A stretch of 64,000 nucleotides of DNA from Neolewinella persica DSM 23188 (GTDB taxonomy: Bacteria; Bacteroidota; Bacteroidia; Chitinophagales; Saprospiraceae): positions 124,001 through 188,000 of the forward strand of contig NZ_KB890458.1 of the NCBI RefSeq assembly GCF_000373105.1, read 5' to 3'. The translations under genes were made by a program, and so were the position numbers. The notes under the pieces are model-generated. The model was not told the origin of the DNA. It was given only the letters and a program-made list of their open reading frames with translations, and made no database searches. How positions within the stretch are numbered: the first letter of the stretch is position 1; each line of letters begins with the position of its first letter. Below, one piece after another: positions 1 through 64,000 of this stretch.

Positions 1-139
1 TTTCTTGAGTTTCAAGGGTTTATGCAAATGTTTCGTTGCTAAAATGAGTGGATTGTGACTTGAGGTTACTATCTTTAAAGGAGCACGAAATATTTTTCGA
101 AATTCCATGTTTTCATACTGATACCTTCATTGATTATCA

Positions 140-928
140 GTGCGTTTTCCTGTTTGTAACTATCTATCTAAAATGAATCAAGTAGCTGTAATTCTTACCG
201 ATGCAAGACGTCGGATATTGTGGGTAAACCGTGACTTTGAAGCCATCACTGGCTACGAGATCGGAGAGGTGGTTGGAATGAACCCGGGGCAAATACTACA
301 GGGCCCAAAGACGGAGCCGGACGTTATCGAACGAATCCGGCAAGGTCTGGCACGTGAAGAGCCTTTTAAAGAAACGATCACCAACTACCGAAAGAACGGC
401 GAAGCCTATCAGTGCAAACTGGTTATTCATCCAATCCACAACAAAAATAAGGAATTGGTGAACTACCTGGCTTTTGAAGTAGATGGAGATGCAGTACCAA
501 ATGAAAACCGCATATCTCTCCTTAACCTCAAGGACAGGTATCGGACCAGCAGCCTAAGGGGACTCGATGAGCTTCAATTATTCGAGCGCATAAAGGAGAT
601 TATGATCAACGAGCAGCTTTACCTTGACGCTGATCTTACCCTACGCAAATTGTCCGCCCGCTTAGATACCAACACTAAATACCTAAGCCAGGTGATCAAC
701 CACCACGGTAGTGCTAACTTTCTAACTTTCATTAATTCGTACCGCATCGATGCCATCATCGAACGGATCAAAGCAGGAGATTTCCGCGGGCATACCTTCT
801 ATGGGATTGCTCAGCGTTGCGGCTTCAAGAATAAGAGTACGTTCTATAAAGTATTTCGGGATGTTACCGGACAAACACCCAAAGCATTTACCGATAGGTT
901 GATGAGCCTGAACAAGATCGAAGGATAA
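140..928 (+). CDS. PAS domain - AraC-type HTH transcriptional regulator
   Basis: 262 aa. An N-terminal PAS fold (about residues 14-115) is followed by an AraC-family DNA-binding domain (about 150-255). The second helix-turn-helix reads GIAQRCGFKNKSTFYKVF and ends with the usual GQTPKAF. The PAS resembles LOV domains (LQGP, then NYRKNG), but the flavin-binding Cys of the GxNCRFLQ motif is absent; the sequence here is GMNPGQILQG. Blue-light photochemistry is therefore unlikely. It is probably a one-component cytoplasmic regulator sensing an unknown small ligand. An in-frame ATG at 173 would start just before the PAS and is an equally good start; no strong ribosome site favours either. Its target is unknown; the next gene is 75 bp away on the other strand. 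Confidence 0.85.
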   Translation: MRFPVCNYLSKMNQVAVILTDARRRILWVNRDFEAITGYEIGEVVGMNPGQILQGPKTEPDVIERIRQGLAREEPFKETITNYRKNGEAYQCKLVIHPIHNKNKELVNYLAFEVDGDAVPNENRISLLNLKDRYRTSSLRGLDELQLFERIKEIMINEQLYLDADLTLRKLSARLDTNTKYLSQVINHHGSANFLTFINSYRIDAIIERIKAGDFRGHTFYGIAQRCGFKNKSTFYKVFRDVTGQTPKAFTDRLMSLNKIEG

Positions 929-1004
929 TTGCACTCGGTGCAAATAGAAGCGTCGGTGGAAGCAACAGGCTAAAATCAGCCCTATTCGGACACGCTCCTA
1001 ATGC

Positions 1005-1601
1005 TCATTCCTTGATCCCTCCAGATACGCGTTCATCATCTTTGTAAAGGTACTCGAGAGTGACTTTGCCTTCGTCGTTGTAATAGCGCATGTATCCGTC
1101 CTTAAGGCCCATCTTATAGCTGACTTCCTGCTTAATCTTTTGGTTGCGGTAGTCATACTCTGCCATTACGCCGTCGAGCGCGCCATCAACGTAATTCGCC
1201 GTTAATTCAGCCCGGCCGATGCGGTACTTTCCATAATATCCATGAAGCTTGTTGGCCCTGTAATTGGCAATCAAAGCGTAACGGCCCTGTACGTCCATTT
1301 CAATGTAGGGGCCGTTAAGCGCGCCGTCAATGTAGCTCATTAGTTTTTCCGGTGCCCTGCTGTCCTTGCTGTAATAAGTCCAGGTACCCTGTTTCTTGCC
1401 GTCAAGGACGAATCCTGACTCAAGGATCTGTCCCAGGGTATCCTTTCTTTCGGCTTTTTTTGTAGTGGTGCCGGCAATGTCGGTCAATTCGTATTCTTTT
1501 TCGTCAACGATTGCTTTTTCTACTTCTTCAACAATGGACTGGCCTGCCTGCTGGCAGGCAAAGAGATGGAGGGCAAAAAGGGAAAGTATAAGAAAGCGCA
1601 T
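1005..1601 (-). CDS. MORN/YwqK-like repeat lipoprotein
   Basis: 198 aa from the ATG at 1601. An upstream in-frame ATG at 1673 would bury the signal peptide. The start MRFLILSLFALHLFACQQ is a lipoprotein signal with lipobox Cys, so the mature protein is membrane-anchored outside the cytoplasm. Residues about 60-195 hold repeated units of the type G.KQGTWTYY, YIDGALNGPYIEM, NKLHGYYGKY, GALDGVMAEYDY and GLKDGYMRYYNDEG. These match the MORN-like pattern of the YwqK family common in Bacteroidota. The function of such proteins is unknown; the antitoxin label sometimes given to YwqK is not supported by any toxin gene here. Confidence 0.8.
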   Translation of the reverse strand: MRFLILSLFALHLFACQQAGQSIVEEVEKAIVDEKEYELTDIAGTTTKKAERKDTLGQILESGFVLDGKKQGTWTYYSKDSRAPEKLMSYIDGALNGPYIEMDVQGRYALIANYRANKLHGYYGKYRIGRAELTANYVDGALDGVMAEYDYRNQKIKQEVSYKMGLKDGYMRYYNDEGKVTLEYLYKDDERVSGGIKE

Positions 1602-1673
1602 GGCACTGATTTTTGACAAAGTTATCATGAGAACTGATTTCACCGGGTGACTTTTTGAATTTCTCCGCGTCAT

Positions 1674-2703
1674 AAATGCGGTTTGTCGCTCCGCTGCAGC
1701 CCCGTTCCGTTATTTAACACATGTTTAAACGAGGGGGGAATTGAACCTCCCGGGGCTTGATTCCGGGACTTTCTTTGGTGAGAATCCCAAAAAGTGTTAA
1801 GGTTTTTTAGGGCGTAACAAGTAGCGAAACCTGCCCGTTTTGAAGGCATAAATTTGCTGAAGCACGACCCCAGACCCACCAATTTGGGTGCAGACTGCAT
1901 TTTCTTAACAGTTATTAAGGTTTCCTCCGGTACGCATCGTTTTTACTGGTCTTCCAGCGGCCCGGAGTAGTGAAAACTTTTATGGGCCTGAAAACCTGCC
2001 TAAATTTGTTTTGTCGGATGAGCGATGCTTCGTTCCCTTCGGCAACCGGAAATAAACACCGCTTTACACCCCCTGTTATTTTTTTTGAGATGTAGTAATT
2101 AATGTAAAGCTTTTTCAGGCCGACCCTGCCAGTTAAAGCGAAGACGTAGACACTTTTACCCTTGCCCGAACCCATACACATCAACACCTGAAGTTTTGGA
2201 ATAACACCTACCCTTTTTGCTTTATTCAGTGTATCCCTTTTTAAGTATTGCTCTGATAAAACTGCCTCGCTTGCTTCGGCACAGCGGGGTTTTTTATGTC
2301 TGTTGCAGGAGCAGGAGGCGGGGCCGCAGGTGCAATGGAAGGTAAAACGCAATACCGTAATGCCCACTCTCTGCTCCTTCCAATCTATTCCTTGCACCAG
2401 CGGCCCCGCCCGGATACCGAAGAAATAAGGCAAGCTCCATGTCACGTTAGCCACCTCCACGCGCTTATGGTTATACCGTAAAGGCTTAGGATTCAATTTA
2501 CGTGGGTTGGCAGTCTTTACGGGCGCTCAGCGCCATGGAATTCCTCCAGCCACTTCATGAAGTCATATGATGGTCATCTGGCCGTCAAACGAAAGAGAAA
2601 CTACAACGTTTGCCGAAAAAAAGCTTGTCGTGCAAACGATTATCGTTTCTTGCGGTTTCAATGGAAGAATAACCAAATAAACATTACTAAAATCATCCAA
2701 TAC
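1674..2703. other. Long intergenic region without a supported gene
   Basis: About 1 kb between a minus-strand and a plus-strand gene. Open frames of 76 and 193 codons exist on the minus strand, but they show no recognisable domain, signal peptide or ordinary protein composition and run through repeat DNA. The region holds an inverted pair of the dispersed GC-rich repeat (2317-2410). It also has a stretch near 1725-1760 that, on the minus strand, resembles a tRNA/tmRNA T-arm (GGAGGTTCAATTCCCCC) without the rest of a tRNA. The promoter of the M16 gene should lie in the last 150 bp. Confidence 0.6.
2317..2410. repeat. Complete hairpin form of the dispersed GC-rich repeat
   Basis: Plus-orientation copy GGCGGGGCCGCAGGTGCAA (2317-2335) and an inverted copy TTGCACCAGCGGCCCCGCC (2392-2410) flank about 56 bp. 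Both GC-rich ends point outward. Together they could form a long stem-loop in DNA or RNA. Confidence 0.8.
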
Positions 2704-4032
2704 ATGTTACTTAAAAAAGGAAGTTTGCTGCTGACCTGCTGCCTGTTTGCTCTGGGCCTGGGCGCACAAACCAACATCGATTTCACCAAGTATACCTTAG
2801 ACAATGGCCTGAAGGTCATCTTGCACGAAGACGCGACGGCACCCATCGTAGCGGTATCGATCATGTATGAAGTGGGCGGCAAGGATTCTTACGAAGGCCG
2901 TAGCGGATTCGCTCACTTCTTTGAGCACCTGCTCTTCGAAGGAAGTAAGAACATCAAGCGCGGAGAGTACGCCAAATACGTGGAAGATGCCGGTGGTGTC
3001 CTTAACGCCAATACCAGCCAGGACAGAACTTATTACTACGAATTGCTCCCGAGCAATCAACTTGAACTTGGGCTTTGGCTTGAAAGTGAGCGTTTGCTAC
3101 ATGCTGTCGTTGACCAGGAGGGCGTAAACACCCAACGAAGTGTGGTAAAGGAAGAGCGTCGCCAACGGATGGACAACCAGCCCTATGGCAACCTTCTTTA
3201 CGAATTGTACCGTCACGGCTTCACCAAGCATCCGTATAAGGACCCCAATATTGGTTACATGGAAGACCTGAACAGCGCCGAAGCTGCTGATTACCAAAAG
3301 TTCTATAAAACCTACTACGTACCCAATAATGCGGTACTCTCCATTGCAGGAGACATCAATATCGCTGAAACCAAAGGGCTGATCGAGAAATACTTCGGTG
3401 GTATTCCCCGTGGCGAAACGCCACCCCGGGTAACTATTGTAGAGCCAGCACTCGGCAGCGAGGTACGGGACAGTATCTACGACGAAAAGGCACCACTACC
3501 CGCACTAGTGATGGGTTACCGCGTGCCGGAAAGAAACCACCCCGACTACTACGCCATCAGCATGATGAATCAGGTACTTAGCAGCGGACAGAGCTCCCGA
3601 CTGAATAAAGTCCTGGTCGACGAAAAGCAACTGGCCGTACAGACTGTCTCCATCCCCAGTTTCACGGAAGGGCCAGGACTGGCGATTGCATTTATGATCG
3701 CGAAACCAGGTGGTGCCATCAAAGACCTGGAAATGGCCTTTAACGCTGAGGTGAAGAAGTTACAGGATGAAATGATCTCGGAAAAGGAATTCCAAAAACT
3801 CCGTAACCAAGTGGAAGCAAATGCCATCTCCGGTTACGGCTCCATGGCCGGTATCGCCGAGAGCCTGGCCAATTACGAAATGTACCAGGGGGACGCTAAC
3901 CTGATCAATACGGAAACCGATCGTTACATGAAAGTAACCCGGGAAGACATCCGTCGGGTAGCCAAGACTTACTACACCCTCGATAATCGGGTGACTCTCT
4001 ACTGGGTGCCCGGAGCGGCGCCAAGTAAGTAA
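2704..4032 (+). CDS. M16 family zinc metallopeptidase (active subunit)
   Basis: 442 aa from the ATG at 2704, chosen because it begins a clear signal peptide (MLLKKGSLLLTCCLFALGLGAQ); the longer frame from 2557 adds implausible basic sequence. The inverted zinc motif HxxEH is present as HFFEH (71-75) in the usual context, and a downstream Glu in VVKEERRQRMD (about 150) can supply the third ligand. The C-terminal half is the non-catalytic M16 lobe. It is a periplasmic or outer-membrane-facing protease of the PqqL/insulinase-like family. It is followed after 63 bp by a second M16 gene without the motif, the usual active/inactive heterodimer arrangement. Confidence 0.92.
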   Translation: MLLKKGSLLLTCCLFALGLGAQTNIDFTKYTLDNGLKVILHEDATAPIVAVSIMYEVGGKDSYEGRSGFAHFFEHLLFEGSKNIKRGEYAKYVEDAGGVLNANTSQDRTYYYELLPSNQLELGLWLESERLLHAVVDQEGVNTQRSVVKEERRQRMDNQPYGNLLYELYRHGFTKHPYKDPNIGYMEDLNSAEAADYQKFYKTYYVPNNAVLSIAGDINIAETKGLIEKYFGGIPRGETPPRVTIVEPALGSEVRDSIYDEKAPLPALVMGYRVPERNHPDYYAISMMNQVLSSGQSSRLNKVLVDEKQLAVQTVSIPSFTEGPGLAIAFMIAKPGGAIKDLEMAFNAEVKKLQDEMISEKEFQKLRNQVEANAISGYGSMAGIAESLANYEMYQGDANLINTETDRYMKVTREDIRRVAKTYYTLDNRVTLYWVPGAAPSK

Positions 4033-4061
4033 ACAACCACTAGATTTTCCATTAAATAACT

Positions 4062-4079
4062 GACCGGCTCCTGCCGGTC
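4062..4079 (+). terminator. Intercistronic hairpin between the two M16 genes
   Basis: GACCGGC-tcct-GCCGGTC forms a perfect 7-bp stem without a T-run. It is probably a processing or attenuation hairpin rather than a full terminator. Confidence 0.45.
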
Positions 4080-4095
4080 CTCCAAAATATAAAGA

Positions 4096-6219
4096 ATGCA
4101 ACGTTTACTAATGGGCCTGATGGTCCTTTTCCTGGCAGCCGCCTGCTCTACGCCGCAGGCGACTAAAGCCCCAATGGCCGATAAACCGATGGAGGCAAAG
4201 GAGATGATGGACGGAGACTTCCGTGCCGAAGCTCCGGCTCCCGGTCCGGCACCAGTGATCAAGCTGGGTGATTTTCAGGATTTTAAACTTGACAATGGAC
4301 TGCAGGTCGTTCTGGTCGAGAACCACAAGCTTCCTCGTGTAAGCTACCAGTTGTTTGTGGATGTGCCACCGATCATGGAAGGCAAGTACGCAGGCGTCAG
4401 TAGTATGATGGGCAGTATGCTGCGTCGGGCGACCTCCACAAAATCAAAGGAAGAGCTTGATGAGGCCATTGACTTCATTGGCGCTACCCTGAGCACGGGC
4501 GGGTCTGGCGCTTACGCCGCAACGATCAGTAAGTACAAAGAAACACTGATGGATATGATGGCGGAGGTTGTCCTCGATGCCCGTTTTCCCGAAGAGGAGT
4601 TCGCCAAGGTTAAATCTGAGGCGGAAGCTAACCTGCAGTCGACCCTCAACAATCCTGGTGCCATCGCTGCCCGGGTACAATCGGTCGTTACTTACGGTAA
4701 AGACCACCCTTACGGAGAACTCCAAACAGCCGAGACCCTGAAGAACATCACTTTAGAAGAGGTAAAGGACTTCTATGATACCTACTTCGTCCCCAACCGC
4801 AGCTACCTGGTTATGGTAGGAGACCTGACGCGTGCCGAAGCTGAAAAACTGGCAAAAGATGCTTTTAGCAGTTGGAAGGCAAAAGACGTAATGGTGAAGG
4901 AGTTTGATATGCCCAAGCGCCCAAGCGGTGTAACGGTGAACTTCGTACCACGTACCGGTGCTGTTCAATCTAACATCATCATTTCTCATCCGGTGGACGT
5001 GAAACCTGGTTCAGACGAAGCCATTCCCGGCAGCATGGTAAACCTGATTCTGGGTAGTGGCAGCTTCAACAGCCGCCTCTTCCAAAACTTAAGGGAGGAC
5101 AAAGCTTACACCTACGGTGCCGGTTCTTCGCTGAATACCGATGAAGTGGTCGGAAGCTTTTCCGCCAGCTCAGATGTGCGCAACGAAGTGACCGATTCCG
5201 CCGTTACCCAATTCATGCTGGAACTCGCCAAGATCAGCTCCGAACCCGTTACCGCTAAGGAACTCGCAAGTACCAAAAGCCTGATCACGGGTAGTTTCGG
5301 CCGCGCTCTGGAGAGCCCGCAACGGATCGCCCGCTACGCCCTGAATACCATCCGCTACGGACTGGACCGGGACTATTACCCAACCTACCTCAAGAAAGTG
5401 GAAAGTACCAGCGCCAACGATTTGTTGAACGTTTCCCGCATGGCGATGTCGCCAACGAATACTAACATCATCGTAGTGGGAGATAAGGCCGTTGCTGAAA
5501 AGCTGGCCAAATTCGCCACCAGTGGCAAGATCAATTATCTAGATGTCAACGGTGAGCCCATCAATATGGAGGAAATGGCAGCTCCGACGGACCTTACCGC
5601 GAAGAGCGTCATCATGGGCTACGTCGATGCAATCGGTGGTGCCGATGCTATTGCTAAGGTGAAAAACTACGCCCTGACCATGGAAGCCGACGTTCAGGGC
5701 CAGACACTGGTCCAGACCATGGTGAAGGAAAACGGAACTAAGTTCAATAGCCAAACCATGATGATGGGAATGGTAATGGCCGATCAGCGGTACAATGGCG
5801 GTAAAGCTAAAATGATGCAGCAAGGCCAAACCATGCCCGACAGCCCTGAGTTGACGGCCACCATGGCCGAACAGGCTGCATTGTTCCCGATCGTTGAATT
5901 GATGAACTCACTGGACAAGGTTTCCGTAACCGGAACAGAAATGGTGGACGGTAAGCCTGCTGTTGTACTAACCGTAGAAGGTGAAACCGGAGATTCTCAG
6001 CACTTCTTTGACAAGGAGTCCATGCTCGAAGTTCGTATGGTTAAGAAGCAAGGGCCGCAAACGGTAACCATGAATTATGGAGACTACCGGGAAATTGGCG
6101 GCGTGAAAATGCCTTATTCCATGAAGATGAGCGGTATGCTTCCTTTTCCCATCGAAATGAAAGTTACGAAGGCCAAGGTCAATACGGAGATTGATCAGTC
6201 GTTGTTTTCGGTGGAGTAA
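4096..6219 (+). CDS. M16 family protein, inactive subunit with C-terminal lipoprotein-sorting-like domain
   Basis: 707 aa. The N-terminus MQRLLMGLMVLFLAAACS is a lipoprotein signal. Residues about 50-480 are two M16 lobes. Where the active partner has HFFEH this protein has SMMGSMLRRA, so it cannot bind the catalytic zinc; the conserved R/Y substrate-binding part (DKAYTYGAGSS) remains. Residues about 510-707 are an added domain (AIGGADAIAKVKNYALTMEA, ending MKMPYSMKMSG and INTEIDQSLF-like sequence) resembling outer-membrane lipoprotein-sorting or DUF4292-type beta folds. It is likely the substrate-handling partner of the upstream protease, translated from one transcript. Confidence 0.88.
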   Translation: MQRLLMGLMVLFLAAACSTPQATKAPMADKPMEAKEMMDGDFRAEAPAPGPAPVIKLGDFQDFKLDNGLQVVLVENHKLPRVSYQLFVDVPPIMEGKYAGVSSMMGSMLRRATSTKSKEELDEAIDFIGATLSTGGSGAYAATISKYKETLMDMMAEVVLDARFPEEEFAKVKSEAEANLQSTLNNPGAIAARVQSVVTYGKDHPYGELQTAETLKNITLEEVKDFYDTYFVPNRSYLVMVGDLTRAEAEKLAKDAFSSWKAKDVMVKEFDMPKRPSGVTVNFVPRTGAVQSNIIISHPVDVKPGSDEAIPGSMVNLILGSGSFNSRLFQNLREDKAYTYGAGSSLNTDEVVGSFSASSDVRNEVTDSAVTQFMLELAKISSEPVTAKELASTKSLITGSFGRALESPQRIARYALNTIRYGLDRDYYPTYLKKVESTSANDLLNVSRMAMSPTNTNIIVVGDKAVAEKLAKFATSGKINYLDVNGEPINMEEMAAPTDLTAKSVIMGYVDAIGGADAIAKVKNYALTMEADVQGQTLVQTMVKENGTKFNSQTMMMGMVMADQRYNGGKAKMMQQGQTMPDSPELTATMAEQAALFPIVELMNSLDKVSVTGTEMVDGKPAVVLTVEGETGDSQHFFDKESMLEVRMVKKQGPQTVTMNYGDYREIGGVKMPYSMKMSGMLPFPIEMKVTKAKVNTEIDQSLFSVE

Positions 6220-6242
6220 TTACTGGATTAACGGATAAACTA

Positions 6243-6276
6243 AAAGCCCGGTTCCGCCATTGCGGGGCCGGGCTTT
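6243..6276 (+). terminator. Rho-independent-like terminator after the M16 pair
   Basis: AAAGCCCGG and CCGGGCTTT form a 9-bp stem around a 16-nt loop, 24 bp after the stop codon. Confidence 0.7.
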
Positions 6277-6488
6277 GTGCGTTCGCGGCCTTTACGAAGC
6301 CTGGCCAGTAGAAGGGTAAACCTCGCGGTTGCCCGACGGAAAAAGATATTTTACCTCTGGTGCCTGAGGCGAGTATGGTTCAGTCTCAAAGGTGAGCAAG
6401 CGACCACCGAAGGCCGCCACGAAGTGCACCGCTGCGAACGGTACTTACGGGGGGAGTTCCCTTACCCATTCCTGCCTTATGCCTTTCA

Positions 6489-7199
6489 CTATTTAATCCC
6501 CAACCCAAACTTCAAAATACAGTAAATAGCCCGGACCCCATCCCGCCAACCGATCTTCTTACCTTCCTCGTAAGTCCGGCCGTAGTAACTGATGCCCACT
6601 TCGTAGATCCTGACGTTCTTGATCCGGCTGATTTTGGCCGTTACCTCCGGCTCGAAGCCAAAGCGCTTTTCGGTAAGGTTGAGCCCCTGGATCATCTCCG
6701 TCCGGAAGAGTTTATAGCAGGTTTCCATGTCCGTCAGGTTCAGGTTGGTGAACATATTGGAAAGGGTGGTCAGGAATTTGTTGCCGATGGTATGCCAGTA
6801 GAATAGGATCCGGTGCGGCTTACTTCCCTGAAAACGGCTGCCGTAAACGACGTCCGCAAAACCAGCCAGTATCGGTTTCAGCAGATCATTGTATTCTTCG
6901 GGGTCATATTCCAGGTCGGCGTCCTGAATGATGAGGTATTCCCCGGTTGCCCTGGCAATGCCGGTGTGGAGGGCGGCACCTTTTCCCTTGTTGACTTCGT
7001 GCGCAAAGTACTGGATATTCAAACCTGGATTGGCATCGGCATATCGCTGAACGGCGCCGGCGGTATCGTCGGAAGAACAATCGTTTACGATGATGATCTC
7101 CTTTTTCAGGTCACCTACAAGTACGACGTCCCGGACTTTATCCAGAATGAGGTGAATGGTTCGTTCCTCGTTGTAAGCCGGGATGATGATGGAAAGCAT
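6489..7199 (-). CDS. Glycosyltransferase family 2 (DPM1/polyprenyl-phosphate type)
   Basis: 236 aa, a single GT-A domain without added membrane segments. It starts [15 protein letters not shown], then [12 protein letters not shown] for the nucleotide pocket, [19 protein letters not shown], and the metal-binding [14 protein letters not shown]. The family transfers a sugar from a nucleotide donor to polyprenyl phosphate or a similar acceptor at the cytoplasmic membrane face. The acceptor here is unknown and no cell-envelope cluster surrounds it. The stretch from the terminator at 6276 to its stop codon (about 210 bp) holds nothing supported, apart from a weak GTTCGC/GCGAAC inverted repeat. Confidence 0.88.
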
Positions 7200-7324
7200 C
7201 TGGAAAATTTCGTTTGTCTTAAAGCCGGTTGTTGGGGTGGGGAAAATTCCACGGGGCGCAAAGGTAGCGTTTCAAATGTCTACCTTTATAACCGTTCTTA
7301 GTTCAGGAAAATAGCGGGAGACAT

Positions 7325-7361
7325 AAAAAGCCGCATCGGAACTAATCCGATGCGGCTTTTT
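7325..7361 (-). terminator. Strong intrinsic terminator
   Basis: A 16-bp stem (AAAAAGCCGCATCGGA pairing with TCCGATGCGGCTTTTT) with a 5-nt loop. It lies 30 bp past the stop of the minus-strand gene that ends at 7392 and has T-runs on both strands, so it may work both ways. Confidence 0.85.
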
Positions 7362-7391
7362 ATCTAGCGTTTGCTACGTTCCGGGGAACGA

Positions 7392-8393
7392 TTACTTGGA
7401 GTCAACCTGCTTCACAAGTTCGTTTACAATTGCTTCAGCAGTATTGAAGTAAGTGTAAATAGTACTGGCCTGGTCAGTTAACTTCTGGTTTGGATCGATC
7501 ATCTCCGCAGTAGTCATAAGCTTACTTAACCACGCAGTCGGATCGTCAAAATTAACGTCAATAGCAATGTCGTTCAGGATGTTTGAAGTCGCGATAAATG
7601 CTTTCCGCGCATGATCGGCGTGTTGGAGGCTGGTCCAGTCCTTCTTCATCATTTTGGACATTTTCATCACTTCTGCTTTGCGTTCACTGAAGTTTTTCAC
7701 CGATACTTCTTCGGCGCGTGTCATGGCCTCAGCTAAATTTAAGAGCTTGGAAAGACCGTTGTAGGTAAATTCGTGGTTTAGCCCTACTTCACCGTCAATG
7801 TTGATCCGGTTCCAGTTACTGTAGTCGTCCAATTCGTATTGGTAAGACAAAGAGAGTGGCACCAAATATGTCATCGTTGGCAACATTTTTACTACCAAAT
7901 CGCGCTTTGCCCGACGGGTATACATGTCTTCTTCAGAAAAGAAGCGGATGGCTTTTCCTGGCGTAATAACGTCTTCAAGCCGGTCGAAGACATCTTTTTT
8001 GAGCTCCATTTCAGCAATGTCGATTTCCCAATAATTTTCTACAAAATCACCAGTCTCGTTCATTTCGTCTTTTGCGGTGTCGTCCTCTGCCATCTCATCG
8101 GCGTAAGCCTGGACAAGTTTAGTACGCCGCTCTTCGAGCTGTTCTTTACGCATGGTGTAATTCATCAAAATCGGCGTAAAATCAATGGTTTGCTGCTCGG
8201 TCAGATCGAGGCTGTTGATGGCCCGGGCACGAGTGTTGATGAACATTTTACTTTCCATTATTTGCTCATAATCTTCGGCAGTAACTTCCTGAACATCGTT
8301 ACCACGATCGGAGGCTTTCTTGGTCATTTCCTGGGCGAAAGTGGGTAGACTCAGGGCTAAAAATAAAAATAGGGCTGAAAAATACTTAGTCAT
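7392..8393 (-). CDS. Secreted helical protein with LTxxQ-like segment, function unknown
   Basis: 333 aa with a clean signal peptide (MTKYFSALFLFLALSLPTFAQ). The mature part is highly charged and predicted helical. Around residues 60-100, INSLDLTEQQTIDFTPILMN followed by KEQLEERRTKLVQAY recalls the LTxxQ motif of periplasmic Spy/CpxP-type proteins. A second helical part (about 215-330) is rich in Met and Lys. No catalytic motif is visible. A chaperone-like or envelope-stress role is only a guess. It is monocistronic, between its own terminator and a 361-bp spacer. Confidence 0.7.
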   Translation of the reverse strand: MTKYFSALFLFLALSLPTFAQEMTKKASDRGNDVQEVTAEDYEQIMESKMFINTRARAINSLDLTEQQTIDFTPILMNYTMRKEQLEERRTKLVQAYADEMAEDDTAKDEMNETGDFVENYWEIDIAEMELKKDVFDRLEDVITPGKAIRFFSEEDMYTRRAKRDLVVKMLPTMTYLVPLSLSYQYELDDYSNWNRINIDGEVGLNHEFTYNGLSKLLNLAEAMTRAEEVSVKNFSERKAEVMKMSKMMKKDWTSLQHADHARKAFIATSNILNDIAIDVNFDDPTAWLSKLMTTAEMIDPNQKLTDQASTIYTYFNTAEAIVNELVKQVDSK

Positions 8394-8585
8394 AATATTG
8401 TTGGTTTTCTAATGCAAAATTTAAACGGGCGATAATGTTTGCCCTTGTTATTATAACCTAAGGGGGGGAGGGGTATGTTCGGAAGATGCTCCTTTTTTCT
8501 ATTTTTTGTTGGCTAAATCGCGGCTCTTGGCTGATGTTAAACTATTATTTGTGTTTTATGCGCAGGGCTTACGCTGTTTTATTCA

Positions 8586-8605
8586 GGCGGGGCCGCAGGT
8601 GCAAA
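8586..8605 (+). repeat. Dispersed GC-rich repeat, solo copy
   Basis: GGCGGGGCCGCAGGTGCAAA. Its GC end faces the minus-strand gene starting at 8393, 193 bp away. Confidence 0.8.
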
Positions 8606-8680
8606 GAGGGTAGAAGAGGCAGGCAGGGAGTTACCCCATACTTCTGCATAAGTCAATTTTGAGCGTCAGCGAAGACAAGG

Positions 8681-8719
8681 CAAAAAGAAAAACACCCACG
8701 CCGAAGTTCAGCGTGGGTG
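8681..8719 (-). terminator. Intrinsic terminator of the DUF4382 gene
   Basis: CACCCACGC and GCGTGGGTG form a 9-bp stem. Read on the minus strand it is followed by a T-rich run (TTTTTCTTTTTG). Confidence 0.85.
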
Positions 8720-8754
8720 CAACAATTGGGATCTGAATTAAGGGAATAAGCTCT

Positions 8755-9702
8755 TTAGGGGAGTAGCCCCGTCAGCGTGAAGTTGGCGGTTGTCGTGCTG
8801 GATGCTCCGACACTCAGGCTACTTAAGTTAATGCCAAGGAGTGCATTGACACTGAAACGGCCTTTCATTTCCAGCTTTCCGTCGTTGTCTTCATCTTCAT
8901 ACGCTACGACCACTAGCTCGTAGTCGCCGGCTTCGAGGAAATTGAATTGATAATCTCCGGTAGAGGACAGCCGCGCGCTGGCGACGGCGTTGAGGAAGAG
9001 TTCATCGTCGTCGTTTCCTTCTGCCTCATTGCTAGTGAAAGAACCGGCGGTGTAGGCATAAACGATGAATTCGCCGTTTTCGCTGGAGGCATTAGTTGTT
9101 GAACCGGAGAGGGAACCGGTCTTTTCCTTTTCAACAAACCTAAGGCTACTTTCGAGCCTGCTTTCGGCAGCGAAAGCATAAGGGCTGGCGGCATCGTCGG
9201 TCCGCTTCAGCGCTTTACGCAGGTCAAAGTCGATCACGGTAGCAACAGTGGAACCCTGGGTAAGTTGGAAACCTGAATTGGTGGCGCGGAGCGCACCGTC
9301 TCCGGCTACGTCCAGGGCTACTTTACCGTTGTCGTTCGTCATGGCGTAGCAGCCGGGGCTGTTGCCGGCGGCATCGGTAGCATCGTCCAAAACGATTTCA
9401 ACGCTGCTGTAGGTTTTCGCTTCCAGGTCAGCGGCAACCAGCATCTCGGTGACGCCGTTCTGAAGGGCGGAAAGCTCGATGGTTGTCTTCGAGAAGCCTG
9501 CTACCGATTGTCCGTCGACTTTAACGTCGGCAACGGTAACGAAAACGGCTGAAACGTTAGGATCGTCAACGGGTGCGTCGGTCAGCTCCAGGGAGAAGCG
9601 GCCTTCGCCGGTGGTTACAGGATCATCATCGTTACAACCGACGGCAAGGAACATAATAAGAGAAAACACGGTGCAACGTGTCAATAAATTTGATACAGTC
9701 AT
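8755..9702 (-). CDS. DUF4382 domain lipoprotein
   Basis: 315 aa. The lipoprotein signal ends at Cys 23 (MFLAVGCNDDD). Residues about 33-185 match the DUF4382 pattern, FSLELTDAPVDDPNVSAVFVTVADVKV, with the later VIDFDLRKAL segment. The rest is a beta-rich extension (GEFIVYAYTAG, GDYQFNFLEAGDYELVVVAY) like a carboxypeptidase-regulatory or prealbumin-like domain. The family is surface-exposed with unknown function, common in marine Bacteroidota. It has its own terminator. Confidence 0.88.
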   Translation of the reverse strand: MTVSNLLTRCTVFSLIMFLAVGCNDDDPVTTGEGRFSLELTDAPVDDPNVSAVFVTVADVKVDGQSVAGFSKTTIELSALQNGVTEMLVAADLEAKTYSSVEIVLDDATDAAGNSPGCYAMTNDNGKVALDVAGDGALRATNSGFQLTQGSTVATVIDFDLRKALKRTDDAASPYAFAAESRLESSLRFVEKEKTGSLSGSTTNASSENGEFIVYAYTAGSFTSNEAEGNDDDELFLNAVASARLSSTGDYQFNFLEAGDYELVVVAYEDEDNDGKLEMKGRFSVNALLGINLSSLSVGASSTTTANFTLTGLLP

Positions 9703-10208
9703 GGTTAATGAAATTCGTGGGATAAAAAAGATGGTTTAAAAATTGGTTTTCCGGTTTGGGAAATGAGTCCCGGCCATGCAAGGCGGGGAGGTGATAAATG
9801 GTGGTTAAAGCTGAGGTCTAATATTTAAAAGCAGGCTATTTTGAGGTAGACATACGAAGGCTTTTAATGGAGTGGTTTTGGGGAGGCAGGTTTTTTCAAT
9901 GAAAATTCTACCCATGATCAACCACCTGAGAATGTGTATGCTTTACTCCTTGTCCGTAGACGAGTTTTCCTGCGGCCAGAGAAACGAGACGAGAATTGGA
10001 GGTATTGTACCAGGCGTGTTAATGTTGGGGGTTACTCCTTCTTCCCAATCAGCAAGGCAGTTTAAAGATGGGCGTTACCAACTCCCTGCTCTCACCCTTA
10101 ATACTGCACTTCCAAACCTTCCCCTGCACCTGCGGCCGCGCCCCCAAATCTGCGTTGATTCAACTAAGTACCCCTTTCAATTGTCCTTATCCGAACGATC
10201 CCATTAAT
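9703..10208. other. Intergenic spacer with one dispersed repeat copy
   Basis: About 500 bp between divergently oriented genes, so it should contain both promoters. Open frames that cross it read through the repeat and look spurious. Nothing else was recognised. Confidence 0.55.
10125..10143 (-). repeat. Dispersed GC-rich repeat, solo copy
   Basis: TGCACCTGCGGCCGCGCCC, 65 bp before the start at 10209, GC end facing the gene. Confidence 0.85.
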
Positions 10209-11906
10209 ATGACCATGCCCCCCCGCTCCCGCGCTCAGGAAAGCCGTACCGCCGTACAACGCCTTTATATTGCCATGCGCCACCTGTTGATCCGTGGAAG
10301 TTATAAGCCAGGCGGCATGAGTGGGAAAACCCTGATGGATAATCTGATGCTGTTACGGCCGGAGATCTATGGCTCAATTGCCGACGATGAACGCGTGGAA
10401 CTCAATGGCCTGCACTACGTCTTCAACCGCTTACCCCAAGGTATTGAGGAGTGCCGGTTCCTGAAGTTAATTACCCGCGAGGGCTATGAAAACAGTTCTT
10501 TCGAACCGATCATCGCCCCTGCCCGCCGCCGAAGTGCTTACCGGATCGATGAGAATGAGATGTACATCGAAATGACAAGAGGGCGGTCAGATATTTACGA
10601 CATCCTCACTCATCTGACCTTTCTGTATTCCGAGGCGAATAAGATCTACCGGAATAGCCTGGATAGTAAGGAGCGACCGATCCGGGAGTGGGAATTGTTG
10701 GAAGGAATTGTGCTGGGAGACGACCTTGGAGCAGATTTCAAATTGGAAACGGCCTACACTTACCTAAGCACGTTGCTGGGGCGGACCTACGATGAGGTGG
10801 TACACGCCTGTAAGCGATTTGCTAATGCTGAAGATATCAATTCGCTTTTTCACGTAACCTACTGGCTGGGCCGACTGGCCAAACTGGAGGCGGAAGCAGA
10901 TGAGGATCGGGAGATCACCTTCAGCAGCTCGCTTCGGGAATCTACCGGACACCATTACTACGGAGAAATGTGGGCCCTCAACATCAAAGCGGTATTGCTG
11001 GAGCGAAAGCTGATTGAGCGACCATTGCACATCATCAGCGCTAACCTGCACAGTGTAGCCAATAGCCTGTTTGGTGCAAGTTCACTGTCGGTTAAGCTCA
11101 AGAAACACAAAGGGTTGTTTGAATTTGCCCGGGCCCTTAGCCAAGCTGAATATAAGCACCTGCGGCCGGAAGTATTTAAACTAGCCCGCAAAAATGGCCT
11201 GATTGAAATAGCGGATACAAGTGGCACAAACCTTGGCGTACAGCTATTTGACACGGCGAAATTTGATCCCAAACTGGTGGCACCGGAGGTTAATTTTCAG
11301 CCTGCGAAGAATCCGGACCAGGCACCCGTAATTCTGGTAATGGATTATGCTTTTGGCGAGCAGGCCTACGAGAGTATGGACGAACTGCTGCGACCTTACC
11401 ACGATCCGGAAACGGGCACGGTGTACGACATGGCGGTAGAAAGCATCAACATTATGGGCAAAGCCGGGATCCTTGAAGGGCAAAAGGGAGATATTATGGT
11501 GCCTAATGCGCACGTATTTGAAGGTACAGCCGATAACTACCCCTTTGATAACCATTTTACGGCCGATCAGTTTGCCGGCGAAGGCCTCGGAGTCTACGAA
11601 GGACCAATGGTTACGGTTCTCGGTACCAGCTTGCAAAACATACCGATCCTCGACTATTTCCTGACCAGCAGCTGGGCTGCGGCCGGACTAGAAATGGAGG
11701 GCGCGCACTACCAGAAAGCCATTCAGGCGGCGACCCACATACGCAAATCTGTCAACCCCGACCTTAAAGTCCGGTACGCCTACTACGCCAGTGATAACCC
11801 GCTGTTAACGGGGCATACGCTCGCGTCAGGCTCTTTGGGAGCTGATGGGGTGAAGCCTACCTATCTGATTACTGTGCGGATGCTTGAGGGGGTTTTGGGC
11901 AGTTAA
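10209..11906 (+). CDS. Conserved Bacteroidota protein with phosphorylase-like C-terminus
   Basis: 565 aa from the ATG at 10209 (MTMPPRSRAQ). A frame open further upstream only translates the dispersed repeat. The N-terminal 350 residues are helical with no motif I can name. The C-terminal 200 residues (QAPVILVMDYAFGEQAYESMDELL, MGKAGILEGQKGDIMVP, GLEMEGAHYQKAIQ, RYAYYASDNPL) have the texture of nucleoside-phosphorylase or AMP-nucleosidase folds, including a GxEMEGAH segment close to the E-M-E ribose-binding signature. It may belong to the family catalogued as DUF6909 (from memory, unverified). The substrate is unknown. Confidence 0.75.
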   Translation: MTMPPRSRAQESRTAVQRLYIAMRHLLIRGSYKPGGMSGKTLMDNLMLLRPEIYGSIADDERVELNGLHYVFNRLPQGIEECRFLKLITREGYENSSFEPIIAPARRRSAYRIDENEMYIEMTRGRSDIYDILTHLTFLYSEANKIYRNSLDSKERPIREWELLEGIVLGDDLGADFKLETAYTYLSTLLGRTYDEVVHACKRFANAEDINSLFHVTYWLGRLAKLEAEADEDREITFSSSLRESTGHHYYGEMWALNIKAVLLERKLIERPLHIISANLHSVANSLFGASSLSVKLKKHKGLFEFARALSQAEYKHLRPEVFKLARKNGLIEIADTSGTNLGVQLFDTAKFDPKLVAPEVNFQPAKNPDQAPVILVMDYAFGEQAYESMDELLRPYHDPETGTVYDMAVESINIMGKAGILEGQKGDIMVPNAHVFEGTADNYPFDNHFTADQFAGEGLGVYEGPMVTVLGTSLQNIPILDYFLTSSWAAAGLEMEGAHYQKAIQAATHIRKSVNPDLKVRYAYYASDNPLLTGHTLASGSLGADGVKPTYLITVRMLEGVLGS

Positions 11907-12032
11907 AAGCACTGACAACCTACTGATCTTTCCTTTTCTATCCCGGTCACCTAACCACGGGCGGAGTACCAGCATCATACCTTTTATAAAAAAAAGTACG
12001 CTCCCACACGCCAATAAGTATTTGAGACGAAT

Positions 12033-12067
12033 CTATTTGATACAGATAATATATCTAAGTCAAATAG
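12033..12067. promoter_or_regulatory. 35-bp palindromic operator upstream of marR
   Basis: CTATTTGA (12033-12040), AGATA (12044-12048), TATCT (12052-12056) and TCAAATAG (12060-12067) form one symmetric two-arm palindrome. It ends 6 bp before the MarR start codon. This is the expected position and symmetry for an autorepressor site. Confidence 0.75.
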
Positions 12068-12073
12068 ACGCCA

Positions 12074-12514
12074 ATGCAACTCTCTTCTTTCCGTAGTACC
12101 ATCTTTTACAGCATTGAAAAAGCGATCAAGGCCTATCGGCGGTTCGCGCTGGAGAATATCCACCAGGGGCACCTGGAGCTGACCATCAATCAGGGGCTCC
12201 TGCTTTCACTAATTGCGGAGTCTTCTAACATCTCCCAGGTAGAGATGGCAGAGATATTATTTAAAGACTACGCTGCGGTAACCCGAATGATTGAGCTCAT
12301 GGTCAAGCATGGCTACCTGGTTCGTGAACCTCATCCGGAGGATCGTCGTCGTAGTCTGCTCAAGCTTACCCCCTTAGGTGTCTCTACCGTAAAAGATCTA
12401 ACCCCGATCATTAAAATGAACCGGAAGCTGGCGCTGGCCGGACTGGACGCTGCTGAGCAAAAGGAATTGCACCGGTTGCTCCATAAAATCATTGATAACT
12501 GTGAAAAGCATTAA
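12074..12514 (+). CDS. MarR family transcriptional regulator
   Basis: 146 aa with the winged-helix layout of the family. A dimerisation helix comes first, then TINQGLLLSLIAESSNISQVEMAEILFKD (helix-turn-helix about 38-70), VTRMIELMVKHGYLVREPHPEDRRRSLLKLTPLG (wing, with the D-R-R signature about 95-100) and a C-terminal dimerisation helix. It lies just downstream of a 35-bp palindrome and 2 bp ahead of a serine hydrolase gene, so it likely represses its own two-gene operon. The ligand is unknown. Confidence 0.92.
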   Translation: MQLSSFRSTIFYSIEKAIKAYRRFALENIHQGHLELTINQGLLLSLIAESSNISQVEMAEILFKDYAAVTRMIELMVKHGYLVREPHPEDRRRSLLKLTPLGVSTVKDLTPIIKMNRKLALAGLDAAEQKELHRLLHKIIDNCEKH

Positions 12515-12516
12515 TT

Positions 12517-13941
12517 ATGAACAATTATACTCTCCTTCTCCTCCTGCTCTGCCTGGCCCTTACTTGCTGCCAAAAGGCGGACCCGGGTTTTGAGGAACGA
12601 CTCACCACACTCCGCGGAACAATTGATCAGTTGGGACAGGAAGACCTCTATAGTGGCGTTGTACTACTGACCCGTGGAGACGAAACATTATTGGAAGAAG
12701 CTTATGGCCTGGCAGACCAGAAAAGTAAGGAAGCGATAGGCCTGGATACAAAGTTTAACCTGGCCTCGATGAATAAGATGTTTACGGCAGTAGCCATTAT
12801 GCAGCTACGGGAATCGGGTAAGCTTGGTCTTCAGGACCTTGTTGGCCAGCACTTGCCGGATTATCCGGATATATCGGTAAGGGATAGTGTGACCATTGAG
12901 CAATTGCTTACGCATACTTCAGGTCTGGGAGATTTCTTCAATGAGAAATTTGAGCAGCGCGAACCTGCTTCCGTCAGGACACTGGATGACTACCACTCCC
13001 TTTTTGTTGGAGACCCGCTTAATTTCAAGCCGGGGGAAGGTTTTGCTTACAGCAATGCAGGTTATATTGTGCTGGGGTTAATCATCGAGCAGATAGCTGG
13101 CCGGAATTATTATGACCACATCAAGGAAGAGATATTCATTCCCTTAGCGATGAATGATTCAGGATGGGGACATTCAGATACCATTGTTCCTGGTTTGGCT
13201 AAAGCGTACGTACAACGTGACTCTCTTGGGTTTTGGCAGGAAAACCCATATTTGGCCATAAAGGGTAGCTCTGCCGGAGGGGGCTTTTCTACTGTCGGAG
13301 ACCTTTCAAAATTTGTGAAAGCGCTAAAGTCAAACAGCCTGGTATCGGCCAACACGCTGGCAGAAATGACCGATGATAGATTTGAAAACGGCTATGGCTA
13401 CGGCTTTAGTCTAAGGGAGCTGAATGGATGGAAGGTATACGGCCACAATGGCGGGTTCCCAGGTGTATCTGGAGAGGTGGACATCTTTGATCAGGATGAC
13501 CTGGTCGCAATCTCACTTTCTAACCGAGGACCACGTAGTGGCTGGGCAACGATGCGGTCACATTTGCGGGAAGCTATTGTTGGGAAGACGGAGGAGTCTC
13601 AGAGTTTTCAACGTGCTGAGCAGGTGGTGGCCACTTACGAGGCCGAAGGTCAGCCGGCAGCGCTGGCACTAGCTGAATCTTTTGCCGGAGAACTCGACGA
13701 GCGGCAGTTGATCCACCATTCTGAACAGTATTACGAGGCTGGAGAGCGCTTAAAGGGGATTGATATTCTGGAGATAGTTGTACAGTCTTTCCCTGAGTCG
13801 TGGTTCCCGGTTTCTATTATGGCTGATCTTCAGATAGAAGGAGGAGATACCACTACGGCGGTAGCGAATTACAAGAAAAGCCTGGCATTAAACCCTGACA
13901 ACAGGTGGGCGACGGACCGGCTGAAGGAGCTTGGGGAGTAG
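12517..13941 (+). CDS. Serine beta-lactamase-fold hydrolase with C-terminal TPR
   Basis: 474 aa. The lipoprotein signal is MNNYTLLLLLLCLALTCC. The class C beta-lactamase/esterase fold carries the SxxK nucleophile as LASMNKMFTA (about residue 86), the Tyr motif as YSNAGY (about 182) and HNGG in place of KTG (about 310). This fits the family of esterases, D-aminopeptidases and peptidases rather than true beta-lactamases. Residues about 370-470 hold a TPR-like tail (TAVANYKKSLALNPDNRWA). Co-transcribed with marR (2-bp gap). Substrate unknown. Confidence 0.9.
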   Translation: MNNYTLLLLLLCLALTCCQKADPGFEERLTTLRGTIDQLGQEDLYSGVVLLTRGDETLLEEAYGLADQKSKEAIGLDTKFNLASMNKMFTAVAIMQLRESGKLGLQDLVGQHLPDYPDISVRDSVTIEQLLTHTSGLGDFFNEKFEQREPASVRTLDDYHSLFVGDPLNFKPGEGFAYSNAGYIVLGLIIEQIAGRNYYDHIKEEIFIPLAMNDSGWGHSDTIVPGLAKAYVQRDSLGFWQENPYLAIKGSSAGGGFSTVGDLSKFVKALKSNSLVSANTLAEMTDDRFENGYGYGFSLRELNGWKVYGHNGGFPGVSGEVDIFDQDDLVAISLSNRGPRSGWATMRSHLREAIVGKTEESQSFQRAEQVVATYEAEGQPAALALAESFAGELDERQLIHHSEQYYEAGERLKGIDILEIVVQSFPESWFPVSIMADLQIEGGDTTTAVANYKKSLALNPDNRWATDRLKELGE

Positions 13942-13965
13942 TCCTATTTCTTTGGTTCCCAATAA

Positions 13966-13984
13966 GGCGCGGCCGCAGGTGCAA
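13966..13984 (+). repeat. Dispersed GC-rich repeat, solo copy
   Basis: GGCGCGGCCGCAGGTGCAA, 24 bp after the stop of the serine hydrolase, GC end facing that gene. It continues with the extended motif AAGGAGCAG. Confidence 0.85.
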
Positions 13985-14008
13985 GGAAGGGTTGAAGGAG
14001 CAGCATAG

Positions 14009-14063
14009 TTAGTTCATAGTTCAATAGTTCATAGTGGAATGAAACTATTGAACTATGAACTAA
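14009..14063. terminator. Long hairpin between convergent genes
   Basis: AGTTCATAGTTCAATAGTT (14011-14029) pairs with AACTATTGAACTATGAACT over about 20 bp with a short loop. It is a likely bidirectional terminator. The same TAGTTCATAGTT stem recurs at 23821. Confidence 0.7.
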
Positions 14064-14067
14064 TCCA

Positions 14068-15219
14068 CTACAAATAAACCCACCCCTGCTCAGCATGGCT
14101 CTTAAGGATGGCATCACAAATGACCAACTCACGGTACCCATCTTCGAAGCTGGCGTAGTGCGTGTTTTCATCTGTGGCGGCGTCGCCGGCGAGGATGGCG
14201 TTGTAGAAAGACCGGAAGCACTGTTTGAAAGTATCGGGGAAACCTTCGTTGTGTCCGCCGGGGTAGTTGACGTACGGGCCGGCAAGGCCGGTCAGCAGCG
14301 CCGGATCCTTCTGCAGGAATTCGGAGGGGGCATCCCGCCGACCAATAAGGAGTTCGTTGGGGCGCTCACTGTTAAATTCGTAAGCCGCGTTTTGGGTAGC
14401 AATATCGTAAGTTAACCGGTTTTTATGCCCGGCGCTGACTTGGGTGACGAAGAGCTGCCCTCTGGCACCGCCCTTGAATTTGAGGAGGATACTGGCACAG
14501 TCGTCGGTCGTGACCGGAATAGACTCGAGGTCTTCGTCGCGTAGTTTTTCATTGTTAAACGAGCTGACTTCCCCCTTTGGCCGTCGACGGGTTGTGTGGA
14601 CGGTTGTCAGGTCAGCAAGAACAGCTTCAACTTCCAGTCCGGTGGTGAAATGAACAAGGTCGAGCCAGTGGGTCCCGATGTCGGAAACGGCACGAAGGGC
14701 ACCTCCCTGGTCAGCGAGTACGCGCCAGTTATAGTCGGTGTCGTAGAGTAGCCAGTCTTGCTGGTACCCTCCGACGACGGAAAATATCCGGGTACCTTCT
14801 TTTGCCAGCCTTTCTTTTACTTCCAGATTCATGGGGTAGAAGCGGAGGTTGTAATTGACGCCAGCCTTCAGGTTGGTGGCAGCGGCAAGTTTGACCAGTT
14901 CTTTACCCTGTTCTGAAGTCATGGCCAGGGGCTTTTCGCACATTACGTGCTTACCGGCGGCGAGGACTTGCTTCACCATGGGGTAGTGCAGCACATTGGG
15001 GACAGCGAGGTGGATGACGTTCAGTTCGTCGTCTTCCAACATCTCCTCGAAGTTGGCGTAAGCGTGTGCCAGATTAAGCTGCTGGCAGGCTTCTTCCGCG
15101 AGCGCAAGGGTCGCGCTGGAGATTCCTTTGACACGAACGCCGAGCCGGCGGAGTCCTTCAACGTGAACGGGGCCAATAAATCCGGTACCGGCAACACCGG
15201 CGGTAATGGAACTGTACAT
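14068..15219 (-). CDS. Gfo/Idh/MocA family NAD(P)-dependent oxidoreductase
   Basis: 383 aa. The N-terminal Rossmann fold starts GVAGTGFIGPVHVEGLRRLG. The family motif CEKPLAM (about 95-101) provides the catalytic-site Lys, and the C-terminal domain includes GTHWLDLVHF with the conserved His. Enzymes of this family oxidise or reduce cyclic polyols and sugars or act on glycosides; the substrate cannot be read from sequence. No signal peptide, so cytoplasmic. Monocistronic, ending at the convergent hairpin. Confidence 0.9.
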   Translation of the reverse strand: MYSSITAGVAGTGFIGPVHVEGLRRLGVRVKGISSATLALAEEACQQLNLAHAYANFEEMLEDDELNVIHLAVPNVLHYPMVKQVLAAGKHVMCEKPLAMTSEQGKELVKLAAATNLKAGVNYNLRFYPMNLEVKERLAKEGTRIFSVVGGYQQDWLLYDTDYNWRVLADQGGALRAVSDIGTHWLDLVHFTTGLEVEAVLADLTTVHTTRRRPKGEVSSFNNEKLRDEDLESIPVTTDDCASILLKFKGGARGQLFVTQVSAGHKNRLTYDIATQNAAYEFNSERPNELLIGRRDAPSEFLQKDPALLTGLAGPYVNYPGGHNEGFPDTFKQCFRSFYNAILAGDAATDENTHYASFEDGYRELVICDAILKSHAEQGWVYL

Positions 15220-15359
15220 TTTTTATTTGCTTAAAAAGTTATGGGTAGATATTCGATGTGCCGACTGGCGCTAAGGCCAAGCTAAAGAGATTTATTGATT
15301 TTTAAGCAAAGGGGGACTTAGAATTTGCGGCGTTCTACTAAATCCAGACGGTTTTTAGC

Positions 15360-15604
15360 CAGTACAGTGTAATTTAAGGTTCAATATTTAGGCTACCTTG
15401 ATATCGCGTAGCGAATACACATTAGTTATCCCGGACAAAGTCCGGGGTAACGGACTAAGGACTAACCTTACGACGCGCAGCGTCGTCAAACCTTAACGGC
15501 CACTTTCGTTACCTGGGACTACGTCGTTCCTCCTTGTCTCAGGCAACTCAAGTGCAGTGGCTGCGCGACAAGTAAAAAGAAGTGAAAACTTAATTTGCAC
15601 TAGT
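15360..15604. mobile_element. MITE-like element, copy 1 (about 245 bp, non-coding)
   Basis: The left end AGTACAGTGTAATTTAAGG and the right end AACTTAATTTGCACTAGT are imperfect terminal inverted repeats. The interior carries several hairpins (CCGGACAAAGTCCGG, ACGACGCGCAGCGTCGT, and a CCTGGGAC.../GTCTCAGG fold). The whole element matches, in reverse complement and at roughly 85% by eye, the element at 35327-35576. The right end is 15 bp from the stop codon of the DUF4349 gene. No coding capacity. The remaining 140 bp of this spacer hold nothing recognised. Confidence 0.75.
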
Positions 15605-15618
15605 CTTCGCGAGCAGAG

Positions 15619-16518
15619 CTACTTGCCAGCACGCTTTCCTCTCCATCTGCGAAACAGCCATACCCCCAGAAACCCAAGAATAAGGAGTGGCCAGATTGCC
15701 AGAGTGCCCAGTATCAGGTCCTGAACTAACTCCCAACCGTAGGCCAGACTGGCCACTAGTTTACTTCCGAAACTACGGGTATAGGTTTCACCGGTGTTCC
15801 GGTATTCTACGGTTTCATAAAGCTCAAGCGTTAGGGTGGAAAGAGATACCTGATCACGGAGGTAACGCAGTTGACCTTCTTTGGACTCAATTTCTTCGGT
15901 AATGACCCGGATCTTGTCTTCGGCGTTGAGGATGTCTTCTACTTTCTGCGCTCGATTCCGGAGGATGTCGATGTAACGGTCCCGAACGTCGCGTTTAGTT
16001 TGGAGCCTGGTTTCGAGATCCAGCCATTGAGCGGTTACGTCCCGACTATCGAGATTCTGGTAATCTATCTGGTTGGAAATTTGAGGAAGAAAGGCCAGGG
16101 TTCCTTCCAGTTTGCCAGCCGGGAGCCGAATGGTGAGCTGGGCAGCGTGTTCGTAGGTGGAGTTACTGCGATGCTGGCTGGATAGGAAGCCGCCGTTTTG
16201 GCTGATCAGGCGGGTAACCCGGGCAAGTGCGGTATCGAGGTTCTCGACCTGGGCCCGAGCGGAGGCAGTGTAGATGACCTTTTGCTGACGCACTTGTGGC
16301 TGGCCGTCGGGTGCTGGCGGCGGAGGCGGCTCAGCGGTTCGGGGTGGTTCCATTTCGAATTCTTCCATGCTGGCGTAATCGTCCATCTCGTCGCCAGCGG
16401 AGGATTCCACGCTAATGGAAGATGGGGCTGAGGAGTCATATTTAGCCATGCTCCCTTCATTGCCACAGGCGAAGAGGAAAACGGCAATGATGGTACTGAG
16501 CAGTGTGCGAATTAGCAT
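15619..16518 (-). CDS. DUF4349 domain lipoprotein
   Basis: 299 aa. Lipoprotein signal (MLIRTLLSTIIAVFLFACGNEGS), then a low-complexity linker with PPPPPAP, then the DUF4349 core from KVIYTASARAQVENLDTALARV. A coiled coil (ETRLQTKRDVRDRYIDIL...DKIRVITEEIESKEGQLRYL) precedes a C-terminal membrane helix (about 268-290) followed by RRWRGKRAGK. The family is envelope-associated with unknown function. A 256-bp spacer to the divergent sensor gene holds both promoters. Confidence 0.85.
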   Translation of the reverse strand: MLIRTLLSTIIAVFLFACGNEGSMAKYDSSAPSSISVESSAGDEMDDYASMEEFEMEPPRTAEPPPPPAPDGQPQVRQQKVIYTASARAQVENLDTALARVTRLISQNGGFLSSQHRSNSTYEHAAQLTIRLPAGKLEGTLAFLPQISNQIDYQNLDSRDVTAQWLDLETRLQTKRDVRDRYIDILRNRAQKVEDILNAEDKIRVITEEIESKEGQLRYLRDQVSLSTLTLELYETVEYRNTGETYTRSFGSKLVASLAYGWELVQDLILGTLAIWPLLILGFLGVWLFRRWRGKRAGK

Positions 16519-16774
16519 AGTATTTGGATGTTTAGTAGGATAGATGCAACCAGGTGAAGAAGTGCATAGGCAGAATTTTGCATTTGCAATTCGTTGACAA
16601 TTTGGTGTACTCTCCTCTATTCAGGAGTAATTGCCTACCACAAATGATTAATTAAGCCCATTTTATAGCACAAAAGTTACCGTTTCTTTGGTTATTGGAG
16701 GAAATAGCCTGGAGGAGTGATGTAGTGGTTTGGCCAATCAGTCTGCCAGGGAAAGTGCCAAGACAAAAGAACCG

Positions 16775-19700
16775 ATGAAGGAAAGATACCGAGAATATGC
16801 GGGAAGCTGTTTTTTACCAGTACTGTTGCTGATCGCAATAGCTTTACCTGCTTTTGTGACAGCGCAGGAAGACAACCTGTATGTTGAGCGTATTGGCTCT
16901 CAGGAGGGCTTGTCCGCCAATTACGTCACGAGTATTTTCCAGGACGATGACGGCTATATTTGGTTCGGCACCTTTGGCGGACTTAACCGATATGATGGTT
17001 ATGAGATCAAGGAATTTACGCCTAATCCTCAGGTGCCCGGTTCCATCAGCGGTATTCGTGTTTTTACGATTACGGATGATAAGGAAGGTAACCTTTGGGT
17101 AGGCACTACGGGCAAAGGGCTGAATTTCTATGACCGCTCCACCAATAAGTTTCGAGTAATTCAACATGATCCGGAGGATCAAAGCTCCCTACTTAGCAAT
17201 ACCATTTCGCACCTCGCTTCTGATCAACGTAACCGGATGTGGGTCGCAACTAATGAAGGGCTTAGTGTATTGGACTTGTCTGAATTTAAGGAAAATGAAA
17301 AACCAGCGTTTCAACACTTTCAACTTGATGACGAAATAGAAAGGCAATTTATTCAAACGGTTTTTATAGATGATTCAGGTAATATATGGGCTTCTTCCCG
17401 CCGATATCTTTACCGAGCTTTGGATAGTGATAAACCTGTGTTTAAGAGGATCTCTAACCTGGGTTTTACTGACACACCAATTGAATCTATTGTACAAGCT
17501 GCTAGTGGAGAGTTGTTAGTGGCTGGTGGCGCCGGGCTTTTTCAACAAAACGCACCGGGTAGTGAGGAATTTACCAAGGTTGGGTATTTAACCAGCATTT
17601 CCACCATGGCTTACGACAAGCGAACTGATCAACTTTGGGTCGGTGCAGCGTCCGGGTTGCACAAATTTGCCATTGGCAGGAACGGTGAGACTCCGGTAAA
17701 AATGAGCCATTATCATTACAATCCGCAAGACCCTAAAAGCCTGAGTGGGGATGATGTAACTGCCTTATTTATAGATGAATCAAGAGTAGTTTGGGCCGGC
17801 ACCAGTGGAGGAGGCGTCAGTAAATTCGATCCTTTACGAAAAAAGTTTTATCACCATAAGAATTCCTCTGGTACCTACAGCTTGTCTGGAAATACCATTC
17901 GTGCCGTATATCAAGATGCTGCTGAGCAGGTCTGGGTTGGGTCAGACGGTGGAGGGCTAAATAAGAGTACCACTAAACTGGTCCCTAATGAGGAGTCAAC
18001 CTTTCGACACTACTCCGTTCCAAATCGGGTTTACGCTATCCTGGAGGTAAATAACGAGATTGAACATGCGATGTATTTCGGGTCGGCAAGCGGACCTGGA
18101 ATGTTCAGGAAAAACCTGAAAGTGGCTAACTCTGATATTGAACCACTCCGGGAGATGGCCGGATCGGTTTTTTCCTTGTTGGAGGATCGCCGGGGATCAA
18201 TTTGGGTTGGCACGTATTCGGAAGGTCTTTTCCGTTGGGACCCCGATAAGAATGAGCCTGGTGGCTACCGGAAAACGTCCATCGGTTTTGCAGAAGACCA
18301 GGAAGGAGCGTTGCCGAACCATATAATCAGGAGCCTGAAGGAAGATAAATCTGGTAATATTTGGATCGGAACCGGGGGAGGACTGGTATTACTCAGAGCC
18401 GAAGATGCATTGAGCGATCACCCGCAGTTAACGGTGTTTAGAAGTATTCCTGGAGATAGTACTTCTCTTAGCAACGACTACATCCTGCCGATATATGTGG
18501 CAAAGGATGGTAACATCTGGGTAGGTACTTTCGGCGGCGGACTCAATCGTTTTCTCCCCCCTACGGAAGGAGAAAAGGCACGCTTTAAATCTTACGGGGA
18601 GAAGGAAGGGCTCATTAATGGCGTGATTAAAGATATTCTCGAGGATGAAAGCGGGCATTTGTGGATCAGTTCAAATAATGGAATCAGCCGTTTTAATCCA
18701 GAAGATGATACTTTTGAAAATTTTGATGTGAATGATGGTCTCCAGGGAGATGAGTTTGGTGAGCTGGCAGCCTTCCAGCAGCAGGACGGAACCATGATTT
18801 TTGGCGGAGTAAACGGCCTTTCCGTTTTTAGCCCTCAGGCCATTAAACCTAATCCTATTCTGGCTAAGCCGATGATTACGGGAATGAGTATCCTGAATAA
18901 ACCCATTGAGGTAGGGGAGAGCCGTGATGGCAGAATCGTATTGCCTCAACAATTTGGAACGTTAGACAAAATAGAACTCGATTATCACCAAAACAGCCTC
19001 TCTTTTGACTTGGCTGCTTTGCACTTCGCCACACCGAAGAAGAACAGCTTTGCCTATAAACTAGATGGCTGGGATGATGATTGGATTTACACCACGGCAG
19101 ACCAACGGAGTGCTACGTACACTAATCTCCCTCATCGCTCTTACACTTTCATGTTGAAAGTAAGTAACAGCGACCAGGTTTGGAACGAGGAAATTTTGAA
19201 ACTCGGAGTAGTCATTCATCCTCCTTTCTGGAAGACTACGATTGCCTATATTTTTTACGGCTTACTGTTTCTCGGATTCCTCTACCTAATCCGCCGCTAT
19301 TCAATCATTGACATCAAAGAGAAGAACCTGATTCAACTTAAGAAAGTCGACCAGGAAAAAACGGAAGAATTGAACCAGTTGAAGCTCCAGTTTTTTACGA
19401 ATATCTCCCATGAGTTCCGTACGCCGCTAACCCTGATTGCAGGCCCGTTGGAAAACCTTATTCGTAACCAGTCCAGTATCGCGCCAGACCAACGTAACCA
19501 ATACTATCACCTGATGTATAAGAACTCAAAGTACCTCCTTCGGCTGGTGAATGAGTTGCTTGACTTCCGGCGCCTTGATCAGGGGCAGCTGAGTTTGCGG
19601 GTGAGTAAAAACGATGTCGTTAATTATATTGAAGAGACTGTAGCGCCGTTTGAATTTTTAGCCACAAAAAAGCAGATAGACTTCGAGGTGAAGGCTGAAG

Positions 19701-21037
19701 AACGGCCCATTACCACCTGGTTTGCGCCCGAAGCATTAGAGAAGATTCTATTTAACCTGCTGTCAAATGCCTTTAAATTCACTCCAGAAGGTGGTGCCAT
19801 AGAAGTTGCCATTAGTAAAACGACCGCTGATGACCGTCGTTTTAAAACTCATTTACCGGGCTATGGGGCATTACTGATCACCGTGAAAGATACCGGTATA
19901 GGTATACCTTCAAAACAACTGAAAAGGGTCTTTGACCGATTTTATAAAAGTACCCAGGCAGAAACTGCTAATCGGGAAGGTGCAGGAATTGGTCTGGCGT
20001 ACACCAAGAGCCTTGTTGATCGTCATCACGGCCTTATCGACGTGGTAAGTAAACCTGGTGAAGGAACTACTTTTTACCTGCGTTTTGCCTTGGATAAGTC
20101 CGTATACCACCGCTCAGAAATAGAGCAACGAGACCTGGATAACTATACTCCCCAAGCTGATCCGGTAGATTATTTTATGCCAGATGAGCAAATTTCAGAC
20201 GATGAACTGAACGAACTTCAACTGCATACCAACCGGCTTGTTGAAAAAGAGGATGCTGAAAATACGCCGATTCTGCTGTACATAGATGACAACCCTGATC
20301 TGCGTAATTATATCCGTCAGAGCTTCTCTAATGACTTCAGGGTAATTGCCGCCGACGGTGGCGAATCCGGCCTCGAACTAGCCAGAACGTCTTCTCCTGA
20401 CATCATTATCACGGACGTCATGATGCCGGGGATCGATGGAATGGAAGTATTGGAAACCTTGAAGAATGATCCACTGACGAGTCATATTCCGGTTATTATG
20501 CTGACGGCAAAAGACACCGAAGAGGGCAGGCTGGAAGGGCTCAAGTACGGAGCAGATGGCTACGTTACTAAACCGTTCAACTATGAAGCACTCCAATTAC
20601 AAATTATCAACATCGTGCAGCACCGGGACATCCTGCGGAACCGTTTCCGCCGGGAGGTGATTACAGAGCCGGCAGAAGTGACGGTCACGGACTCCGATGA
20701 AATATTCCTCCGCCAGGCGATGGACATCGTGGAGGATAATATGTCGAACACAGAATTCAGTGTAGATCAACTGGTGAAAGAAATGGGTGTTTCGCGGAGC
20801 AAACTGTACCTGAAACTCAAGGCGCTTACCGGGCAGTCATCCAGCGAATTCGTCCGGACAGTCCGATTGAAACGAGCCGTTCAATTATTGGAAAACAGTA
20901 ACTACTCCGTAAAGGAAGTGATGTACATGACCGGCTTCAATACTGCCAGCTATTTCTCCAAATGTTTCAAGCGTCAATTTGGAATCGTGCCAAGTGAGTA
21001 TGTACGGCAAGAGAAGCGGGCGCGGATGGAAGAGTAG
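16775..21037 (+). CDS. Hybrid two-component system sensor/regulator (HTCS)
   Basis: 1420 aa from the ATG at 16775; a TTG at 16730 would be the only longer start. Signal anchor about 10-32. A two-part periplasmic beta-propeller (about 35-700) has repeated GLSxNxVxxIxQDxxGxIWxGTxxGLNRYD-type units. It is followed by a Y_Y_Y domain (about 728-808), one membrane helix (about 820-842), HisKA with HEFRTPLTLI (His about 878), HATPase with LSNAFKFTPEGG, a receiver with DVMMPGIDG (Asp about 1214), and a C-terminal AraC HTH. HTCS proteins sense oligosaccharide breakdown products and activate polysaccharide loci. Its closest glycan gene is the GH16 downstream, so agar or porphyran fragments are the likely ligand (inference). 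Confidence 0.95.
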   Translation: MKERYREYAGSCFLPVLLLIAIALPAFVTAQEDNLYVERIGSQEGLSANYVTSIFQDDDGYIWFGTFGGLNRYDGYEIKEFTPNPQVPGSISGIRVFTITDDKEGNLWVGTTGKGLNFYDRSTNKFRVIQHDPEDQSSLLSNTISHLASDQRNRMWVATNEGLSVLDLSEFKENEKPAFQHFQLDDEIERQFIQTVFIDDSGNIWASSRRYLYRALDSDKPVFKRISNLGFTDTPIESIVQAASGELLVAGGAGLFQQNAPGSEEFTKVGYLTSISTMAYDKRTDQLWVGAASGLHKFAIGRNGETPVKMSHYHYNPQDPKSLSGDDVTALFIDESRVVWAGTSGGGVSKFDPLRKKFYHHKNSSGTYSLSGNTIRAVYQDAAEQVWVGSDGGGLNKSTTKLVPNEESTFRHYSVPNRVYAILEVNNEIEHAMYFGSASGPGMFRKNLKVANSDIEPLREMAGSVFSLLEDRRGSIWVGTYSEGLFRWDPDKNEPGGYRKTSIGFAEDQEGALPNHIIRSLKEDKSGNIWIGTGGGLVLLRAEDALSDHPQLTVFRSIPGDSTSLSNDYILPIYVAKDGNIWVGTFGGGLNRFLPPTEGEKARFKSYGEKEGLINGVIKDILEDESGHLWISSNNGISRFNPEDDTFENFDVNDGLQGDEFGELAAFQQQDGTMIFGGVNGLSVFSPQAIKPNPILAKPMITGMSILNKPIEVGESRDGRIVLPQQFGTLDKIELDYHQNSLSFDLAALHFATPKKNSFAYKLDGWDDDWIYTTADQRSATYTNLPHRSYTFMLKVSNSDQVWNEEILKLGVVIHPPFWKTTIAYIFYGLLFLGFLYLIRRYSIIDIKEKNLIQLKKVDQEKTEELNQLKLQFFTNISHEFRTPLTLIAGPLENLIRNQSSIAPDQRNQYYHLMYKNSKYLLRLVNELLDFRRLDQGQLSLRVSKNDVVNYIEETVAPFEFLATKKQIDFEVKAEERPITTWFAPEALEKILFNLLSNAFKFTPEGGAIEVAISKTTADDRRFKTHLPGYGALLITVKDTGIGIPSKQLKRVFDRFYKSTQAETANREGAGIGLAYTKSLVDRHHGLIDVVSKPGEGTTFYLRFALDKSVYHRSEIEQRDLDNYTPQADPVDYFMPDEQISDDELNELQLHTNRLVEKEDAENTPILLYIDDNPDLRNYIRQSFSNDFRVIAADGGESGLELARTSSPDIIITDVMMPGIDGMEVLETLKNDPLTSHIPVIMLTAKDTEEGRLEGLKYGADGYVTKPFNYEALQLQIINIVQHRDILRNRFRREVITEPAEVTVTDSDEIFLRQAMDIVEDNMSNTEFSVDQLVKEMGVSRSKLYLKLKALTGQSSSEFVRTVRLKRAVQLLENSNYSVKEVMYMTGFNTASYFSKCFKRQFGIVPSEYVRQEKRARMEE

Positions 21038-21484
21038 GGGACAGTACCCAGGATTCAGTAGTTAGGAGCCAGGAGCCAGTGTTCGGGATTCAGGAGCCAG
21101 TATTCAGGGCTCAGGGATTAGTACTCGTAGGACAATTATCAGAAACCGTTTTCATCCGAGAAGGCTGGAACACCGTGCACGATGGAAGGATAATAATCGG
21201 ATTGATCGCCGGGGTTCCGCTTAGCCAGATCAAGAAGAGACACGCTTGAGGATGAGCCTATTCGTCATCTTAAGCTGCCCACTAACCTTGGTTGCTGAAC
21301 CCTGAGTACAAATACCTTGTCCCTAAAACCATTTGTCCTATCCATTTATCAATGTCTGCTTCTCTGGCCTGACGGCGCAAATTACTTTTGGTACTCAGCC
21401 AACCCCATCCTTATGCGCCTACAAAAACTGCTTATAAAACTTCTCTTTGCACCCGCGGCCCCGCCCTTAAAATCGCTTAACCCC
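21038..21484. other. Spacer with short direct repeats and one dispersed repeat copy
   Basis: About 21045-21125 contains loose repeats of CAGGATTCAG and CAGGAGCCAGT. The dispersed repeat lies at 21446-21466. No supported gene. Confidence 0.6.
21446..21466 (-). repeat. Dispersed GC-rich repeat, solo copy
   Basis: TTGCACCCGCGGCCCCGCCC with one further 5' T, 18 bp before the GH16 start codon, GC end facing the gene. Confidence 0.85.
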
Positions 21485-22351
21485 ATGATGGTGAAAAACA
21501 ACCTCTTTTACCTGTTGCTCTTCTTTCCACTTGTACTAGGTGCCCAACCGACCTTTCTGGCCGGGGAAGACCCTAAACCGGCGGGCCAAACCTGGATGTC
21601 CGTTCCTGAACTCTCCGATGAGTTTAAGGGTAGGAACATAGATCATACCAAGTGGCAAATTGAGCCAATAGGTAATGACTTTAGTTGGATCGGTCGTCCG
21701 CCTGGTTTGTTCCAGGCAAAGAACATCCGGCAAAAAGGTGGAAAACTAACCGTTGAGGTAGGCGTACTCGACGAACCTACGATAATGAACGGGGATACTT
21801 TCCTTTACTACGGTGGCATCGTTCGTTCCTGGAATCCCGGAACTCATGGCCTTTATTACGAGGCCAGGATTAAAGCGAACCATACGGAGATGTCGACCAC
21901 CTTCTGGCTTATGTCTAAATACGATTGTGAGCAAAAGCAGGAACTCGACATCCTGGAGTGTGTTGGGGCGGTATCTCCACTGAAAGCAGATTGGGTGAAG
22001 AATTGGGACCAGATTTTCCATTCCAACGCCATCCACCGTAAGACGGAATGTAACCCGGAGCCCACCCAGATTCAAGCGCAGATGACCCCCGAAACGAAGA
22101 ACTGGGAGCGATACTATGTTTATGGCTGCTGGTGGAAATCACCCGATGAACTCCGGTTTTATCTGGATGGAAAATACGTTTACTCCATCAAGCCCAGTAT
22201 CGGCTTTAACATGCCTGCTTATCTGCATATGGCGATCGAAACCTATGATTGGAACCCCGTTCCGGCCGACGGTGGTGTTCTGGCCAGAATGAACAAAAAA
22301 GGGCGGACTACCAGCTACGATTGGATCAGGACCTGGCGGCTGGAAGAGTGA
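21485..22351 (+). CDS. GH16 endo-hydrolase, probable beta-agarase/porphyranase
   Basis: 288 aa from the ATG at 21485 (signal MMVKNNLFYLLLFFPLVLGAQ); upstream sequence in frame only translates the repeat. It is a single GH16 jelly-roll domain. The catalytic motif ExDxxE is ELDILE (E153, D155, E158), the retaining nucleophile/acid-base set. The scaffold (LSDEFKG, DHTKW, GLYYEARIKAN, TTFWLMS, WWKSPDELRFYLDGKYV, YLHMAIETYDW) is that of marine agarase/porphyranase GH16 groups rather than laminarinases. It cuts internal beta-1,4 bonds of red-algal galactan outside the cytoplasm. Exact substrate (agarose, porphyran or carrageenan) not provable here. No T9SS tail. Confidence 0.85.
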   Translation: MMVKNNLFYLLLFFPLVLGAQPTFLAGEDPKPAGQTWMSVPELSDEFKGRNIDHTKWQIEPIGNDFSWIGRPPGLFQAKNIRQKGGKLTVEVGVLDEPTIMNGDTFLYYGGIVRSWNPGTHGLYYEARIKANHTEMSTTFWLMSKYDCEQKQELDILECVGAVSPLKADWVKNWDQIFHSNAIHRKTECNPEPTQIQAQMTPETKNWERYYVYGCWWKSPDELRFYLDGKYVYSIKPSIGFNMPAYLHMAIETYDWNPVPADGGVLARMNKKGRTTSYDWIRTWRLEE

Positions 22352-22572
22352 TTTTGGGTGGCAGGCTTAAACGCTCAATCCACAAACTGGAGCCAGCTTA
22401 TTTTTAGGGATCAGTACTGCTGGAATTGAAACTCCCCGGGCAAATCGACTTTGATGGCATCAGTCTGGTGCCCTGTTGCGTGCCGAAAAGGAAGTTTAGT
22501 AGCCCGCATGTCTTCACCGAACACAAGGCTAAATTATAAGTGACAAGGTAATGACCAATAATAAAAGAATAA

Positions 22573-22595
22573 AAGACCTTTTAGTCTTATATTTG
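22573..22595 (+). promoter_or_regulatory. Promoter and probable operator of the Rrf2 cassette
   Basis: TATATTTG (22588-22595) matches the Bacteroidota -7 element TAnnTTTG. AAGAC-ctttta-GTCTT (22573-22588) is an inverted repeat overlapping it, and AATAAAAG is directly repeated just upstream. This placement suits autoregulation by the Rrf2 protein. The start codon follows 28 bp later. Confidence 0.55.
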
Positions 22596-22623
22596 CACTT
22601 TACTTAAAAATTAACCCGGAAAT

Positions 22624-23049
22624 ATGTTCTCCAACGGCTGCGAATACGGTATCAGAGCTTTGACTATCATCGGTCGGGCAAGCAAGGAAGACCGTAAGGT
22701 TGGCATCAAGGAAATTTGCCGGTTGGCCAAAACTCCAGAATCTTTCACGGCAAAAATTATGCAGAACCTGGTCCGCAGAGGAATCCTGGATTCGCAGAAA
22801 GGCCCTGCCGGAGGGTTCTACATCTCAAAAGACCTGGACAGTATTACCCTTTACGACATCGTGGAGGCGATCGATGGTACGGGGGTCTTTGTCAGCTGCG
22901 GGTTGGGCTTAGCGCATTGCGATGCCTCACGGCCCTGTCCGTTGCACGATAAGTTTGCTTCGGTCCGGCAAGAGCTTAAGGCAATGTGTAAAAGCAATAC
23001 CCTGAACGATCTGCTTTCGGGCTTACATGATCAAGTTTATAAACGTTAA
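22624..23049 (+). CDS. Rrf2 family regulator with Fe-S cysteine triad (NsrR/IscR-like)
   Basis: 141 aa. N-terminal winged HTH (CEYGIRALTIIGRAS, VGIKEICRLAKTPESFTAKIMQNLVRRGIL) with the GGF wing. Cys92, Cys99 and Cys105 (SCGLGLAHCDASRPCPLH) have the spacing class used to hold an Fe-S cluster in NsrR, IscR and RsrR. First of three tight genes with a cupin and a truncated hemoglobin. A nitric oxide or redox sensing role is a reasonable inference from this context. Confidence 0.9.
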   Translation: MFSNGCEYGIRALTIIGRASKEDRKVGIKEICRLAKTPESFTAKIMQNLVRRGILDSQKGPAGGFYISKDLDSITLYDIVEAIDGTGVFVSCGLGLAHCDASRPCPLHDKFASVRQELKAMCKSNTLNDLLSGLHDQVYKR

Positions 23050-23066
23050 ATCAAAAGAATAAAGTT

Positions 23067-23402
23067 ATGTCTACACCAGGAAACGAACAGCTATTTAGTA
23101 ATGAAGAGCCGACAAAACGGCGGGTCAAAATCAAGCCTGTCGTCACTACAGATGAGGCTAAAGTGATCAGTATTTCTGGAGGCCCGGGAGATGCCCTCGA
23201 CCGGCATAAGGTAAATGAGAATGCGCTGCTGCTGGTACGGGAAGGGAGGGTGCAGTATTCAGAAGGAGGAGATCCCATCGAGCTGGGTGAAGGAGAAGGC
23301 CACGGTATCCCGGCGGAGGTTTTCCACCAGGTGACTTGCGTCACTGACGCAGAGGTATTTGTCGTTATCCCAATTCGCGGAAAGATCAAATTTGAACGTT
23401 AA
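23067..23402 (+). CDS. Small cupin-domain protein
   Basis: 111 aa. The single cupin barrel has two short motifs: HKVNENALLLVREGRVQYSEGG (motif 1, with His and Glu), and GEGHGIPAEVFHQVTCVTDAEVFVVIP (motif 2, with His). It can probably bind a metal, but the partner or substrate is unknown. It sits 17 bp after the Rrf2 gene and 4 bp before the hemoglobin gene, so it is co-transcribed and likely acts in the same stress response. Confidence 0.85.
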   Translation: MSTPGNEQLFSNEEPTKRRVKIKPVVTTDEAKVISISGGPGDALDRHKVNENALLLVREGRVQYSEGGDPIELGEGEGHGIPAEVFHQVTCVTDAEVFVVIPIRGKIKFER

Positions 23403-23406
23403 GACC

Positions 23407-23799
23407 ATGCAGGACATCACCAATAAAGCAGACATCAAAGTCTTTGTAGATGGCTTTTACGGTAAAGTGAGGATGGATCCCACGATCGGACCTGTCTTCG
23501 CCGCCGCCATCAAACCAGATCAATGGCCTGCTCACCTGGAGCGGATGTACGGGTTCTGGAACACGATCCTCTTTGCCCAAATCGATTATCGGGGAAACCC
23601 CTTTGCAAAACATGCCACCTTGCCCCTGGAGCACCGGCATTTCGAACGTTGGCTGGCGCTATTGGCAGAAACGCTTGACGAAAACTTCGCCGGTACAAAA
23701 GTCGACGAGGTGAAATGGCGCGCAGCGCAGATGGCCATGACTTTTGAGGCGAAACTCGAACACATCCGGAAACGGGGCCCGCAAACTAACCTAATTTAG
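23407..23799 (+). CDS. Group III truncated hemoglobin
   Basis: 130 aa from the ATG at 23407; an upstream in-frame ATG at 23359 lies inside the cupin gene. Group III features: FVDGFYGKVRMDP (Tyr B10 at about 18), FWNTILF, YRGNPFAKHATLP with the proximal heme His F8 at 69, and HFERWLALLAETLDENFAG. Such globins bind O2 and NO; with an Rrf2-type sensor upstream, nitric-oxide or reactive-oxygen handling is plausible. Confidence 0.92.
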   Translation: MQDITNKADIKVFVDGFYGKVRMDPTIGPVFAAAIKPDQWPAHLERMYGFWNTILFAQIDYRGNPFAKHATLPLEHRHFERWLALLAETLDENFAGTKVDEVKWRAAQMAMTFEAKLEHIRKRGPQTNLI

Positions 23800-23820
23800 T
23801 AGTGCATTGTCGGTAGTCTA

Positions 23821-23864
23821 GTAGTTCATAGTTCCGCAAATCGTCTGCAGGAACTATGAACTAC
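23821..23864. terminator. Hairpin after the Rrf2-cupin-globin cassette
   Basis: GTAGTTCATAGTTCC pairs perfectly with GGAACTATGAACTAC over 15 bp. The stem shares TAGTTCATAGTT with the hairpin at 14011. Confidence 0.7.
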
Positions 23865-23891
23865 CGACTAATAAACTATGAACGAATAAAC

Positions 23892-24281
23892 ATGACCCTA
23901 AATCAAGTAACCTTCCCTTCACTAGACCTGAGCCTTGCCGTCCCGTTTTACCAACAACTGGGCTTAGAACTCATCGTAGAGGCAATGCCGCATTATGCCA
24001 GGTTTGCGTGCCCAGACGGAGGCTCGACCTTTTCTGTGCATAAGGTTGGTGCCTTACCCGTAGGAGAAGGCACATTTATCTATTTTGAATGTGCAGACCT
24101 TGACGAAAGGTGTGCGGCCCTGGTCAAAGCGGGCATTACTTTTGATGAACCCCCGTCTGACAGAGATTGGCTGTGGCGGGAGGCCCGTTTGCGCGATCCG
24201 GATGGGAACCGGCTGATCTTGTTTTGGGGCGGAGAGAATCGGTTGAACCCGCCCTGGAGGGTTGGGAAGCGCGAGGCTTAG
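23892..24281 (+). CDS. VOC (glyoxalase/bleomycin-resistance fold) protein
   Basis: 129 aa from the ATG at 23892; the longer frame would start inside the hairpin. Typical VOC opening (MTLNQVTFPSLDLSLAVPFYQQLGLELIVE), FECADLDERCAALVKAG and the ending LRDPDGNRLILFWGGENR with a metal-ligand Glu. It could be an isomerase, dioxygenase or resistance protein. Cytoplasmic, no partner evident. Confidence 0.85.
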   Translation: MTLNQVTFPSLDLSLAVPFYQQLGLELIVEAMPHYARFACPDGGSTFSVHKVGALPVGEGTFIYFECADLDERCAALVKAGITFDEPPSDRDWLWREARLRDPDGNRLILFWGGENRLNPPWRVGKREA

Positions 24282-24334
24282 ACCTTAGATATGGAGCGAG
24301 CGCTCCTGATCCCATTCGTACATCGGCAGTATAA

Positions 24335-25867
24335 TTAAGGATCCACAATTTGGACCTGACCATCCGTCCGCAGCTTGCCGGCCCTGATGGAAGTATAACG
24401 GGCCAGCATATTTTCAACCCTGTCGGCGTACTTCGCCTGATCAATAAGGTCGCCTTCCGGCTTCTCTTCCACATTATCTCTAAGGTTGTAGAGGGAGACC
24501 GGTTTGATCTCAACGCCTTCCCTATCAGACTGCATGATGAGTTTCCAGTCTCCATCCCGAAAGATGACTTTCCGGTCGGTACCTCCCTGAATCATCAGGT
24601 AATCACGGGAAGGAGCATTCGGTTCGCCGAGCAGCGTACCCAGGAAGTTATAGGAATCCATACCCTGGTGCGCGGCCAGGGACTGATTGGTGATGGCGGC
24701 CAGCGTGGCCATAATGTCGGTCCCGGAAACAAGATCAGGCGCAAAAATAGCTGCGGGTATATGACCTGGCCACGAGGCGATGAACGGAACCCGATGTCCG
24801 CCTTCAAAGCTTTGGTTTTTCCCGCCGCGGTAAATGGCCGGAGAGTTGTGCCCGGCTTTTATACTTTCTCCCCTCAGCAAGCCGCCGTTGTCGGAGGTAA
24901 AAATGAACAGTGTCTCGTTGGCAATACCTTTCTCCGCAAGCGCTTTGAGGATGAGGCCTACCTGGAGGTCAAGTTCTTTGACCATGTCAAGATGATAGCT
25001 CGGTGTGGTTCCCCGTACGGCCTCTCCGTCCAGCACCATCGGTGGGGTATGAGGTAAGTGCACTGCCTGGCTACAGTAATACATAAACAGGGGGCGGTCA
25101 TTAGCCGCCGTTTTGATGTAATTGACAGCTTTGTTTACCAGCAGTGGGCCCATGTCGAACGCATTCCAGTTGGAGTCCCCCAGGCCTTCCTCCTTGTCCA
25201 GTTTAAAGCCGAAGCGATCGACAGATTGCTGCGCTACTTCCGTGATTTTGGAGGCAGGATACAATGGCATCCAGACATCGTTTTCGTAGACAGCGTACGG
25301 GACATTCTGGATGCCGGCAGGAAATACCAGGCTATAGTCAAAGCCTTGTTCCAATGGCCCTGCTCCAACTATGCGTGAAACGTCAACGTTCAACTGAGCC
25401 TTCGAACGATCCGACTGGCGGTAGATTTCCTTAGTTTCTTTGCGGTAATAATCACCACCCATGTGCCACTTACCCAGGAAGGCCGTCTGGTAGCCTGCCT
25501 GCCGCATCAGCTTGCCGAGCGTCATGTCAGTATCCTTGATGGGGCTTTCCTGGTAGGCTCCCCAAACGCCCCAGGGCGCGTAGCTGTGGTAGGTGTTATT
25601 TCCTGTCATGATCGCGTAACGGGAGGGTGCGCAAAGGGCATTGGGCGAATGAGCGTCCGAAAAAGAAGTACCGGACGCCATTAGCCGGTCCAGGTTGGGT
25701 GTTTCAACGACGACCTTTTCACCCAGTAAGCGGCGGTAGCCGGAAAGGTCGCCCGGGCCGATGTCGTCGGCCAAAATAACTACTACGTTTGGCAGCCCGG
25801 ATTGGGCTGACTGGACTGCGGGTAGCAATAGAAAAAACGGGAGTAGGAAAAGGAGCAGAATTCTCAT
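24335..25867 (-). CDS. Formylglycine-dependent sulfatase (S1 family)
   Basis: 510 aa with a signal peptide (MRILLLFLLPFFLLLPAVQSAQS). Metal-binding Asp pair in ILADDIGPGD (34-35). The sulfatase signature CAPSRYAIMTG has Cys79 as the residue converted to formylglycine; GKWHMGG and TSDNGG (metal Asp-Asn) complete the active site. Periplasmic. In this context the substrate is likely a sulfated red-algal galactan, for example L-galactose-6-sulfate or a sulfated galactose; the specificity is not readable here. It stands opposite the GH2-like gene, with 286 bp between starts. Confidence 0.92.
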   Translation of the reverse strand: MRILLLFLLPFFLLLPAVQSAQSGLPNVVVILADDIGPGDLSGYRRLLGEKVVVETPNLDRLMASGTSFSDAHSPNALCAPSRYAIMTGNNTYHSYAPWGVWGAYQESPIKDTDMTLGKLMRQAGYQTAFLGKWHMGGDYYRKETKEIYRQSDRSKAQLNVDVSRIVGAGPLEQGFDYSLVFPAGIQNVPYAVYENDVWMPLYPASKITEVAQQSVDRFGFKLDKEEGLGDSNWNAFDMGPLLVNKAVNYIKTAANDRPLFMYYCSQAVHLPHTPPMVLDGEAVRGTTPSYHLDMVKELDLQVGLILKALAEKGIANETLFIFTSDNGGLLRGESIKAGHNSPAIYRGGKNQSFEGGHRVPFIASWPGHIPAAIFAPDLVSGTDIMATLAAITNQSLAAHQGMDSYNFLGTLLGEPNAPSRDYLMIQGGTDRKVIFRDGDWKLIMQSDREGVEIKPVSLYNLRDNVEEKPEGDLIDQAKYADRVENMLARYTSIRAGKLRTDGQVQIVDP

Positions 25868-25916
25868 CGAGATAGTTTTTGGGGCTTATCCAGACCCGCA
25901 GGGTCGTCCGGCTTAG

Positions 25917-25936
25917 CGAGGGGATTTATCCCCTCG
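25917..25936. terminator. Perfect 20-bp palindromic hairpin upstream of the sulfatase
   Basis: CGAGGGGAT-tt-ATCCCCTCG followed by TTTTCGTT on the plus strand. It is terminator-like, but no plus-strand gene runs into it. It may instead act as a 5' leader hairpin of the minus-strand sulfatase mRNA. Confidence 0.5.
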
Positions 25937-26153
25937 TTTTCGTTACGTCCCGGGCGGAACGCCTTCTGGGGCAACTGTATAACGACAATATCGCGCATGA
26001 AGCCCCTCCTCCCAAATCCCAAGGCGCCCAGAAATACCTAAAAGGGATGAATAAACCAGCAGTGTTCCTAATTTAACGGATAGTACAAGCCAGCGGGCTG
26101 GTGGCAGGACATATTTGCTTCCTCAACGTAACACCCATTCAATTCAGTGATTA

Positions 26154-29087
26154 ATGCCAACGGTAACCTCCCTTGCTTCAAGACTTTTCCTCGGCACCTG
26201 CGTCCGCGCCCCCAAAAAGGCAGCAAAGGGGAAAGGGGCGAAAAGAGGATGCTACAGTCTTCTTCTCCTGCCCTTCCTCCTTCTTTCTTTTACGCCCTTA
26301 TCCGCACAAAATGACCTGCTGGGCGATCGCCAGAAAATTAGGATCAATAACAACTGGCGCTTCCACCCGGGAGACGTAAAGGGTGACCCCACGGCTGTAA
26401 ATTTTGACGATAGTAGCTGGGAACAAGTCTCTGTTCCTCATGCTCCCGAACTGGTAAGCCTGGAGATGGACAGCACCCTCAACACCCGCCCGCAACTCGA
26501 ATACCTGCGCGACATCAGCTGGTATCGAAAGCAAGTGGACGTGCAGAATACACCAGGCCGCCGTTTCGTGATCGAATTTGAAGGTGTCCACCAGGTTACG
26601 GACCTGTACGTCAACGGGAAGCACGTAGGACAGTACGCCGTAGGTGGGTACACACCTTTCCATTTTGACGTCACGGATTACGTAACGCCGGGCCGCAAAA
26701 ACCTCATCGTTGTCAAGGCTGACAACTCCGCCAATGAGCACACGCCACCGGATCCGCATAAAACTGATTACATCAAGTACGGAGGTATTTACCGCGACGT
26801 TTACCTCGTGGTTACCAACCCGCTACACGTCACGTACAACTACGAAGCCTTTGATGCTGGCGTACACCTCACGACCCCGAGTGTTCGGAACCACGATGCG
26901 ACGATCAGTGTAAAAACGACTGTCCGTAACGAAAATGGCTACGGCACCCTGGCCCGGATCGTGACCCGCATCATCGATGCCGACGGATTGGTGCTGCACG
27001 CTATGGAACAGCGTGCACAGGTAGGGGCCGGGGAAGGGCATACCTTCCGCCAATCCGCCGCCATTACCGAAAACCTACACCTCTGGAGCCCCGACAACCC
27101 CTACCTCTACCGGGTACATTCCACGATTTATGAGGGAGATACACCGGTAGATTTTGCCCAGAATGACCTTGGTGTTCGTTGGTTTGAGCTGGTCGAAGGA
27201 AATAAGTTTATGCTCAACGGCAAACCGCTCTGGCTCGTGGGTGTCAACCGGCACCAGAACTACCCGATCATCGGGGATGCCACGCCGGATGCCCTCGGCC
27301 TGGCCGAAGCGCAGCAGTATAAAGATGCGGGGATGAACTGCATTCGCCTGAGTCATTACACGCAGGATGAGAGCTTCATCGCCGCCTGCGACCGTCTGGG
27401 AATTCTGGTTTACGAGGAGGCCCCGACCTGGATCGATTGGGGTGACCAACAGTGGTGGGATAACCTGGAAGAGGCCCTGCGCACTACCATCCGGGCCCAC
27501 CGAAATCATCCGAGCATCTTCATCTGGGGGGCGGGGATCAATCATCGGGGCGACATCCCGATGATGCACTTCGCCGCGAAGGAAGAGGACCCCTGGCGAC
27601 TCACCGCATCGGCCAGTAGTAATGGTTGGACGGGGCGGCCCAACGCTGGCGTTTCCGACGTTTACGCCACGATGGATTACCGCAACGCCATCCTCCCCGA
27701 CGGTGACTGGACGCTGAGCATGGAGCACCGGAACAGCCACGATGCGGAGGGCAACCAGCTGGTGATTAATCGTTACCTGAAGACCTCCAGAACTTTTGGT
27801 GCGCTGGCATGGGTTGGGGCGGATTACAACCAGATCATCATCGAAGGGACGCGGAAAAGTTATCGGTCGCATTCGGGCCTGTTGGACTTTTTCCGGCGGC
27901 CACGGCCCGTCTATCATTGGTACCGGGCGGAGTATGGTGCCGCGCCGATGGTCCACATCGCTGATGAGCGGGGCAGCTATGATGGCATCGTTCGGGTGTT
28001 CTCGAACGCCGAAGAGGTGGAGCTCTTTCACGACGGTGAATTGATCGGAAAAGCGCGGCCAACCCGGGGCGTGGACAAGAATATGTTGGCACATCCGACC
28101 TTTTATTTCCGGCATGATTTTCGGGCGGGGACGCTGGATGCAAAGGGGTGGAGTAATGGCAAAGTGGTGGCCACGCACAGCATTACTAAGGGCGGCAAAG
28201 CCGCCAAACTGGAAGTCAGCTTCAGCGAAGCACCAACTCCTTTCGAAGCGGGTGGGGGAGACGTCCGCATCGTTCACGCCCGGGTCCTCGACGCCGCAGG
28301 TAACCCCGTCGTTGACGCCGACAACAAGGTCACCTTTACCGTCACCGGCGCAGGAACCCTGGTTGACAACCCCGATAAAGCCATTCATCCCGTACTGCCG
28401 GAATTCGGCTGGGCGGCAATGTACGTTCGTAGCGGCGCTACACCGGGAGAGATCATGGTTACGGCTTCCGCACCCGGCCTTGCCGCCGGCCGTGCTAAAA
28501 TCCAGACGATGCCCTACGAAGCAAATGCGCTAATTGCCATTAAACCCTATCGGGAAGTACCCGAGGTTCGCCTTGATTTGGGGAAAAAGGGTACCCTCAA
28601 CGAGATCGGCTGGAAGCCCTGGAGCGATGCCGGCCTGTTATACACCTTATCAGATTTCAACGGCGCTAACATCACGATCTCCGGTAAGGACCTGGAGTGG
28701 TCAGACTACGCCACGCTCTTCGGCAACCTGAGCTACGTCGGAGCCGACGGCCTGTTCACCGAAGACCAGCAAATCACCCTGACCTTCACCGGCCTTCCGG
28801 CCGGCAATTATGAACTCAAGACCTACCACCACCCGCGTACCGGAGACGGGCCGCTGCTGAAACAGGTGAAGTATACCGTCGAAGACGCCACCGGAAGCCG
28901 GACCCAAAAAGGCCGCCAGGCCCCAATGGGCTACTGGGATAAAGCACGGATTCTGGAGCAGGAACCCTTGCATGGAGACATCGGATTCACTGTCGGCACG
29001 GATGGAAAGGCTACGGTAACGGTAATGCCGGTTGAAGACAAGAAAGGCGCTTTTTGGCTGAATGGGTTGGTGCTGCGGGGACTATGA
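26154..29087 (+). CDS. GH2-like secreted enzyme with altered acid/base residue
   Basis: 977 aa. After a long N-region (residues 1-30, partly encoded by the dispersed repeat) comes the signal segment CYSLLLLPFLLLSFTPLSAQ. Then a GH2 sugar-binding domain (INNNWRFHPGD..., about 60-220), an immunoglobulin-like domain, a TIM barrel (about 345-620), Ig-like DUF4982-type parts and a C-terminal malectin-like domain (about 800-977). In GH2 enzymes the acid/base Glu lies in WSxGNE; here the stretch is WGAGINHRG, with Asn463 in that place. The nucleophile candidate Glu524 in LSMEHRNS remains. It may be a diverged beta-galactosidase or porphyran enzyme using another proton donor. No better start than 26154 exists. 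Confidence 0.85.
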   Translation: MPTVTSLASRLFLGTCVRAPKKAAKGKGAKRGCYSLLLLPFLLLSFTPLSAQNDLLGDRQKIRINNNWRFHPGDVKGDPTAVNFDDSSWEQVSVPHAPELVSLEMDSTLNTRPQLEYLRDISWYRKQVDVQNTPGRRFVIEFEGVHQVTDLYVNGKHVGQYAVGGYTPFHFDVTDYVTPGRKNLIVVKADNSANEHTPPDPHKTDYIKYGGIYRDVYLVVTNPLHVTYNYEAFDAGVHLTTPSVRNHDATISVKTTVRNENGYGTLARIVTRIIDADGLVLHAMEQRAQVGAGEGHTFRQSAAITENLHLWSPDNPYLYRVHSTIYEGDTPVDFAQNDLGVRWFELVEGNKFMLNGKPLWLVGVNRHQNYPIIGDATPDALGLAEAQQYKDAGMNCIRLSHYTQDESFIAACDRLGILVYEEAPTWIDWGDQQWWDNLEEALRTTIRAHRNHPSIFIWGAGINHRGDIPMMHFAAKEEDPWRLTASASSNGWTGRPNAGVSDVYATMDYRNAILPDGDWTLSMEHRNSHDAEGNQLVINRYLKTSRTFGALAWVGADYNQIIIEGTRKSYRSHSGLLDFFRRPRPVYHWYRAEYGAAPMVHIADERGSYDGIVRVFSNAEEVELFHDGELIGKARPTRGVDKNMLAHPTFYFRHDFRAGTLDAKGWSNGKVVATHSITKGGKAAKLEVSFSEAPTPFEAGGGDVRIVHARVLDAAGNPVVDADNKVTFTVTGAGTLVDNPDKAIHPVLPEFGWAAMYVRSGATPGEIMVTASAPGLAAGRAKIQTMPYEANALIAIKPYREVPEVRLDLGKKGTLNEIGWKPWSDAGLLYTLSDFNGANITISGKDLEWSDYATLFGNLSYVGADGLFTEDQQITLTFTGLPAGNYELKTYHHPRTGDGPLLKQVKYTVEDATGSRTQKGRQAPMGYWDKARILEQEPLHGDIGFTVGTDGKATVTVMPVEDKKGAFWLNGLVLRGL
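26193..26211 (-). repeat. Dispersed GC-rich repeat inside the GH2-like reading frame
   Basis: GGCACCTGCGTCCGCGCCC encodes part of the N-region (GTCVRAP) ahead of the signal peptide. Confidence 0.75.
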
Positions 29088-29411
29088 GGGATTTGAAATT
29101 TGTTCACCCCTTCTCAATAGTCGCCTCTCCCCCGACCCCTCTCCACCGGAGAGGGGTGACCCAAGCATTGATGTTGTACTGAAAATTGGATAAAAACATT
29201 AACGCTAAACTTCAAAAGAGTCTTATAGATTCAAGCCACTTGAGTCGAGAAAGCAAGGCGGTAGCCGCAGCGTGAATCAATTCCCCTCTCCGGGGGAGAG
29301 GGGCTAGGGGAGAGGCGACTTAGGCCAGAGAAAATATCCCAATCCTAATCCCCCTGCCTCTCAACTCCCCCCTGCACCCGCGGCCGCGCCCAAATCAAAA
29401 TTATTACCAAA
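29088..29411. repeat. Spacer built from a large inverted repeat plus one dispersed copy
   Basis: AGTCGCCTCTCCCCCGACCC... (29119-29157) and its complement (29283-29320, ending GGGGAGAGGCGACT) flank about 125 bp. Each arm itself contains a CTCTCC.../GGAGAG hairpin. This is a repeat style seen in many Bacteroidota genomes. No gene in this stretch. Confidence 0.7.
29373..29391 (-). repeat. Dispersed GC-rich repeat, solo copy
   Basis: TGCACCCGCGGCCGCGCCC, 20 bp before the start of the second sulfatase, GC end facing it. Confidence 0.85.
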
Positions 29412-31079
29412 ATGAAAAACCAACAATGTATGTTCCGACTGTTGCTTGTGACGTTGTTTCTGAGCCTGGGCATCGCCGCAGCAACCGCCCAATCCCCCCC
29501 AAACTTCGTCTTCATCCTCACCGATGACCAGTCCTACGGCTACCTCGGTTGTACGGGTAACGAAGTACTGAAAACGCCAAACATTGACCAGCTGGCGGCA
29601 GACGGCATCCTGTTCGAGAACGCCCACGTAACCAGCGCCATCTGCACACCTAGCCGCATCAGTATTTTACTGAGCCAGTATGAGCGCCGACACAATGTCA
29701 ATTTTAATTCAGGAACGAGCGTGGCCCCAGAAGCCTGGGCCCGGTCGTACCCCGTAGTTATGCGCAAGGCTGGCTACTACACCGGGTGGGTGGGGAAGAA
29801 CCATGCGCCAATCGGCGAAGGCGGTTACGGAAGCGGACTAATGGAAGAAAGCTTCGATTATTGGTACGCTGGCCATGGCCACCTGGGCTTTTACCCAAAA
29901 GATCGTCACGAAATTTTCAAGGGGGCGGAGGAAGATACCCAACCGGAAATCATACGTGAAGGCGTCGACGATTTCCTGATGACGAATGAACGCAAACTAG
30001 AAGGCGCCCTGCACTTTCTTAATGCGCGTCCGAAGGACCAGCCTTTCCTACTCTCCATCAACCTGAACCTCCCCCACGGCGCCGGCACCAACTCCATGCA
30101 AATACGGGAAACCGACGATGAGATATACAAAACCCTGTACCGGAACCAGACGATTCCCTTACCCGAGAATTACGTCGCCAAAGCAGACATAGGAGACCCT
30201 AAACTTCCAGCAGATCTGCTACGCACCGAAGACCGGCAGGCAGGTTACAACTTCGTCGATACCCCGGAGGCTACCCGTGAGCAACTGACCCGGGAATACC
30301 AGGCAATGGCCGGTATTGACCGCCTGGTGGGGAACCTCCGAATAGCCCTGGAAGAAGCAGGCCTGGCAAAGAATACCGTCCTGATTTTTTCTTCTGACCA
30401 CGGCCTCTTTCACGGCGAACAGGGGCTGGGTGGAAAAGCACTTTGCTACGAAGAAACTACTCATGTGCCACTCATCGTTTTTGACCCCGGCTTACCCGGA
30501 AGAAAGCGGGGTAAAAGAAGCTCGGCCCTGGTGCAATCCATCGATATAGCGCCCACAATGCTTGCCATGGCAAGTGTCCCTGTTCCAGAGAGTTTTCAGG
30601 GTAAGGACCTGGTGAAGTTAATAAATGGTGGGAAGAAGAAAGTCAGAGACTACCTGTTTACCGAAAACCTATGGTCCACAAAATTTGGAAATCCCCGCTG
30701 TGAGGCGGTGCAGGACATGGAATGGAAATACATTCGCTACTACCACAACAATACCTTCCCGGCAAGTAAGCTAATAGCAATAGCAAAAGAGCTTGGTATT
30801 AACGTTAATACGATGCTCTACCCGGTGCACGATCATGAAATTGCCATTTACCGCGACTACATCGAAGGGCCGCTGCGTGGAGAAGCACCGGTATATGAAG
30901 AACTCTATCACCTTGCCAAAGACCCTGAAGAACGATTCAATCTTATTACTGAACGGGCGCATGCCGGTATTCTACAGACCTTGCGGGCTGCCTGGAAACA
31001 GGAGATCACCCGGGCGAGGGGAGAAGGCAGGCCACTGATTTTACGTTATACGGCAGATAATGGGGCGAAGGCGGGATAA
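29412..31079 (+). CDS. Formylglycine-dependent sulfatase (S1 family)
   Basis: 555 aa with a signal peptide (FRLLLVTLFLSLGIAAATAQ). FILTDDQSYG gives the Asp pair (38-39). The signature is CTPSRISILL, Cys78 being the formylglycine site, and FSSDHGLFHGEQG provides the later metal ligands. It is of a different sub-type from the sulfatase at 24335 (low similarity outside motifs), so the two probably act on different sulfate positions of an algal galactan. It ends 5 bp from the convergent haloperoxidase-type gene. Confidence 0.92.
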   Translation: MKNQQCMFRLLLVTLFLSLGIAAATAQSPPNFVFILTDDQSYGYLGCTGNEVLKTPNIDQLAADGILFENAHVTSAICTPSRISILLSQYERRHNVNFNSGTSVAPEAWARSYPVVMRKAGYYTGWVGKNHAPIGEGGYGSGLMEESFDYWYAGHGHLGFYPKDRHEIFKGAEEDTQPEIIREGVDDFLMTNERKLEGALHFLNARPKDQPFLLSINLNLPHGAGTNSMQIRETDDEIYKTLYRNQTIPLPENYVAKADIGDPKLPADLLRTEDRQAGYNFVDTPEATREQLTREYQAMAGIDRLVGNLRIALEEAGLAKNTVLIFSSDHGLFHGEQGLGGKALCYEETTHVPLIVFDPGLPGRKRGKRSSALVQSIDIAPTMLAMASVPVPESFQGKDLVKLINGGKKKVRDYLFTENLWSTKFGNPRCEAVQDMEWKYIRYYHNNTFPASKLIAIAKELGINVNTMLYPVHDHEIAIYRDYIEGPLRGEAPVYEELYHLAKDPEERFNLITERAHAGILQTLRAAWKQEITRARGEGRPLILRYTADNGAKAG

Positions 31080-31084
31080 CCAGA

Positions 31085-32569
31085 TTATTTACCTAAATGC
31101 CGCTGGTAAAACTGCCAGTTCCACCTGGCTATCTTTCGACCCAATTCAAGACCTTCTACGTTATCAGCCTGAATGTGGTAGCCACCCAACACACGTGAGA
31201 ATCCAGCCATTTCAGCCGTCTCGGTAAAGGTGGGAAAATGTATGACGACGCTGTCTCCCAGGTTGTCCGGTTCCGTTAGCGCGCCCGGTACCAGTTTGAC
31301 GCTGGAGCCAAAAACATCGCTGCCAGTCCACAATTTCAGCGCTTCACCACAAGCACCGCTGATGGTACTGTGGCCGGAGACGTAGCTGGGGAACGGGGGG
31401 CAAAGGAAAGTCTCCGGAGAATATGGCCGCCACTCCTTCCCCTTCATCTTTCGGTTGCCAACTTCAGGACCGCCCCAGGCTTCGATGATTTGTTCGTCGT
31501 AGTACTCGTGCACAAGCGCATAAGGGCGGGCAAAATCGTAAAACATCTTGGCGTCCCAACTGGCGATGAAGGCATCAAGTGCTGTTACCTGGTTATAGAA
31601 GTACATCTTCACGTCCTGGTCGAGGGTGTGGTCGTCACGAAGCGAGACTTCCTGCGCAAATTTCAGCCAGTGGCCAGCTTGTTGGACGGACTGCGGGCCG
31701 TCACGCATAAATTCCACTAATGCGCGTTGCTCATCCGTTAAGGTACTCTGCAACTCCATGACCTGCCTGACTTCCTCTTTCAGTTGCTGCGATCCGATGC
31801 CGGGAGGCGGTCCGGGCCGGAACTGGTCTCCGGATTGTAACCCGATGGGTTTCACCTTACCCCAAAAGGGCGTTAGGCAACCGGGCGCAAAACGACCTCC
31901 GGCGCCATCCGCAAAGTATTTGGGTTGCCAGCGGATGGGGTCGGTCATTTCGTCGGCGGTATTGACCGGCTGGTAGCCGGTGTAGTCAGCGTAGGCCTCT
32001 CCTTCCGAACCGTCTTCTTCGCCGTACTGATTGGCGCCGTCTCCATGGCGCGCTTCAATAACAGCTTTTGCCGCCAGGTTTCCGATACCAGTCGGGGTCG
32101 CAGGGTCAAGCGATTGATCTGACGGATCATGCCCCAGTTCCCGCATCAGGTTTTCAAATAACGCCTGGTCGGTAAAATAGTACTCGTTCAGCGTTCGTAA
32201 CGCCGCGTAGCTGATGGCCTTTTCCTTATTGGCGAGCGTGTGCTCCGCAGCGGGCCTGCGGTCATGACCATTGAGGTATACCGGAATAGCCGACGCATTG
32301 TAGTGTGACCAGGCATCGAAAACAGCTACTGACACCAGCGCAAGGTACCGGGAGGTAACGGTTGGCCGGGGCTTGAACCTTTCAGTATCGTTAGCCTGGG
32401 CCGTGAGTGCCATCTTCCCCCACTGATAGGCCACATTGTCGGCTCCATGGGGCTCCGCTGACTTCGTAATAGAATTGTTTTCTGCGGCGGTTGGCCGGGC
32501 GCAAAAGGAGAAAAGCAAGGGCAGTAAAAGGAGAATGCCTCGTACTGATATTTTTCGGAGGGTTAGCAT
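31085..32569 (-). CDS. Vanadium-haloperoxidase/PAP2-superfamily protein
   Basis: 494 aa. The N-terminus is a probable lipoprotein signal (ILLLLPLLFSFCARP). The all-helical core carries the two signature blocks of vanadate-dependent haloperoxidases: PPFPSYVSGHSTISGA (Pro-Ser-Gly-His, near 397-412) and SRVLGGYHIQADN (Arg and the vanadate-binding His, near 458-470). An upstream KEWRPYSPET may supply the Lys/Arg pair. The family includes halide oxidases and acid phosphatases, and sequence alone cannot say which. It lies between sulfatase and agarase genes; red algae are rich in halogenated compounds, so a role in that niche is possible but inferred. Confidence 0.85.
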   Translation of the reverse strand: MLTLRKISVRGILLLLPLLFSFCARPTAAENNSITKSAEPHGADNVAYQWGKMALTAQANDTERFKPRPTVTSRYLALVSVAVFDAWSHYNASAIPVYLNGHDRRPAAEHTLANKEKAISYAALRTLNEYYFTDQALFENLMRELGHDPSDQSLDPATPTGIGNLAAKAVIEARHGDGANQYGEEDGSEGEAYADYTGYQPVNTADEMTDPIRWQPKYFADGAGGRFAPGCLTPFWGKVKPIGLQSGDQFRPGPPPGIGSQQLKEEVRQVMELQSTLTDEQRALVEFMRDGPQSVQQAGHWLKFAQEVSLRDDHTLDQDVKMYFYNQVTALDAFIASWDAKMFYDFARPYALVHEYYDEQIIEAWGGPEVGNRKMKGKEWRPYSPETFLCPPFPSYVSGHSTISGACGEALKLWTGSDVFGSSVKLVPGALTEPDNLGDSVVIHFPTFTETAEMAGFSRVLGGYHIQADNVEGLELGRKIARWNWQFYQRHLGK

Positions 32570-32819
32570 GATTAGTGAGTTAGTATTAATGCTGTGTAAG
32601 CATAGAACAGTCTGAGAGGGTGCCTGAATGGGCTTTCGTGGCAGCGTTAGCCCTACGTGCTGAATGTAGGCACATTCTAAGGCCTGGAATACCTGGAACA
32701 GTCAAATTAAAAGGAAGCTGATGGTGAAATCCAGCCTGCTCTTTGGGGTTGCCAATGTGGGAATTAATTTAGTTTCATCAAAATAGAAGTAGATATTTGT
32801 TGGGCATTGCGGGGTCTTG

Positions 32820-35024
32820 CTACCGCACCACCACCTTCCTATCCACCACGCCTTCAACAACGGTAACCCGTATAAGGTAAATACCTGCCGGCAAACTACT
32901 CATAGCGATGGAAGCCTGATCGCGGAGACCTGTTTTTGTCATCAGTACTCGTCCCTGCAGGTCCCTAACCGTGATGGTGGCACTACCCAGCCCGGCGGCA
33001 AGCTGAACGTTCAGACGATCCGTTACCGGGTTAGGGTAAACCTGCACCTGCTCCTCCGACAGTCTGGGCTGCTCCGTGCCAACAACGTTTGAACCACGAA
33101 TAACCTCTCGGCTGAAGGCAAAGGTCTGCAGGGCCACGGAACTGACGTGGCCGCCGGCGTCCGGGAAGGTCACTACCACCTCGTTATTCTCCCGGAGCAG
33201 CGCATAGGGAACAGGTATTTCCAACACGCCAAAAAACCGGTCCCGGTTGTTTTGGTCGTAGCCCCGATAATCTGATGGTACCGTCACTGAAGTCCCATTG
33301 ATGCGTAGAGTAGGGCGACGATTTTGTGGCCGGTCCCGGCCAATACCAAGTCGTAGGGTGGCCTCACCGTAAGTACTGCCAGTCTCCAGACCTTCTACCT
33401 GGAAGGTAATCGGTTGGTTGGCAGAAATCGGACGCAGCATATCGGTAGCGTAGACCTTCATTTCTTCATTGCTTTGGTCGAGGAGTAAATCTTCGGCGAA
33501 GTTGTATTCAATGACGGCCGTGGCCTCCTGCCCAAGGGTGAAGGAAGACAAGGTAGTCGGGGTGGTTTCTTCGAGTACCGGTACCCGATCCGGGCGCCGG
33601 TAAAGGTGTTTGATCTTGATGTCCGTTATCGCAGCATTCTGTGGGTTCAGTACATTCAGGTCAATCTCCTGATCAGAGAACTCCAGGCTGTTCAGGATAA
33701 CGTAGGCTTTTTTGCCATTCACGTAAGCGTCTATTTGAAGGTCAGGGTCAGGAGACCAGGTATCGATCCTTTTTCCCCGAACATCTTTCCACAGCTCGAA
33801 AAATTGCAACAACTCGGTATATACCCACCGGCTACCAGTTTCTCCGGCCAGTTCGCTTTGTTGGCGCATGAGGCGGTAAGGATATTTATTGCCGCTGGGA
33901 TGCGTCCACCACGTTGCTTTATTGAGCACAAAAGGGACAGTTTTCAACATCACGTCCGGCCTTTCCATCATCTGCATCATCATAGTACTGAAAGACCGCA
34001 GGTTGTGCCAGTCCCGTTCCTTGGTATAAGGTGTACCGTTAATGCCCGGGCTCCAGTAACCGTACTCGGAGATGTTCCAGGGTTTGATGGCTCCGGAGGT
34101 CATCACGCTGTACTGCTCAATCATATCGAGCACGGCCTCGATATTGGAGCCGCTGCGCCGTACCACCTGTTCCGGGTTGGAGGGTACGCCGTAGTCGTAT
34201 AAATGGACGCTGTAAAAATCCATGTTCTCACCGGCTTCATCGATGAACATCTTCCAGTTGTCCTGCCACTGATCGAAACCGTTGCGCTCTAACTCCGGAA
34301 AAGCAGCGGTATAGCCACCAACCAATACTTCTGGAACAATCTGTTCAAACTGCTCGGCAACGTCGTTGTGCCAGCGGGCAATTTCCAGGGGCGTGGTGCC
34401 CCAGTCTCCCGCTTGATAAAACGGTTCGTTCACCACTTCCACCATGGTCGGCCTTAGCTGTCCGCTATCTCCTCCTTCACCATAGAATTCTTTGACGGCG
34501 GTAGCCATGTACTCACCAAGTGCAGATCCGTTGGCGTAGGTCCAGCCGGCGGCGGGACCACAACAGGGATTTGGATTGGTTGGCCCGGAGGTGGGGAAGA
34601 TGGACATTTGCCCACCGATCATCATCGACCGGGTACGGTCTTCCAGGGCTCGAGCCGCGCTTGAGTTAGCGTAACGATTTCTGTCCGCAAGGCCTTTTGC
34701 CGCCAAATTGGAAAGCAAGGGGAAACCTGGCCTGGCCGGGTCCTCAAAAGATTGGTTGTATTGCCAGACCAAAGAGCCGTTGTCCCTGCCGAGGTACACG
34801 TCGTAATCATTCAGGAAGGAGGCGCGTTGTTCATCACTGTCCCAATCGTTGCTGTATAAGTTCTCGTGCATCACGATGAATCGTTCCCGGGCAAAGCTGT
34901 CGGCTCCGTTTACGGAGTGCCGCAGGTCTAGATTAATATCGATTTTTACTGCATTTTGGGCGACCATTTGGGCGCTGCCGCAGGTGCAAAGGAGTAGTAC
35001 AAAGAGCAGGGATGAGAAACGCAT
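32820..35024 (-). CDS. GH86 beta-agarase/porphyranase with T9SS sorting tail
   Basis: 734 aa. The signal peptide (MRFSSLLFVLLLCTCGSAQMVAQ) is partly encoded by the dispersed repeat. The catalytic TIM barrel (about 25-480) shows the GH86-like opening RHSVNGADSFARERFIVMHEN, acid/base VEVVNEPFYQAG and nucleophile NISEYGYWSPG. Beta-sandwich domains follow (to about 655). The C-terminus QVYPNPVTDRLNVQL... SLPAGIYLIRVTVVEG is a type A T9SS sorting domain, so it is secreted or surface-attached. Expected activity is endo-hydrolysis of agarose or porphyran. The 250-bp spacer on its right (32570-32819) shows nothing else. Confidence 0.85.
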   Translation of the reverse strand: MRFSSLLFVLLLCTCGSAQMVAQNAVKIDINLDLRHSVNGADSFARERFIVMHENLYSNDWDSDEQRASFLNDYDVYLGRDNGSLVWQYNQSFEDPARPGFPLLSNLAAKGLADRNRYANSSAARALEDRTRSMMIGGQMSIFPTSGPTNPNPCCGPAAGWTYANGSALGEYMATAVKEFYGEGGDSGQLRPTMVEVVNEPFYQAGDWGTTPLEIARWHNDVAEQFEQIVPEVLVGGYTAAFPELERNGFDQWQDNWKMFIDEAGENMDFYSVHLYDYGVPSNPEQVVRRSGSNIEAVLDMIEQYSVMTSGAIKPWNISEYGYWSPGINGTPYTKERDWHNLRSFSTMMMQMMERPDVMLKTVPFVLNKATWWTHPSGNKYPYRLMRQQSELAGETGSRWVYTELLQFFELWKDVRGKRIDTWSPDPDLQIDAYVNGKKAYVILNSLEFSDQEIDLNVLNPQNAAITDIKIKHLYRRPDRVPVLEETTPTTLSSFTLGQEATAVIEYNFAEDLLLDQSNEEMKVYATDMLRPISANQPITFQVEGLETGSTYGEATLRLGIGRDRPQNRRPTLRINGTSVTVPSDYRGYDQNNRDRFFGVLEIPVPYALLRENNEVVVTFPDAGGHVSSVALQTFAFSREVIRGSNVVGTEQPRLSEEQVQVYPNPVTDRLNVQLAAGLGSATITVRDLQGRVLMTKTGLRDQASIAMSSLPAGIYLIRVTVVEGVVDRKVVVR
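34970..34992 (+). repeat. Dispersed GC-rich repeat inside the GH86 signal peptide
   Basis: GGGCGCTGCCGCAGGTGCAA(AGG). Read on the coding strand it gives LLCTCGSAQ, the end of the signal peptide. Confidence 0.75.
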
Positions 35025-35118
35025 GGACTTAGTTTTTGCCGGCTTATTAATAGCTCACAAGGTTGTCAATGCAGCCTTCGCAAAATGGGACAAATGGTTT
35101 TCTCTCTAAGATTTTAGG

Positions 35119-35325
35119 TTAATTAGGTGATGGTGTGAAAACCATCAACCTCCCTCCACCCGCCCGGAGGTGAAATTCCTGCCTTTCCTCGCCCTTCCAG
35201 GTAGCACTCTCAACCATGAGGACATTCTTTTTGTGCCCGTCCCGATAGTCCGCCATCAAAGCCGGGGCAGAAGTGATGAAGTCAGCCGGATTGATTTCCA
35301 GATCAACGCCTTGCGAACCGGCTAC
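35119..35325 (-). pseudogene. 3' remnant of a lost gene, cut off at a MITE-like element
   Basis: On the minus strand a protein-like frame reads VAGSQGVDLEINPADF, then ITSAPALMADYRDGHKK, NVLMVESATWKGEERQ, EFHLRAGGGRLMVFTPSPN and a stop at 35119-35121. Upstream, the frame meets a stop exactly where the terminal repeat of the 35327-35576 element starts. Beyond the element only 14 bp separate it from the GH117 stop codon, so the 5' part is gone. The composition looks like the C-terminal strand region of a secreted enzyme; the family is not recognised. Confidence 0.55.
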
Positions 35326-35326
35326 T

Positions 35327-35576
35327 TAGTACAGTGTAACGTAAGTTTTCGCTGCTTTTTACTTGTCGCGTAGCGACCGCACCTGAGTTGCCTGGGACAA
35401 GGAGGAACGACGCAGTCCCAGGTAACGAAGGGGACCGTTAAGGTTTGACGACGCTGCGCGTCGTAAGCTTAGTCCCTAGCCCGTTACCCCGGACTTCGTC
35501 CAGGGTACCTATGGTGTATTCGCTACGAGAAATTCAGGCCGGGTAAATTGCTAAAAACTTAGTTTACACTGTACTA
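35327..35576. mobile_element. MITE-like element, copy 2 (250 bp, non-coding)
   Basis: Terminal inverted repeats: TAGTACAGTGTAACGTAAG on the left, and AACTTAGTTTACACTGTACTA on the right (read by eye, with a few mismatches). The interior is the reverse complement of copy 1 at 15360-15604, including the same hairpins (for example GTCGCgtaGCGAC). The right end is 15 bp from the stop codon of the GH117 gene, the same distance as copy 1 from its neighbour. The left end cuts a gene remnant. Confidence 0.8.
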
Positions 35577-35590
35577 GGTCTAAGGCACGA

Positions 35591-36838
35591 TTATTCCTCC
35601 TTAGCTTTTGCCTTAACCCCCTTAGCCCGGTGCCGCTCTTTTCGGGCGCCTTCGAACCGCCGAATCAACTGGTAATCACCGGTTCTGTACTGGTGCGTTA
35701 AGCCCCATTCCATGATCTTCAACGGATCGTCCGTATCGTCGTTCTCGCGCACCAAACCAATGGCGTGTGGTGCACCGGGGATGTAGCTCTTTATCTCGAA
35801 GTTAATACCGTCCGGTGCCCATTGGATGGTGTTTTTTTCCGGACCGTCGGTGGTGACCAAAGCCGCAATTCCACTGTCGTGGTGCCACACACAAATCTCG
35901 TGTCCGCTGTTGCTGATGGGGTTGTACTTAGACTTAACGTAGGGGCCGAGTGGGTTGTCGGCAATCGCCACGCCGTGGCGAATCTGCCGGCCGCCGAAAG
36001 TGATTTCTTCCCCCATTTGTTCGCCTTTATAGTAGAGGTAGAATTTGCCCTTAAAGGCCATCAGGCAAGGGTCGTGTACCTTATGGCTGTCGAAATCTCC
36101 CTTCTTTTCCACCGCAAAGCGGTCTTGTGCAGTCCCCTTCCAAACGCCGTTATCTGCTGGGCTGAGGATCGGCTCGTCGAGCTTCGTCCATGGGCCATTC
36201 GGACTCTCCGACCAGGCCATGCCAACCTGGTTCTTGACCCGAACTTCGTACGGGCCGCCAACTGTTTGGTAGGTCAGGTAATACTTGCCGTCGTGTGGTA
36301 AACACTCGACGGTGAAGACCGAGCGGTCGTCAAAAGCCCCCTTTTCTCCCCGCGCTACCGCCAGGCCCTCTTCTTTCCAGGTCCAGCCATCTTTGCTGGT
36401 TGCGTACCAGATGTCACAACGGTCCCAGGGGAACACTTTGTCTTTTTCAATGTCGCCACCAAAACCCTGGCTGGGGCCGGTACTGCGGCTGTACCAGGTG
36501 TAGTAAGTATCGCCGACTTTGATAACGGCAGAAGGGTCTCGCCGTACTACTCCTTCTTCATAAGCGAAGTCCCCCTTGAGGTCAAATGTCTGATACTCAA
36601 TGAACCATTTATTACTGCGACTGCCTTCAGGCCAGGCCAAGGCTCTTTTGGAGGCGGCACTTAGGTGTTCAGGGTCCGTAATGCCAAGGTAATCGAGGGT
36701 TTCCTCATCAATATTGGAGTAGTCCGGCTTCATTTCTGTGGCATTGTCGTTTTGCGCTCCGGTAGTACCAGAGTCGGTTGGGGTGCAACTCAGCGCGATG
36801 AGGCATAGGGCACCCAGAGTAAGAAATCGGTTAAGCAT
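35591..36838 (-). CDS. ahgA: GH117 alpha-1,3-(3,6-anhydro)-L-galactosidase (neoagarooligosaccharide hydrolase)
   Basis: 415 aa. Lipoprotein signal ([18 protein letters not shown]). Five-bladed beta-propeller with the family's landmarks: [41 protein letters not shown] (catalytic-base Asp), [20 protein letters not shown] (second Asp) and [13 protein letters not shown] (His/Glu pair). It removes 3,6-anhydro-L-galactose from the non-reducing end of neoagaro-oligosaccharides. The anhydro-sugar it frees is the substrate of the dehydrogenase and cycloisomerase encoded at 40.1-42.9 kb. A basic tail ([16 protein letters not shown]) is unusual. Confidence 0.9.
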
Positions 36839-36925
36839 ATGTTTTTCAATTGTAGCTGCTAAGCTGATTAGAGTTTGTTGTTATTGATTCCCGTGTTTAT
36901 AACCGTAGTACGCTTGGTTTTTTCA

Positions 36926-36943
36926 GGCGGGGCCGCCGGTGCG
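36926..36943 (+). repeat. Dispersed GC-rich repeat, solo copy
   Basis: GGCGGGGCCGCCGGTGCG in the divergent spacer, GC end facing the GH117 gene 88 bp away. It continues with AAGGAGCAG. Confidence 0.8.
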
Positions 36944-36997
36944 GGGGAGGTTTTTTAAGGAGCAGGGTTTAACTTCGGACCATCTTAAAGAATAGTC

Positions 36998-37846
36998 ATG
37001 ACGCTGGACAGCCACCAACACTTCTGGAATTACGAACTACCCAAACACGATTGGATTGACAACGAAATGGCCGCCATTCGCCGCAATTTCAGTCCCGACG
37101 ATTTAAGCCCGGTACTTCAGGCCCACGGCGTTGATGGTTGCATCGCCGTCCAGGCCGACCAAACCACCGCCGAAACTGACTTCCTGCTGGACATTGCCGC
37201 CAACAACAACTTCGTCAAAGGTGTCGTCGGCTGGATCGACCTGCGGGCAGATGACCTGCCCGCTCAGCTGGGGAAATACGCAGGTCAGCCATTATTGAAA
37301 GGCTTTCGGCACGTCGTCCAGGGTGAACCAGATCCTTACTTCCTGCTACAGCCCGATTTTCTGCGGGGCATCGATACCATCGGCAAGCTTGGCTATACCT
37401 ACGACATCCTGATCTTCCCGCACCAATTGGTCAGTAGCCTGGAACTCGTAAAGCAGTTCCCTGAGGTCAAATTTGTCATTGACCACCTGGCTAAGCCTTA
37501 CGCTAAAGACAGCTATTTTACCGGCTGGGCGGCGGGAATTTCGGCCATTGCCGCTTTCCCAAACGTCTATTGTAAACTCTCCGGACTGGTCACCGAGGCT
37601 GATTACCAGGATTGGACCGCGGAGGCACTTTTACCTTACCTCCGACATGCCCTGGAGGCTTTTGGTCCCGACCGCTGTATGTTTGGTTCCGACTGGCCGG
37701 TTTGCCTCGTTGCCGCTGAATACGGCCAGGTCATCGGCCTGGTGAAAGACTTAATGACCGGTTTTTCGGACGAACAACAAGCTGCCGTTTTTGGCGGCAA
37801 CTGTGCTCGGTTTTATGGGGTTACCCCGCTAACCCATTTCCCATAG
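36998..37846 (+). CDS. Amidohydrolase (COG3618), probable sugar-lactone hydrolase
   Basis: 282 aa. TIM-barrel amidohydrolase of the type that opens L-fucono- and L-rhamnono-lactones. It starts MTLDSHQHFWNYE (HxH metal pair at 6 and 8), with VIDHLAKPY (His) and FGSDWPVC (catalytic Asp). Cytoplasmic. In an agar/porphyran locus it could open L-galactono-lactone or an anhydrogalactono-lactone before dehydration; this is inference. Its last 26 bp overlap the convergent transporter gene. Confidence 0.85.
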   Translation: MTLDSHQHFWNYELPKHDWIDNEMAAIRRNFSPDDLSPVLQAHGVDGCIAVQADQTTAETDFLLDIAANNNFVKGVVGWIDLRADDLPAQLGKYAGQPLLKGFRHVVQGEPDPYFLLQPDFLRGIDTIGKLGYTYDILIFPHQLVSSLELVKQFPEVKFVIDHLAKPYAKDSYFTGWAAGISAIAAFPNVYCKLSGLVTEADYQDWTAEALLPYLRHALEAFGPDRCMFGSDWPVCLVAAEYGQVIGLVKDLMTGFSDEQQAAVFGGNCARFYGVTPLTHFP

Positions 37847-38837
37847 CAATCACAATCACCCCCAGCACCATGGCCGCTAGCCCGATGTAAAGGAAGTTCT
37901 TCGCCTTGGAGGAAGCTTTTATCCATTCTCCCGTCACCAGACCGGTGACAATGGCGACGGCTACACAGACAGTATTAAAGATGGCATAGCCAACGGTGTT
38001 GCCCGCCTTGCCAAGCTGGTAGGCAGCGTAAGCAAAGGTGACGGAGGCCGCGAAGTTCAGAACCGCCATTAATACCGTCATTAACAGGTTCTTGCTAAAG
38101 GCTGGCGTTTTGAATTTCCCCCAGAGGTCCTTCTTAGTTAGCTGGTAGAGGAAATACGGCATTACGAACAGCGCACCGGCTACGTAAATGACGAACATCA
38201 CCACTACTGCCGTGACCCACTCGGGATTGCCCATGGCCTGAGAGGCTTCATGAATTGCTGGGCGACCCGCTGCATTAGCATAGCTGAAGCCAGTGGCCAA
38301 TAATCCACCTCCGATGGCGATTAGGATACCGGTACTCATCGCTGACGAAGGCTGGGTAGTGGCCAGTTTTTCCTGTTCGTCTTTCTGCCTGGTCATTCCT
38401 GCCCGGCCGTTGGCGATGACGCCGATCAGCACGATCACGATCCCGGCCAGGATGGTCAGAAACACGTTGGTGGGCGGTAGTCCGTCTTCGATAAAGGGTA
38501 GGAGGGAGCCGACCAGAATGACGGTGCCAATAAAGATGGAAAACCCAAGCGACAAGCCAATGTAATTGATGGCTTTGCCCCACAGCATTACTCCAATTCC
38601 CCAGGCGAGGGCCGCGAGACCCATCTTAAGCAGGACTTCCGTCGGCAGCGATCCGAGGATGTCCCCAAAACCATTGACCAGCGCCAGGCCCGCAATAACC
38701 GGTACAATGAGCATATTGATGAAAAACATCAATCCCCAGGTATTTTCAAATTCAAAATCCTTGGTGTATTTCTCCGGCAGGGCATAGAGCCCCAGCATGA
38801 TACCGGCCGCAATGGCCGTAATTATTCCTAATGTCAT
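37821..38837 (-). CDS. RhaT-like sugar transporter (10 TM)
   Basis: 338 aa, about ten hydrophobic helices, beginning MTLGIITAIAAGIMLGLYALPEKYTKDFEFENTW, the pattern of L-rhamnose/H+ symporters of the drug/metabolite superfamily. Located 17 bp after galM in the anhydrogalactose operon, it is the likely inner-membrane importer for galactose, anhydrogalactose or disaccharides released in the periplasm. Rhamnose itself is not suggested by the neighbours. The 3' end overlaps the convergent amidohydrolase. Confidence 0.88.
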   Translation of the reverse strand: MTLGIITAIAAGIMLGLYALPEKYTKDFEFENTWGLMFFINMLIVPVIAGLALVNGFGDILGSLPTEVLLKMGLAALAWGIGVMLWGKAINYIGLSLGFSIFIGTVILVGSLLPFIEDGLPPTNVFLTILAGIVIVLIGVIANGRAGMTRQKDEQEKLATTQPSSAMSTGILIAIGGGLLATGFSYANAAGRPAIHEASQAMGNPEWVTAVVVMFVIYVAGALFVMPYFLYQLTKKDLWGKFKTPAFSKNLLMTVLMAVLNFAASVTFAYAAYQLGKAGNTVGYAIFNTVCVAVAIVTGLVTGEWIKASSKAKNFLYIGLAAMVLGVIVIAMGNGLAG

Positions 38838-38854
38838 GATCGTTGAGTGTGTGG

Positions 38855-39889
38855 TTAGAAGTTTATGTGATAAATGGTCCGACTTTGGTACTGATCTCCG
38901 GGATGAAGGACAGCGTCCTTCACTCCTTCCAGATTAGGTCCGTTAGGGTAACGGCTGGCTTCGAAGCAGAAGGCCCGATACCGCCCGTATTGGTCGCCGT
39001 TGCTCCGGTACAGGTCATCGGAAGTGAAAAAGCCGGTGTAGAACAGGGCACCGGGCTCTGTGGTAAGTACCCTTAATCTTCTGCCGGATGCAGGATGGGC
39101 GAAGTGGGCAACCTCTCTGGGCGCATCGGTGCTACCGTCGAAGCGATAGTAGGTCTCGAATCCGGTGTCTGTCTGATCCAGTCGGTCACCGAGTCGGGTT
39201 ACCTGCTGCAGATTAGTAAAATGACCTCTTACGGCTGTTTGATCACCTACCGGGACATTGGTCTCGTCGGTTTGTAAGAAAGCAGCGGCATGAACCTGCG
39301 CCTCGTGGTTATGTATGGTCTCGATAAAACCAGATAGGTTGAAGTATGTATGGTTCGTCATGGACAGCGGCGTAGCCTGATCAGTCACCCCGTGATAATC
39401 CATCACCAACTCGTTCTCATCGGTCAGGGTATAGGTGATACTGACGTCAAGGTTGCCGGGATAACCGCCATCTCCATCCGGACTGTGTAAGCTCAGCTTC
39501 ACAGATTGTCCTTCCGCTTTCTCTACCTGCCAAACACGCTTGTCGAAAGCACCGATGCCGCCGTGTAGGTGGTTCGAACCGTCGTTGACGTCGACCTGGT
39601 AGTCTTTGCCATTGAGGCTGAATTTTCCGTCCTTGATCCGGGAGGCATAACGGCCAACGGTACAACCGAAGTAGGGCGCATTTTTTAGGTAAGCTTCGCT
39701 AAAATAGCCGTCGAGGTCGTCAAAGCCCGCGGCTAACTCTGCCCGCCCATCTCCGTCCGGAACACTTATGGAAGTTACGGCCGCACCGTACGGCGTGATC
39801 TTCACTTGCATCCCGTTGGCGTTTTCCAAGATAAAAAGATCAATGTCTTGTCCTTTGAAAGTGCCGAAGGCTTGTTTTGATACTGGCAT
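38855..39889 (-). CDS. galM: Aldose 1-epimerase (galactose mutarotase)
   Basis: 344 aa. GalM fold with NGMQVKITPYGAAVTSISVPD, GRYASRIKDGKF, the catalytic-His stretch GSNHLHGGIGAFDKRVW, second His in SMTNHTYFNLSG, and the catalytic Glu in CFEASRYPNGPN. It converts beta- to alpha-D-galactose for the Leloir route, fitting the galactose half of agarose. No signal peptide. Confidence 0.92.
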   Translation of the reverse strand: MPVSKQAFGTFKGQDIDLFILENANGMQVKITPYGAAVTSISVPDGDGRAELAAGFDDLDGYFSEAYLKNAPYFGCTVGRYASRIKDGKFSLNGKDYQVDVNDGSNHLHGGIGAFDKRVWQVEKAEGQSVKLSLHSPDGDGGYPGNLDVSITYTLTDENELVMDYHGVTDQATPLSMTNHTYFNLSGFIETIHNHEAQVHAAAFLQTDETNVPVGDQTAVRGHFTNLQQVTRLGDRLDQTDTGFETYYRFDGSTDAPREVAHFAHPASGRRLRVLTTEPGALFYTGFFTSDDLYRSNGDQYGRYRAFCFEASRYPNGPNLEGVKDAVLHPGDQYQSRTIYHINF

Positions 39890-39995
39890 GATCTTGTTTA
39901 GTTCTTAATAATTTAGAAATGGAGGACTTTTTGCTGAATAGATTTAAAATGTATCCTATGTGAGGCGGTTAGAGTTTGAGGTGTGCAAAAGGAAT

Positions 39996-40110
39996 CGCTC
40001 GTCCGCCGAGGCGCGACGAAGGAGCTGACTCGTCGGCCGAGAGATTCCGGGATATTGACGACCTCTCGGCCGACGAGCCAGGCCCTTCAGGCCGTCTCGG
40101 CGGACGAGCG
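39996..40110. repeat. Nested cruciform between galM and the cycloisomerase gene
   Basis: Outer arms CGCTCGTCCGCCGAG (39996-40010) and CTCGGCGGACGAGCG (40096-40110) pair perfectly. Inner arms CTCGTCGGCCGAGAG (40029-40043) and CTCTCGGCCGACGAG (40063-40077) also pair perfectly. The unit CTCGTCsGCCGAG is itself nearly palindromic. This fills much of the 253-bp gap within a likely operon. Confidence 0.85.
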
Positions 40111-40142
40111 GTCTTCCTGCGAACACTGAAATTCTAATCATC

Positions 40143-41270
40143 CTATTTCCGTTGTGCAAACTCTGTACATTTCAATTCCTGTTCCACCTCAAACTCCCCC
40201 AGCTTCCCCCAGTCAAATTCCACCCCCGTCCCCGGAGTCTCCGGCGCAACGGCTCGGGCATTTTCGACCACAAGGGGCCTTTTCGTGTACTCATCGATCG
40301 GGAAACTGTGTACTTCCAACCAGCCGCCGTGCGGCTGACTGGAGATAAGACTCACGTGCAACTCCTGCATCCCGTGAGCGCAGACCGGTATATTATGTTC
40401 CTTCGCCAGCGCCGCTGCCGCCAGCCAACCACTAATGCCGCCGCAGTTGGAAGCATCCGGTTGGATGAAGGAAAGCTCCGCCTGCTCGAAAGCATAGCCG
40501 AATTCGTAGATCGTATGCAGGTTCTCACCCATCGCCAGCGGGATGTTGGTCGCTCGGGCAATCTTTCCGAAGCCCCGGTAATCGTCCGGTAGGGTAGGCT
40601 CCTCAAACCAGTAAATATCGTAGGGCTCGAAGGCCTTTGACATGGTAATTGCCTGCTCGACGGTCTGGCTGTAGTTTGCGTCAACCATGAAGGTGATGTC
40701 CGGACCGATCAACTCCCGGACGGCTTTCACCCGGGCCACATCTTCCGCCAGTTCCGGCCGGCCAACTTTGATCTTTACCGCAGTGTAACCCCGGGCCAGG
40801 TAACTCCGGATATTGTTCAGCAGTTTCTCCAGCGGAAACATCAGATCGATGCCGCCACAGTAGGCTTTGCAAGTACGGTCGGCACCGCCCGCCACTTCAA
40901 CCAGCGGTTTACCGGCACGCTTGCAGCGGATGTCCCACAGCGCAATATCGATTGCGCTAATGGCAAAAGAAGCGATACCCCCACGACCAACGTAGTGGAT
41001 GTGCCACTCCATAAAGTCGTAGAGCCTGGCAATGTCTGTTCCATCCTGACCAATTAGGGCCGGCGTGAAATCATATTTTACCATCGCCCTGATGGCCTGT
41101 CCGCCCTTGCCGCCGGTGTAGGTATACCCCGTTCCTTCACTGCCGTCCTCGAGCGTAACGGTCACCGTTACCAACTCGAAGTGGAAGTGGTCCCCGTGTT
41201 TGGCATCCGAAAGAACTTCCGCCAACGGGACCTTGAACAGCCGGGTTTGGATCGATTTAATTTTGGTCAT
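40143..41270 (-). CDS. 3,6-anhydro-L-galactonate cycloisomerase (enolase superfamily)
   Basis: 375 aa, mandelate-racemase/muconate-lactonizing fold. N-terminal capping domain ([20 protein letters not shown]). The barrel has KIKVG (base Lys), DANYS (metal Asp), [10 protein letters not shown] (Glu), AMGENL (Glu) and [13 protein letters not shown] (His). The [10 protein letters not shown] start, [19 protein letters not shown] and [14 protein letters not shown] segments match what I recall of the agar-pathway cycloisomerase. It turns 3,6-anhydro-L-galactonate into 2-keto-3-deoxy-L-galactonate. The aldehyde dehydrogenase that makes its substrate is the next gene upstream. Confidence 0.88.
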
Positions 41271-41283
41271 TATTCTTTATCTA

Positions 41284-41457
41284 ACTCGTCGGCCGAGGCG
41301 GGCGTTAGCCCTGACTCGTCCGCCGAAGGAGTTATTTGATTCTTCCATTCCCCCGATAAGGCCGGGGTTAAACTTGACGCATCGCTTATTGGAGTCTTCC
41401 ATGTGGCCGCTTTCGCTCGGCGGACGAGTCAGGGCTGCGTCCGCCTCGGCCGACGAG
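41284..41457. repeat. Large inverted repeat between dehydrogenase and cycloisomerase genes
   Basis: Arms 41284-41327 and 41417-41457 are near-complementary. They contain CTCGTCGGCCGAGGCGG, AGCCCTGACTCGTC and CGCCGA, with a few mismatches. They are built from the same CTCGTCsGCCGAG unit as the cruciform at 39996-40110. Confidence 0.85.
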
Positions 41458-41467
41458 CGAAAGCTCT

Positions 41468-42913
41468 TCAGTACTTCAGGTAAGTAGTTTTCTTCTCCAT
41501 GTATTGGTCCAATCCATAGCGCCCATCTTCGCCACCAGTGCCACTCAGCTTAAGCCCATTGTGGAAACCCTGGTGCAATTCTCCGTGGCCCCGGTTGATG
41601 TAGATCTCACCGAATTCCAACACCTGGTGCAGGCGCATGATCTTGCTCAGGTCCTTGGTGAAGACCATCGCCGCCAGACCAAATTCACAGTCGTTTGCGT
41701 AAGCTATCGCCTGATCAAACCCTTCAAATTTGATGACTGGAAGGACCGGGCCGAACAGCTCTTTGTGGACAATGTCCATCTCCTGCGTAACGTCTTCGAT
41801 GATGGTGGCTTCGAAGAAGTGGCCTTTGGCAAAAGCGTCGCCTTTAGGCCGGGCTCCTCCCCGGGTGATCCGTCCACCTTGCTCGACGGTTTTGGCCACC
41901 AGGTTTTCCAGGTTCGTGACGCTGCGTGCCTCGGTCAGCGGGCCGAGGTCAGTGTCTTCCTCGATGGGGTCACCGAGCTTTAGCTTGTCCACTTCTGCCA
42001 GAAATTTGGCCATGAACGCATCGTAAACGGACGCTTCCACGTACATGCGCTCGTTGCAGGTACAGACTTGACCAAAGTTGTCGAAACGGCTGTGCAGCGC
42101 ACCAGCCACGGCTTGGTCGAGGTCGGCGTCGGCAAAAACGATGCAGGGAGCTTTCCCCCCGAGCTCCAGCTGTACGTGGGTCAGGTTATTGGCGGCCGAC
42201 CGGGCAATGGCCTGTCCGGTCGGGGTGCTGCCCGTCATGGTGACCATCTTGGTGAGGGGGCTTTCCACGAGGGTTTTGCCTACTTCCACATCACCGGTGA
42301 CCATATTGAGGATACCGTCGGGTACACCAGCTTTTTTGGCGAGATCGCAGAGTGCAAGCGTGGAGAGGGGAGAAGCAGGGGTCGGTTTAACGACCACGGC
42401 GTTCCCCGTTACCAGCGCCGGACCGATCTTCCGCCCCGCTAAAGCCAGTGGGAAATTCCAGGCCGTGATCGCGACCACCACACCGCGTGGCACCCGATGA
42501 ATGAGCAGTTGCTCGTCCGGGTTGTCACTGGGGATGATGTCGCCCTCCAGGTGCCGGGCGTGGGATGCGGCATATTCTATAAAAGAACAGGTAACCTCCA
42601 CTTCGAAGCGGGCTACTTTCAATAGTTTGCCCTGTTCCCGGGTAATCAACTGCGCCAGTTCCTCGGCGTTAGCACGAATTTCGGCGCAGAAGGCGTGCAG
42701 CACCTTCGCTCGCTGGATGGCGGGGAGTTTACCCCAGGCCTTCTGTGCGGCGGTCGCCGTCTCCAGCATCGCTTGCACGTCGACTGCGCCGGCGATGGGG
42801 ACGGTGCCAACCACCGAACCATCCGTCGGGCTGTAAATGGTATCCGTTTCGCCGGTTAGGGATTCTATCCAGGTGCCGTTGCGGTACAATTTAAAATCGT
42901 AGGTCTTTTGCAT
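41468..42913 (-). CDS. 3,6-anhydro-L-galactose dehydrogenase (aldehyde dehydrogenase family)
   Basis: 481 aa. Classical ALDH: ITAWNFPLALAGRKIGPAL (oxyanion Asn), QLELGGKAPCIVFADADL (catalytic Glu) and FDNFGQVCTCNERMYV (nucleophile Cys). The C-terminus NRGHGELHQGFHNGLKLSGTGGEDG is characteristic of the anhydrogalactose/lactaldehyde subgroup. Its position between a Zn-type dehydrogenase (13 bp upstream) and the cycloisomerase fixes the likely reaction: NAD(P)-dependent oxidation of 3,6-anhydro-L-galactose to 3,6-anhydro-L-galactonate. Cytoplasmic. Confidence 0.87.
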   Translation of the reverse strand: MQKTYDFKLYRNGTWIESLTGETDTIYSPTDGSVVGTVPIAGAVDVQAMLETATAAQKAWGKLPAIQRAKVLHAFCAEIRANAEELAQLITREQGKLLKVARFEVEVTCSFIEYAASHARHLEGDIIPSDNPDEQLLIHRVPRGVVVAITAWNFPLALAGRKIGPALVTGNAVVVKPTPASPLSTLALCDLAKKAGVPDGILNMVTGDVEVGKTLVESPLTKMVTMTGSTPTGQAIARSAANNLTHVQLELGGKAPCIVFADADLDQAVAGALHSRFDNFGQVCTCNERMYVEASVYDAFMAKFLAEVDKLKLGDPIEEDTDLGPLTEARSVTNLENLVAKTVEQGGRITRGGARPKGDAFAKGHFFEATIIEDVTQEMDIVHKELFGPVLPVIKFEGFDQAIAYANDCEFGLAAMVFTKDLSKIMRLHQVLEFGEIYINRGHGELHQGFHNGLKLSGTGGEDGRYGLDQYMEKKTTYLKY

Positions 42914-42926
42914 AGTATTTATGGGC

Positions 42927-43949
42927 TTATGCCTGACAATCTAACAGCACTTTCATGCCGTCCGGGTTGCGGTCAATGTTTTCAAATACGGATTGTACGT
43001 CGGTAAGCGGTGCTACGGAAGTGACCAACTGGTCCAAAGGCAATTCCCCGCCTGACACCAGCGCGATCGCCTTTTCGTAGTCTTCCGGCTCGTACACCCG
43101 GGCACCAATCAGCTTGAGTTCTTTCCAGAAGAATTTGAACAGGTTCACCGGCCGTGGCTGACCATGAATGGCTACCATGACGATGCGCCCGCGAATGCCG
43201 GCTACTTCGGTCATGATGTCAACGGTAGGCTGTACTCCGGCGACTTCAAAAACCACGTCAGCCAGGCCACCATCGGTTTCCCCGGATACGTATTCTACTA
43301 AATCGGTGTCGGCAGGACTAACAACTTTGAAGCCAAGGGATCTCGCCAACTCGATCCGAACTGGGTTCATCTCAGAAATGATCACCTCTCCTCCGGCCTC
43401 ACGCGCCACCAGCGCAACTAGCATACCGATCGGACCGCCGCCTAAGACCACTACACTTTCCCCTGGAATGAGACCCGACAAGCGGACGTCGTGACAGGCA
43501 ACGGCCAGTGGTTCGATCAGTGCAGCTAAGCGCATGTCCGTATCGGAAGGCAGTTTGTGTAGGGTAAATGCGGGTACATTCCAGTACTGCTGCATGGCCC
43601 CCGGGCTGTCTATTCCGATAAACTTTAGTCCGGCCGCAATGTGACTGAAGCCTTTGTCGGAGGGCTTCTCCGCCCGGTCGTCCAGCGGGCGTACAACGAC
43701 GCGATCGCCTACAACATATCCACTAACTCCTGTGCCGATGGCATCGATGGTGCCAGACATTTCGTGGCCAATCGTCAGCGGCATCTTTACCCGCTGATCC
43801 ATCATGCCGTGGTAGATATGGACGTCGGTTCCGCAGACGCCGCAATACGCGACTTTGATGCGGACTTCCCCTTCTCCAGGTTCTTCCCTGGGGACATCAA
43901 CAACGGCGAACTTTTTGTTGCCGGTGTATTGGGTTGCTTTTATGGTCAT
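42927..43949 (-). CDS. MDR-family alcohol/sugar-acid dehydrogenase lacking the structural zinc lobe
   Basis: 340 aa. Catalytic-zinc residues are present (CGVCGTDVHIYHG, IGHEMSG), as is the nucleotide motif VVLGGGPIGMLVALVA. The usual four-Cys structural zinc loop is replaced by PLDDRAEKPSDKGFSHIAAG, so it should bind one zinc only. Tightly coupled with the anhydrogalactose dehydrogenase (13 bp), it may oxidise or reduce a hydroxyl of 2-keto-3-deoxy-L-galactonate, as in the marine agar pathway; this is inferred from position. Confidence 0.82.
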   Translation of the reverse strand: MTIKATQYTGNKKFAVVDVPREEPGEGEVRIKVAYCGVCGTDVHIYHGMMDQRVKMPLTIGHEMSGTIDAIGTGVSGYVVGDRVVVRPLDDRAEKPSDKGFSHIAAGLKFIGIDSPGAMQQYWNVPAFTLHKLPSDTDMRLAALIEPLAVACHDVRLSGLIPGESVVVLGGGPIGMLVALVAREAGGEVIISEMNPVRIELARSLGFKVVSPADTDLVEYVSGETDGGLADVVFEVAGVQPTVDIMTEVAGIRGRIVMVAIHGQPRPVNLFKFFWKELKLIGARVYEPEDYEKAIALVSGGELPLDQLVTSVAPLTDVQSVFENIDRNPDGMKVLLDCQA

Positions 43950-43983
43950 TATTTTATGTTTTTAAATTGGTTCTTGTTTGGCC

Positions 43984-44117
43984 GACCGCGAGGGCGCTCC
44001 TACATAATTGGGCATCTCAGGCGGTCGAGGCGGAGCCTCGACGATGTTAACCCACGATCATTTTAAGGGCCACTCTTGCGGTCGCCCGAATATTCTCGTA
44101 CGCCCCCCTCGCGGTCA
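43984..44117. repeat. Inverted and direct repeats reaching into the GH2 C-terminus
   Basis: GACCGCGAGGGCG (43984-43996) pairs with CGCCCcccCTCGCGGTC ending at 44117, around an inner hairpin GTCGAGG/CCTCGAC (44024-44042). GCGGTCrCCCGAAT is directly repeated twice, within the last codons of the GH2 gene. Confidence 0.7.
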
Positions 44118-46618
44118 CCCGAATGCTTCCACTCAGAGAATTGCTGCTTATTGACAAAGGGCAACGATATTTTTACGCTAGGCAGCTCCTTGGCACTGAC
44201 GGTAATTTCATTACCTGTCTCTCCAAGGCGCAGGATGGCCAGTGCCTTTCCTGAACTGGTCTTCACTTTGCCTCCCTGGAAGGCGTAGGTGTTAGTCGCC
44301 GCACCGTTGTCCACGCCAAGTAGTTCTGCGCCGGTTACAGTAAACGTTAGTTCCCGATCTGTATGCCTGACCGGATTGCCGTCCTCATCCAGTAATTCCA
44401 CGATGAGGTGCTCAATATTCCCTTCCTGGCTGCCTTCAGTGGAGAGGTGGATGGACGCCGGAGGACCACTGGTTTGCAGGCTGTTTTCGACGGTCTGCTG
44501 GCTGGCGTAGCCTTTCACCGTCAGGGCTCCTGCGGCAAAGGGCACCGCCCATTTATAGATATGGTCCGGGTTGTCTGCCAGCCGTTGCCGGCCCAGGCTT
44601 TTACCGTCGAGGAAAAGCTCCGCCTCGGGGCAGTTGCTGAGGGCTTCGACGATGATGGTTTCGCCGTCAGTATAATTCCAATGGGAATTCACGTCGTGCC
44701 AACTCCAGAGGGCATGTTCCCATCCTCCTGGTTTGCGCTCGGCCACCTTGCCGTTGGGAGTAGTCTTAAAGATCGATTCCTCCTCCCGCTGGCTGGTCAG
44801 GTGAATCATCGGTTCTTCTGTCCACAACGATTTGAGCATATAGTAGCTTGGCTTGGGGAAGCCCGCCAGGTCGAGCAGGCCCGAAGTGGTCTGTTTTTTT
44901 GGCCACTGACCGTTGCTTTCACCCAGGTAGTCGAGGCCGGTCCACAGAAAGGTGCCCGAAACCCAGGGGCGATCCATGACGGCTTTCCATTCGTGGTACT
45001 GTCCCAGGTTCTCAGTACCCATTACCGGCAAGTCCGGGTAGTTTTCCTTAGCGTAATCATACATCACCCGGCGGTAGCTGAAGCCGATGATGTCGAGGGC
45101 ATCCGCGTAGCCGGATTCGTAACTGGCCGAAGGGAGGATGCAGTTAGCGATGACGGGGCGGGTGCTGTCTATTTCCCGCGTCCAATCCGCCAGCTTCTGA
45201 GCAGTCTCCCCAATTTGGTAATCGGTACGGGGGATGGATTCCTGGAGCTCCCGGATTTTTTCGGTGGAGTAGGGGGGAGGGTTCCAGAAGTAATTGCCGT
45301 TGGCGTCGGCGCCGAAGAAGCCGGTGGTTTCCTTTTGCCGGGGGTACGTCCACTCAATCTCGTTACCGATGCTCCACTGTATGATTGAGGGGTGGTTGCG
45401 GTGAGCCAGGATGGTATTCTGTAAATCTTCTTTAGCCCATTTCTGGAAGTGCTCGTGGTGACCACGGGTGATGTAATCCGTGGAAGTAGACTCCCCCATG
45501 TTTTTACGCTTGTCTTTGGGGTAGTCCCACTCGTCGTAGAACTCGTCCTGGACCAGAAACCCCATTTCGTCGCACAAGCTCAGGAATTCTTCGGAGGCCG
45601 GGTTGTGTGAACTACGGATGGCGTTGCAGCCGCCGTCTTTAAGCGTTTGCAGGCGACGTCGCCAGACGGCTTTAGGAACAGCCGCGCCCACCAGCCCACC
45701 GTCGTGGTGGAGGCAAACGCCTTTAATCTTGCGGTTAACCCCGTTGAGGAAGAACCCCGTAGCTGCGTCGAAACGGAAGCTGCGGATACCAAAGCTGGTC
45801 CGGTATTCTCTACCTGGTTTACCGTCTACGTCAATGCGGGATACGGCCGTGTACAATTGCGGGTCGTCAATATCCCAAAGCGCAGGTCCGGATACCGTCA
45901 TGTTCTGCACCTTGTCTTGCTCCTGCCCGGCGTCCAGTTGAATGGACGTAGTTTGCGTGGCAACCGTTTTTCCATTCGGAGCGACAAGGTCCGTGACCAA
46001 CGTTGCATCCTGCGGCCCCGCCCCTTTATTCATCACTGAAACTTCCACCCGGACGTCTGCCGAAGCAGCAGATACATCAGGCGTAGTGATCGAAGTACCC
46101 CAAACGGGGATGTGTACCGCCGGCTCGCTGAAAAGCTTTACCTCCCGGTAAATGCCCGAGCCCGAATACCAACGGCTGTCGGCGTAACGGCTGTGGTCCA
46201 CCTCCACCAGCAGTTCATTTTCTTCACCTGCAGGCTTCATTACTTCGGATATGTTGTAGTAAAACGGCGCGTAACCGAAGGGATGGGAGCCGAGTTGGGT
46301 TCCGTTCAGGGTTACGGTGGCGTTGTTATATACCCCGTCGAAATAGAGGTAAGCAACGGGGTCAGCCGAAGACGCAAAGGATTTACGGTAGTTGCCGATA
46401 CCGCCCAACAGGTAGCCAGTGGCGCCCTCGCCCTTGATCGAGTCAAATGGGAAGGACACGCTCCAGTCGTGGGGAATATGAACCGGCTCCCAATCTTCGC
46501 CCTTCAGCGCAAATTCCCAACCGGTATTAAAGTCTGTTGCATCGCTGTTGCCACCTTCCTGATTACAGGAAAACATGGACAGGAATAATACGAAAACGAG
46601 GTAAAATCTAGCGCTCAA
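44063..46618 (-). CDS. GH2 beta-galactosidase, lipoprotein
   Basis: 851 aa. Lipoprotein signal [18 protein letters not shown]. Sugar-binding domain ([21 protein letters not shown]), Ig-like domain, TIM barrel with acid/base [18 protein letters not shown] and nucleophile [14 protein letters not shown], then a DUF4982/Ig-like region. Canonical catalytic residues, unlike the GH2-like protein at 26154. It likely releases D-galactose from agaro- or porphyran oligosaccharides. The last 20 residues ([16 protein letters not shown]) come from a repeat and are not part of the family fold. It is 37 bp downstream of the beta-propeller gene. Confidence 0.9.
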
Positions 46619-46655
46619 GTCAATGTGTTCTGGTGGTGGTTAAAGACGGTGGTGT

Positions 46656-47783
46656 TTACACCCTGGTTAGCTTTACCGGTGGCGTTCTTTCTCCGTTCCA
46701 CTGGCAAACGTACATGCTCTCGTCTTCGTCGATACACACGTCGTGGCCGTGGTAGAAGGTCTTCGCTTTATCCTGGTTGACGGGTTGCAGCACACCGTCC
46801 TGATAGACCGGGACTTCACCACCCGGGCAGGAAATCACCCGGTCGTTTTTATCCATGACCATGGTGAATCCGGTCTGGACCAACCAAGGTTTAGGCGCGT
46901 CAACCTTGCCAAAGTCGTGGCTCCAGCAGACACCGGCGTAGACGTTGTTTCCATGGATGACGGCCCGGCAGACCTGCAGATTAGCCAGCTCTACGGTCTT
47001 AATCCATTTGCCGTCCAGCGTGAAATATTTAAAAGATTTACTGGAACGGCTGGTGACGATCAGGCGCGGGTTGGCCGCGTCCCGATGATCGAAGGCAATG
47101 CCGTGGGCACTGTAGAGGTCGTAGTTTTTATCGGCGTTGTTGCGCCCGCCGAATTTTCGAATGAATTTTCCGTTCTGGTCGTATTGAAGAACGTAATCTG
47201 ATCCGTAACCGTCGGCCACGTAAATGTCTCCGTTTGGAGCAACTGCGGTCTCGGTGGGCTGGAACTTCATATCGGGGGTATACGCCCCCACGGTCATCGG
47301 GTGGCTGATGGTGAAAATCATTTTGCCGTCGATGGTGGTTTTGGCGACGTAGCCGTTTTGCCGGATCATCGTTGCGCCGTCGCTCTTGCTTCGCATCCAA
47401 CCGCTTTCGCTGATGTAGAGCATGTCTTCCCCGCCTTCATCCACGAGGGTAAGGCCATGGCCACCGGGCCAGTAGGTGCCCCAGCTATCCAGAATTTTGC
47501 CGGACTTGTCGAAGACCAGCACGTTGTTTCGGGGGTCGTCCCCGATCATGATCAAGCGGCCTTTACTGTCTTGTACCATCTCATGACAGTTGTCGATGAA
47601 GGTGCTGAACGGATTTACGTTGGTCCATTCTTTGTCCACTTTGTAGCGAAAATCGCCGTGGCCGATAATTTCCTGATCCGTTGGCGATGCTTTGCCGGTA
47701 ATGGCAAAGAGAGGCATACTCGCCACAGAGGCCGTGGCGAGTACTCCAGTACGTAAAAAGTCTCTTCTTCCAGGCATAGACAT
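46656..47783 (-). CDS. Tat-exported six-bladed beta-propeller (NHL-like) protein
   Basis: 375 aa. Twin-arginine signal (GRRDFLRTGVLATASVASMPL). The mature part has NHL-type repeats: DSKGRLIMIGDDPRNNVLVFDKSGKILDSWG, APNGDIYVADGYGSDYVLQYDQNGKFIRKFGG, DEDESMYVCQWNG. Similar propellers occur beside glycan-degradation genes; whether this one is catalytic (lyase or lactonase) or only binds is unknown. First gene of the minus-strand operon leading into GH2. Confidence 0.82.
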   Translation of the reverse strand: MSMPGRRDFLRTGVLATASVASMPLFAITGKASPTDQEIIGHGDFRYKVDKEWTNVNPFSTFIDNCHEMVQDSKGRLIMIGDDPRNNVLVFDKSGKILDSWGTYWPGGHGLTLVDEGGEDMLYISESGWMRSKSDGATMIRQNGYVAKTTIDGKMIFTISHPMTVGAYTPDMKFQPTETAVAPNGDIYVADGYGSDYVLQYDQNGKFIRKFGGRNNADKNYDLYSAHGIAFDHRDAANPRLIVTSRSSKSFKYFTLDGKWIKTVELANLQVCRAVIHGNNVYAGVCWSHDFGKVDAPKPWLVQTGFTMVMDKNDRVISCPGGEVPVYQDGVLQPVNQDKAKTFYHGHDVCIDEDESMYVCQWNGERTPPVKLTRV

Positions 47784-48192
47784 ATGTTATTGATAGGATG
47801 CTCAAGGTAACGGCATCAGGAGGGGATGTGCTGAAATCTATCGACTTTATGTTGCCACGTATGATTTAATGGAGAGGTGAATTCATTTTTTTGGGCGGGG
47901 CCGCAGGTGCCGGAGAGGGGGTATTAAAGCAGAAGGGGGGGCTATTGAAGCAGGACACCTATTTGTACGCTTTTACCCGGCCAATCTAGACCTCCACCAA
48001 TCATTATGGATGAAGCTCCAGTTCTCTCTACCTGCGAGGCGGCTGTTGCTCTCCACAACACACACACATCTACCACAAACCACTAAAGCTCTACCACTAT
48101 CTTCCAAAATCTAATTTCGTGCGCCGGTTATCAAAGGATAGGCCGTTTATTGAGGAGGCGGAATTTGTTTTCGCCACCTAACTATTTCTCGA
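47784..48192. promoter_or_regulatory. Divergent promoter region with one dispersed repeat
   Basis: 409 bp between the propeller gene (minus) and a Zn-dehydrogenase gene (plus). It contains the repeat copy at 47893 and a CA-rich stretch (about 48055-48110). No clear TAnnTTTG promoter; TCTAATTTCG near 48111 is the closest plus-strand match. Confidence 0.45.
47893..47911 (+). repeat. Dispersed GC-rich repeat, solo copy
   Basis: GGGCGGGGCCGCAGGTGCC, 110 bp upstream of the propeller gene, GC end facing it. Confidence 0.85.
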
Positions 48193-49206
48193 ATGAATTA
48201 CATAGTCTGTCAGGAACCCGGAGATTTTCAACTTCGGCAAAAAGTACAACCTGCCGCTGCTGCCGGCGAAGCCTTGCTCAAAATTCACCGGGTAGGCATA
48301 TGCGGAACCGATCTGCACGCTTATGCCGGTAACCAGGCCTTCTTTAGCTACCCCCGCATTCTGGGCCATGAACTATCGGCCGAGATCCTGGAAATCGGGG
48401 CAAATGACCAGGGACTTGCGGTGGGCGACAAGGTGATCATCATGCCTTACCTCAGCTGTGGAAAGTGTATCGCCTGTCGGAACGGCAAAACGAATTGCTG
48501 TACCAATATCAGTGTCCTTGGGGTACACACCGATGGGGGTATGCAGGAGGTGATTACCTTGCCCGTAGCTGTGTTGATGCCGGCGGGTAAACTTTCGCAC
48601 GATGAGATTGCCATTGTGGAACCGCTGGCCATTGGCGCACACGCGCTGCGCCGTGCCAACTTACAGGCGGGGGAAACCATCGTCATTGTCGGTTGTGGCC
48701 CTATCGGCATCGGGATGATGGCCCTGGCGAAGATCGTGGGATGTACCATCGTTGCTATGGACACCAACGACCAGCGGCTGGCGTTCGTCCGTGACGAGAT
48801 CGGCGTTGACTACGCCGTCAACGTGTCAAAAGATCCGTTGGACCAGGTTATGAAGATAACGGACGGCGACCTCGCTACCGCCGTTTTTGACGCTACGGGT
48901 AGTAGGCGTGCGCTGGAAAGCGGCGTCGATTACATGAGCCACGGTGGTCGGTACGTATTGGTAGGACTGAGCAAAGGGGAACTGACCTTTACCCACCCCA
49001 AAATCCACGCTAAGGAAACAACGTTGATGTGTAGCCGCAACGCCACCTTCGATGATTTTAACTGGGTAAAGGAGACACTGGAAGGTGGCGGTTTTCCGAC
49101 CGATAAATTTATAACGCACTCCGTCCCTTACGCTGAAATGATCGGCGACTTCGACGGCTGGCTTAAACCAGAGACGGGGGTAATCAAGGCAGTAGTAAGG
49201 TGGTAA
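48193..49206 (+). CDS. Zn-dependent MDR dehydrogenase (L-galactonate/sugar-acid type candidate)
   Basis: 337 aa with both zinc sites: GICGTDLHAYAG and GHE for the catalytic zinc, CGKCIACRNGKTNCC for the structural zinc. NAD(P) motif VIVGCGPIGIGMMALA. Similar enzymes oxidise L-galactonate, L-idonate or related sugar acids. In this locus L-galactose (from porphyran) or 2-keto-3-deoxy-galactonate are candidate substrates, by inference. Cytoplasmic; divergent from the propeller operon. Confidence 0.85.
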   Translation: MNYIVCQEPGDFQLRQKVQPAAAAGEALLKIHRVGICGTDLHAYAGNQAFFSYPRILGHELSAEILEIGANDQGLAVGDKVIIMPYLSCGKCIACRNGKTNCCTNISVLGVHTDGGMQEVITLPVAVLMPAGKLSHDEIAIVEPLAIGAHALRRANLQAGETIVIVGCGPIGIGMMALAKIVGCTIVAMDTNDQRLAFVRDEIGVDYAVNVSKDPLDQVMKITDGDLATAVFDATGSRRALESGVDYMSHGGRYVLVGLSKGELTFTHPKIHAKETTLMCSRNATFDDFNWVKETLEGGGFPTDKFITHSVPYAEMIGDFDGWLKPETGVIKAVVRW

Positions 49207-49311
49207 TGCGCACCTGGAGGCTCTCCGCCCAATACCGTAAAAGAACATTCCAACCATACACCGAACCATCCGTGATAGCCCGGGTGTCATCCGGGACCAT
49301 ATATTTGATAG

Positions 49312-52300
49312 ATGAAGCAAGCTTATGCATATTTCACTGTTTTCATACTCCTGCTAGTAGCATTTTCTGCTTGTGGACCAAGGATGCCCGAAGGCGTAGA
49401 AGTAGCCTACGCGGCCTTGCCCGATAAGCTGGATTACAATATCCACGTGAAGCCCGTGTTGTCGGACAAATGCTTCCTGTGTCATGGCCCCGATGCGGCC
49501 AACCGTGCCGCAGACCTGCGCCTGGATGAGCCAGGGCACGTGGTCGGGAAAGACATTCTGGCCCGTATCTTCAGTGAAGATCCTGACTTCGTTATGCCAG
49601 AGACGTCGGCTAAAATTCCGTTGTCGGATCACGAAAAGGCGGTCATCGCTAAGTGGATCAAACAGGGGGCAAAGTATGCAGACCATTGGGCCTTCCTTCC
49701 CCCTAAGCGACCAACACCACCTCAAGTAGAAGATGCCGAGTGGAACGTTCAGCCGATCGATCAATTCATTCGTACTAAACAAATAGAGAAGGGTTTCGGC
49801 TTCGCTCCCGAAGCGGATCGCGACCTCTTGCTGCGTCGCCTTAGTTTTGACCTCACCGGCCTGCCACCAACCCCGCAGGAAATTGCAGCCTTCGAAAACG
49901 ACCAGGACCCTAAAGCCTACGAAACACAGGTGGATCGCCTGCTGGCCAGCCCCCGGTATGGTGAACGCATGGCCACCCAATGGATGGACCTTGCCCGATT
50001 TGCCGATACCCATGGCTACACGGTTGACCGGTACCGGGACATGAGCCCCTGGCGCGACTGGGTGATTGAAAAATTCAATGAAAACCAGCCTTACGACGAG
50101 TTTGTCACCTGGCAACTTGCGGGAGACCTGCTGCCTGACGCCACCCGCGAACAAGTACTGGCGACCGGCTTCAACCGCCTCCACCCACAGAACCTGGAGG
50201 GCGGCATTATCGAAGAGGAATTCCGGAGTGCTTACGTTGCCGACCGCGCAGACGTATTTGGTACCGGTCTGTTGGGCCTGACCATCTCTTGTGCTAAATG
50301 CCACGATCATAAGTTCGACCCCATCAGCCAACGGAATTACTACGAGTTTTACAGCTTCTTCAACAACGTTGATGAGGCGGGGCTGATTCCCTGGGACGGC
50401 GCTACGCCGCCGCCGCGGCTGGACCTGCCCACCGAACGCCAGGACAGCATCATCACTTACCTGAAGAACCTGGAAAAGGAACAGGAGGCTGCCATTGCGA
50501 CGTTAACGGAAGAGAATAAGGATAAAGCCAGCGCCTGGGTCGAAGCGGAGGGCTATCGGCGAATCGCTCCTGCTTCGGGACTCAGGGCGCACTTCCCGCT
50601 CAATGATACCCGGATGGTCAACGCCATCCGACCTTCAGAGAAAGGCAAGATGGACCGCAAGTTTTCACAAAATGAATCTCCGGAACTAACCGAAGGGCAC
50701 GATAGCCGGGGGCTCTTGCTGGATGGTGATGCCTGGCTGGATCTGTATCCCACAGGAGTTTACCGAAGAGACGAACCGTTCACGATTTCCATGTGGACCA
50801 AAATCCCAAAAGACCTGAAAACCGGTTTCCTTTTCCACAAAGGTCAGGGTACCCGCCTGCACGGCGAACGGGGATATCACCTCTACCTCGATACTTTTGG
50901 ACTGCAGCTGCTGATGGCCCACGTTAATCCGGGAAATTCCATCGTTGAATTTGCTAAAATGGATGTTCCGCGTGATGAATGGATCCATCTGGCGACGACC
51001 TACGATGGCTCCAGCAGAGCGTCCGGTTATAAGTTGTTCATGAACGGTAAGGAAGTGAGCACAGAGGTGCTGAATGATGATCTTTCGAGAGACATTATTT
51101 TTGACGACATGACCGATCCGATCTACGCGGACGTGATTGAGCCCGGTCTCCAGATTGGCGCTCGTTGGCGTGGGAAAGGTGTACGGGGTACCGGCGTAGA
51201 CGATATTATGGTTTATAGTCGGGAATTGAGTCCGCTGGAAGTATTTCGCTCGGGTAATCCGGATGCGGCAAAGGAACTTTTGGCTAAGGAACCCTCGACA
51301 CTTACGGCTTCCGAAAAAGATATGCTCCGGCAACATTACCTGACGGTGTCTTTGCCAGCCTACCAGGCTGCCCGCAAAGACCTCCGGGCTACGCGTTCCC
51401 GCTTGATCGACAGCATGGAGTTCGTAAAGGAAATCATGGTCGTTCGGGAGATGAAAAAGCCCCGGCAATCACATATCCTCGATCGGGGGCAGTACGATGC
51501 ACCGACCAAGCCGGTGGTTACCCAGACTCCCGACTGGCTGGCGCCTATGCCCGAGGGGGCACCCGCCAACCGACTTGGCCTTGCCCAGTGGTTGTTCCAG
51601 CCGGAGCATCCGCTGACGGCCCGTGTGGCAGTTAACCGATACTGGTTACAATTCTTTGGCCGTGGATTGGTGAAAACGGCGGAAGACTTCGGAAACCAGG
51701 GGGAATTACCCACGCACCCAGAATTACTGGATTGGCTGGCTACGGAGTACATCAATAATGGCTGGGATACGAAGGCACTGCTCAAGACCATCGTAATGAG
51801 TAAGGCTTATCGGATGAGTTCGAAGCCGGTGAGTGAACAGCAACGTTTGGCGGATGTGGACAATGTTTGGTTGGGGCGCGGCCCGTCGGGCCGCCTGGCC
51901 GCCGAAATGATCCGCGACAACGCCCTGGCAGCAAGTGGCCTGCTCAACGACAAGATCGGCGGTAAAAGCGTCAAGCCCTACCAGCCGGAAGGACTCTGGA
52001 AAATGAATAATGCCACCTACGTGCAGGATGTGGGCGACGACCTTTACCGGCGCAGCCTTTATGTATTCTGGAAGCGAACGGTGCCACACCCGACGTTGGG
52101 GACGTTTGACGTACCGAACCGAAACGAATGTACCGTGCGCCGGCAGGAAACTAATACGCCGCTACAGGCACTGGTGTTAATGAACGATCCTGCCTTTGTG
52201 GAGGCGGCGCGTATTCTGGGCACCCGGATTACAAAGTCACCAGATAAAAGTGCGGCAATTACAGAAGTCTTTACTTATCTCAGTGGAAGGCCTCCGGTGG

Positions 52301-52497
52301 AGGAAGAAGTGAATATTCTCAGTCAGGTTCGGAAGAACGAGCTAGCGACATTCAGTGAGTTCCCCGCCAAAGCCGAAGGGTGGTTGACGGCTGGCTTTAC
52401 CAAGGCTGATCCGAACCTTAACCCGATCGAGGTAGCGGCGGATGCGGTCCTGGCCAGTGTCATCATCAACTCCGATGCCGTGATTACTAAGCGATGA
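49312..52497 (+). CDS. PSCyt1-DUF1549-LamG-DUF1553 lipoprotein
   Basis: 1061 aa. Lipoprotein signal ending AFSACGP. An N-terminal planctomycete-type cytochrome c motif KCFLCHGPD (C54, C57, H58) is followed by DUF1549 (about 120-350, with a second CAKCHDH near 330), a concanavalin/LamG insert (about 455-640) and DUF1553 (about 745-1010, NRYWLQFFGRGLVKTAEDFG, FDVPNRNECTVRRQETNTPLQAL). Such proteins pair with DUF1501 partners, as here (63 bp downstream). Enzymatic role not established; redox-linked polysaccharide or sulfo-ester chemistry has been speculated. Confidence 0.9.
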   Translation: MKQAYAYFTVFILLLVAFSACGPRMPEGVEVAYAALPDKLDYNIHVKPVLSDKCFLCHGPDAANRAADLRLDEPGHVVGKDILARIFSEDPDFVMPETSAKIPLSDHEKAVIAKWIKQGAKYADHWAFLPPKRPTPPQVEDAEWNVQPIDQFIRTKQIEKGFGFAPEADRDLLLRRLSFDLTGLPPTPQEIAAFENDQDPKAYETQVDRLLASPRYGERMATQWMDLARFADTHGYTVDRYRDMSPWRDWVIEKFNENQPYDEFVTWQLAGDLLPDATREQVLATGFNRLHPQNLEGGIIEEEFRSAYVADRADVFGTGLLGLTISCAKCHDHKFDPISQRNYYEFYSFFNNVDEAGLIPWDGATPPPRLDLPTERQDSIITYLKNLEKEQEAAIATLTEENKDKASAWVEAEGYRRIAPASGLRAHFPLNDTRMVNAIRPSEKGKMDRKFSQNESPELTEGHDSRGLLLDGDAWLDLYPTGVYRRDEPFTISMWTKIPKDLKTGFLFHKGQGTRLHGERGYHLYLDTFGLQLLMAHVNPGNSIVEFAKMDVPRDEWIHLATTYDGSSRASGYKLFMNGKEVSTEVLNDDLSRDIIFDDMTDPIYADVIEPGLQIGARWRGKGVRGTGVDDIMVYSRELSPLEVFRSGNPDAAKELLAKEPSTLTASEKDMLRQHYLTVSLPAYQAARKDLRATRSRLIDSMEFVKEIMVVREMKKPRQSHILDRGQYDAPTKPVVTQTPDWLAPMPEGAPANRLGLAQWLFQPEHPLTARVAVNRYWLQFFGRGLVKTAEDFGNQGELPTHPELLDWLATEYINNGWDTKALLKTIVMSKAYRMSSKPVSEQQRLADVDNVWLGRGPSGRLAAEMIRDNALAASGLLNDKIGGKSVKPYQPEGLWKMNNATYVQDVGDDLYRRSLYVFWKRTVPHPTLGTFDVPNRNECTVRRQETNTPLQALVLMNDPAFVEAARILGTRITKSPDKSAAITEVFTYLSGRPPVEEEVNILSQVRKNELATFSEFPAKAEGWLTAGFTKADPNLNPIEVAADAVLASVIINSDAVITKR

Positions 52498-52527
52498 GGG
52501 TAATCAACATGGCCCCCTACCTTTCCC

Positions 52528-52545
52528 TGCACCTGCGTCCGCGCC
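52528..52545 (-). repeat. Dispersed GC-rich repeat, solo copy
   Basis: TGCACCTGCGTCCGCGCC between the DUF1553 and DUF1501 genes, 15 bp before the latter's start, GC end facing it. Confidence 0.8.
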
Positions 52546-52560
52546 AAAAAAGCTAAAATC

Positions 52561-54000
52561 ATGTTCAACGACCTCTTAAAGACCCACCATAAAATGGATC
52601 GTCGGAACTTTCTGACGAAATCTTCGCTCGGTATTGGTGCCCTGGCACTGAGTAACCTGATGAAGGCCGAAACCCAGCAGGATTTAATCGATGCGATCCC
52701 CGGTCTGCCTCATTTTGCTCCACGGGCAAAGCGGATCGTTTTTCTCTTCCAGAGCGGTGGTCCCTCTCAACTTGAAACCTTTGATTATAAGCCCAAGCTC
52801 CGGGAGATGTTTGGGCAGGACCTACCCGACTCTTTCCGGAAAGGCCAACGCCTGACCGGCATGAGTGCCAATCAATCAAGCCTGCCCATTGCCCCGTCAT
52901 TGTACAAATTCCAGCAATACGGAGAATCACGTGCCTGGGTGAGCGAACTGCTACCGCATACCGCCAGTATCGTCGATGAATTGTGTTTTGTGAAGTCTTT
53001 ATACACCGAGCAGATTAACCACGACCCGGCCATTACCTTCTTTCATACCGGCCACCAGCTGCCCGGCCGGCCTAGTATGGGGTCTTGGATGAGCTACGGT
53101 TTGGGTTCATTGAATAAGAACCTTCCTTCCTTTGTCGTACTGCAATCCAAGAACTCTGGAGGGCAGCCGCTCTATGCCCGCCTTTGGGGCAACGGTTTTT
53201 TACCGACCCAGTTTCAGGGCGTTCAGTTTACCTCCGGCAAGGATCCCGTGCTTTACCTAAACGACCCGGAAGGGTACGACGGTAAAGACCGTAACCGGAT
53301 GCTCGGTTACCTGAAAGATCTGAACGCCGTGCAGCAGTCGTCCTATGGCGATCCCGAAATTGATGCGCGTATCGCGCAGTACGAAATGGCCTTCCGGATG
53401 CAAAGCTCGGTGCCCGAGATTGCGGATATGAGCGACGAGCCCGATAGCGTTTTCGACATGTACGGTCCCGATAGCCGGAACCCGGGAACCTACGCTGCCA
53501 ACTGCCTGCTGGCACGCAAGTTGCTGGAAAAGGATGTGCGTTTCGTTCAGTTGTACCACCGCGGCTGGGATCAGCACGTTTACCTTCCGGGCGGGATCAA
53601 GAACCAGTGTAAGGCCACCGATCAGGGGTCTGCAGCACTGGTCAAAGACCTGAAACAACGCGGTTTACTCGACGATACCCTGGTCATCTGGGGCGGAGAG
53701 TTCGGCCGAACTGTCTACTCGCAGGGCAAACTTACTGAAACGAACTACGGACGGGACCACCACCCCCGGTGTTTCACCATGTGGATGGCCGGCGGCGGTG
53801 TAAAACCCGGCTTCACCTACGGCGAAACGGACGACCTGAGTTACAATATTCAGAAAGATCCGGTACACGTCCACGATTTCCATGCTACCATCATGCACCT
53901 CTTTGGCATCGACCATGAACGCCTCACCTTCAAGCACCAGGGCCGGCGGTATCGATTGACGGATGTGCACGGGCATGTGGTGAAGGATTTGATTGCTTAG
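52561..54000 (+). CDS. DUF1501 protein (alkaline-phosphatase/sulfatase-like fold, Tat signal)
   Basis: 479 aa. Starts [30 protein letters not shown], the usual DUF1501 leader with a twin-Arg export motif. The mature part has [16 protein letters not shown], a phosphodiesterase/sulfatase-superfamily-like core ([47 protein letters not shown]) and no CxPSR, so it is not a formylglycine sulfatase. Pairs with the upstream DUF1553 gene. Periplasmic; reaction unknown. Confidence 0.9.
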
Positions 54001-54007
54001 ACGGGAA

Positions 54008-54052
54008 CCACTAAGGCACTAAGGACACTAAGTTTTTCTTAATGCCTTAGTG
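54008..54052. terminator. Hairpin after the DUF1501 gene
   Basis: CCACTAAGGCACTAAG and CTTAATGCCTTAGTG form a stem around GACACTAAGTTTTT. A common style of Bacteroidota intergenic hairpin. Confidence 0.7.
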
Positions 54053-54097
54053 TTCTTATTGGTGAAAATTACCTTCGCGAAAACCGTACTTTAGCGT

Positions 54098-54937
54098 ATG
54101 CCCATCCAGCTAACCACCCCCCACCTAACCATCCACGAAAGCCAACTCTTTCGGACCACCAGTACGATCATTCATACCGATGACTACGTGTTGATCGTTG
54201 ACCCCAACTGGTTACCGGCGGAGGTGGATCATTTAGCTGAATTGACGGCAGAATTAGGAGCAGGCAAGGAGAAATACCTGCTCTTTACCCACTCTGATTA
54301 CGACCACATCATCGGCTACGGGAAGTTTCCCGGCTTTACCACCATTGCTTCTAAGGCATTTGTTGATAATCCACAGCAGGCAGATCAACTGGCGCAGACC
54401 ATCGCCTGGGACGATGAATATTACATCAAGCGCGATTATGAGCTTACCTACCCGGTTATTGATCTTGCGAAGGCGAAAGACGGGGAGAAAACTATGATTG
54501 GTGAGGACCAATACCATTTCTACCAGGCACCGGGCCATAACTACGATGGCTTGGTCACCTTCAATAAAAGCCGGGGAATATTGATCGTAGGCGACTACCT
54601 GAGTAACGTTGAATTCCCCTACGTCTACCACTCCTTTGCTGAATACCGCGATACCCTGATCAGTCTGCGGGCAATAATCTATACGGGCCTGGTCAAAGTC
54701 CTGATCACTGGACACGGGGACCACACCACCGATTATAATGAAATGGAGCGACGATTGGAGGACTCTTTTGCCTACCTGGAGGAGTTGACCTTATCCGTAC
54801 AAAACGATACTGCTTTTGACCTGGAGAAATGGCTGTCGCGCTACGACTTCCCGATCATCATGCGGAAGTTTCATGATAAGAACGTGGCGTTGTTGCGGGC
54901 AGAAGGTCTCTTGGGCGCGGGCGCAGGTGCAAAGTAG
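54098..54937 (+). CDS. MBL-fold metallohydrolase
   Basis: 279 aa. The metal motif is THSDYDHIIG, an HxDxDH form in which the second His is Asp, with later ligands in APGHNYDG (His), IVGDYLS (Asp) and ITGHGDHT (His). Family members hydrolyse thioesters, lactones or phosphodiesters; the substrate is unknown. Cytoplasmic. The last residues (LLGAGAGAK) are encoded by a copy of the dispersed repeat, which supplies the stop codon. A 31-bp minisatellite follows directly. Confidence 0.87.
   Translation: MPIQLTTPHLTIHESQLFRTTSTIIHTDDYVLIVDPNWLPAEVDHLAELTAELGAGKEKYLLFTHSDYDHIIGYGKFPGFTTIASKAFVDNPQQADQLAQTIAWDDEYYIKRDYELTYPVIDLAKAKDGEKTMIGEDQYHFYQAPGHNYDGLVTFNKSRGILIVGDYLSNVEFPYVYHSFAEYRDTLISLRAIIYTGLVKVLITGHGDHTTDYNEMERRLEDSFAYLEELTLSVQNDTAFDLEKWLSRYDFPIIMRKFHDKNVALLRAEGLLGAGAGAK
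54913..54934 (+). repeat. Dispersed GC-rich repeat forming the MBL gene's 3' end
   Basis: GGGCGCGGGCGCAGGTGCAA(AG). It encodes GAGAGAK ahead of the TAG stop, GC end toward the gene. Confidence 0.85.
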
Positions 54938-55450
54938 GGTCGCTATGCTCCTGTTGCAGGGGTTGCAGGGTCGCTATGCTCTGGTTGCAGGGGTTGCAGG
55001 GTCGCTATGCTCTGGTTGCAGGGGTTGCAGGGTCGCTACGCTCCGGTTGCAGGGGTTGCAGGGTCGCTACGCTCCGGTTGCAGGGGTTGCAGGGTCGCTA
55101 CGCTCTGGTTGCAGGGGTTGCAGGGTCGCTACGCTCTGGTTGCAGGGGTTGCAGGGTCGCTACGCTCTGGTTGCAGGGGTTGCAGGGTCGCTACGCTCTG
55201 GTTGCAGGGGTTGCAGGGTCGCTACGCTCTGGTTGCAGGGGTTGCAGGGTCGCTCGGTCTGGTTGCAGGGGTTGCAGGGGTCGCTACGCTCCTGTTGCAG
55301 GGGTTGCAGGGTCGCTATGCTCTGGTTGCAGGGGTTGCAGGGGTCGCTACGCTCCTGTTGCAGGGGTTGCAGGGTCGCTACGCTCTGGTTGCAGGGGTTG
55401 CAGGGTCGCTACGCTCCGGTTGCAGAAGTTGCAGGGTCGCTCGGTCTGCT
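54936..55450. repeat. Minisatellite, about 16.5 units of 31 bp
   Basis: The unit is GGGTCGCTAYGCTCYGGTTG followed by CAGGGGTTGCA. Variants: CTATGCTC or CTACGCTC, CTGG/CCGG/CCTG, a CTCGGTCT form in units 11 and 17, and one extra G in units 12 and 14. With 31-bp units the three forward frames stay open and cycle every 93 bp. No spacers, so not CRISPR. Confidence 0.95.
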
Positions 55451-55543
55451 GCTGCAACAACTGCAACCCCTGCAACTCTTGCAACTCTTGCAACTCTTGC
55501 AACGTGAGCGCAGCGAACCTCTGCAACGTGAGCGCAGCGAATA
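55450..55543. repeat. Inverted tail of the minisatellite
   Basis: CTGCAACCCCTGCAACTC, then several TTGCAACTC units and two CTGCAACGTGAGCGCAGCGA units. These are reverse-complement versions of the TTGCAGGGGTTGCAG and TCGCTACGCTC parts of the array, so the array and tail can fold on each other. Confidence 0.8.
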
Positions 55544-55575
55544 ATTTCCTGAATATGCCCGATATTGCCCCTTCA

Positions 55576-56520
55576 ATGCATTACGTAAAACAACTATCAA
55601 ATCTAATTTTTGCTTTACTGCTGTTCTTACCCTGCAGCATTTTTGCCCAGGGGCAGTTTGCTCCGCCGGGGGCGGAGTGGTGTTTTAGGGGCTACGATGG
55701 TGAAGGTGAAACGCTTGGCTACCTTCTAGTGCGCTACGAGCGGGACACCATGGTTCGGGGTGTCTTAACTAAAGTTTTCAGCATTCTTGCCAAGAACCTG
55801 GGACCTGGCGGGTTACGGGAAACTTTTTATTCACCGGTAGAACTGTTTCAGCAGTCGGGAGACTCCGTTTTTTACTACGTACCGGTTATTCAGGATCAGG
55901 TTTACCTCTTCAAGGAAAGCTATGAAGAGGGAGAGCAGACAACCAGCTGGATGTATAACGAACCCTTCGATGTTTATTCCGTAGAAGAGGTTATGGTAGA
56001 CGATGTCCCGATATCCGTGGCTAAAATGAACCTGCTTGAATGGTTGGGCCGGGATTTGCCGGTAACGATGTACGGCGCTCTTGGCCCGGACCGTGGCTTT
56101 ACGGAGAGCTGGAGTTATTTCCTGGAAGGGGAGGGAGGGCTGGACCTCCAGGCCTTCCGCGCCAGCGAAACCCCGGAAATCAAGGTGATTGCCCGCAACC
56201 AGTGTTTCGCACTGATGGAAAAGGTTGACGATCGGGTCCCCGTTCGGGCGCAGGCAGCAGACTGTGCCGTCATACCTTTCCCCAATCCCGTTGCCACCGT
56301 TGATGAATGGGTGCGCATTCGATTCGATTGCGGAAAATACGCATCGGGTAATTTCCTCCTACAAATCTTTAACGCCAAGGGCCAGGAGGTCGCTCCACCT
56401 CGTCGGTTGGGCTTCATCCCGACGGATTTTCCGGTCTTTGACCTTCCGAACGGCCAATATTTTGCCGTCATTACGGGCGAAGGGGAGCAGTTTAACTTCT
56501 CTTTTACGAAAAATCGATAA
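55576..56520 (+). CDS. Secreted protein with T9SS sorting domain, function unknown
   Basis: 314 aa from the ATG at 55576 ([25 protein letters not shown]); 55555 is a second possible start. The same frame is open back into the minisatellite, but a start there would put the signal peptide internally. The mature part has no recognised domain ([33 protein letters not shown] opening). The C-terminus from about 230 ([15 protein letters not shown]... [15 protein letters not shown]... [10 protein letters not shown]) is a type A T9SS tail. Exported through the outer membrane. Confidence 0.82.
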
Positions 56521-56522
56521 TT

Positions 56523-58676
<2,154 letters not shown>

Positions 58677-58866
58677 GAGGAGACAACCTGAAAAAGCCCG
58701 TAAAAAACCACATTCTGGATAAGTAGAACCATTTGTACTAGCATATAAATCATGAGTAGCGTGACGGGAAAAGCCCAAGTCCCACTTTTGTTCCGTCTCA
58801 AGGGACAAATAAAGCAGGCACCCCGCGTTTGGGGAAACCTCCCACCTCACACTCAACTAGTTTATC

Positions 58867-61800
58867 ATGCTAAAAACCTCTTTTAAATTTATATTTCATC
58901 GCCTGCCGGCGGGGTTAATTCTACCCCTGCTGTTCTGTGCCATGAGCAGCACCGCCTACGGCCAGCTTGCCGTGTCGGGTACCGTTGTTTCCGATGAGGG
59001 GGAGCCGCTCATCGGGGTTACGATTCGGGTGAAGGAAGATCTGAATACCGGTACGATTACTGATTTTGACGGCAAATACCAGCTTACCGTACCAAGTGGG
59101 TCAGGCACCTTGTTGTTGTCCTACACTGGCTACAAAACGCAGGAGGTTGCCGTTAACAACCGCTCCCGGATAGACATCACCATGGCTACTGATTCTGAAA
59201 CACTGCAGGAAGTAGTGGTTGTCGGTTATGGTTATGTAGATAAGCAAGACCTTACGGGGTCTGTCTCTTCCGTAAAGGGAGAAGACCTTACCCGCGTACA
59301 GTCGGTTAACTTCGAGAAAGGCCTGGCTGCACAGGCTGCTGGTGTACAGGTAACGACCTCTCAGGGTGGCCCGGGTGCCGCGGCGAAGATTCGTATTCGT
59401 GGTGGTACTTCCATCACGCAAACTAGTGATCCACTTTACGTAATCGATGGCTTTCCGCTGGTCGGTAGCGCCTCGGACATCAACGCAGGCCCGGGTTCAC
59501 AGCAGGAAAGTCCGCTTTCAAGCATTAACCCGGAAGATATCGAGTCTATCGAAATTCTAAAAGATGCCTCCTCTACCGCGATCTATGGTAGCCGGGGTGC
59601 CAACGGCGTAATTTTGATTACTACCAAAAAAGGTAAAGAAGGCAGAGCACAATTAACCTACAGCAACTCCATCGGAATTGGCGAACTTGCCCGTACGGTA
59701 GACATACTCTCTCCGCAGGAATACGTGGATTTTTGGAATGAATACCACACTTTCGGTATCGTCAATTTCGAAAACCGTGACTTGGCTTACCGGGATGATT
59801 TTGGTAATGACCTCGACATCGGCGACCCCAGTAACGGTACGATCGTTACGAACTGGCGCGAAAAAGTGTTTCGTAACTCTTATAATGTACGCCACAACCT
59901 GAACATCAACGGCGGTAGCGCTAAAACGCGTTACAATGCTTCTTTTGGTTACAGTAATGACGAGGGTATCCTGGAAGGATCATTTTACAAGCGCTACTCT
60001 TCAAACATTAACGTTACCCAGCAATTGGCTAACAAACTGAGCGCAGGTATCAACATCAATGCCGGATTCATCGATCGTGGTGGTCCGGTAACGGCAGGTG
60101 GTAACGCAGGAAGCTCTGCTCAGGCAAGTGTCCTTACTCAGGCGCTTTTGTTTACGCCCGTTCAAGGCCGTATTCGCTTCGCTGATGCTGAATATGATGA
60201 GGATGGTGTTTTGATCAGCGTCCGTGATGGTGCCGCCTTCAACCCTGAAGCTCAGATTCAGCGTACACATAACTTTGGTAATACCGTCAATGGCTTTGGT
60301 AACGCCTACCTGCAGTATGACTTAGATGATCACCTAACCATTAAGTCCAGCTTTGGAGGCAACTACTTCAATTCAAATAATGAGGGAGTGTACCCAAGTG
60401 ACTTCGGCTGGTCTGCTCAGTTGAATGGTATCGCATTTACGGGGCTCTTCCGCGGTTACGGCTGGCTGAACGAGAATACCATTTCTTACCGAAATAAAAT
60501 TGGTATCCATGGTATCAACGCAGTGGCAGGCTACACCCAGCAGGGAAGCACGAATCGCTCGTTGAATACCTCCTCACAGGATTTTGCGCTTCCGGGAGTT
60601 GATATTGATAACCTGGCTGCCGCTGGTATTACCAACGTCACCCAGTCCAATAAGACCCAATGGGGGCTTCGCTCCTGGCTCGGCCGGGTCAACTATACCT
60701 TAAACGACAAGTATCTCTTCACGGTAAGTGCCCGTGCCGATGGTTCCAGCCGCTTTTCCGAAGGAAACAAGTGGGGCTTTTTCCCATCCGCCGCAGTTAG
60801 CTGGAGAGTAAGTGAAGAACCTTTTCTCTCCGACAGTAAGTTGATCAGCAACTTGAAGTTACGCGCGACCTACGGTGTTTCTGGTAATAACGGGATTGGA
60901 GAATACCGTTCCCTCGCCGCCTACGAACCTACCCGCGCTGTGCTTGATGGCCAACTCGCCGCCGGCGCTCGCGTAAACCGCCTGGGTAACGCTGACCTTA
61001 CCTGGGAAACTACCGCACAGTCGGATTTCGGATTCGAGCTCGGCTTGTTTGATAACCGACTCACGTTTGACCTCGATTACTATATCAAGAATACTACTGA
61101 CCTATTGCTGTTCGTGCCGCTTCCAAGAGAAACGGGTTTTACCAATGCGCTGCAAAACATCGGTGAAGTAGAAAACAAAGGTATCGAGCTATCTCTGAAC
61201 GCCACACCGGTGGATAAGGGCGATTTCCGCTGGAACTTCCGGGTTAATGTTTCTCAAAACCGTAATCAAATTCTGGATATGGGCCGTTCCGGTTCCTTTA
61301 CCTCGAATTCTCCCGGCCCGAATAACAACGACTTTATCTCTCAGGTAGGGGACCCCGTCGGTAGCTTCTACGGTCTGATCACGGACGGTATCTACAACTA
61401 CAGTGACTTCCCAATCTTTGACGGCCTTTCTAATGAGGAAGCCGCTGATCTTATCCGGAACGATGAGAATGGACAGTTCTGGGACAATTTCTACGACTTG
61501 AGAGAAGGCAGCGTCACCCGCAGGGGTGTCGGCCAATACCGCCCTGGTATGATCAAGCTCAAGGATATTGCCAGCATCGATGAAAACGGTAACCGTGTTC
61601 TCGTACCAGACGGCGTGGTGGACGAAGCCGACCGCACCATCCTGGGCTCCGCCCAGCCTGATTGGTTCGGTGGTATCACCAATGACTTCACGTACAAGAA
61701 CTTCGATTTGTCCTTCCTCTTCCAATTCTCAGTCGGCAACGAAGTCTACAATAATAACATCACAACCGGCAGCGCTACGGCAATACCAAATTATAACAAG

Positions 61801-62151
61801 CTTGGCCTGGTACGTGATCGTTGGACCTTAGATAACCCCGACTCTGATACGCCCGGAATCTGGGGTATCTCGGATGGTGGAATTAACCGTGAGTTGATCG
61901 ATCAGTTCATTGAAGATGGCTCCTTCCTGCGCCTTGCTAACGTTACGTTTGGTTACCGACTACCCAAAGGTTTTGCCACCACATCAAATGCGCGCATTTT
62001 CGTTGCTGTCGATAATGCTTTTATTCTGACCAATTACTCAGGATATGATCCGGAAGTCAGCGTTGGAAATAACCCGCTAACGCCTGGTGTTGACAACGAT
62101 AGCTACCCCCGCCAACGCACTTACCGCGCTGGCCTGAGCGTAACTTTCTAA
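58867..62151 (+). CDS. susC: SusC/RagA-type TonB-dependent outer-membrane receptor
   Basis: 1094 aa. Signal peptide ending TAYGQ. CarboxypepD_reg-like domain (VSGTVVSDEGEPLIGVTIRVKE, about 35-115), a TonB-box-like stretch (EVVVVGYGYV), a plug with ILKDASSTAIYGSRGANGVILITTKKG (about 230-257), then a long 22-strand barrel ending RTYRAGLSVTF. It imports oligosaccharides or peptides across the outer membrane with its SusD lid. No neighbouring hydrolase or regulator defines the substrate; the agar genes lie more than 4 kb away. Confidence 0.96.
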   Translation: MLKTSFKFIFHRLPAGLILPLLFCAMSSTAYGQLAVSGTVVSDEGEPLIGVTIRVKEDLNTGTITDFDGKYQLTVPSGSGTLLLSYTGYKTQEVAVNNRSRIDITMATDSETLQEVVVVGYGYVDKQDLTGSVSSVKGEDLTRVQSVNFEKGLAAQAAGVQVTTSQGGPGAAAKIRIRGGTSITQTSDPLYVIDGFPLVGSASDINAGPGSQQESPLSSINPEDIESIEILKDASSTAIYGSRGANGVILITTKKGKEGRAQLTYSNSIGIGELARTVDILSPQEYVDFWNEYHTFGIVNFENRDLAYRDDFGNDLDIGDPSNGTIVTNWREKVFRNSYNVRHNLNINGGSAKTRYNASFGYSNDEGILEGSFYKRYSSNINVTQQLANKLSAGININAGFIDRGGPVTAGGNAGSSAQASVLTQALLFTPVQGRIRFADAEYDEDGVLISVRDGAAFNPEAQIQRTHNFGNTVNGFGNAYLQYDLDDHLTIKSSFGGNYFNSNNEGVYPSDFGWSAQLNGIAFTGLFRGYGWLNENTISYRNKIGIHGINAVAGYTQQGSTNRSLNTSSQDFALPGVDIDNLAAAGITNVTQSNKTQWGLRSWLGRVNYTLNDKYLFTVSARADGSSRFSEGNKWGFFPSAAVSWRVSEEPFLSDSKLISNLKLRATYGVSGNNGIGEYRSLAAYEPTRAVLDGQLAAGARVNRLGNADLTWETTAQSDFGFELGLFDNRLTFDLDYYIKNTTDLLLFVPLPRETGFTNALQNIGEVENKGIELSLNATPVDKGDFRWNFRVNVSQNRNQILDMGRSGSFTSNSPGPNNNDFISQVGDPVGSFYGLITDGIYNYSDFPIFDGLSNEEAADLIRNDENGQFWDNFYDLREGSVTRRGVGQYRPGMIKLKDIASIDENGNRVLVPDGVVDEADRTILGSAQPDWFGGITNDFTYKNFDLSFLFQFSVGNEVYNNNITTGSATAIPNYNKLGLVRDRWTLDNPDSDTPGIWGISDGGINRELIDQFIEDGSFLRLANVTFGYRLPKGFATTSNARIFVAVDNAFILTNYSGYDPEVSVGNNPLTPGVDNDSYPRQRTYRAGLSVTF

Positions 62152-62171
62152 CCATAACTTAAAACTATCAC

Positions 62172-62204
62172 CCCTGCTCGATTGGCCCCGCCAATTGGGC
62201 AGGG
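62172..62204 (+). terminator. Intercistronic hairpin between susC and susD
   Basis: CCCTGCTCGATTGGC and GCCAATTGGGCAGGG pair over 15 bp with CCC as the loop. There is no T-run. It probably sets the SusC/SusD expression ratio or stabilises the mRNA. Confidence 0.65.
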
Positions 62205-62222
62205 ATATTTAACACAATAATC

Positions 62223-63758
62223 ATGCAAGACAAGTTAAAATTCCTCTGCTTGTTGCTGCTTCCTTTGTTGGTTCTTCTCCCTTCGTGTGATGATGAACTT
62301 CTAATTGAATCACCAACCAACTTCCTTTCTCCGGTTAACTTCTATCGAAATGCGGCTGATGCCCAAATCGCACTGAATGGCCTTTACGCCGGCCAGCAAC
62401 GTTGCCAGGGCTATTCTGGCGGTGATGCAGGTGTAGCTCTCCTCTGGGGTATGCACGGAGCGGATGAAATCGTAGTTCCGCCATGGACGCCACCTGGCCG
62501 CCGTACGCTTTTCCTCTTCTCCCTCACGCCCAGTATCGATGTTGTACTCACCATATACGAGCGTCACTATCAGGAAATTAACCGTGCCAATACGGTTATT
62601 AACCAGGTCTCTTTAATGACGGAAGACAAGATCAATGACGACGAAAAGAAGCGCATTCTCGCTGAAGCCAGAGCACTACGCGGTAGTTTCTACTTCAACC
62701 TGGTGCGTATCTACAACCGTGTTGTATTGGTGACCGAAGAACGGACCGACCTGAATAACCTCGACTTTGTCCAGTCCGAACCGGAAGAAGTCTACGCTCA
62801 GGTCATTAGCGACCTTTCCGCAGCTATTCCCGATCTCGAAGTGGAGGGTGAAACCGGCCGGATTACTAAAGGTGCCGCACAGGCACTACTGGGTAAGGTC
62901 TACCTGCAGATGGCCGGCATCCCGCTGAACCAAACCGATAAGTATGCCCTCGCTGCCCAGCAGTTCGAAGCGGTAATCAACAGCGGTACCTACGAACTGC
63001 TCGATGATTTCCAGCAGATTTTCGATGAGGAAAATGAACTGAACAAGGAAATGGTTTGGGTCGTAGAGCACGACGCTCCCGGTGAAACCATCGACGGATC
63101 ACAGAACTCTAACCTTGGTAGTTTCATGGGGCCTGGCGGCTCACTGAACGATGGCGGAGGCTGGGGAACGGCATGGTCTGCCTATGACCTGGAGCTGGCT
63201 TATGATCGTAAAGATCAGCGCCGTAGGGTGACCATCGCTTATGGTAATGCGCCCACTGCCATTGACAGCACCAATGGCCCTAATCAGTTCCGCCCCTGGA
63301 AATGGCAAAAACCCGCAGGTCAGGCCTGGGGTAACGATACACCCTTCGACTACCCCTACATTCGTTACGCCAACGTGCTACTTCGTTATGCGGAAGCCCA
63401 TGCTATGGCCGCAGGTAGTGTAACACCGGAGGCAGTAGCTGCTTTCAACGAGGTACGTGCCCGTGCCCGCGCTGGTGCGAACCCTGCTACTACTTCACCA
63501 CCGATTACGACTGCTATGCCACTCGATGAATTTATGGCCGAAATGGACCAGGAATGTTACCGGGAGCTTGCTTTTGAAGGCCACCGTAAAGGTGACCTGA
63601 TACGCTGGGGAACCCTGATTAACCGAATGAATACCATGGCACCACAAACTGCGGTTTGGCCCGGACAACCAGATGCTCAGGACTACGAGATCATCTGGCC
63701 GATCCCACAGGAAGTGCTTGACCTGAACCCACTGATGGAACAGAACCCAGGTTGGTAA
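62223..63758 (+). CDS. susD: SusD/RagB-type surface glycan-binding lipoprotein
   Basis: 511 aa. Lipoprotein signal LLLLPLLVLLPSCDDELL, then the SusD start ESPTNFLSPVNFYRNAADAQIALNGLYAG. TPR-like helices (ILAEARALRGSFYFNLVRIYNRVVLVTE), LLGKVYLQMAG and the C-terminal ELAFEGHRKGDLIRWG...IPQEVLDLNPLMEQNPGW are typical. It forms the lid of the SusC upstream (71 bp gap, hairpin between). Confidence 0.96.
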   Translation: MQDKLKFLCLLLLPLLVLLPSCDDELLIESPTNFLSPVNFYRNAADAQIALNGLYAGQQRCQGYSGGDAGVALLWGMHGADEIVVPPWTPPGRRTLFLFSLTPSIDVVLTIYERHYQEINRANTVINQVSLMTEDKINDDEKKRILAEARALRGSFYFNLVRIYNRVVLVTEERTDLNNLDFVQSEPEEVYAQVISDLSAAIPDLEVEGETGRITKGAAQALLGKVYLQMAGIPLNQTDKYALAAQQFEAVINSGTYELLDDFQQIFDEENELNKEMVWVVEHDAPGETIDGSQNSNLGSFMGPGGSLNDGGGWGTAWSAYDLELAYDRKDQRRRVTIAYGNAPTAIDSTNGPNQFRPWKWQKPAGQAWGNDTPFDYPYIRYANVLLRYAEAHAMAAGSVTPEAVAAFNEVRARARAGANPATTSPPITTAMPLDEFMAEMDQECYRELAFEGHRKGDLIRWGTLINRMNTMAPQTAVWPGQPDAQDYEIIWPIPQEVLDLNPLMEQNPGW

Positions 63759-63797
63759 AACCCAGTTGGATCTTTCCTGTAATGGATATACCCGAGT

Positions 63798-63842
63798 AAA
63801 AGAAGCCCCGGCAAATACAGGTTATTTGTCGGGATTCTTTTT
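63798..63842 (+). terminator. Intrinsic terminator of the susCD operon
   Basis: AAAGAAGCCCCGGCAAATA pairs with TATTTGTCGGGATTCTTTTT-like sequence (one bulge or mismatch) and ends in a T-run. 40 bp after the susD stop. Confidence 0.8.
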
Positions 63843-63956
63843 GGGCGCGAACGCAGGTGCAGGGAAAAGAATAAAAGAGCAAAGGGTGGAAAGTTGGTAA
63901 CACCAGCCCTTTATCCTTGCTCCTTTTATCCTTTACATTGCACCAGCGGCCGCGCC
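63843..63956. repeat. Complete hairpin form of the dispersed GC-rich repeat
   Basis: GGGCGCGAACGCAGGTGCA (63843-63861) and the inverted TTGCACCAGCGGCCGCGCC (63938-63956) enclose about 75 bp. The inside is also partly self-complementary (AGAATAAAAGAGCAAAGGG against CCCTTTATCCTTGCTCC). GC ends point outward. Confidence 0.85.
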
Positions 63957-64000
63957 ACATCAAACAATTGCAGTGTAACAAAAATTTTCTGACTTATTCC

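Follow-up and report, generated by a model that had tools for sequence, protein, structure and literature searches.

What could serve as the proton donor in a GH2-like protein whose catalytic motif lacks the expected glutamate, and what might such a protein do? A carboxylate acid/base pair is textbook in clan GH-A, and the question is raised by an open reading frame of Neolewinella persica DSM 23188 that lies in a 64,000-nucleotide stretch of contig NZ_KB890458.1 (hereafter the window).

Domain architecture and genomic setting

The reading frame is intact and encodes a GH2-fold protein, referred to below as NHR-type after the Asn-His-Arg of its motif. Its domains and the best-characterized neighboring genes are positioned in the window as follows:

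24335–25867, minus strand: sulfatase (Pfam)
26154–29087, plus strand: NHR-type GH2 protein, 977 residues
26343–26822, plus strand: Glyco_hydro_2_N, GH2 sugar-binding domain, residues 64–223 (Pfam, E 1.7e-18)
26871–27179, plus strand: Glyco_hydro_2, GH2 immunoglobulin-like domain, residues 240–342 (Pfam, E 3.8e-12)
27192–27737, plus strand: GH2 TIM-barrel domain, Pfam-matched residues 347–528, the barrel being longer than the match (Pfam, E 8.3e-22; structure model)
27990–28172, plus strand: DUF4982 domain (Pfam)
28242–28490, plus strand: Glyco_hydro2_C5 domain (Pfam)
28509–29084, plus strand: C-terminal jelly roll, residues 786–977, possible carbohydrate-binding module (model pLDDT 86.9)
29412–31079, plus strand: sulfatase; best solved match 6HR5, E 1.3e-59, with the exo-L-galactose-6-sulfatase 7LHA at E 2.7e-32 (Pfam, structure-sequence search)
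32820–35024, minus strand: GH86-type enzyme with a T9SS tail; best solved match the beta-agarase 8H97 (domain and solved-structure matches)

The sugar-binding, immunoglobulin-like, and TIM-barrel domains occur in this order, and all three score above their Pfam curated cut-offs. A structure model built from 61 of the 78 NHR sequences matched solved GH2 structures over a model range of approximately 7–747 of 929 (6B6L, Z 33.1; 5EUV, Z 32.7; 6HPD, Z 32.5). Among the NCBIfam equivalogs, the protein missed the cut-offs of GalA (321.7 vs 900), GalB (251.8 vs 900), and LacZ4 (256.2 vs 950). The frame starts approximately 27–29 residues upstream of the starts of three aligned homologues, and its N-terminus contains a hydrophobic segment resembling an export signal, from which export would follow.

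The initial annotation described a malectin-like part in this protein. A jelly-roll fold is predicted for the C-terminal domain in a model built from 38 sequences; the family label fared less well. No Pfam family was found in the C-terminal 192 residues of the window protein, and a scan of this domain in 38 NHR members returned three Pfam families in one member apiece, with E up to 0.01. Foldseek matches were weak (TM ~0.4 on the query, the best being a GH115 domain) and mixed: some were modules that bind agar, galactan, or porphyran, and many were unrelated jelly rolls.

The same annotation placed the gene between two sulfatases in an agar/porphyran region, and both statements hold: the sulfatase genes flank it, and the region also has the GH86-type gene, a Glyco_hydro_43-like gene at 35591 that we take to be GH117-like, and MR_MLE, aldehyde dehydrogenase, and zinc dehydrogenase genes at 40143–43949. 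The substrate is uncertain, because the GH86-type protein is nearer to agarase than to porphyranase (the GH86A beta-porphyranase 4AW7 ranked fourth of its four matches) and the best matches of the sulfatases are not L-galactose-6-sulfatases; sulfated agaran oligosaccharides appear most likely.

Neighboring genes were compared across 66 of 80 retrieved loci (the other 14, each below 18 kb, were excluded), with the proviso that loci from related species are not independent. GH29 genes occur near the NHR gene in 31/66 loci versus 0/18 controls, any of the GH117-, GH86-, or GH16-type genes in 26/66 versus 0/18, and sulfatases in 39/66 versus 6/18 (p 0.065). When the classes are taken singly, only GH29 differs from controls at p <0.05, and all five neighbor classes are missing from 14 of the 66 loci. 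The one GH29 representative that was searched best matched 7SNK, deposited as an alpha-L-fucosidase, and the exo-alpha-L-galactosidase 7LJJ. According to passages of PMC12316285, both structures are of BpGH29, whose step in the breakdown of porphyran comes just ahead of that of a GH2 beta-galactosidase.

Whether the NHR gene could be the carrageenan beta-galactosidase already published as ZGAL_3633 was considered in genome G543, taken from gene order as Zobellia galactanivorans, and was rejected by inference: the GH2 gene that neighbors two GH28 genes has the motif WSIGNE, with the NHR gene located ~30 kb away. PF02836 matches at 10 places in this genome, the NHR gene included. Passages of PMC5698469 report ten GH2 constructs as active on pNP-beta-galactoside, and the NHR gene may or may not be one of them.

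The active-site motif and the extent of the NHR clade

At the position of the WSxGNE motif, the initial annotation had read WGAGINHRG with Asn463 in place of the acid/base glutamate and Glu524 as nucleophile candidate. The residues concerned are:

27414–27419, plus strand: Glu421-Glu422, an invariant pair of acidic residues where barrel strand 3 ends (78/78 NHR sequences)
27525–27551, plus strand: WGAGINHRG motif, residues 458–466, after barrel strand 4 (sequence, alignments)
27540–27542, plus strand: Asn463, most probably the retained Asn of the conserved Asn-Glu pair (N in 25/25 Glu-type relatives; gap-free versus 5EUV)
27543–27545, plus strand: His464, most probably at the canonical acid/base Glu position (H in 78/78 NHR rows; E in 25/25 Glu-type relatives)
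27678–27680, plus strand: Tyr509 (78/78 NHR sequences)
27723–27725, plus strand: Glu524, the predicted nucleophile, within barrel strand 7, which spans model residues 472–477 (78/78 NHR sequences; 25/25 Glu-type relatives)

The motif and both residues are present as read, and the other GH2 of the window (44063) is canonical, with WSIGNE and PVMGTEN. The absence of the canonical Glu after the strand-4 Asn also stands, under either alignment (His464 or Asn463); the residue named in its place is probably one off. All 25 Glu-type relatives have N in column 463 and E in column 464 of the joint alignment, and phmmer aligns IWGAGINHR with IWGVRINES of 5EUV without a gap. The nearest relatives of the NHR clade have the motif WExxLNE and branch next to it with support 98/94 in a tree of 20 NHR and 20 Glu-type rows from which columns 455–470 were left out. 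Because of this sister-group evidence (5EUV and the WExxLNE relatives), the canonical Glu has most probably been replaced by His464 and not by Asn463. The latter was rejected as the likeliest placement and is kept as a caveat, since hhalign against the commoner WxxxNE type alone, with a profile of every second NHR row, sets N463 opposite Glu.

Two N-terminal peptide patterns served to retrieve the 80 loci, independently of the NHR motif, which 79 of them nevertheless carry; the remaining locus ends before the motif. Because the motif played no part in retrieval, its sharing is more than chance. The loci span seven named phyla, and at the level of sequence the NHR change marks a clade, with the Glu-to-His swap itself subject to the alignment caveat. 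No description of a GH2 protein with His at the acid/base position was found among the open-access papers listed (titles, abstract openings, and passages), and likely locus tags of the gene gave no papers.

Merging identical sequences reduced 81 motif-bearing frames of >700 residues to 78 rows, which stand for the window and 77 of the 80 loci (L036, L073, and L107 were left out; L104 and L068 are represented by L008 and L016); the 25 Glu-type rows omit L005, second frame of the L002 gene. L107 is cut by a contig end. L036 and L073 yield short frames when translated from the match start, and both carry the motif, around which the L036 frame is open. A decaying pseudogene was rejected, 77 of the 80 loci having open frames of >700 residues that bear the motif. 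Among 129 GH2-like frames, 79 have NHR, 48 have NE, and 2 have neither motif; these two (L093, L096) probably represent upstream frames selected because the match ran too far. Spacing 4 was assigned to four of the NE frames; for two of them (L020, L123) this is an artefact of the pattern (FHSLGNE).

Selection of the rows relied on the NHR motif, not on the other residues found to be invariant in 78/78 NHR sequences, namely Glu524, Tyr509, Asp205, His367, Arg398, His401, Glu421, Glu422, and Trp553. We assume that their –1-site roles carry over from LacZ, where Tyr509 would correspond to the Tyr that positions the nucleophile and the equivalents of Glu421 and Glu422 sit beside the acid/base. Glu524 lies on barrel strand 7, as expected of the nucleophile in a canonical retaining GH2. 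In the model, barrel strands 5 and 7 have no predicted helix of at least four residues between them, so that the active site may differ from canonical GH2 by more than one residue.

Proposed function and competing explanations

The Glu-to-His swap across several phyla, often beside genes for red-seaweed digestion, suggests a different bond-breaking chemistry. Our leading interpretation, to which we give roughly an even chance, is an exported, exo-acting beta-galactosidase-like GH2 enzyme belonging to a conserved clade with His in place of the acid/base Glu. Such an enzyme would cleave terminal beta-D-galactose by double displacement, with Glu524 forming the galactosyl-enzyme and His464 donating and then removing the proton. 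Glu421 and Glu422 would probably tune His464, a pairing proposed by analogy with the His/Asp dyads of GH117, and a neutral His464 next to the invariant Arg465 would be well matched to a leaving group that is anionic, for example the L-galactose-6-sulfate of porphyran. More tentatively, and as a possibility that we would not call probable, the clade could be a natural GH2 lineage with a His-centered (possibly His/Glu) catalyst that gains either selectivity for anionic sulfated leaving groups or the use of an anionic nucleophile, such as phosphate, instead of water.

Were another carboxylate the acid/base (Glu421, Glu422, or another invariant acid), His464 would be auxiliary only. The invariance of the Glu pair at the end of strand 3 would fit this arrangement, but Glu422 is kept in 23/25 relatives with a normal acid/base, so that its conservation needs no new role, and we consider the arrangement unlikely. 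Because Glu422 is so widely kept in these relatives and is absent from the two nearest, it does not point specifically to a dyad.

Myrosinase-like cases illustrate catalysis without a protein acid, in which the acid is supplied by the substrate or the leaving group is a good one. An altered chemistry, including one that needs no acid, had been put forward from the first reading. The general idea survives, with the GH2 architecture and the nucleophile kept and the Glu gone; the version without an acid is not its most likely form, because an invariant His, a possible proton donor, probably occupies the place of the Glu. The absence of the acid/base Glu and the frequent sulfatase genes nearby would agree with such catalysis, but His464-Arg465 is kept in 79/80 retrieved loci with no drift, and we know of no unusual leaving group in agar or porphyran; this explanation is unlikely.

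That the protein only binds glycan, as a non-catalytic GH2 descendant, had also been raised and is disfavored, with a correspondingly low probability. The loss of the acid/base and the weak likeness of the jelly roll to carbohydrate-binding modules speak for it, whereas Glu524, Tyr509, His367, Arg398, His401, and Trp553 are all kept across the seven phyla; the invariant nucleophile in particular argues against a pseudoenzyme.

A retaining phosphorylase or transglycosidase, in which the neutral His admits an anionic nucleophile (a proposal made for some GH3 enzymes whose acid/base is His), is very improbable. A GH3 precedent for such a phosphorylase was reportedly provided by Macdonald in 2015. 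Passages of PMC6987092 lend this precedent to the phosphorylase reading, but they also describe little effect of phosphate on the authors' own GH3 enzyme and doubt that all such enzymes are phosphorylases; with an export-type N-terminus, moreover, phosphorolysis would be of little benefit. Other chemistry, such as elimination on an oxidized (keto) sugar made by neighboring oxidoreductases, has equally poor prospects: genes for an FAD-dependent oxidoreductase and a DUF7133-cytochrome adjoin the NHR gene in five Zobellia loci, but such neighbors occur in only 7/80 and 9/80 loci, respectively.

If the galactosidase-like reading with His464 as acid/base is correct, a natural Glu-to-His change fixed in a broad clade would illustrate how a retaining glycosidase, given a different proton donor, can preserve or alter its reaction, and caution would be due before NHR genes are annotated as plain beta-galactosidases.

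Comparison with known systems

The Paracoccus sp. 32d GH2 beta-D-galactosidase (5EUV/5LDR) shares with the NHR-type protein the barrel fold (VIA-align of the model with 5EUV: Z 32.7, rmsd 2.6 over 661 residues), the spacing of the strand-4 motif (WxxxxN), and a gap-free alignment through it. The two differ in the Glu of WGVRINES, which is His in WGAGINHRG, and in length, with 731 residues compared to 977 and an extra C-terminal jelly roll in the latter. 6HPD, titled beta-glucuronidase with the molecule name beta-galactosidase, is both the top profile and the top Foldseek match, at 22% identity in the Foldseek alignment. Among agarolytic/porphyranolytic GH2 enzymes, BuGH2A and BuGH2C are similar in fold, and they and BpGH2C, which is not present by name in the structure lists, belong to red-algal galactan loci of a similar kind; the likeness noted here is one of fold or locus. 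Exo-beta-galactosidase activity is published for BuGH2C and BpGH2C, unlike for the NHR type, for which no published activity was found among the open-access papers listed.

As an analogy of mechanism only, His acts as general acid with an Asp partner, as simulated or proposed, in GH117 3,6-anhydro-L-galactosidase, GH3 NagZ, and GH156 sialidase, which belong to families and folds other than GH2. Passages of PMC11574756 describe the His/Asp dyad as general acid in GH117 by simulation and as proposed for NagZ; GH156 is inverting and the general base of GH117 is a separate group, in both respects unlike the scheme proposed for the NHR type. Should that scheme hold, the NHR-type GH2 would be a second His-centered catalyst in red-algal galactan loci, besides GH117.

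A conserved Asn-His-Arg variant of GH2

The gene under study encodes a GH2-fold product, here termed the NHR protein after an Asn-His-Arg motif shared with its relatives (the NHR clade):

26154-29087, + strand: NHR protein, open reading frame of 977 amino acids (ORF call)

The frame begins 27-29 residues upstream of the starts of three aligned homologues (26154-26300), and judging from the alignment the real start may lie downstream, at another codon. GH2 N-terminal, Ig-like, TIM-barrel, DUF4982, and Glyco_hydro2_C5 domains were all detected over Pfam cut-offs, and scores against NCBIfam GH2 equivalogs fell far under the curated cut-offs. The nearest solved structures are GH2 enzymes, with 6HPD, titled a beta-glucuronidase, ranking first by profile search (372 bits); further matches in the host genome are partial, with at most 37% identity.

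The motif reads W458-G-A-G-I-N463-H464-R465-G, and WGAGINHRG and E524 are common to three full-length homologues from the host's phylum. In an even sample of that phylum, matches at E <=1e-70 occurred in 14 of 395 genomes, 3 of the 14 (the window's included) being of the NHR type. Scanning 84,980 species genomes with a pair of N-terminal peptide patterns yielded 86 relatives, of which 80 loci were kept; NHR is present in 79, counting L060, where NHRG is visible in the translation though missed by a later motif pattern, and the remaining locus, L107, stops at a contig edge ahead of the motif. Across 78 distinct sequences, a set picked by motif and including the window's, E524, Y509, D205, H367, R398, H401, E421, E422, W492, and W553 are each invariant (78/78). 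Pairwise identity has a median of 49% and a minimum of 33%, so the spread does not stem from recent copying.

The set comprises Bacteroidota (61), Pseudomonadota (4), Planctomycetota (4), Verrucomicrobiota (3), and one metagenome-assembled genome each from Calditrichota, Acidobacteriota, and Kiritimatiellota; the remaining 3 are the window's or unnamed. A GINHRG orthologue occurs in 9/9 Zobellia species genomes searched, and also in a Persicobacter and a Catenovulum plasmid, annotated simply as a GH2 TIM-barrel protein. Residue 556 (27819-27821), His in 76/78 family members, is replaced by Ala in L030 and in the window's protein, which places the latter in a divergent subgroup. The NHR type is a real, conserved departure within GH2.

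The residue at the acid/base position

In a joint MAFFT alignment with 25 Glu-type relatives, GH2 proteins that keep the canonical acid/base Glu, all 25 carry Asn at column 463 and Glu at 464. Column 524, the initial annotation's nucleophile candidate, is Glu in all 25, as in the 78 motif-chosen NHR sequences. When the barrel fragment was compared by phmmer with 5EUV, the Paracoccus sp. 32d GH2 beta-galactosidase, IWGAGINHR lay over IWGVRINES, gap-free through the motif. A midpoint-rooted tree of 40 rows, with columns 455-470 omitted, set 20 NHR rows on one side of a branch (support 100/100) and grouped them with L024 and the long-branched L029 (98/94), whose motifs are WEASLNE and WETALNE. 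Against these two, hhalign placed H464 opposite Glu; against the commoner WxxxNE type, however, it placed N463 there. Weighing the MAFFT, phmmer, nearest-relative, and tree evidence against that last alignment, we prefer His464 as the replacement for Glu, the better placement though short of proof. Either placement leaves the acid/base position without Glu. The initial annotation, which had Asn463 there, stands with a correction of one residue.

A structure model, numbered 48 below the protein, was built from an alignment of 61 members of the family and had a mean pLDDT of 88.0 and a pTM of 0.90, with ten-residue-block averages of 78 for the block with most of the motif and 80 for that with E524. 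VIA-align gave near ties for its top ranks, 6B6L (Z 33.1, rmsd 3.3, 676 residues), 5EUV (Z 32.7, rmsd 2.6, 661 residues), and 6HPD (Z 32.5, rmsd 3.1, 706 residues). E524 is predicted on barrel strand 7 by our own strand count, and no helix of at least 4 residues was predicted between strands 5 and 7. The last 192 residues are modeled as a jelly roll (pLDDT 86.9), whose weak structural matches are headed by GH115 domains and extend to CBM61, a CBM6 that binds agar, and a module that binds porphyran.

Neighboring genes

Neighbors were compared between 66 of the 80 NHR loci (>=18 kb) and 18 control loci around Glu-type relatives, with the provisos that related species do not supply independent loci and that controls were picked by another search. 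GH29 genes occurred at 31/66 NHR loci versus 0/18 controls (Fisher p 7.6e-5), and sulfatases at 39/66 versus 6/18 (p 0.065). GH117-type genes (13/66, p 0.061; these match Pfam Glyco_hydro_43 and are here labeled GH117), GH16-type genes (12/66, p 0.061), and GH86-type genes (11/66, p 0.11), the last two labeled from Pfam and PDB names, were each found at 0/18 controls; at least one of the three was present at 26/66 versus 0/18. None of the five classes was found at 14/66 NHR loci and 12/18 controls. The L052 GH29, the sole representative searched, best matched 7SNK and 7LJJ among solved structures, both structures of BpGH29 according to PMC12316285. The window's contig carries one GH29 relative, 38% identical to that of L052, ~9.6 kb past the window's end. 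At 21317 the window has a GH16-like gene that matches no Pfam family itself and clusters by BLAST with other GH16-type genes.

A DUF5060 gene lies directly 3' of the NHR gene in L048, L057, L078, L079, L088, L098, L154 (14832-16478), and L155 (14877-16493), hinting at a conserved two-gene unit in Pseudomonadota and Bacteroidota; that of L098, the sole one scanned, is apiosidase-like. In Zobellia loci L051, L053, L093, L096, and L101, a DUF7133-cytochrome c protein and an FAD-dependent oxidoreductase flank the NHR gene. Two further features were observed in the window:

31085-32569, - strand: DUF6851/VCPO-like/PAP2 protein, vanadium haloperoxidase-like, adjoining a sulfatase
49312-54000, + strand: PSCyt2-PSD1 (DUF1549/DUF1553) protein, then a DUF1501 protein; this pair, here in a Bacteroidota genome, is typical of planctomycetes

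A proposed catalytic role

Judged from sequence, NHR-type GH2 proteins are probably catalytic. Ten Zobellia galactanivorans GH2 constructs are reported in PMC5698469, all active on pNP-beta-galactoside; these could include an NHR protein, which would argue for catalysis, and this is the most direct lead. Given that the other expected catalytic residues are retained, the protein is most simply read as carrying out a beta-galactosidase reaction in which His464 would act as proton donor, with invariant Glu421/Glu422 as its candidate partner. In porphyran breakdown by Bacteroides plebeius, as described in PMC12316285, sulfatase S1_11, GH29, and GH2C act in turn, and the NHR protein would fill the place of GH2 in this series, or catalyze a sulfated version of that step. 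PMC11574756 assigns the general-acid role in GH117, by QM/MM, to a His whose proton is shared with Asp, and proposes His/Asp dyads for GH3 NagZ and GH156 as well.
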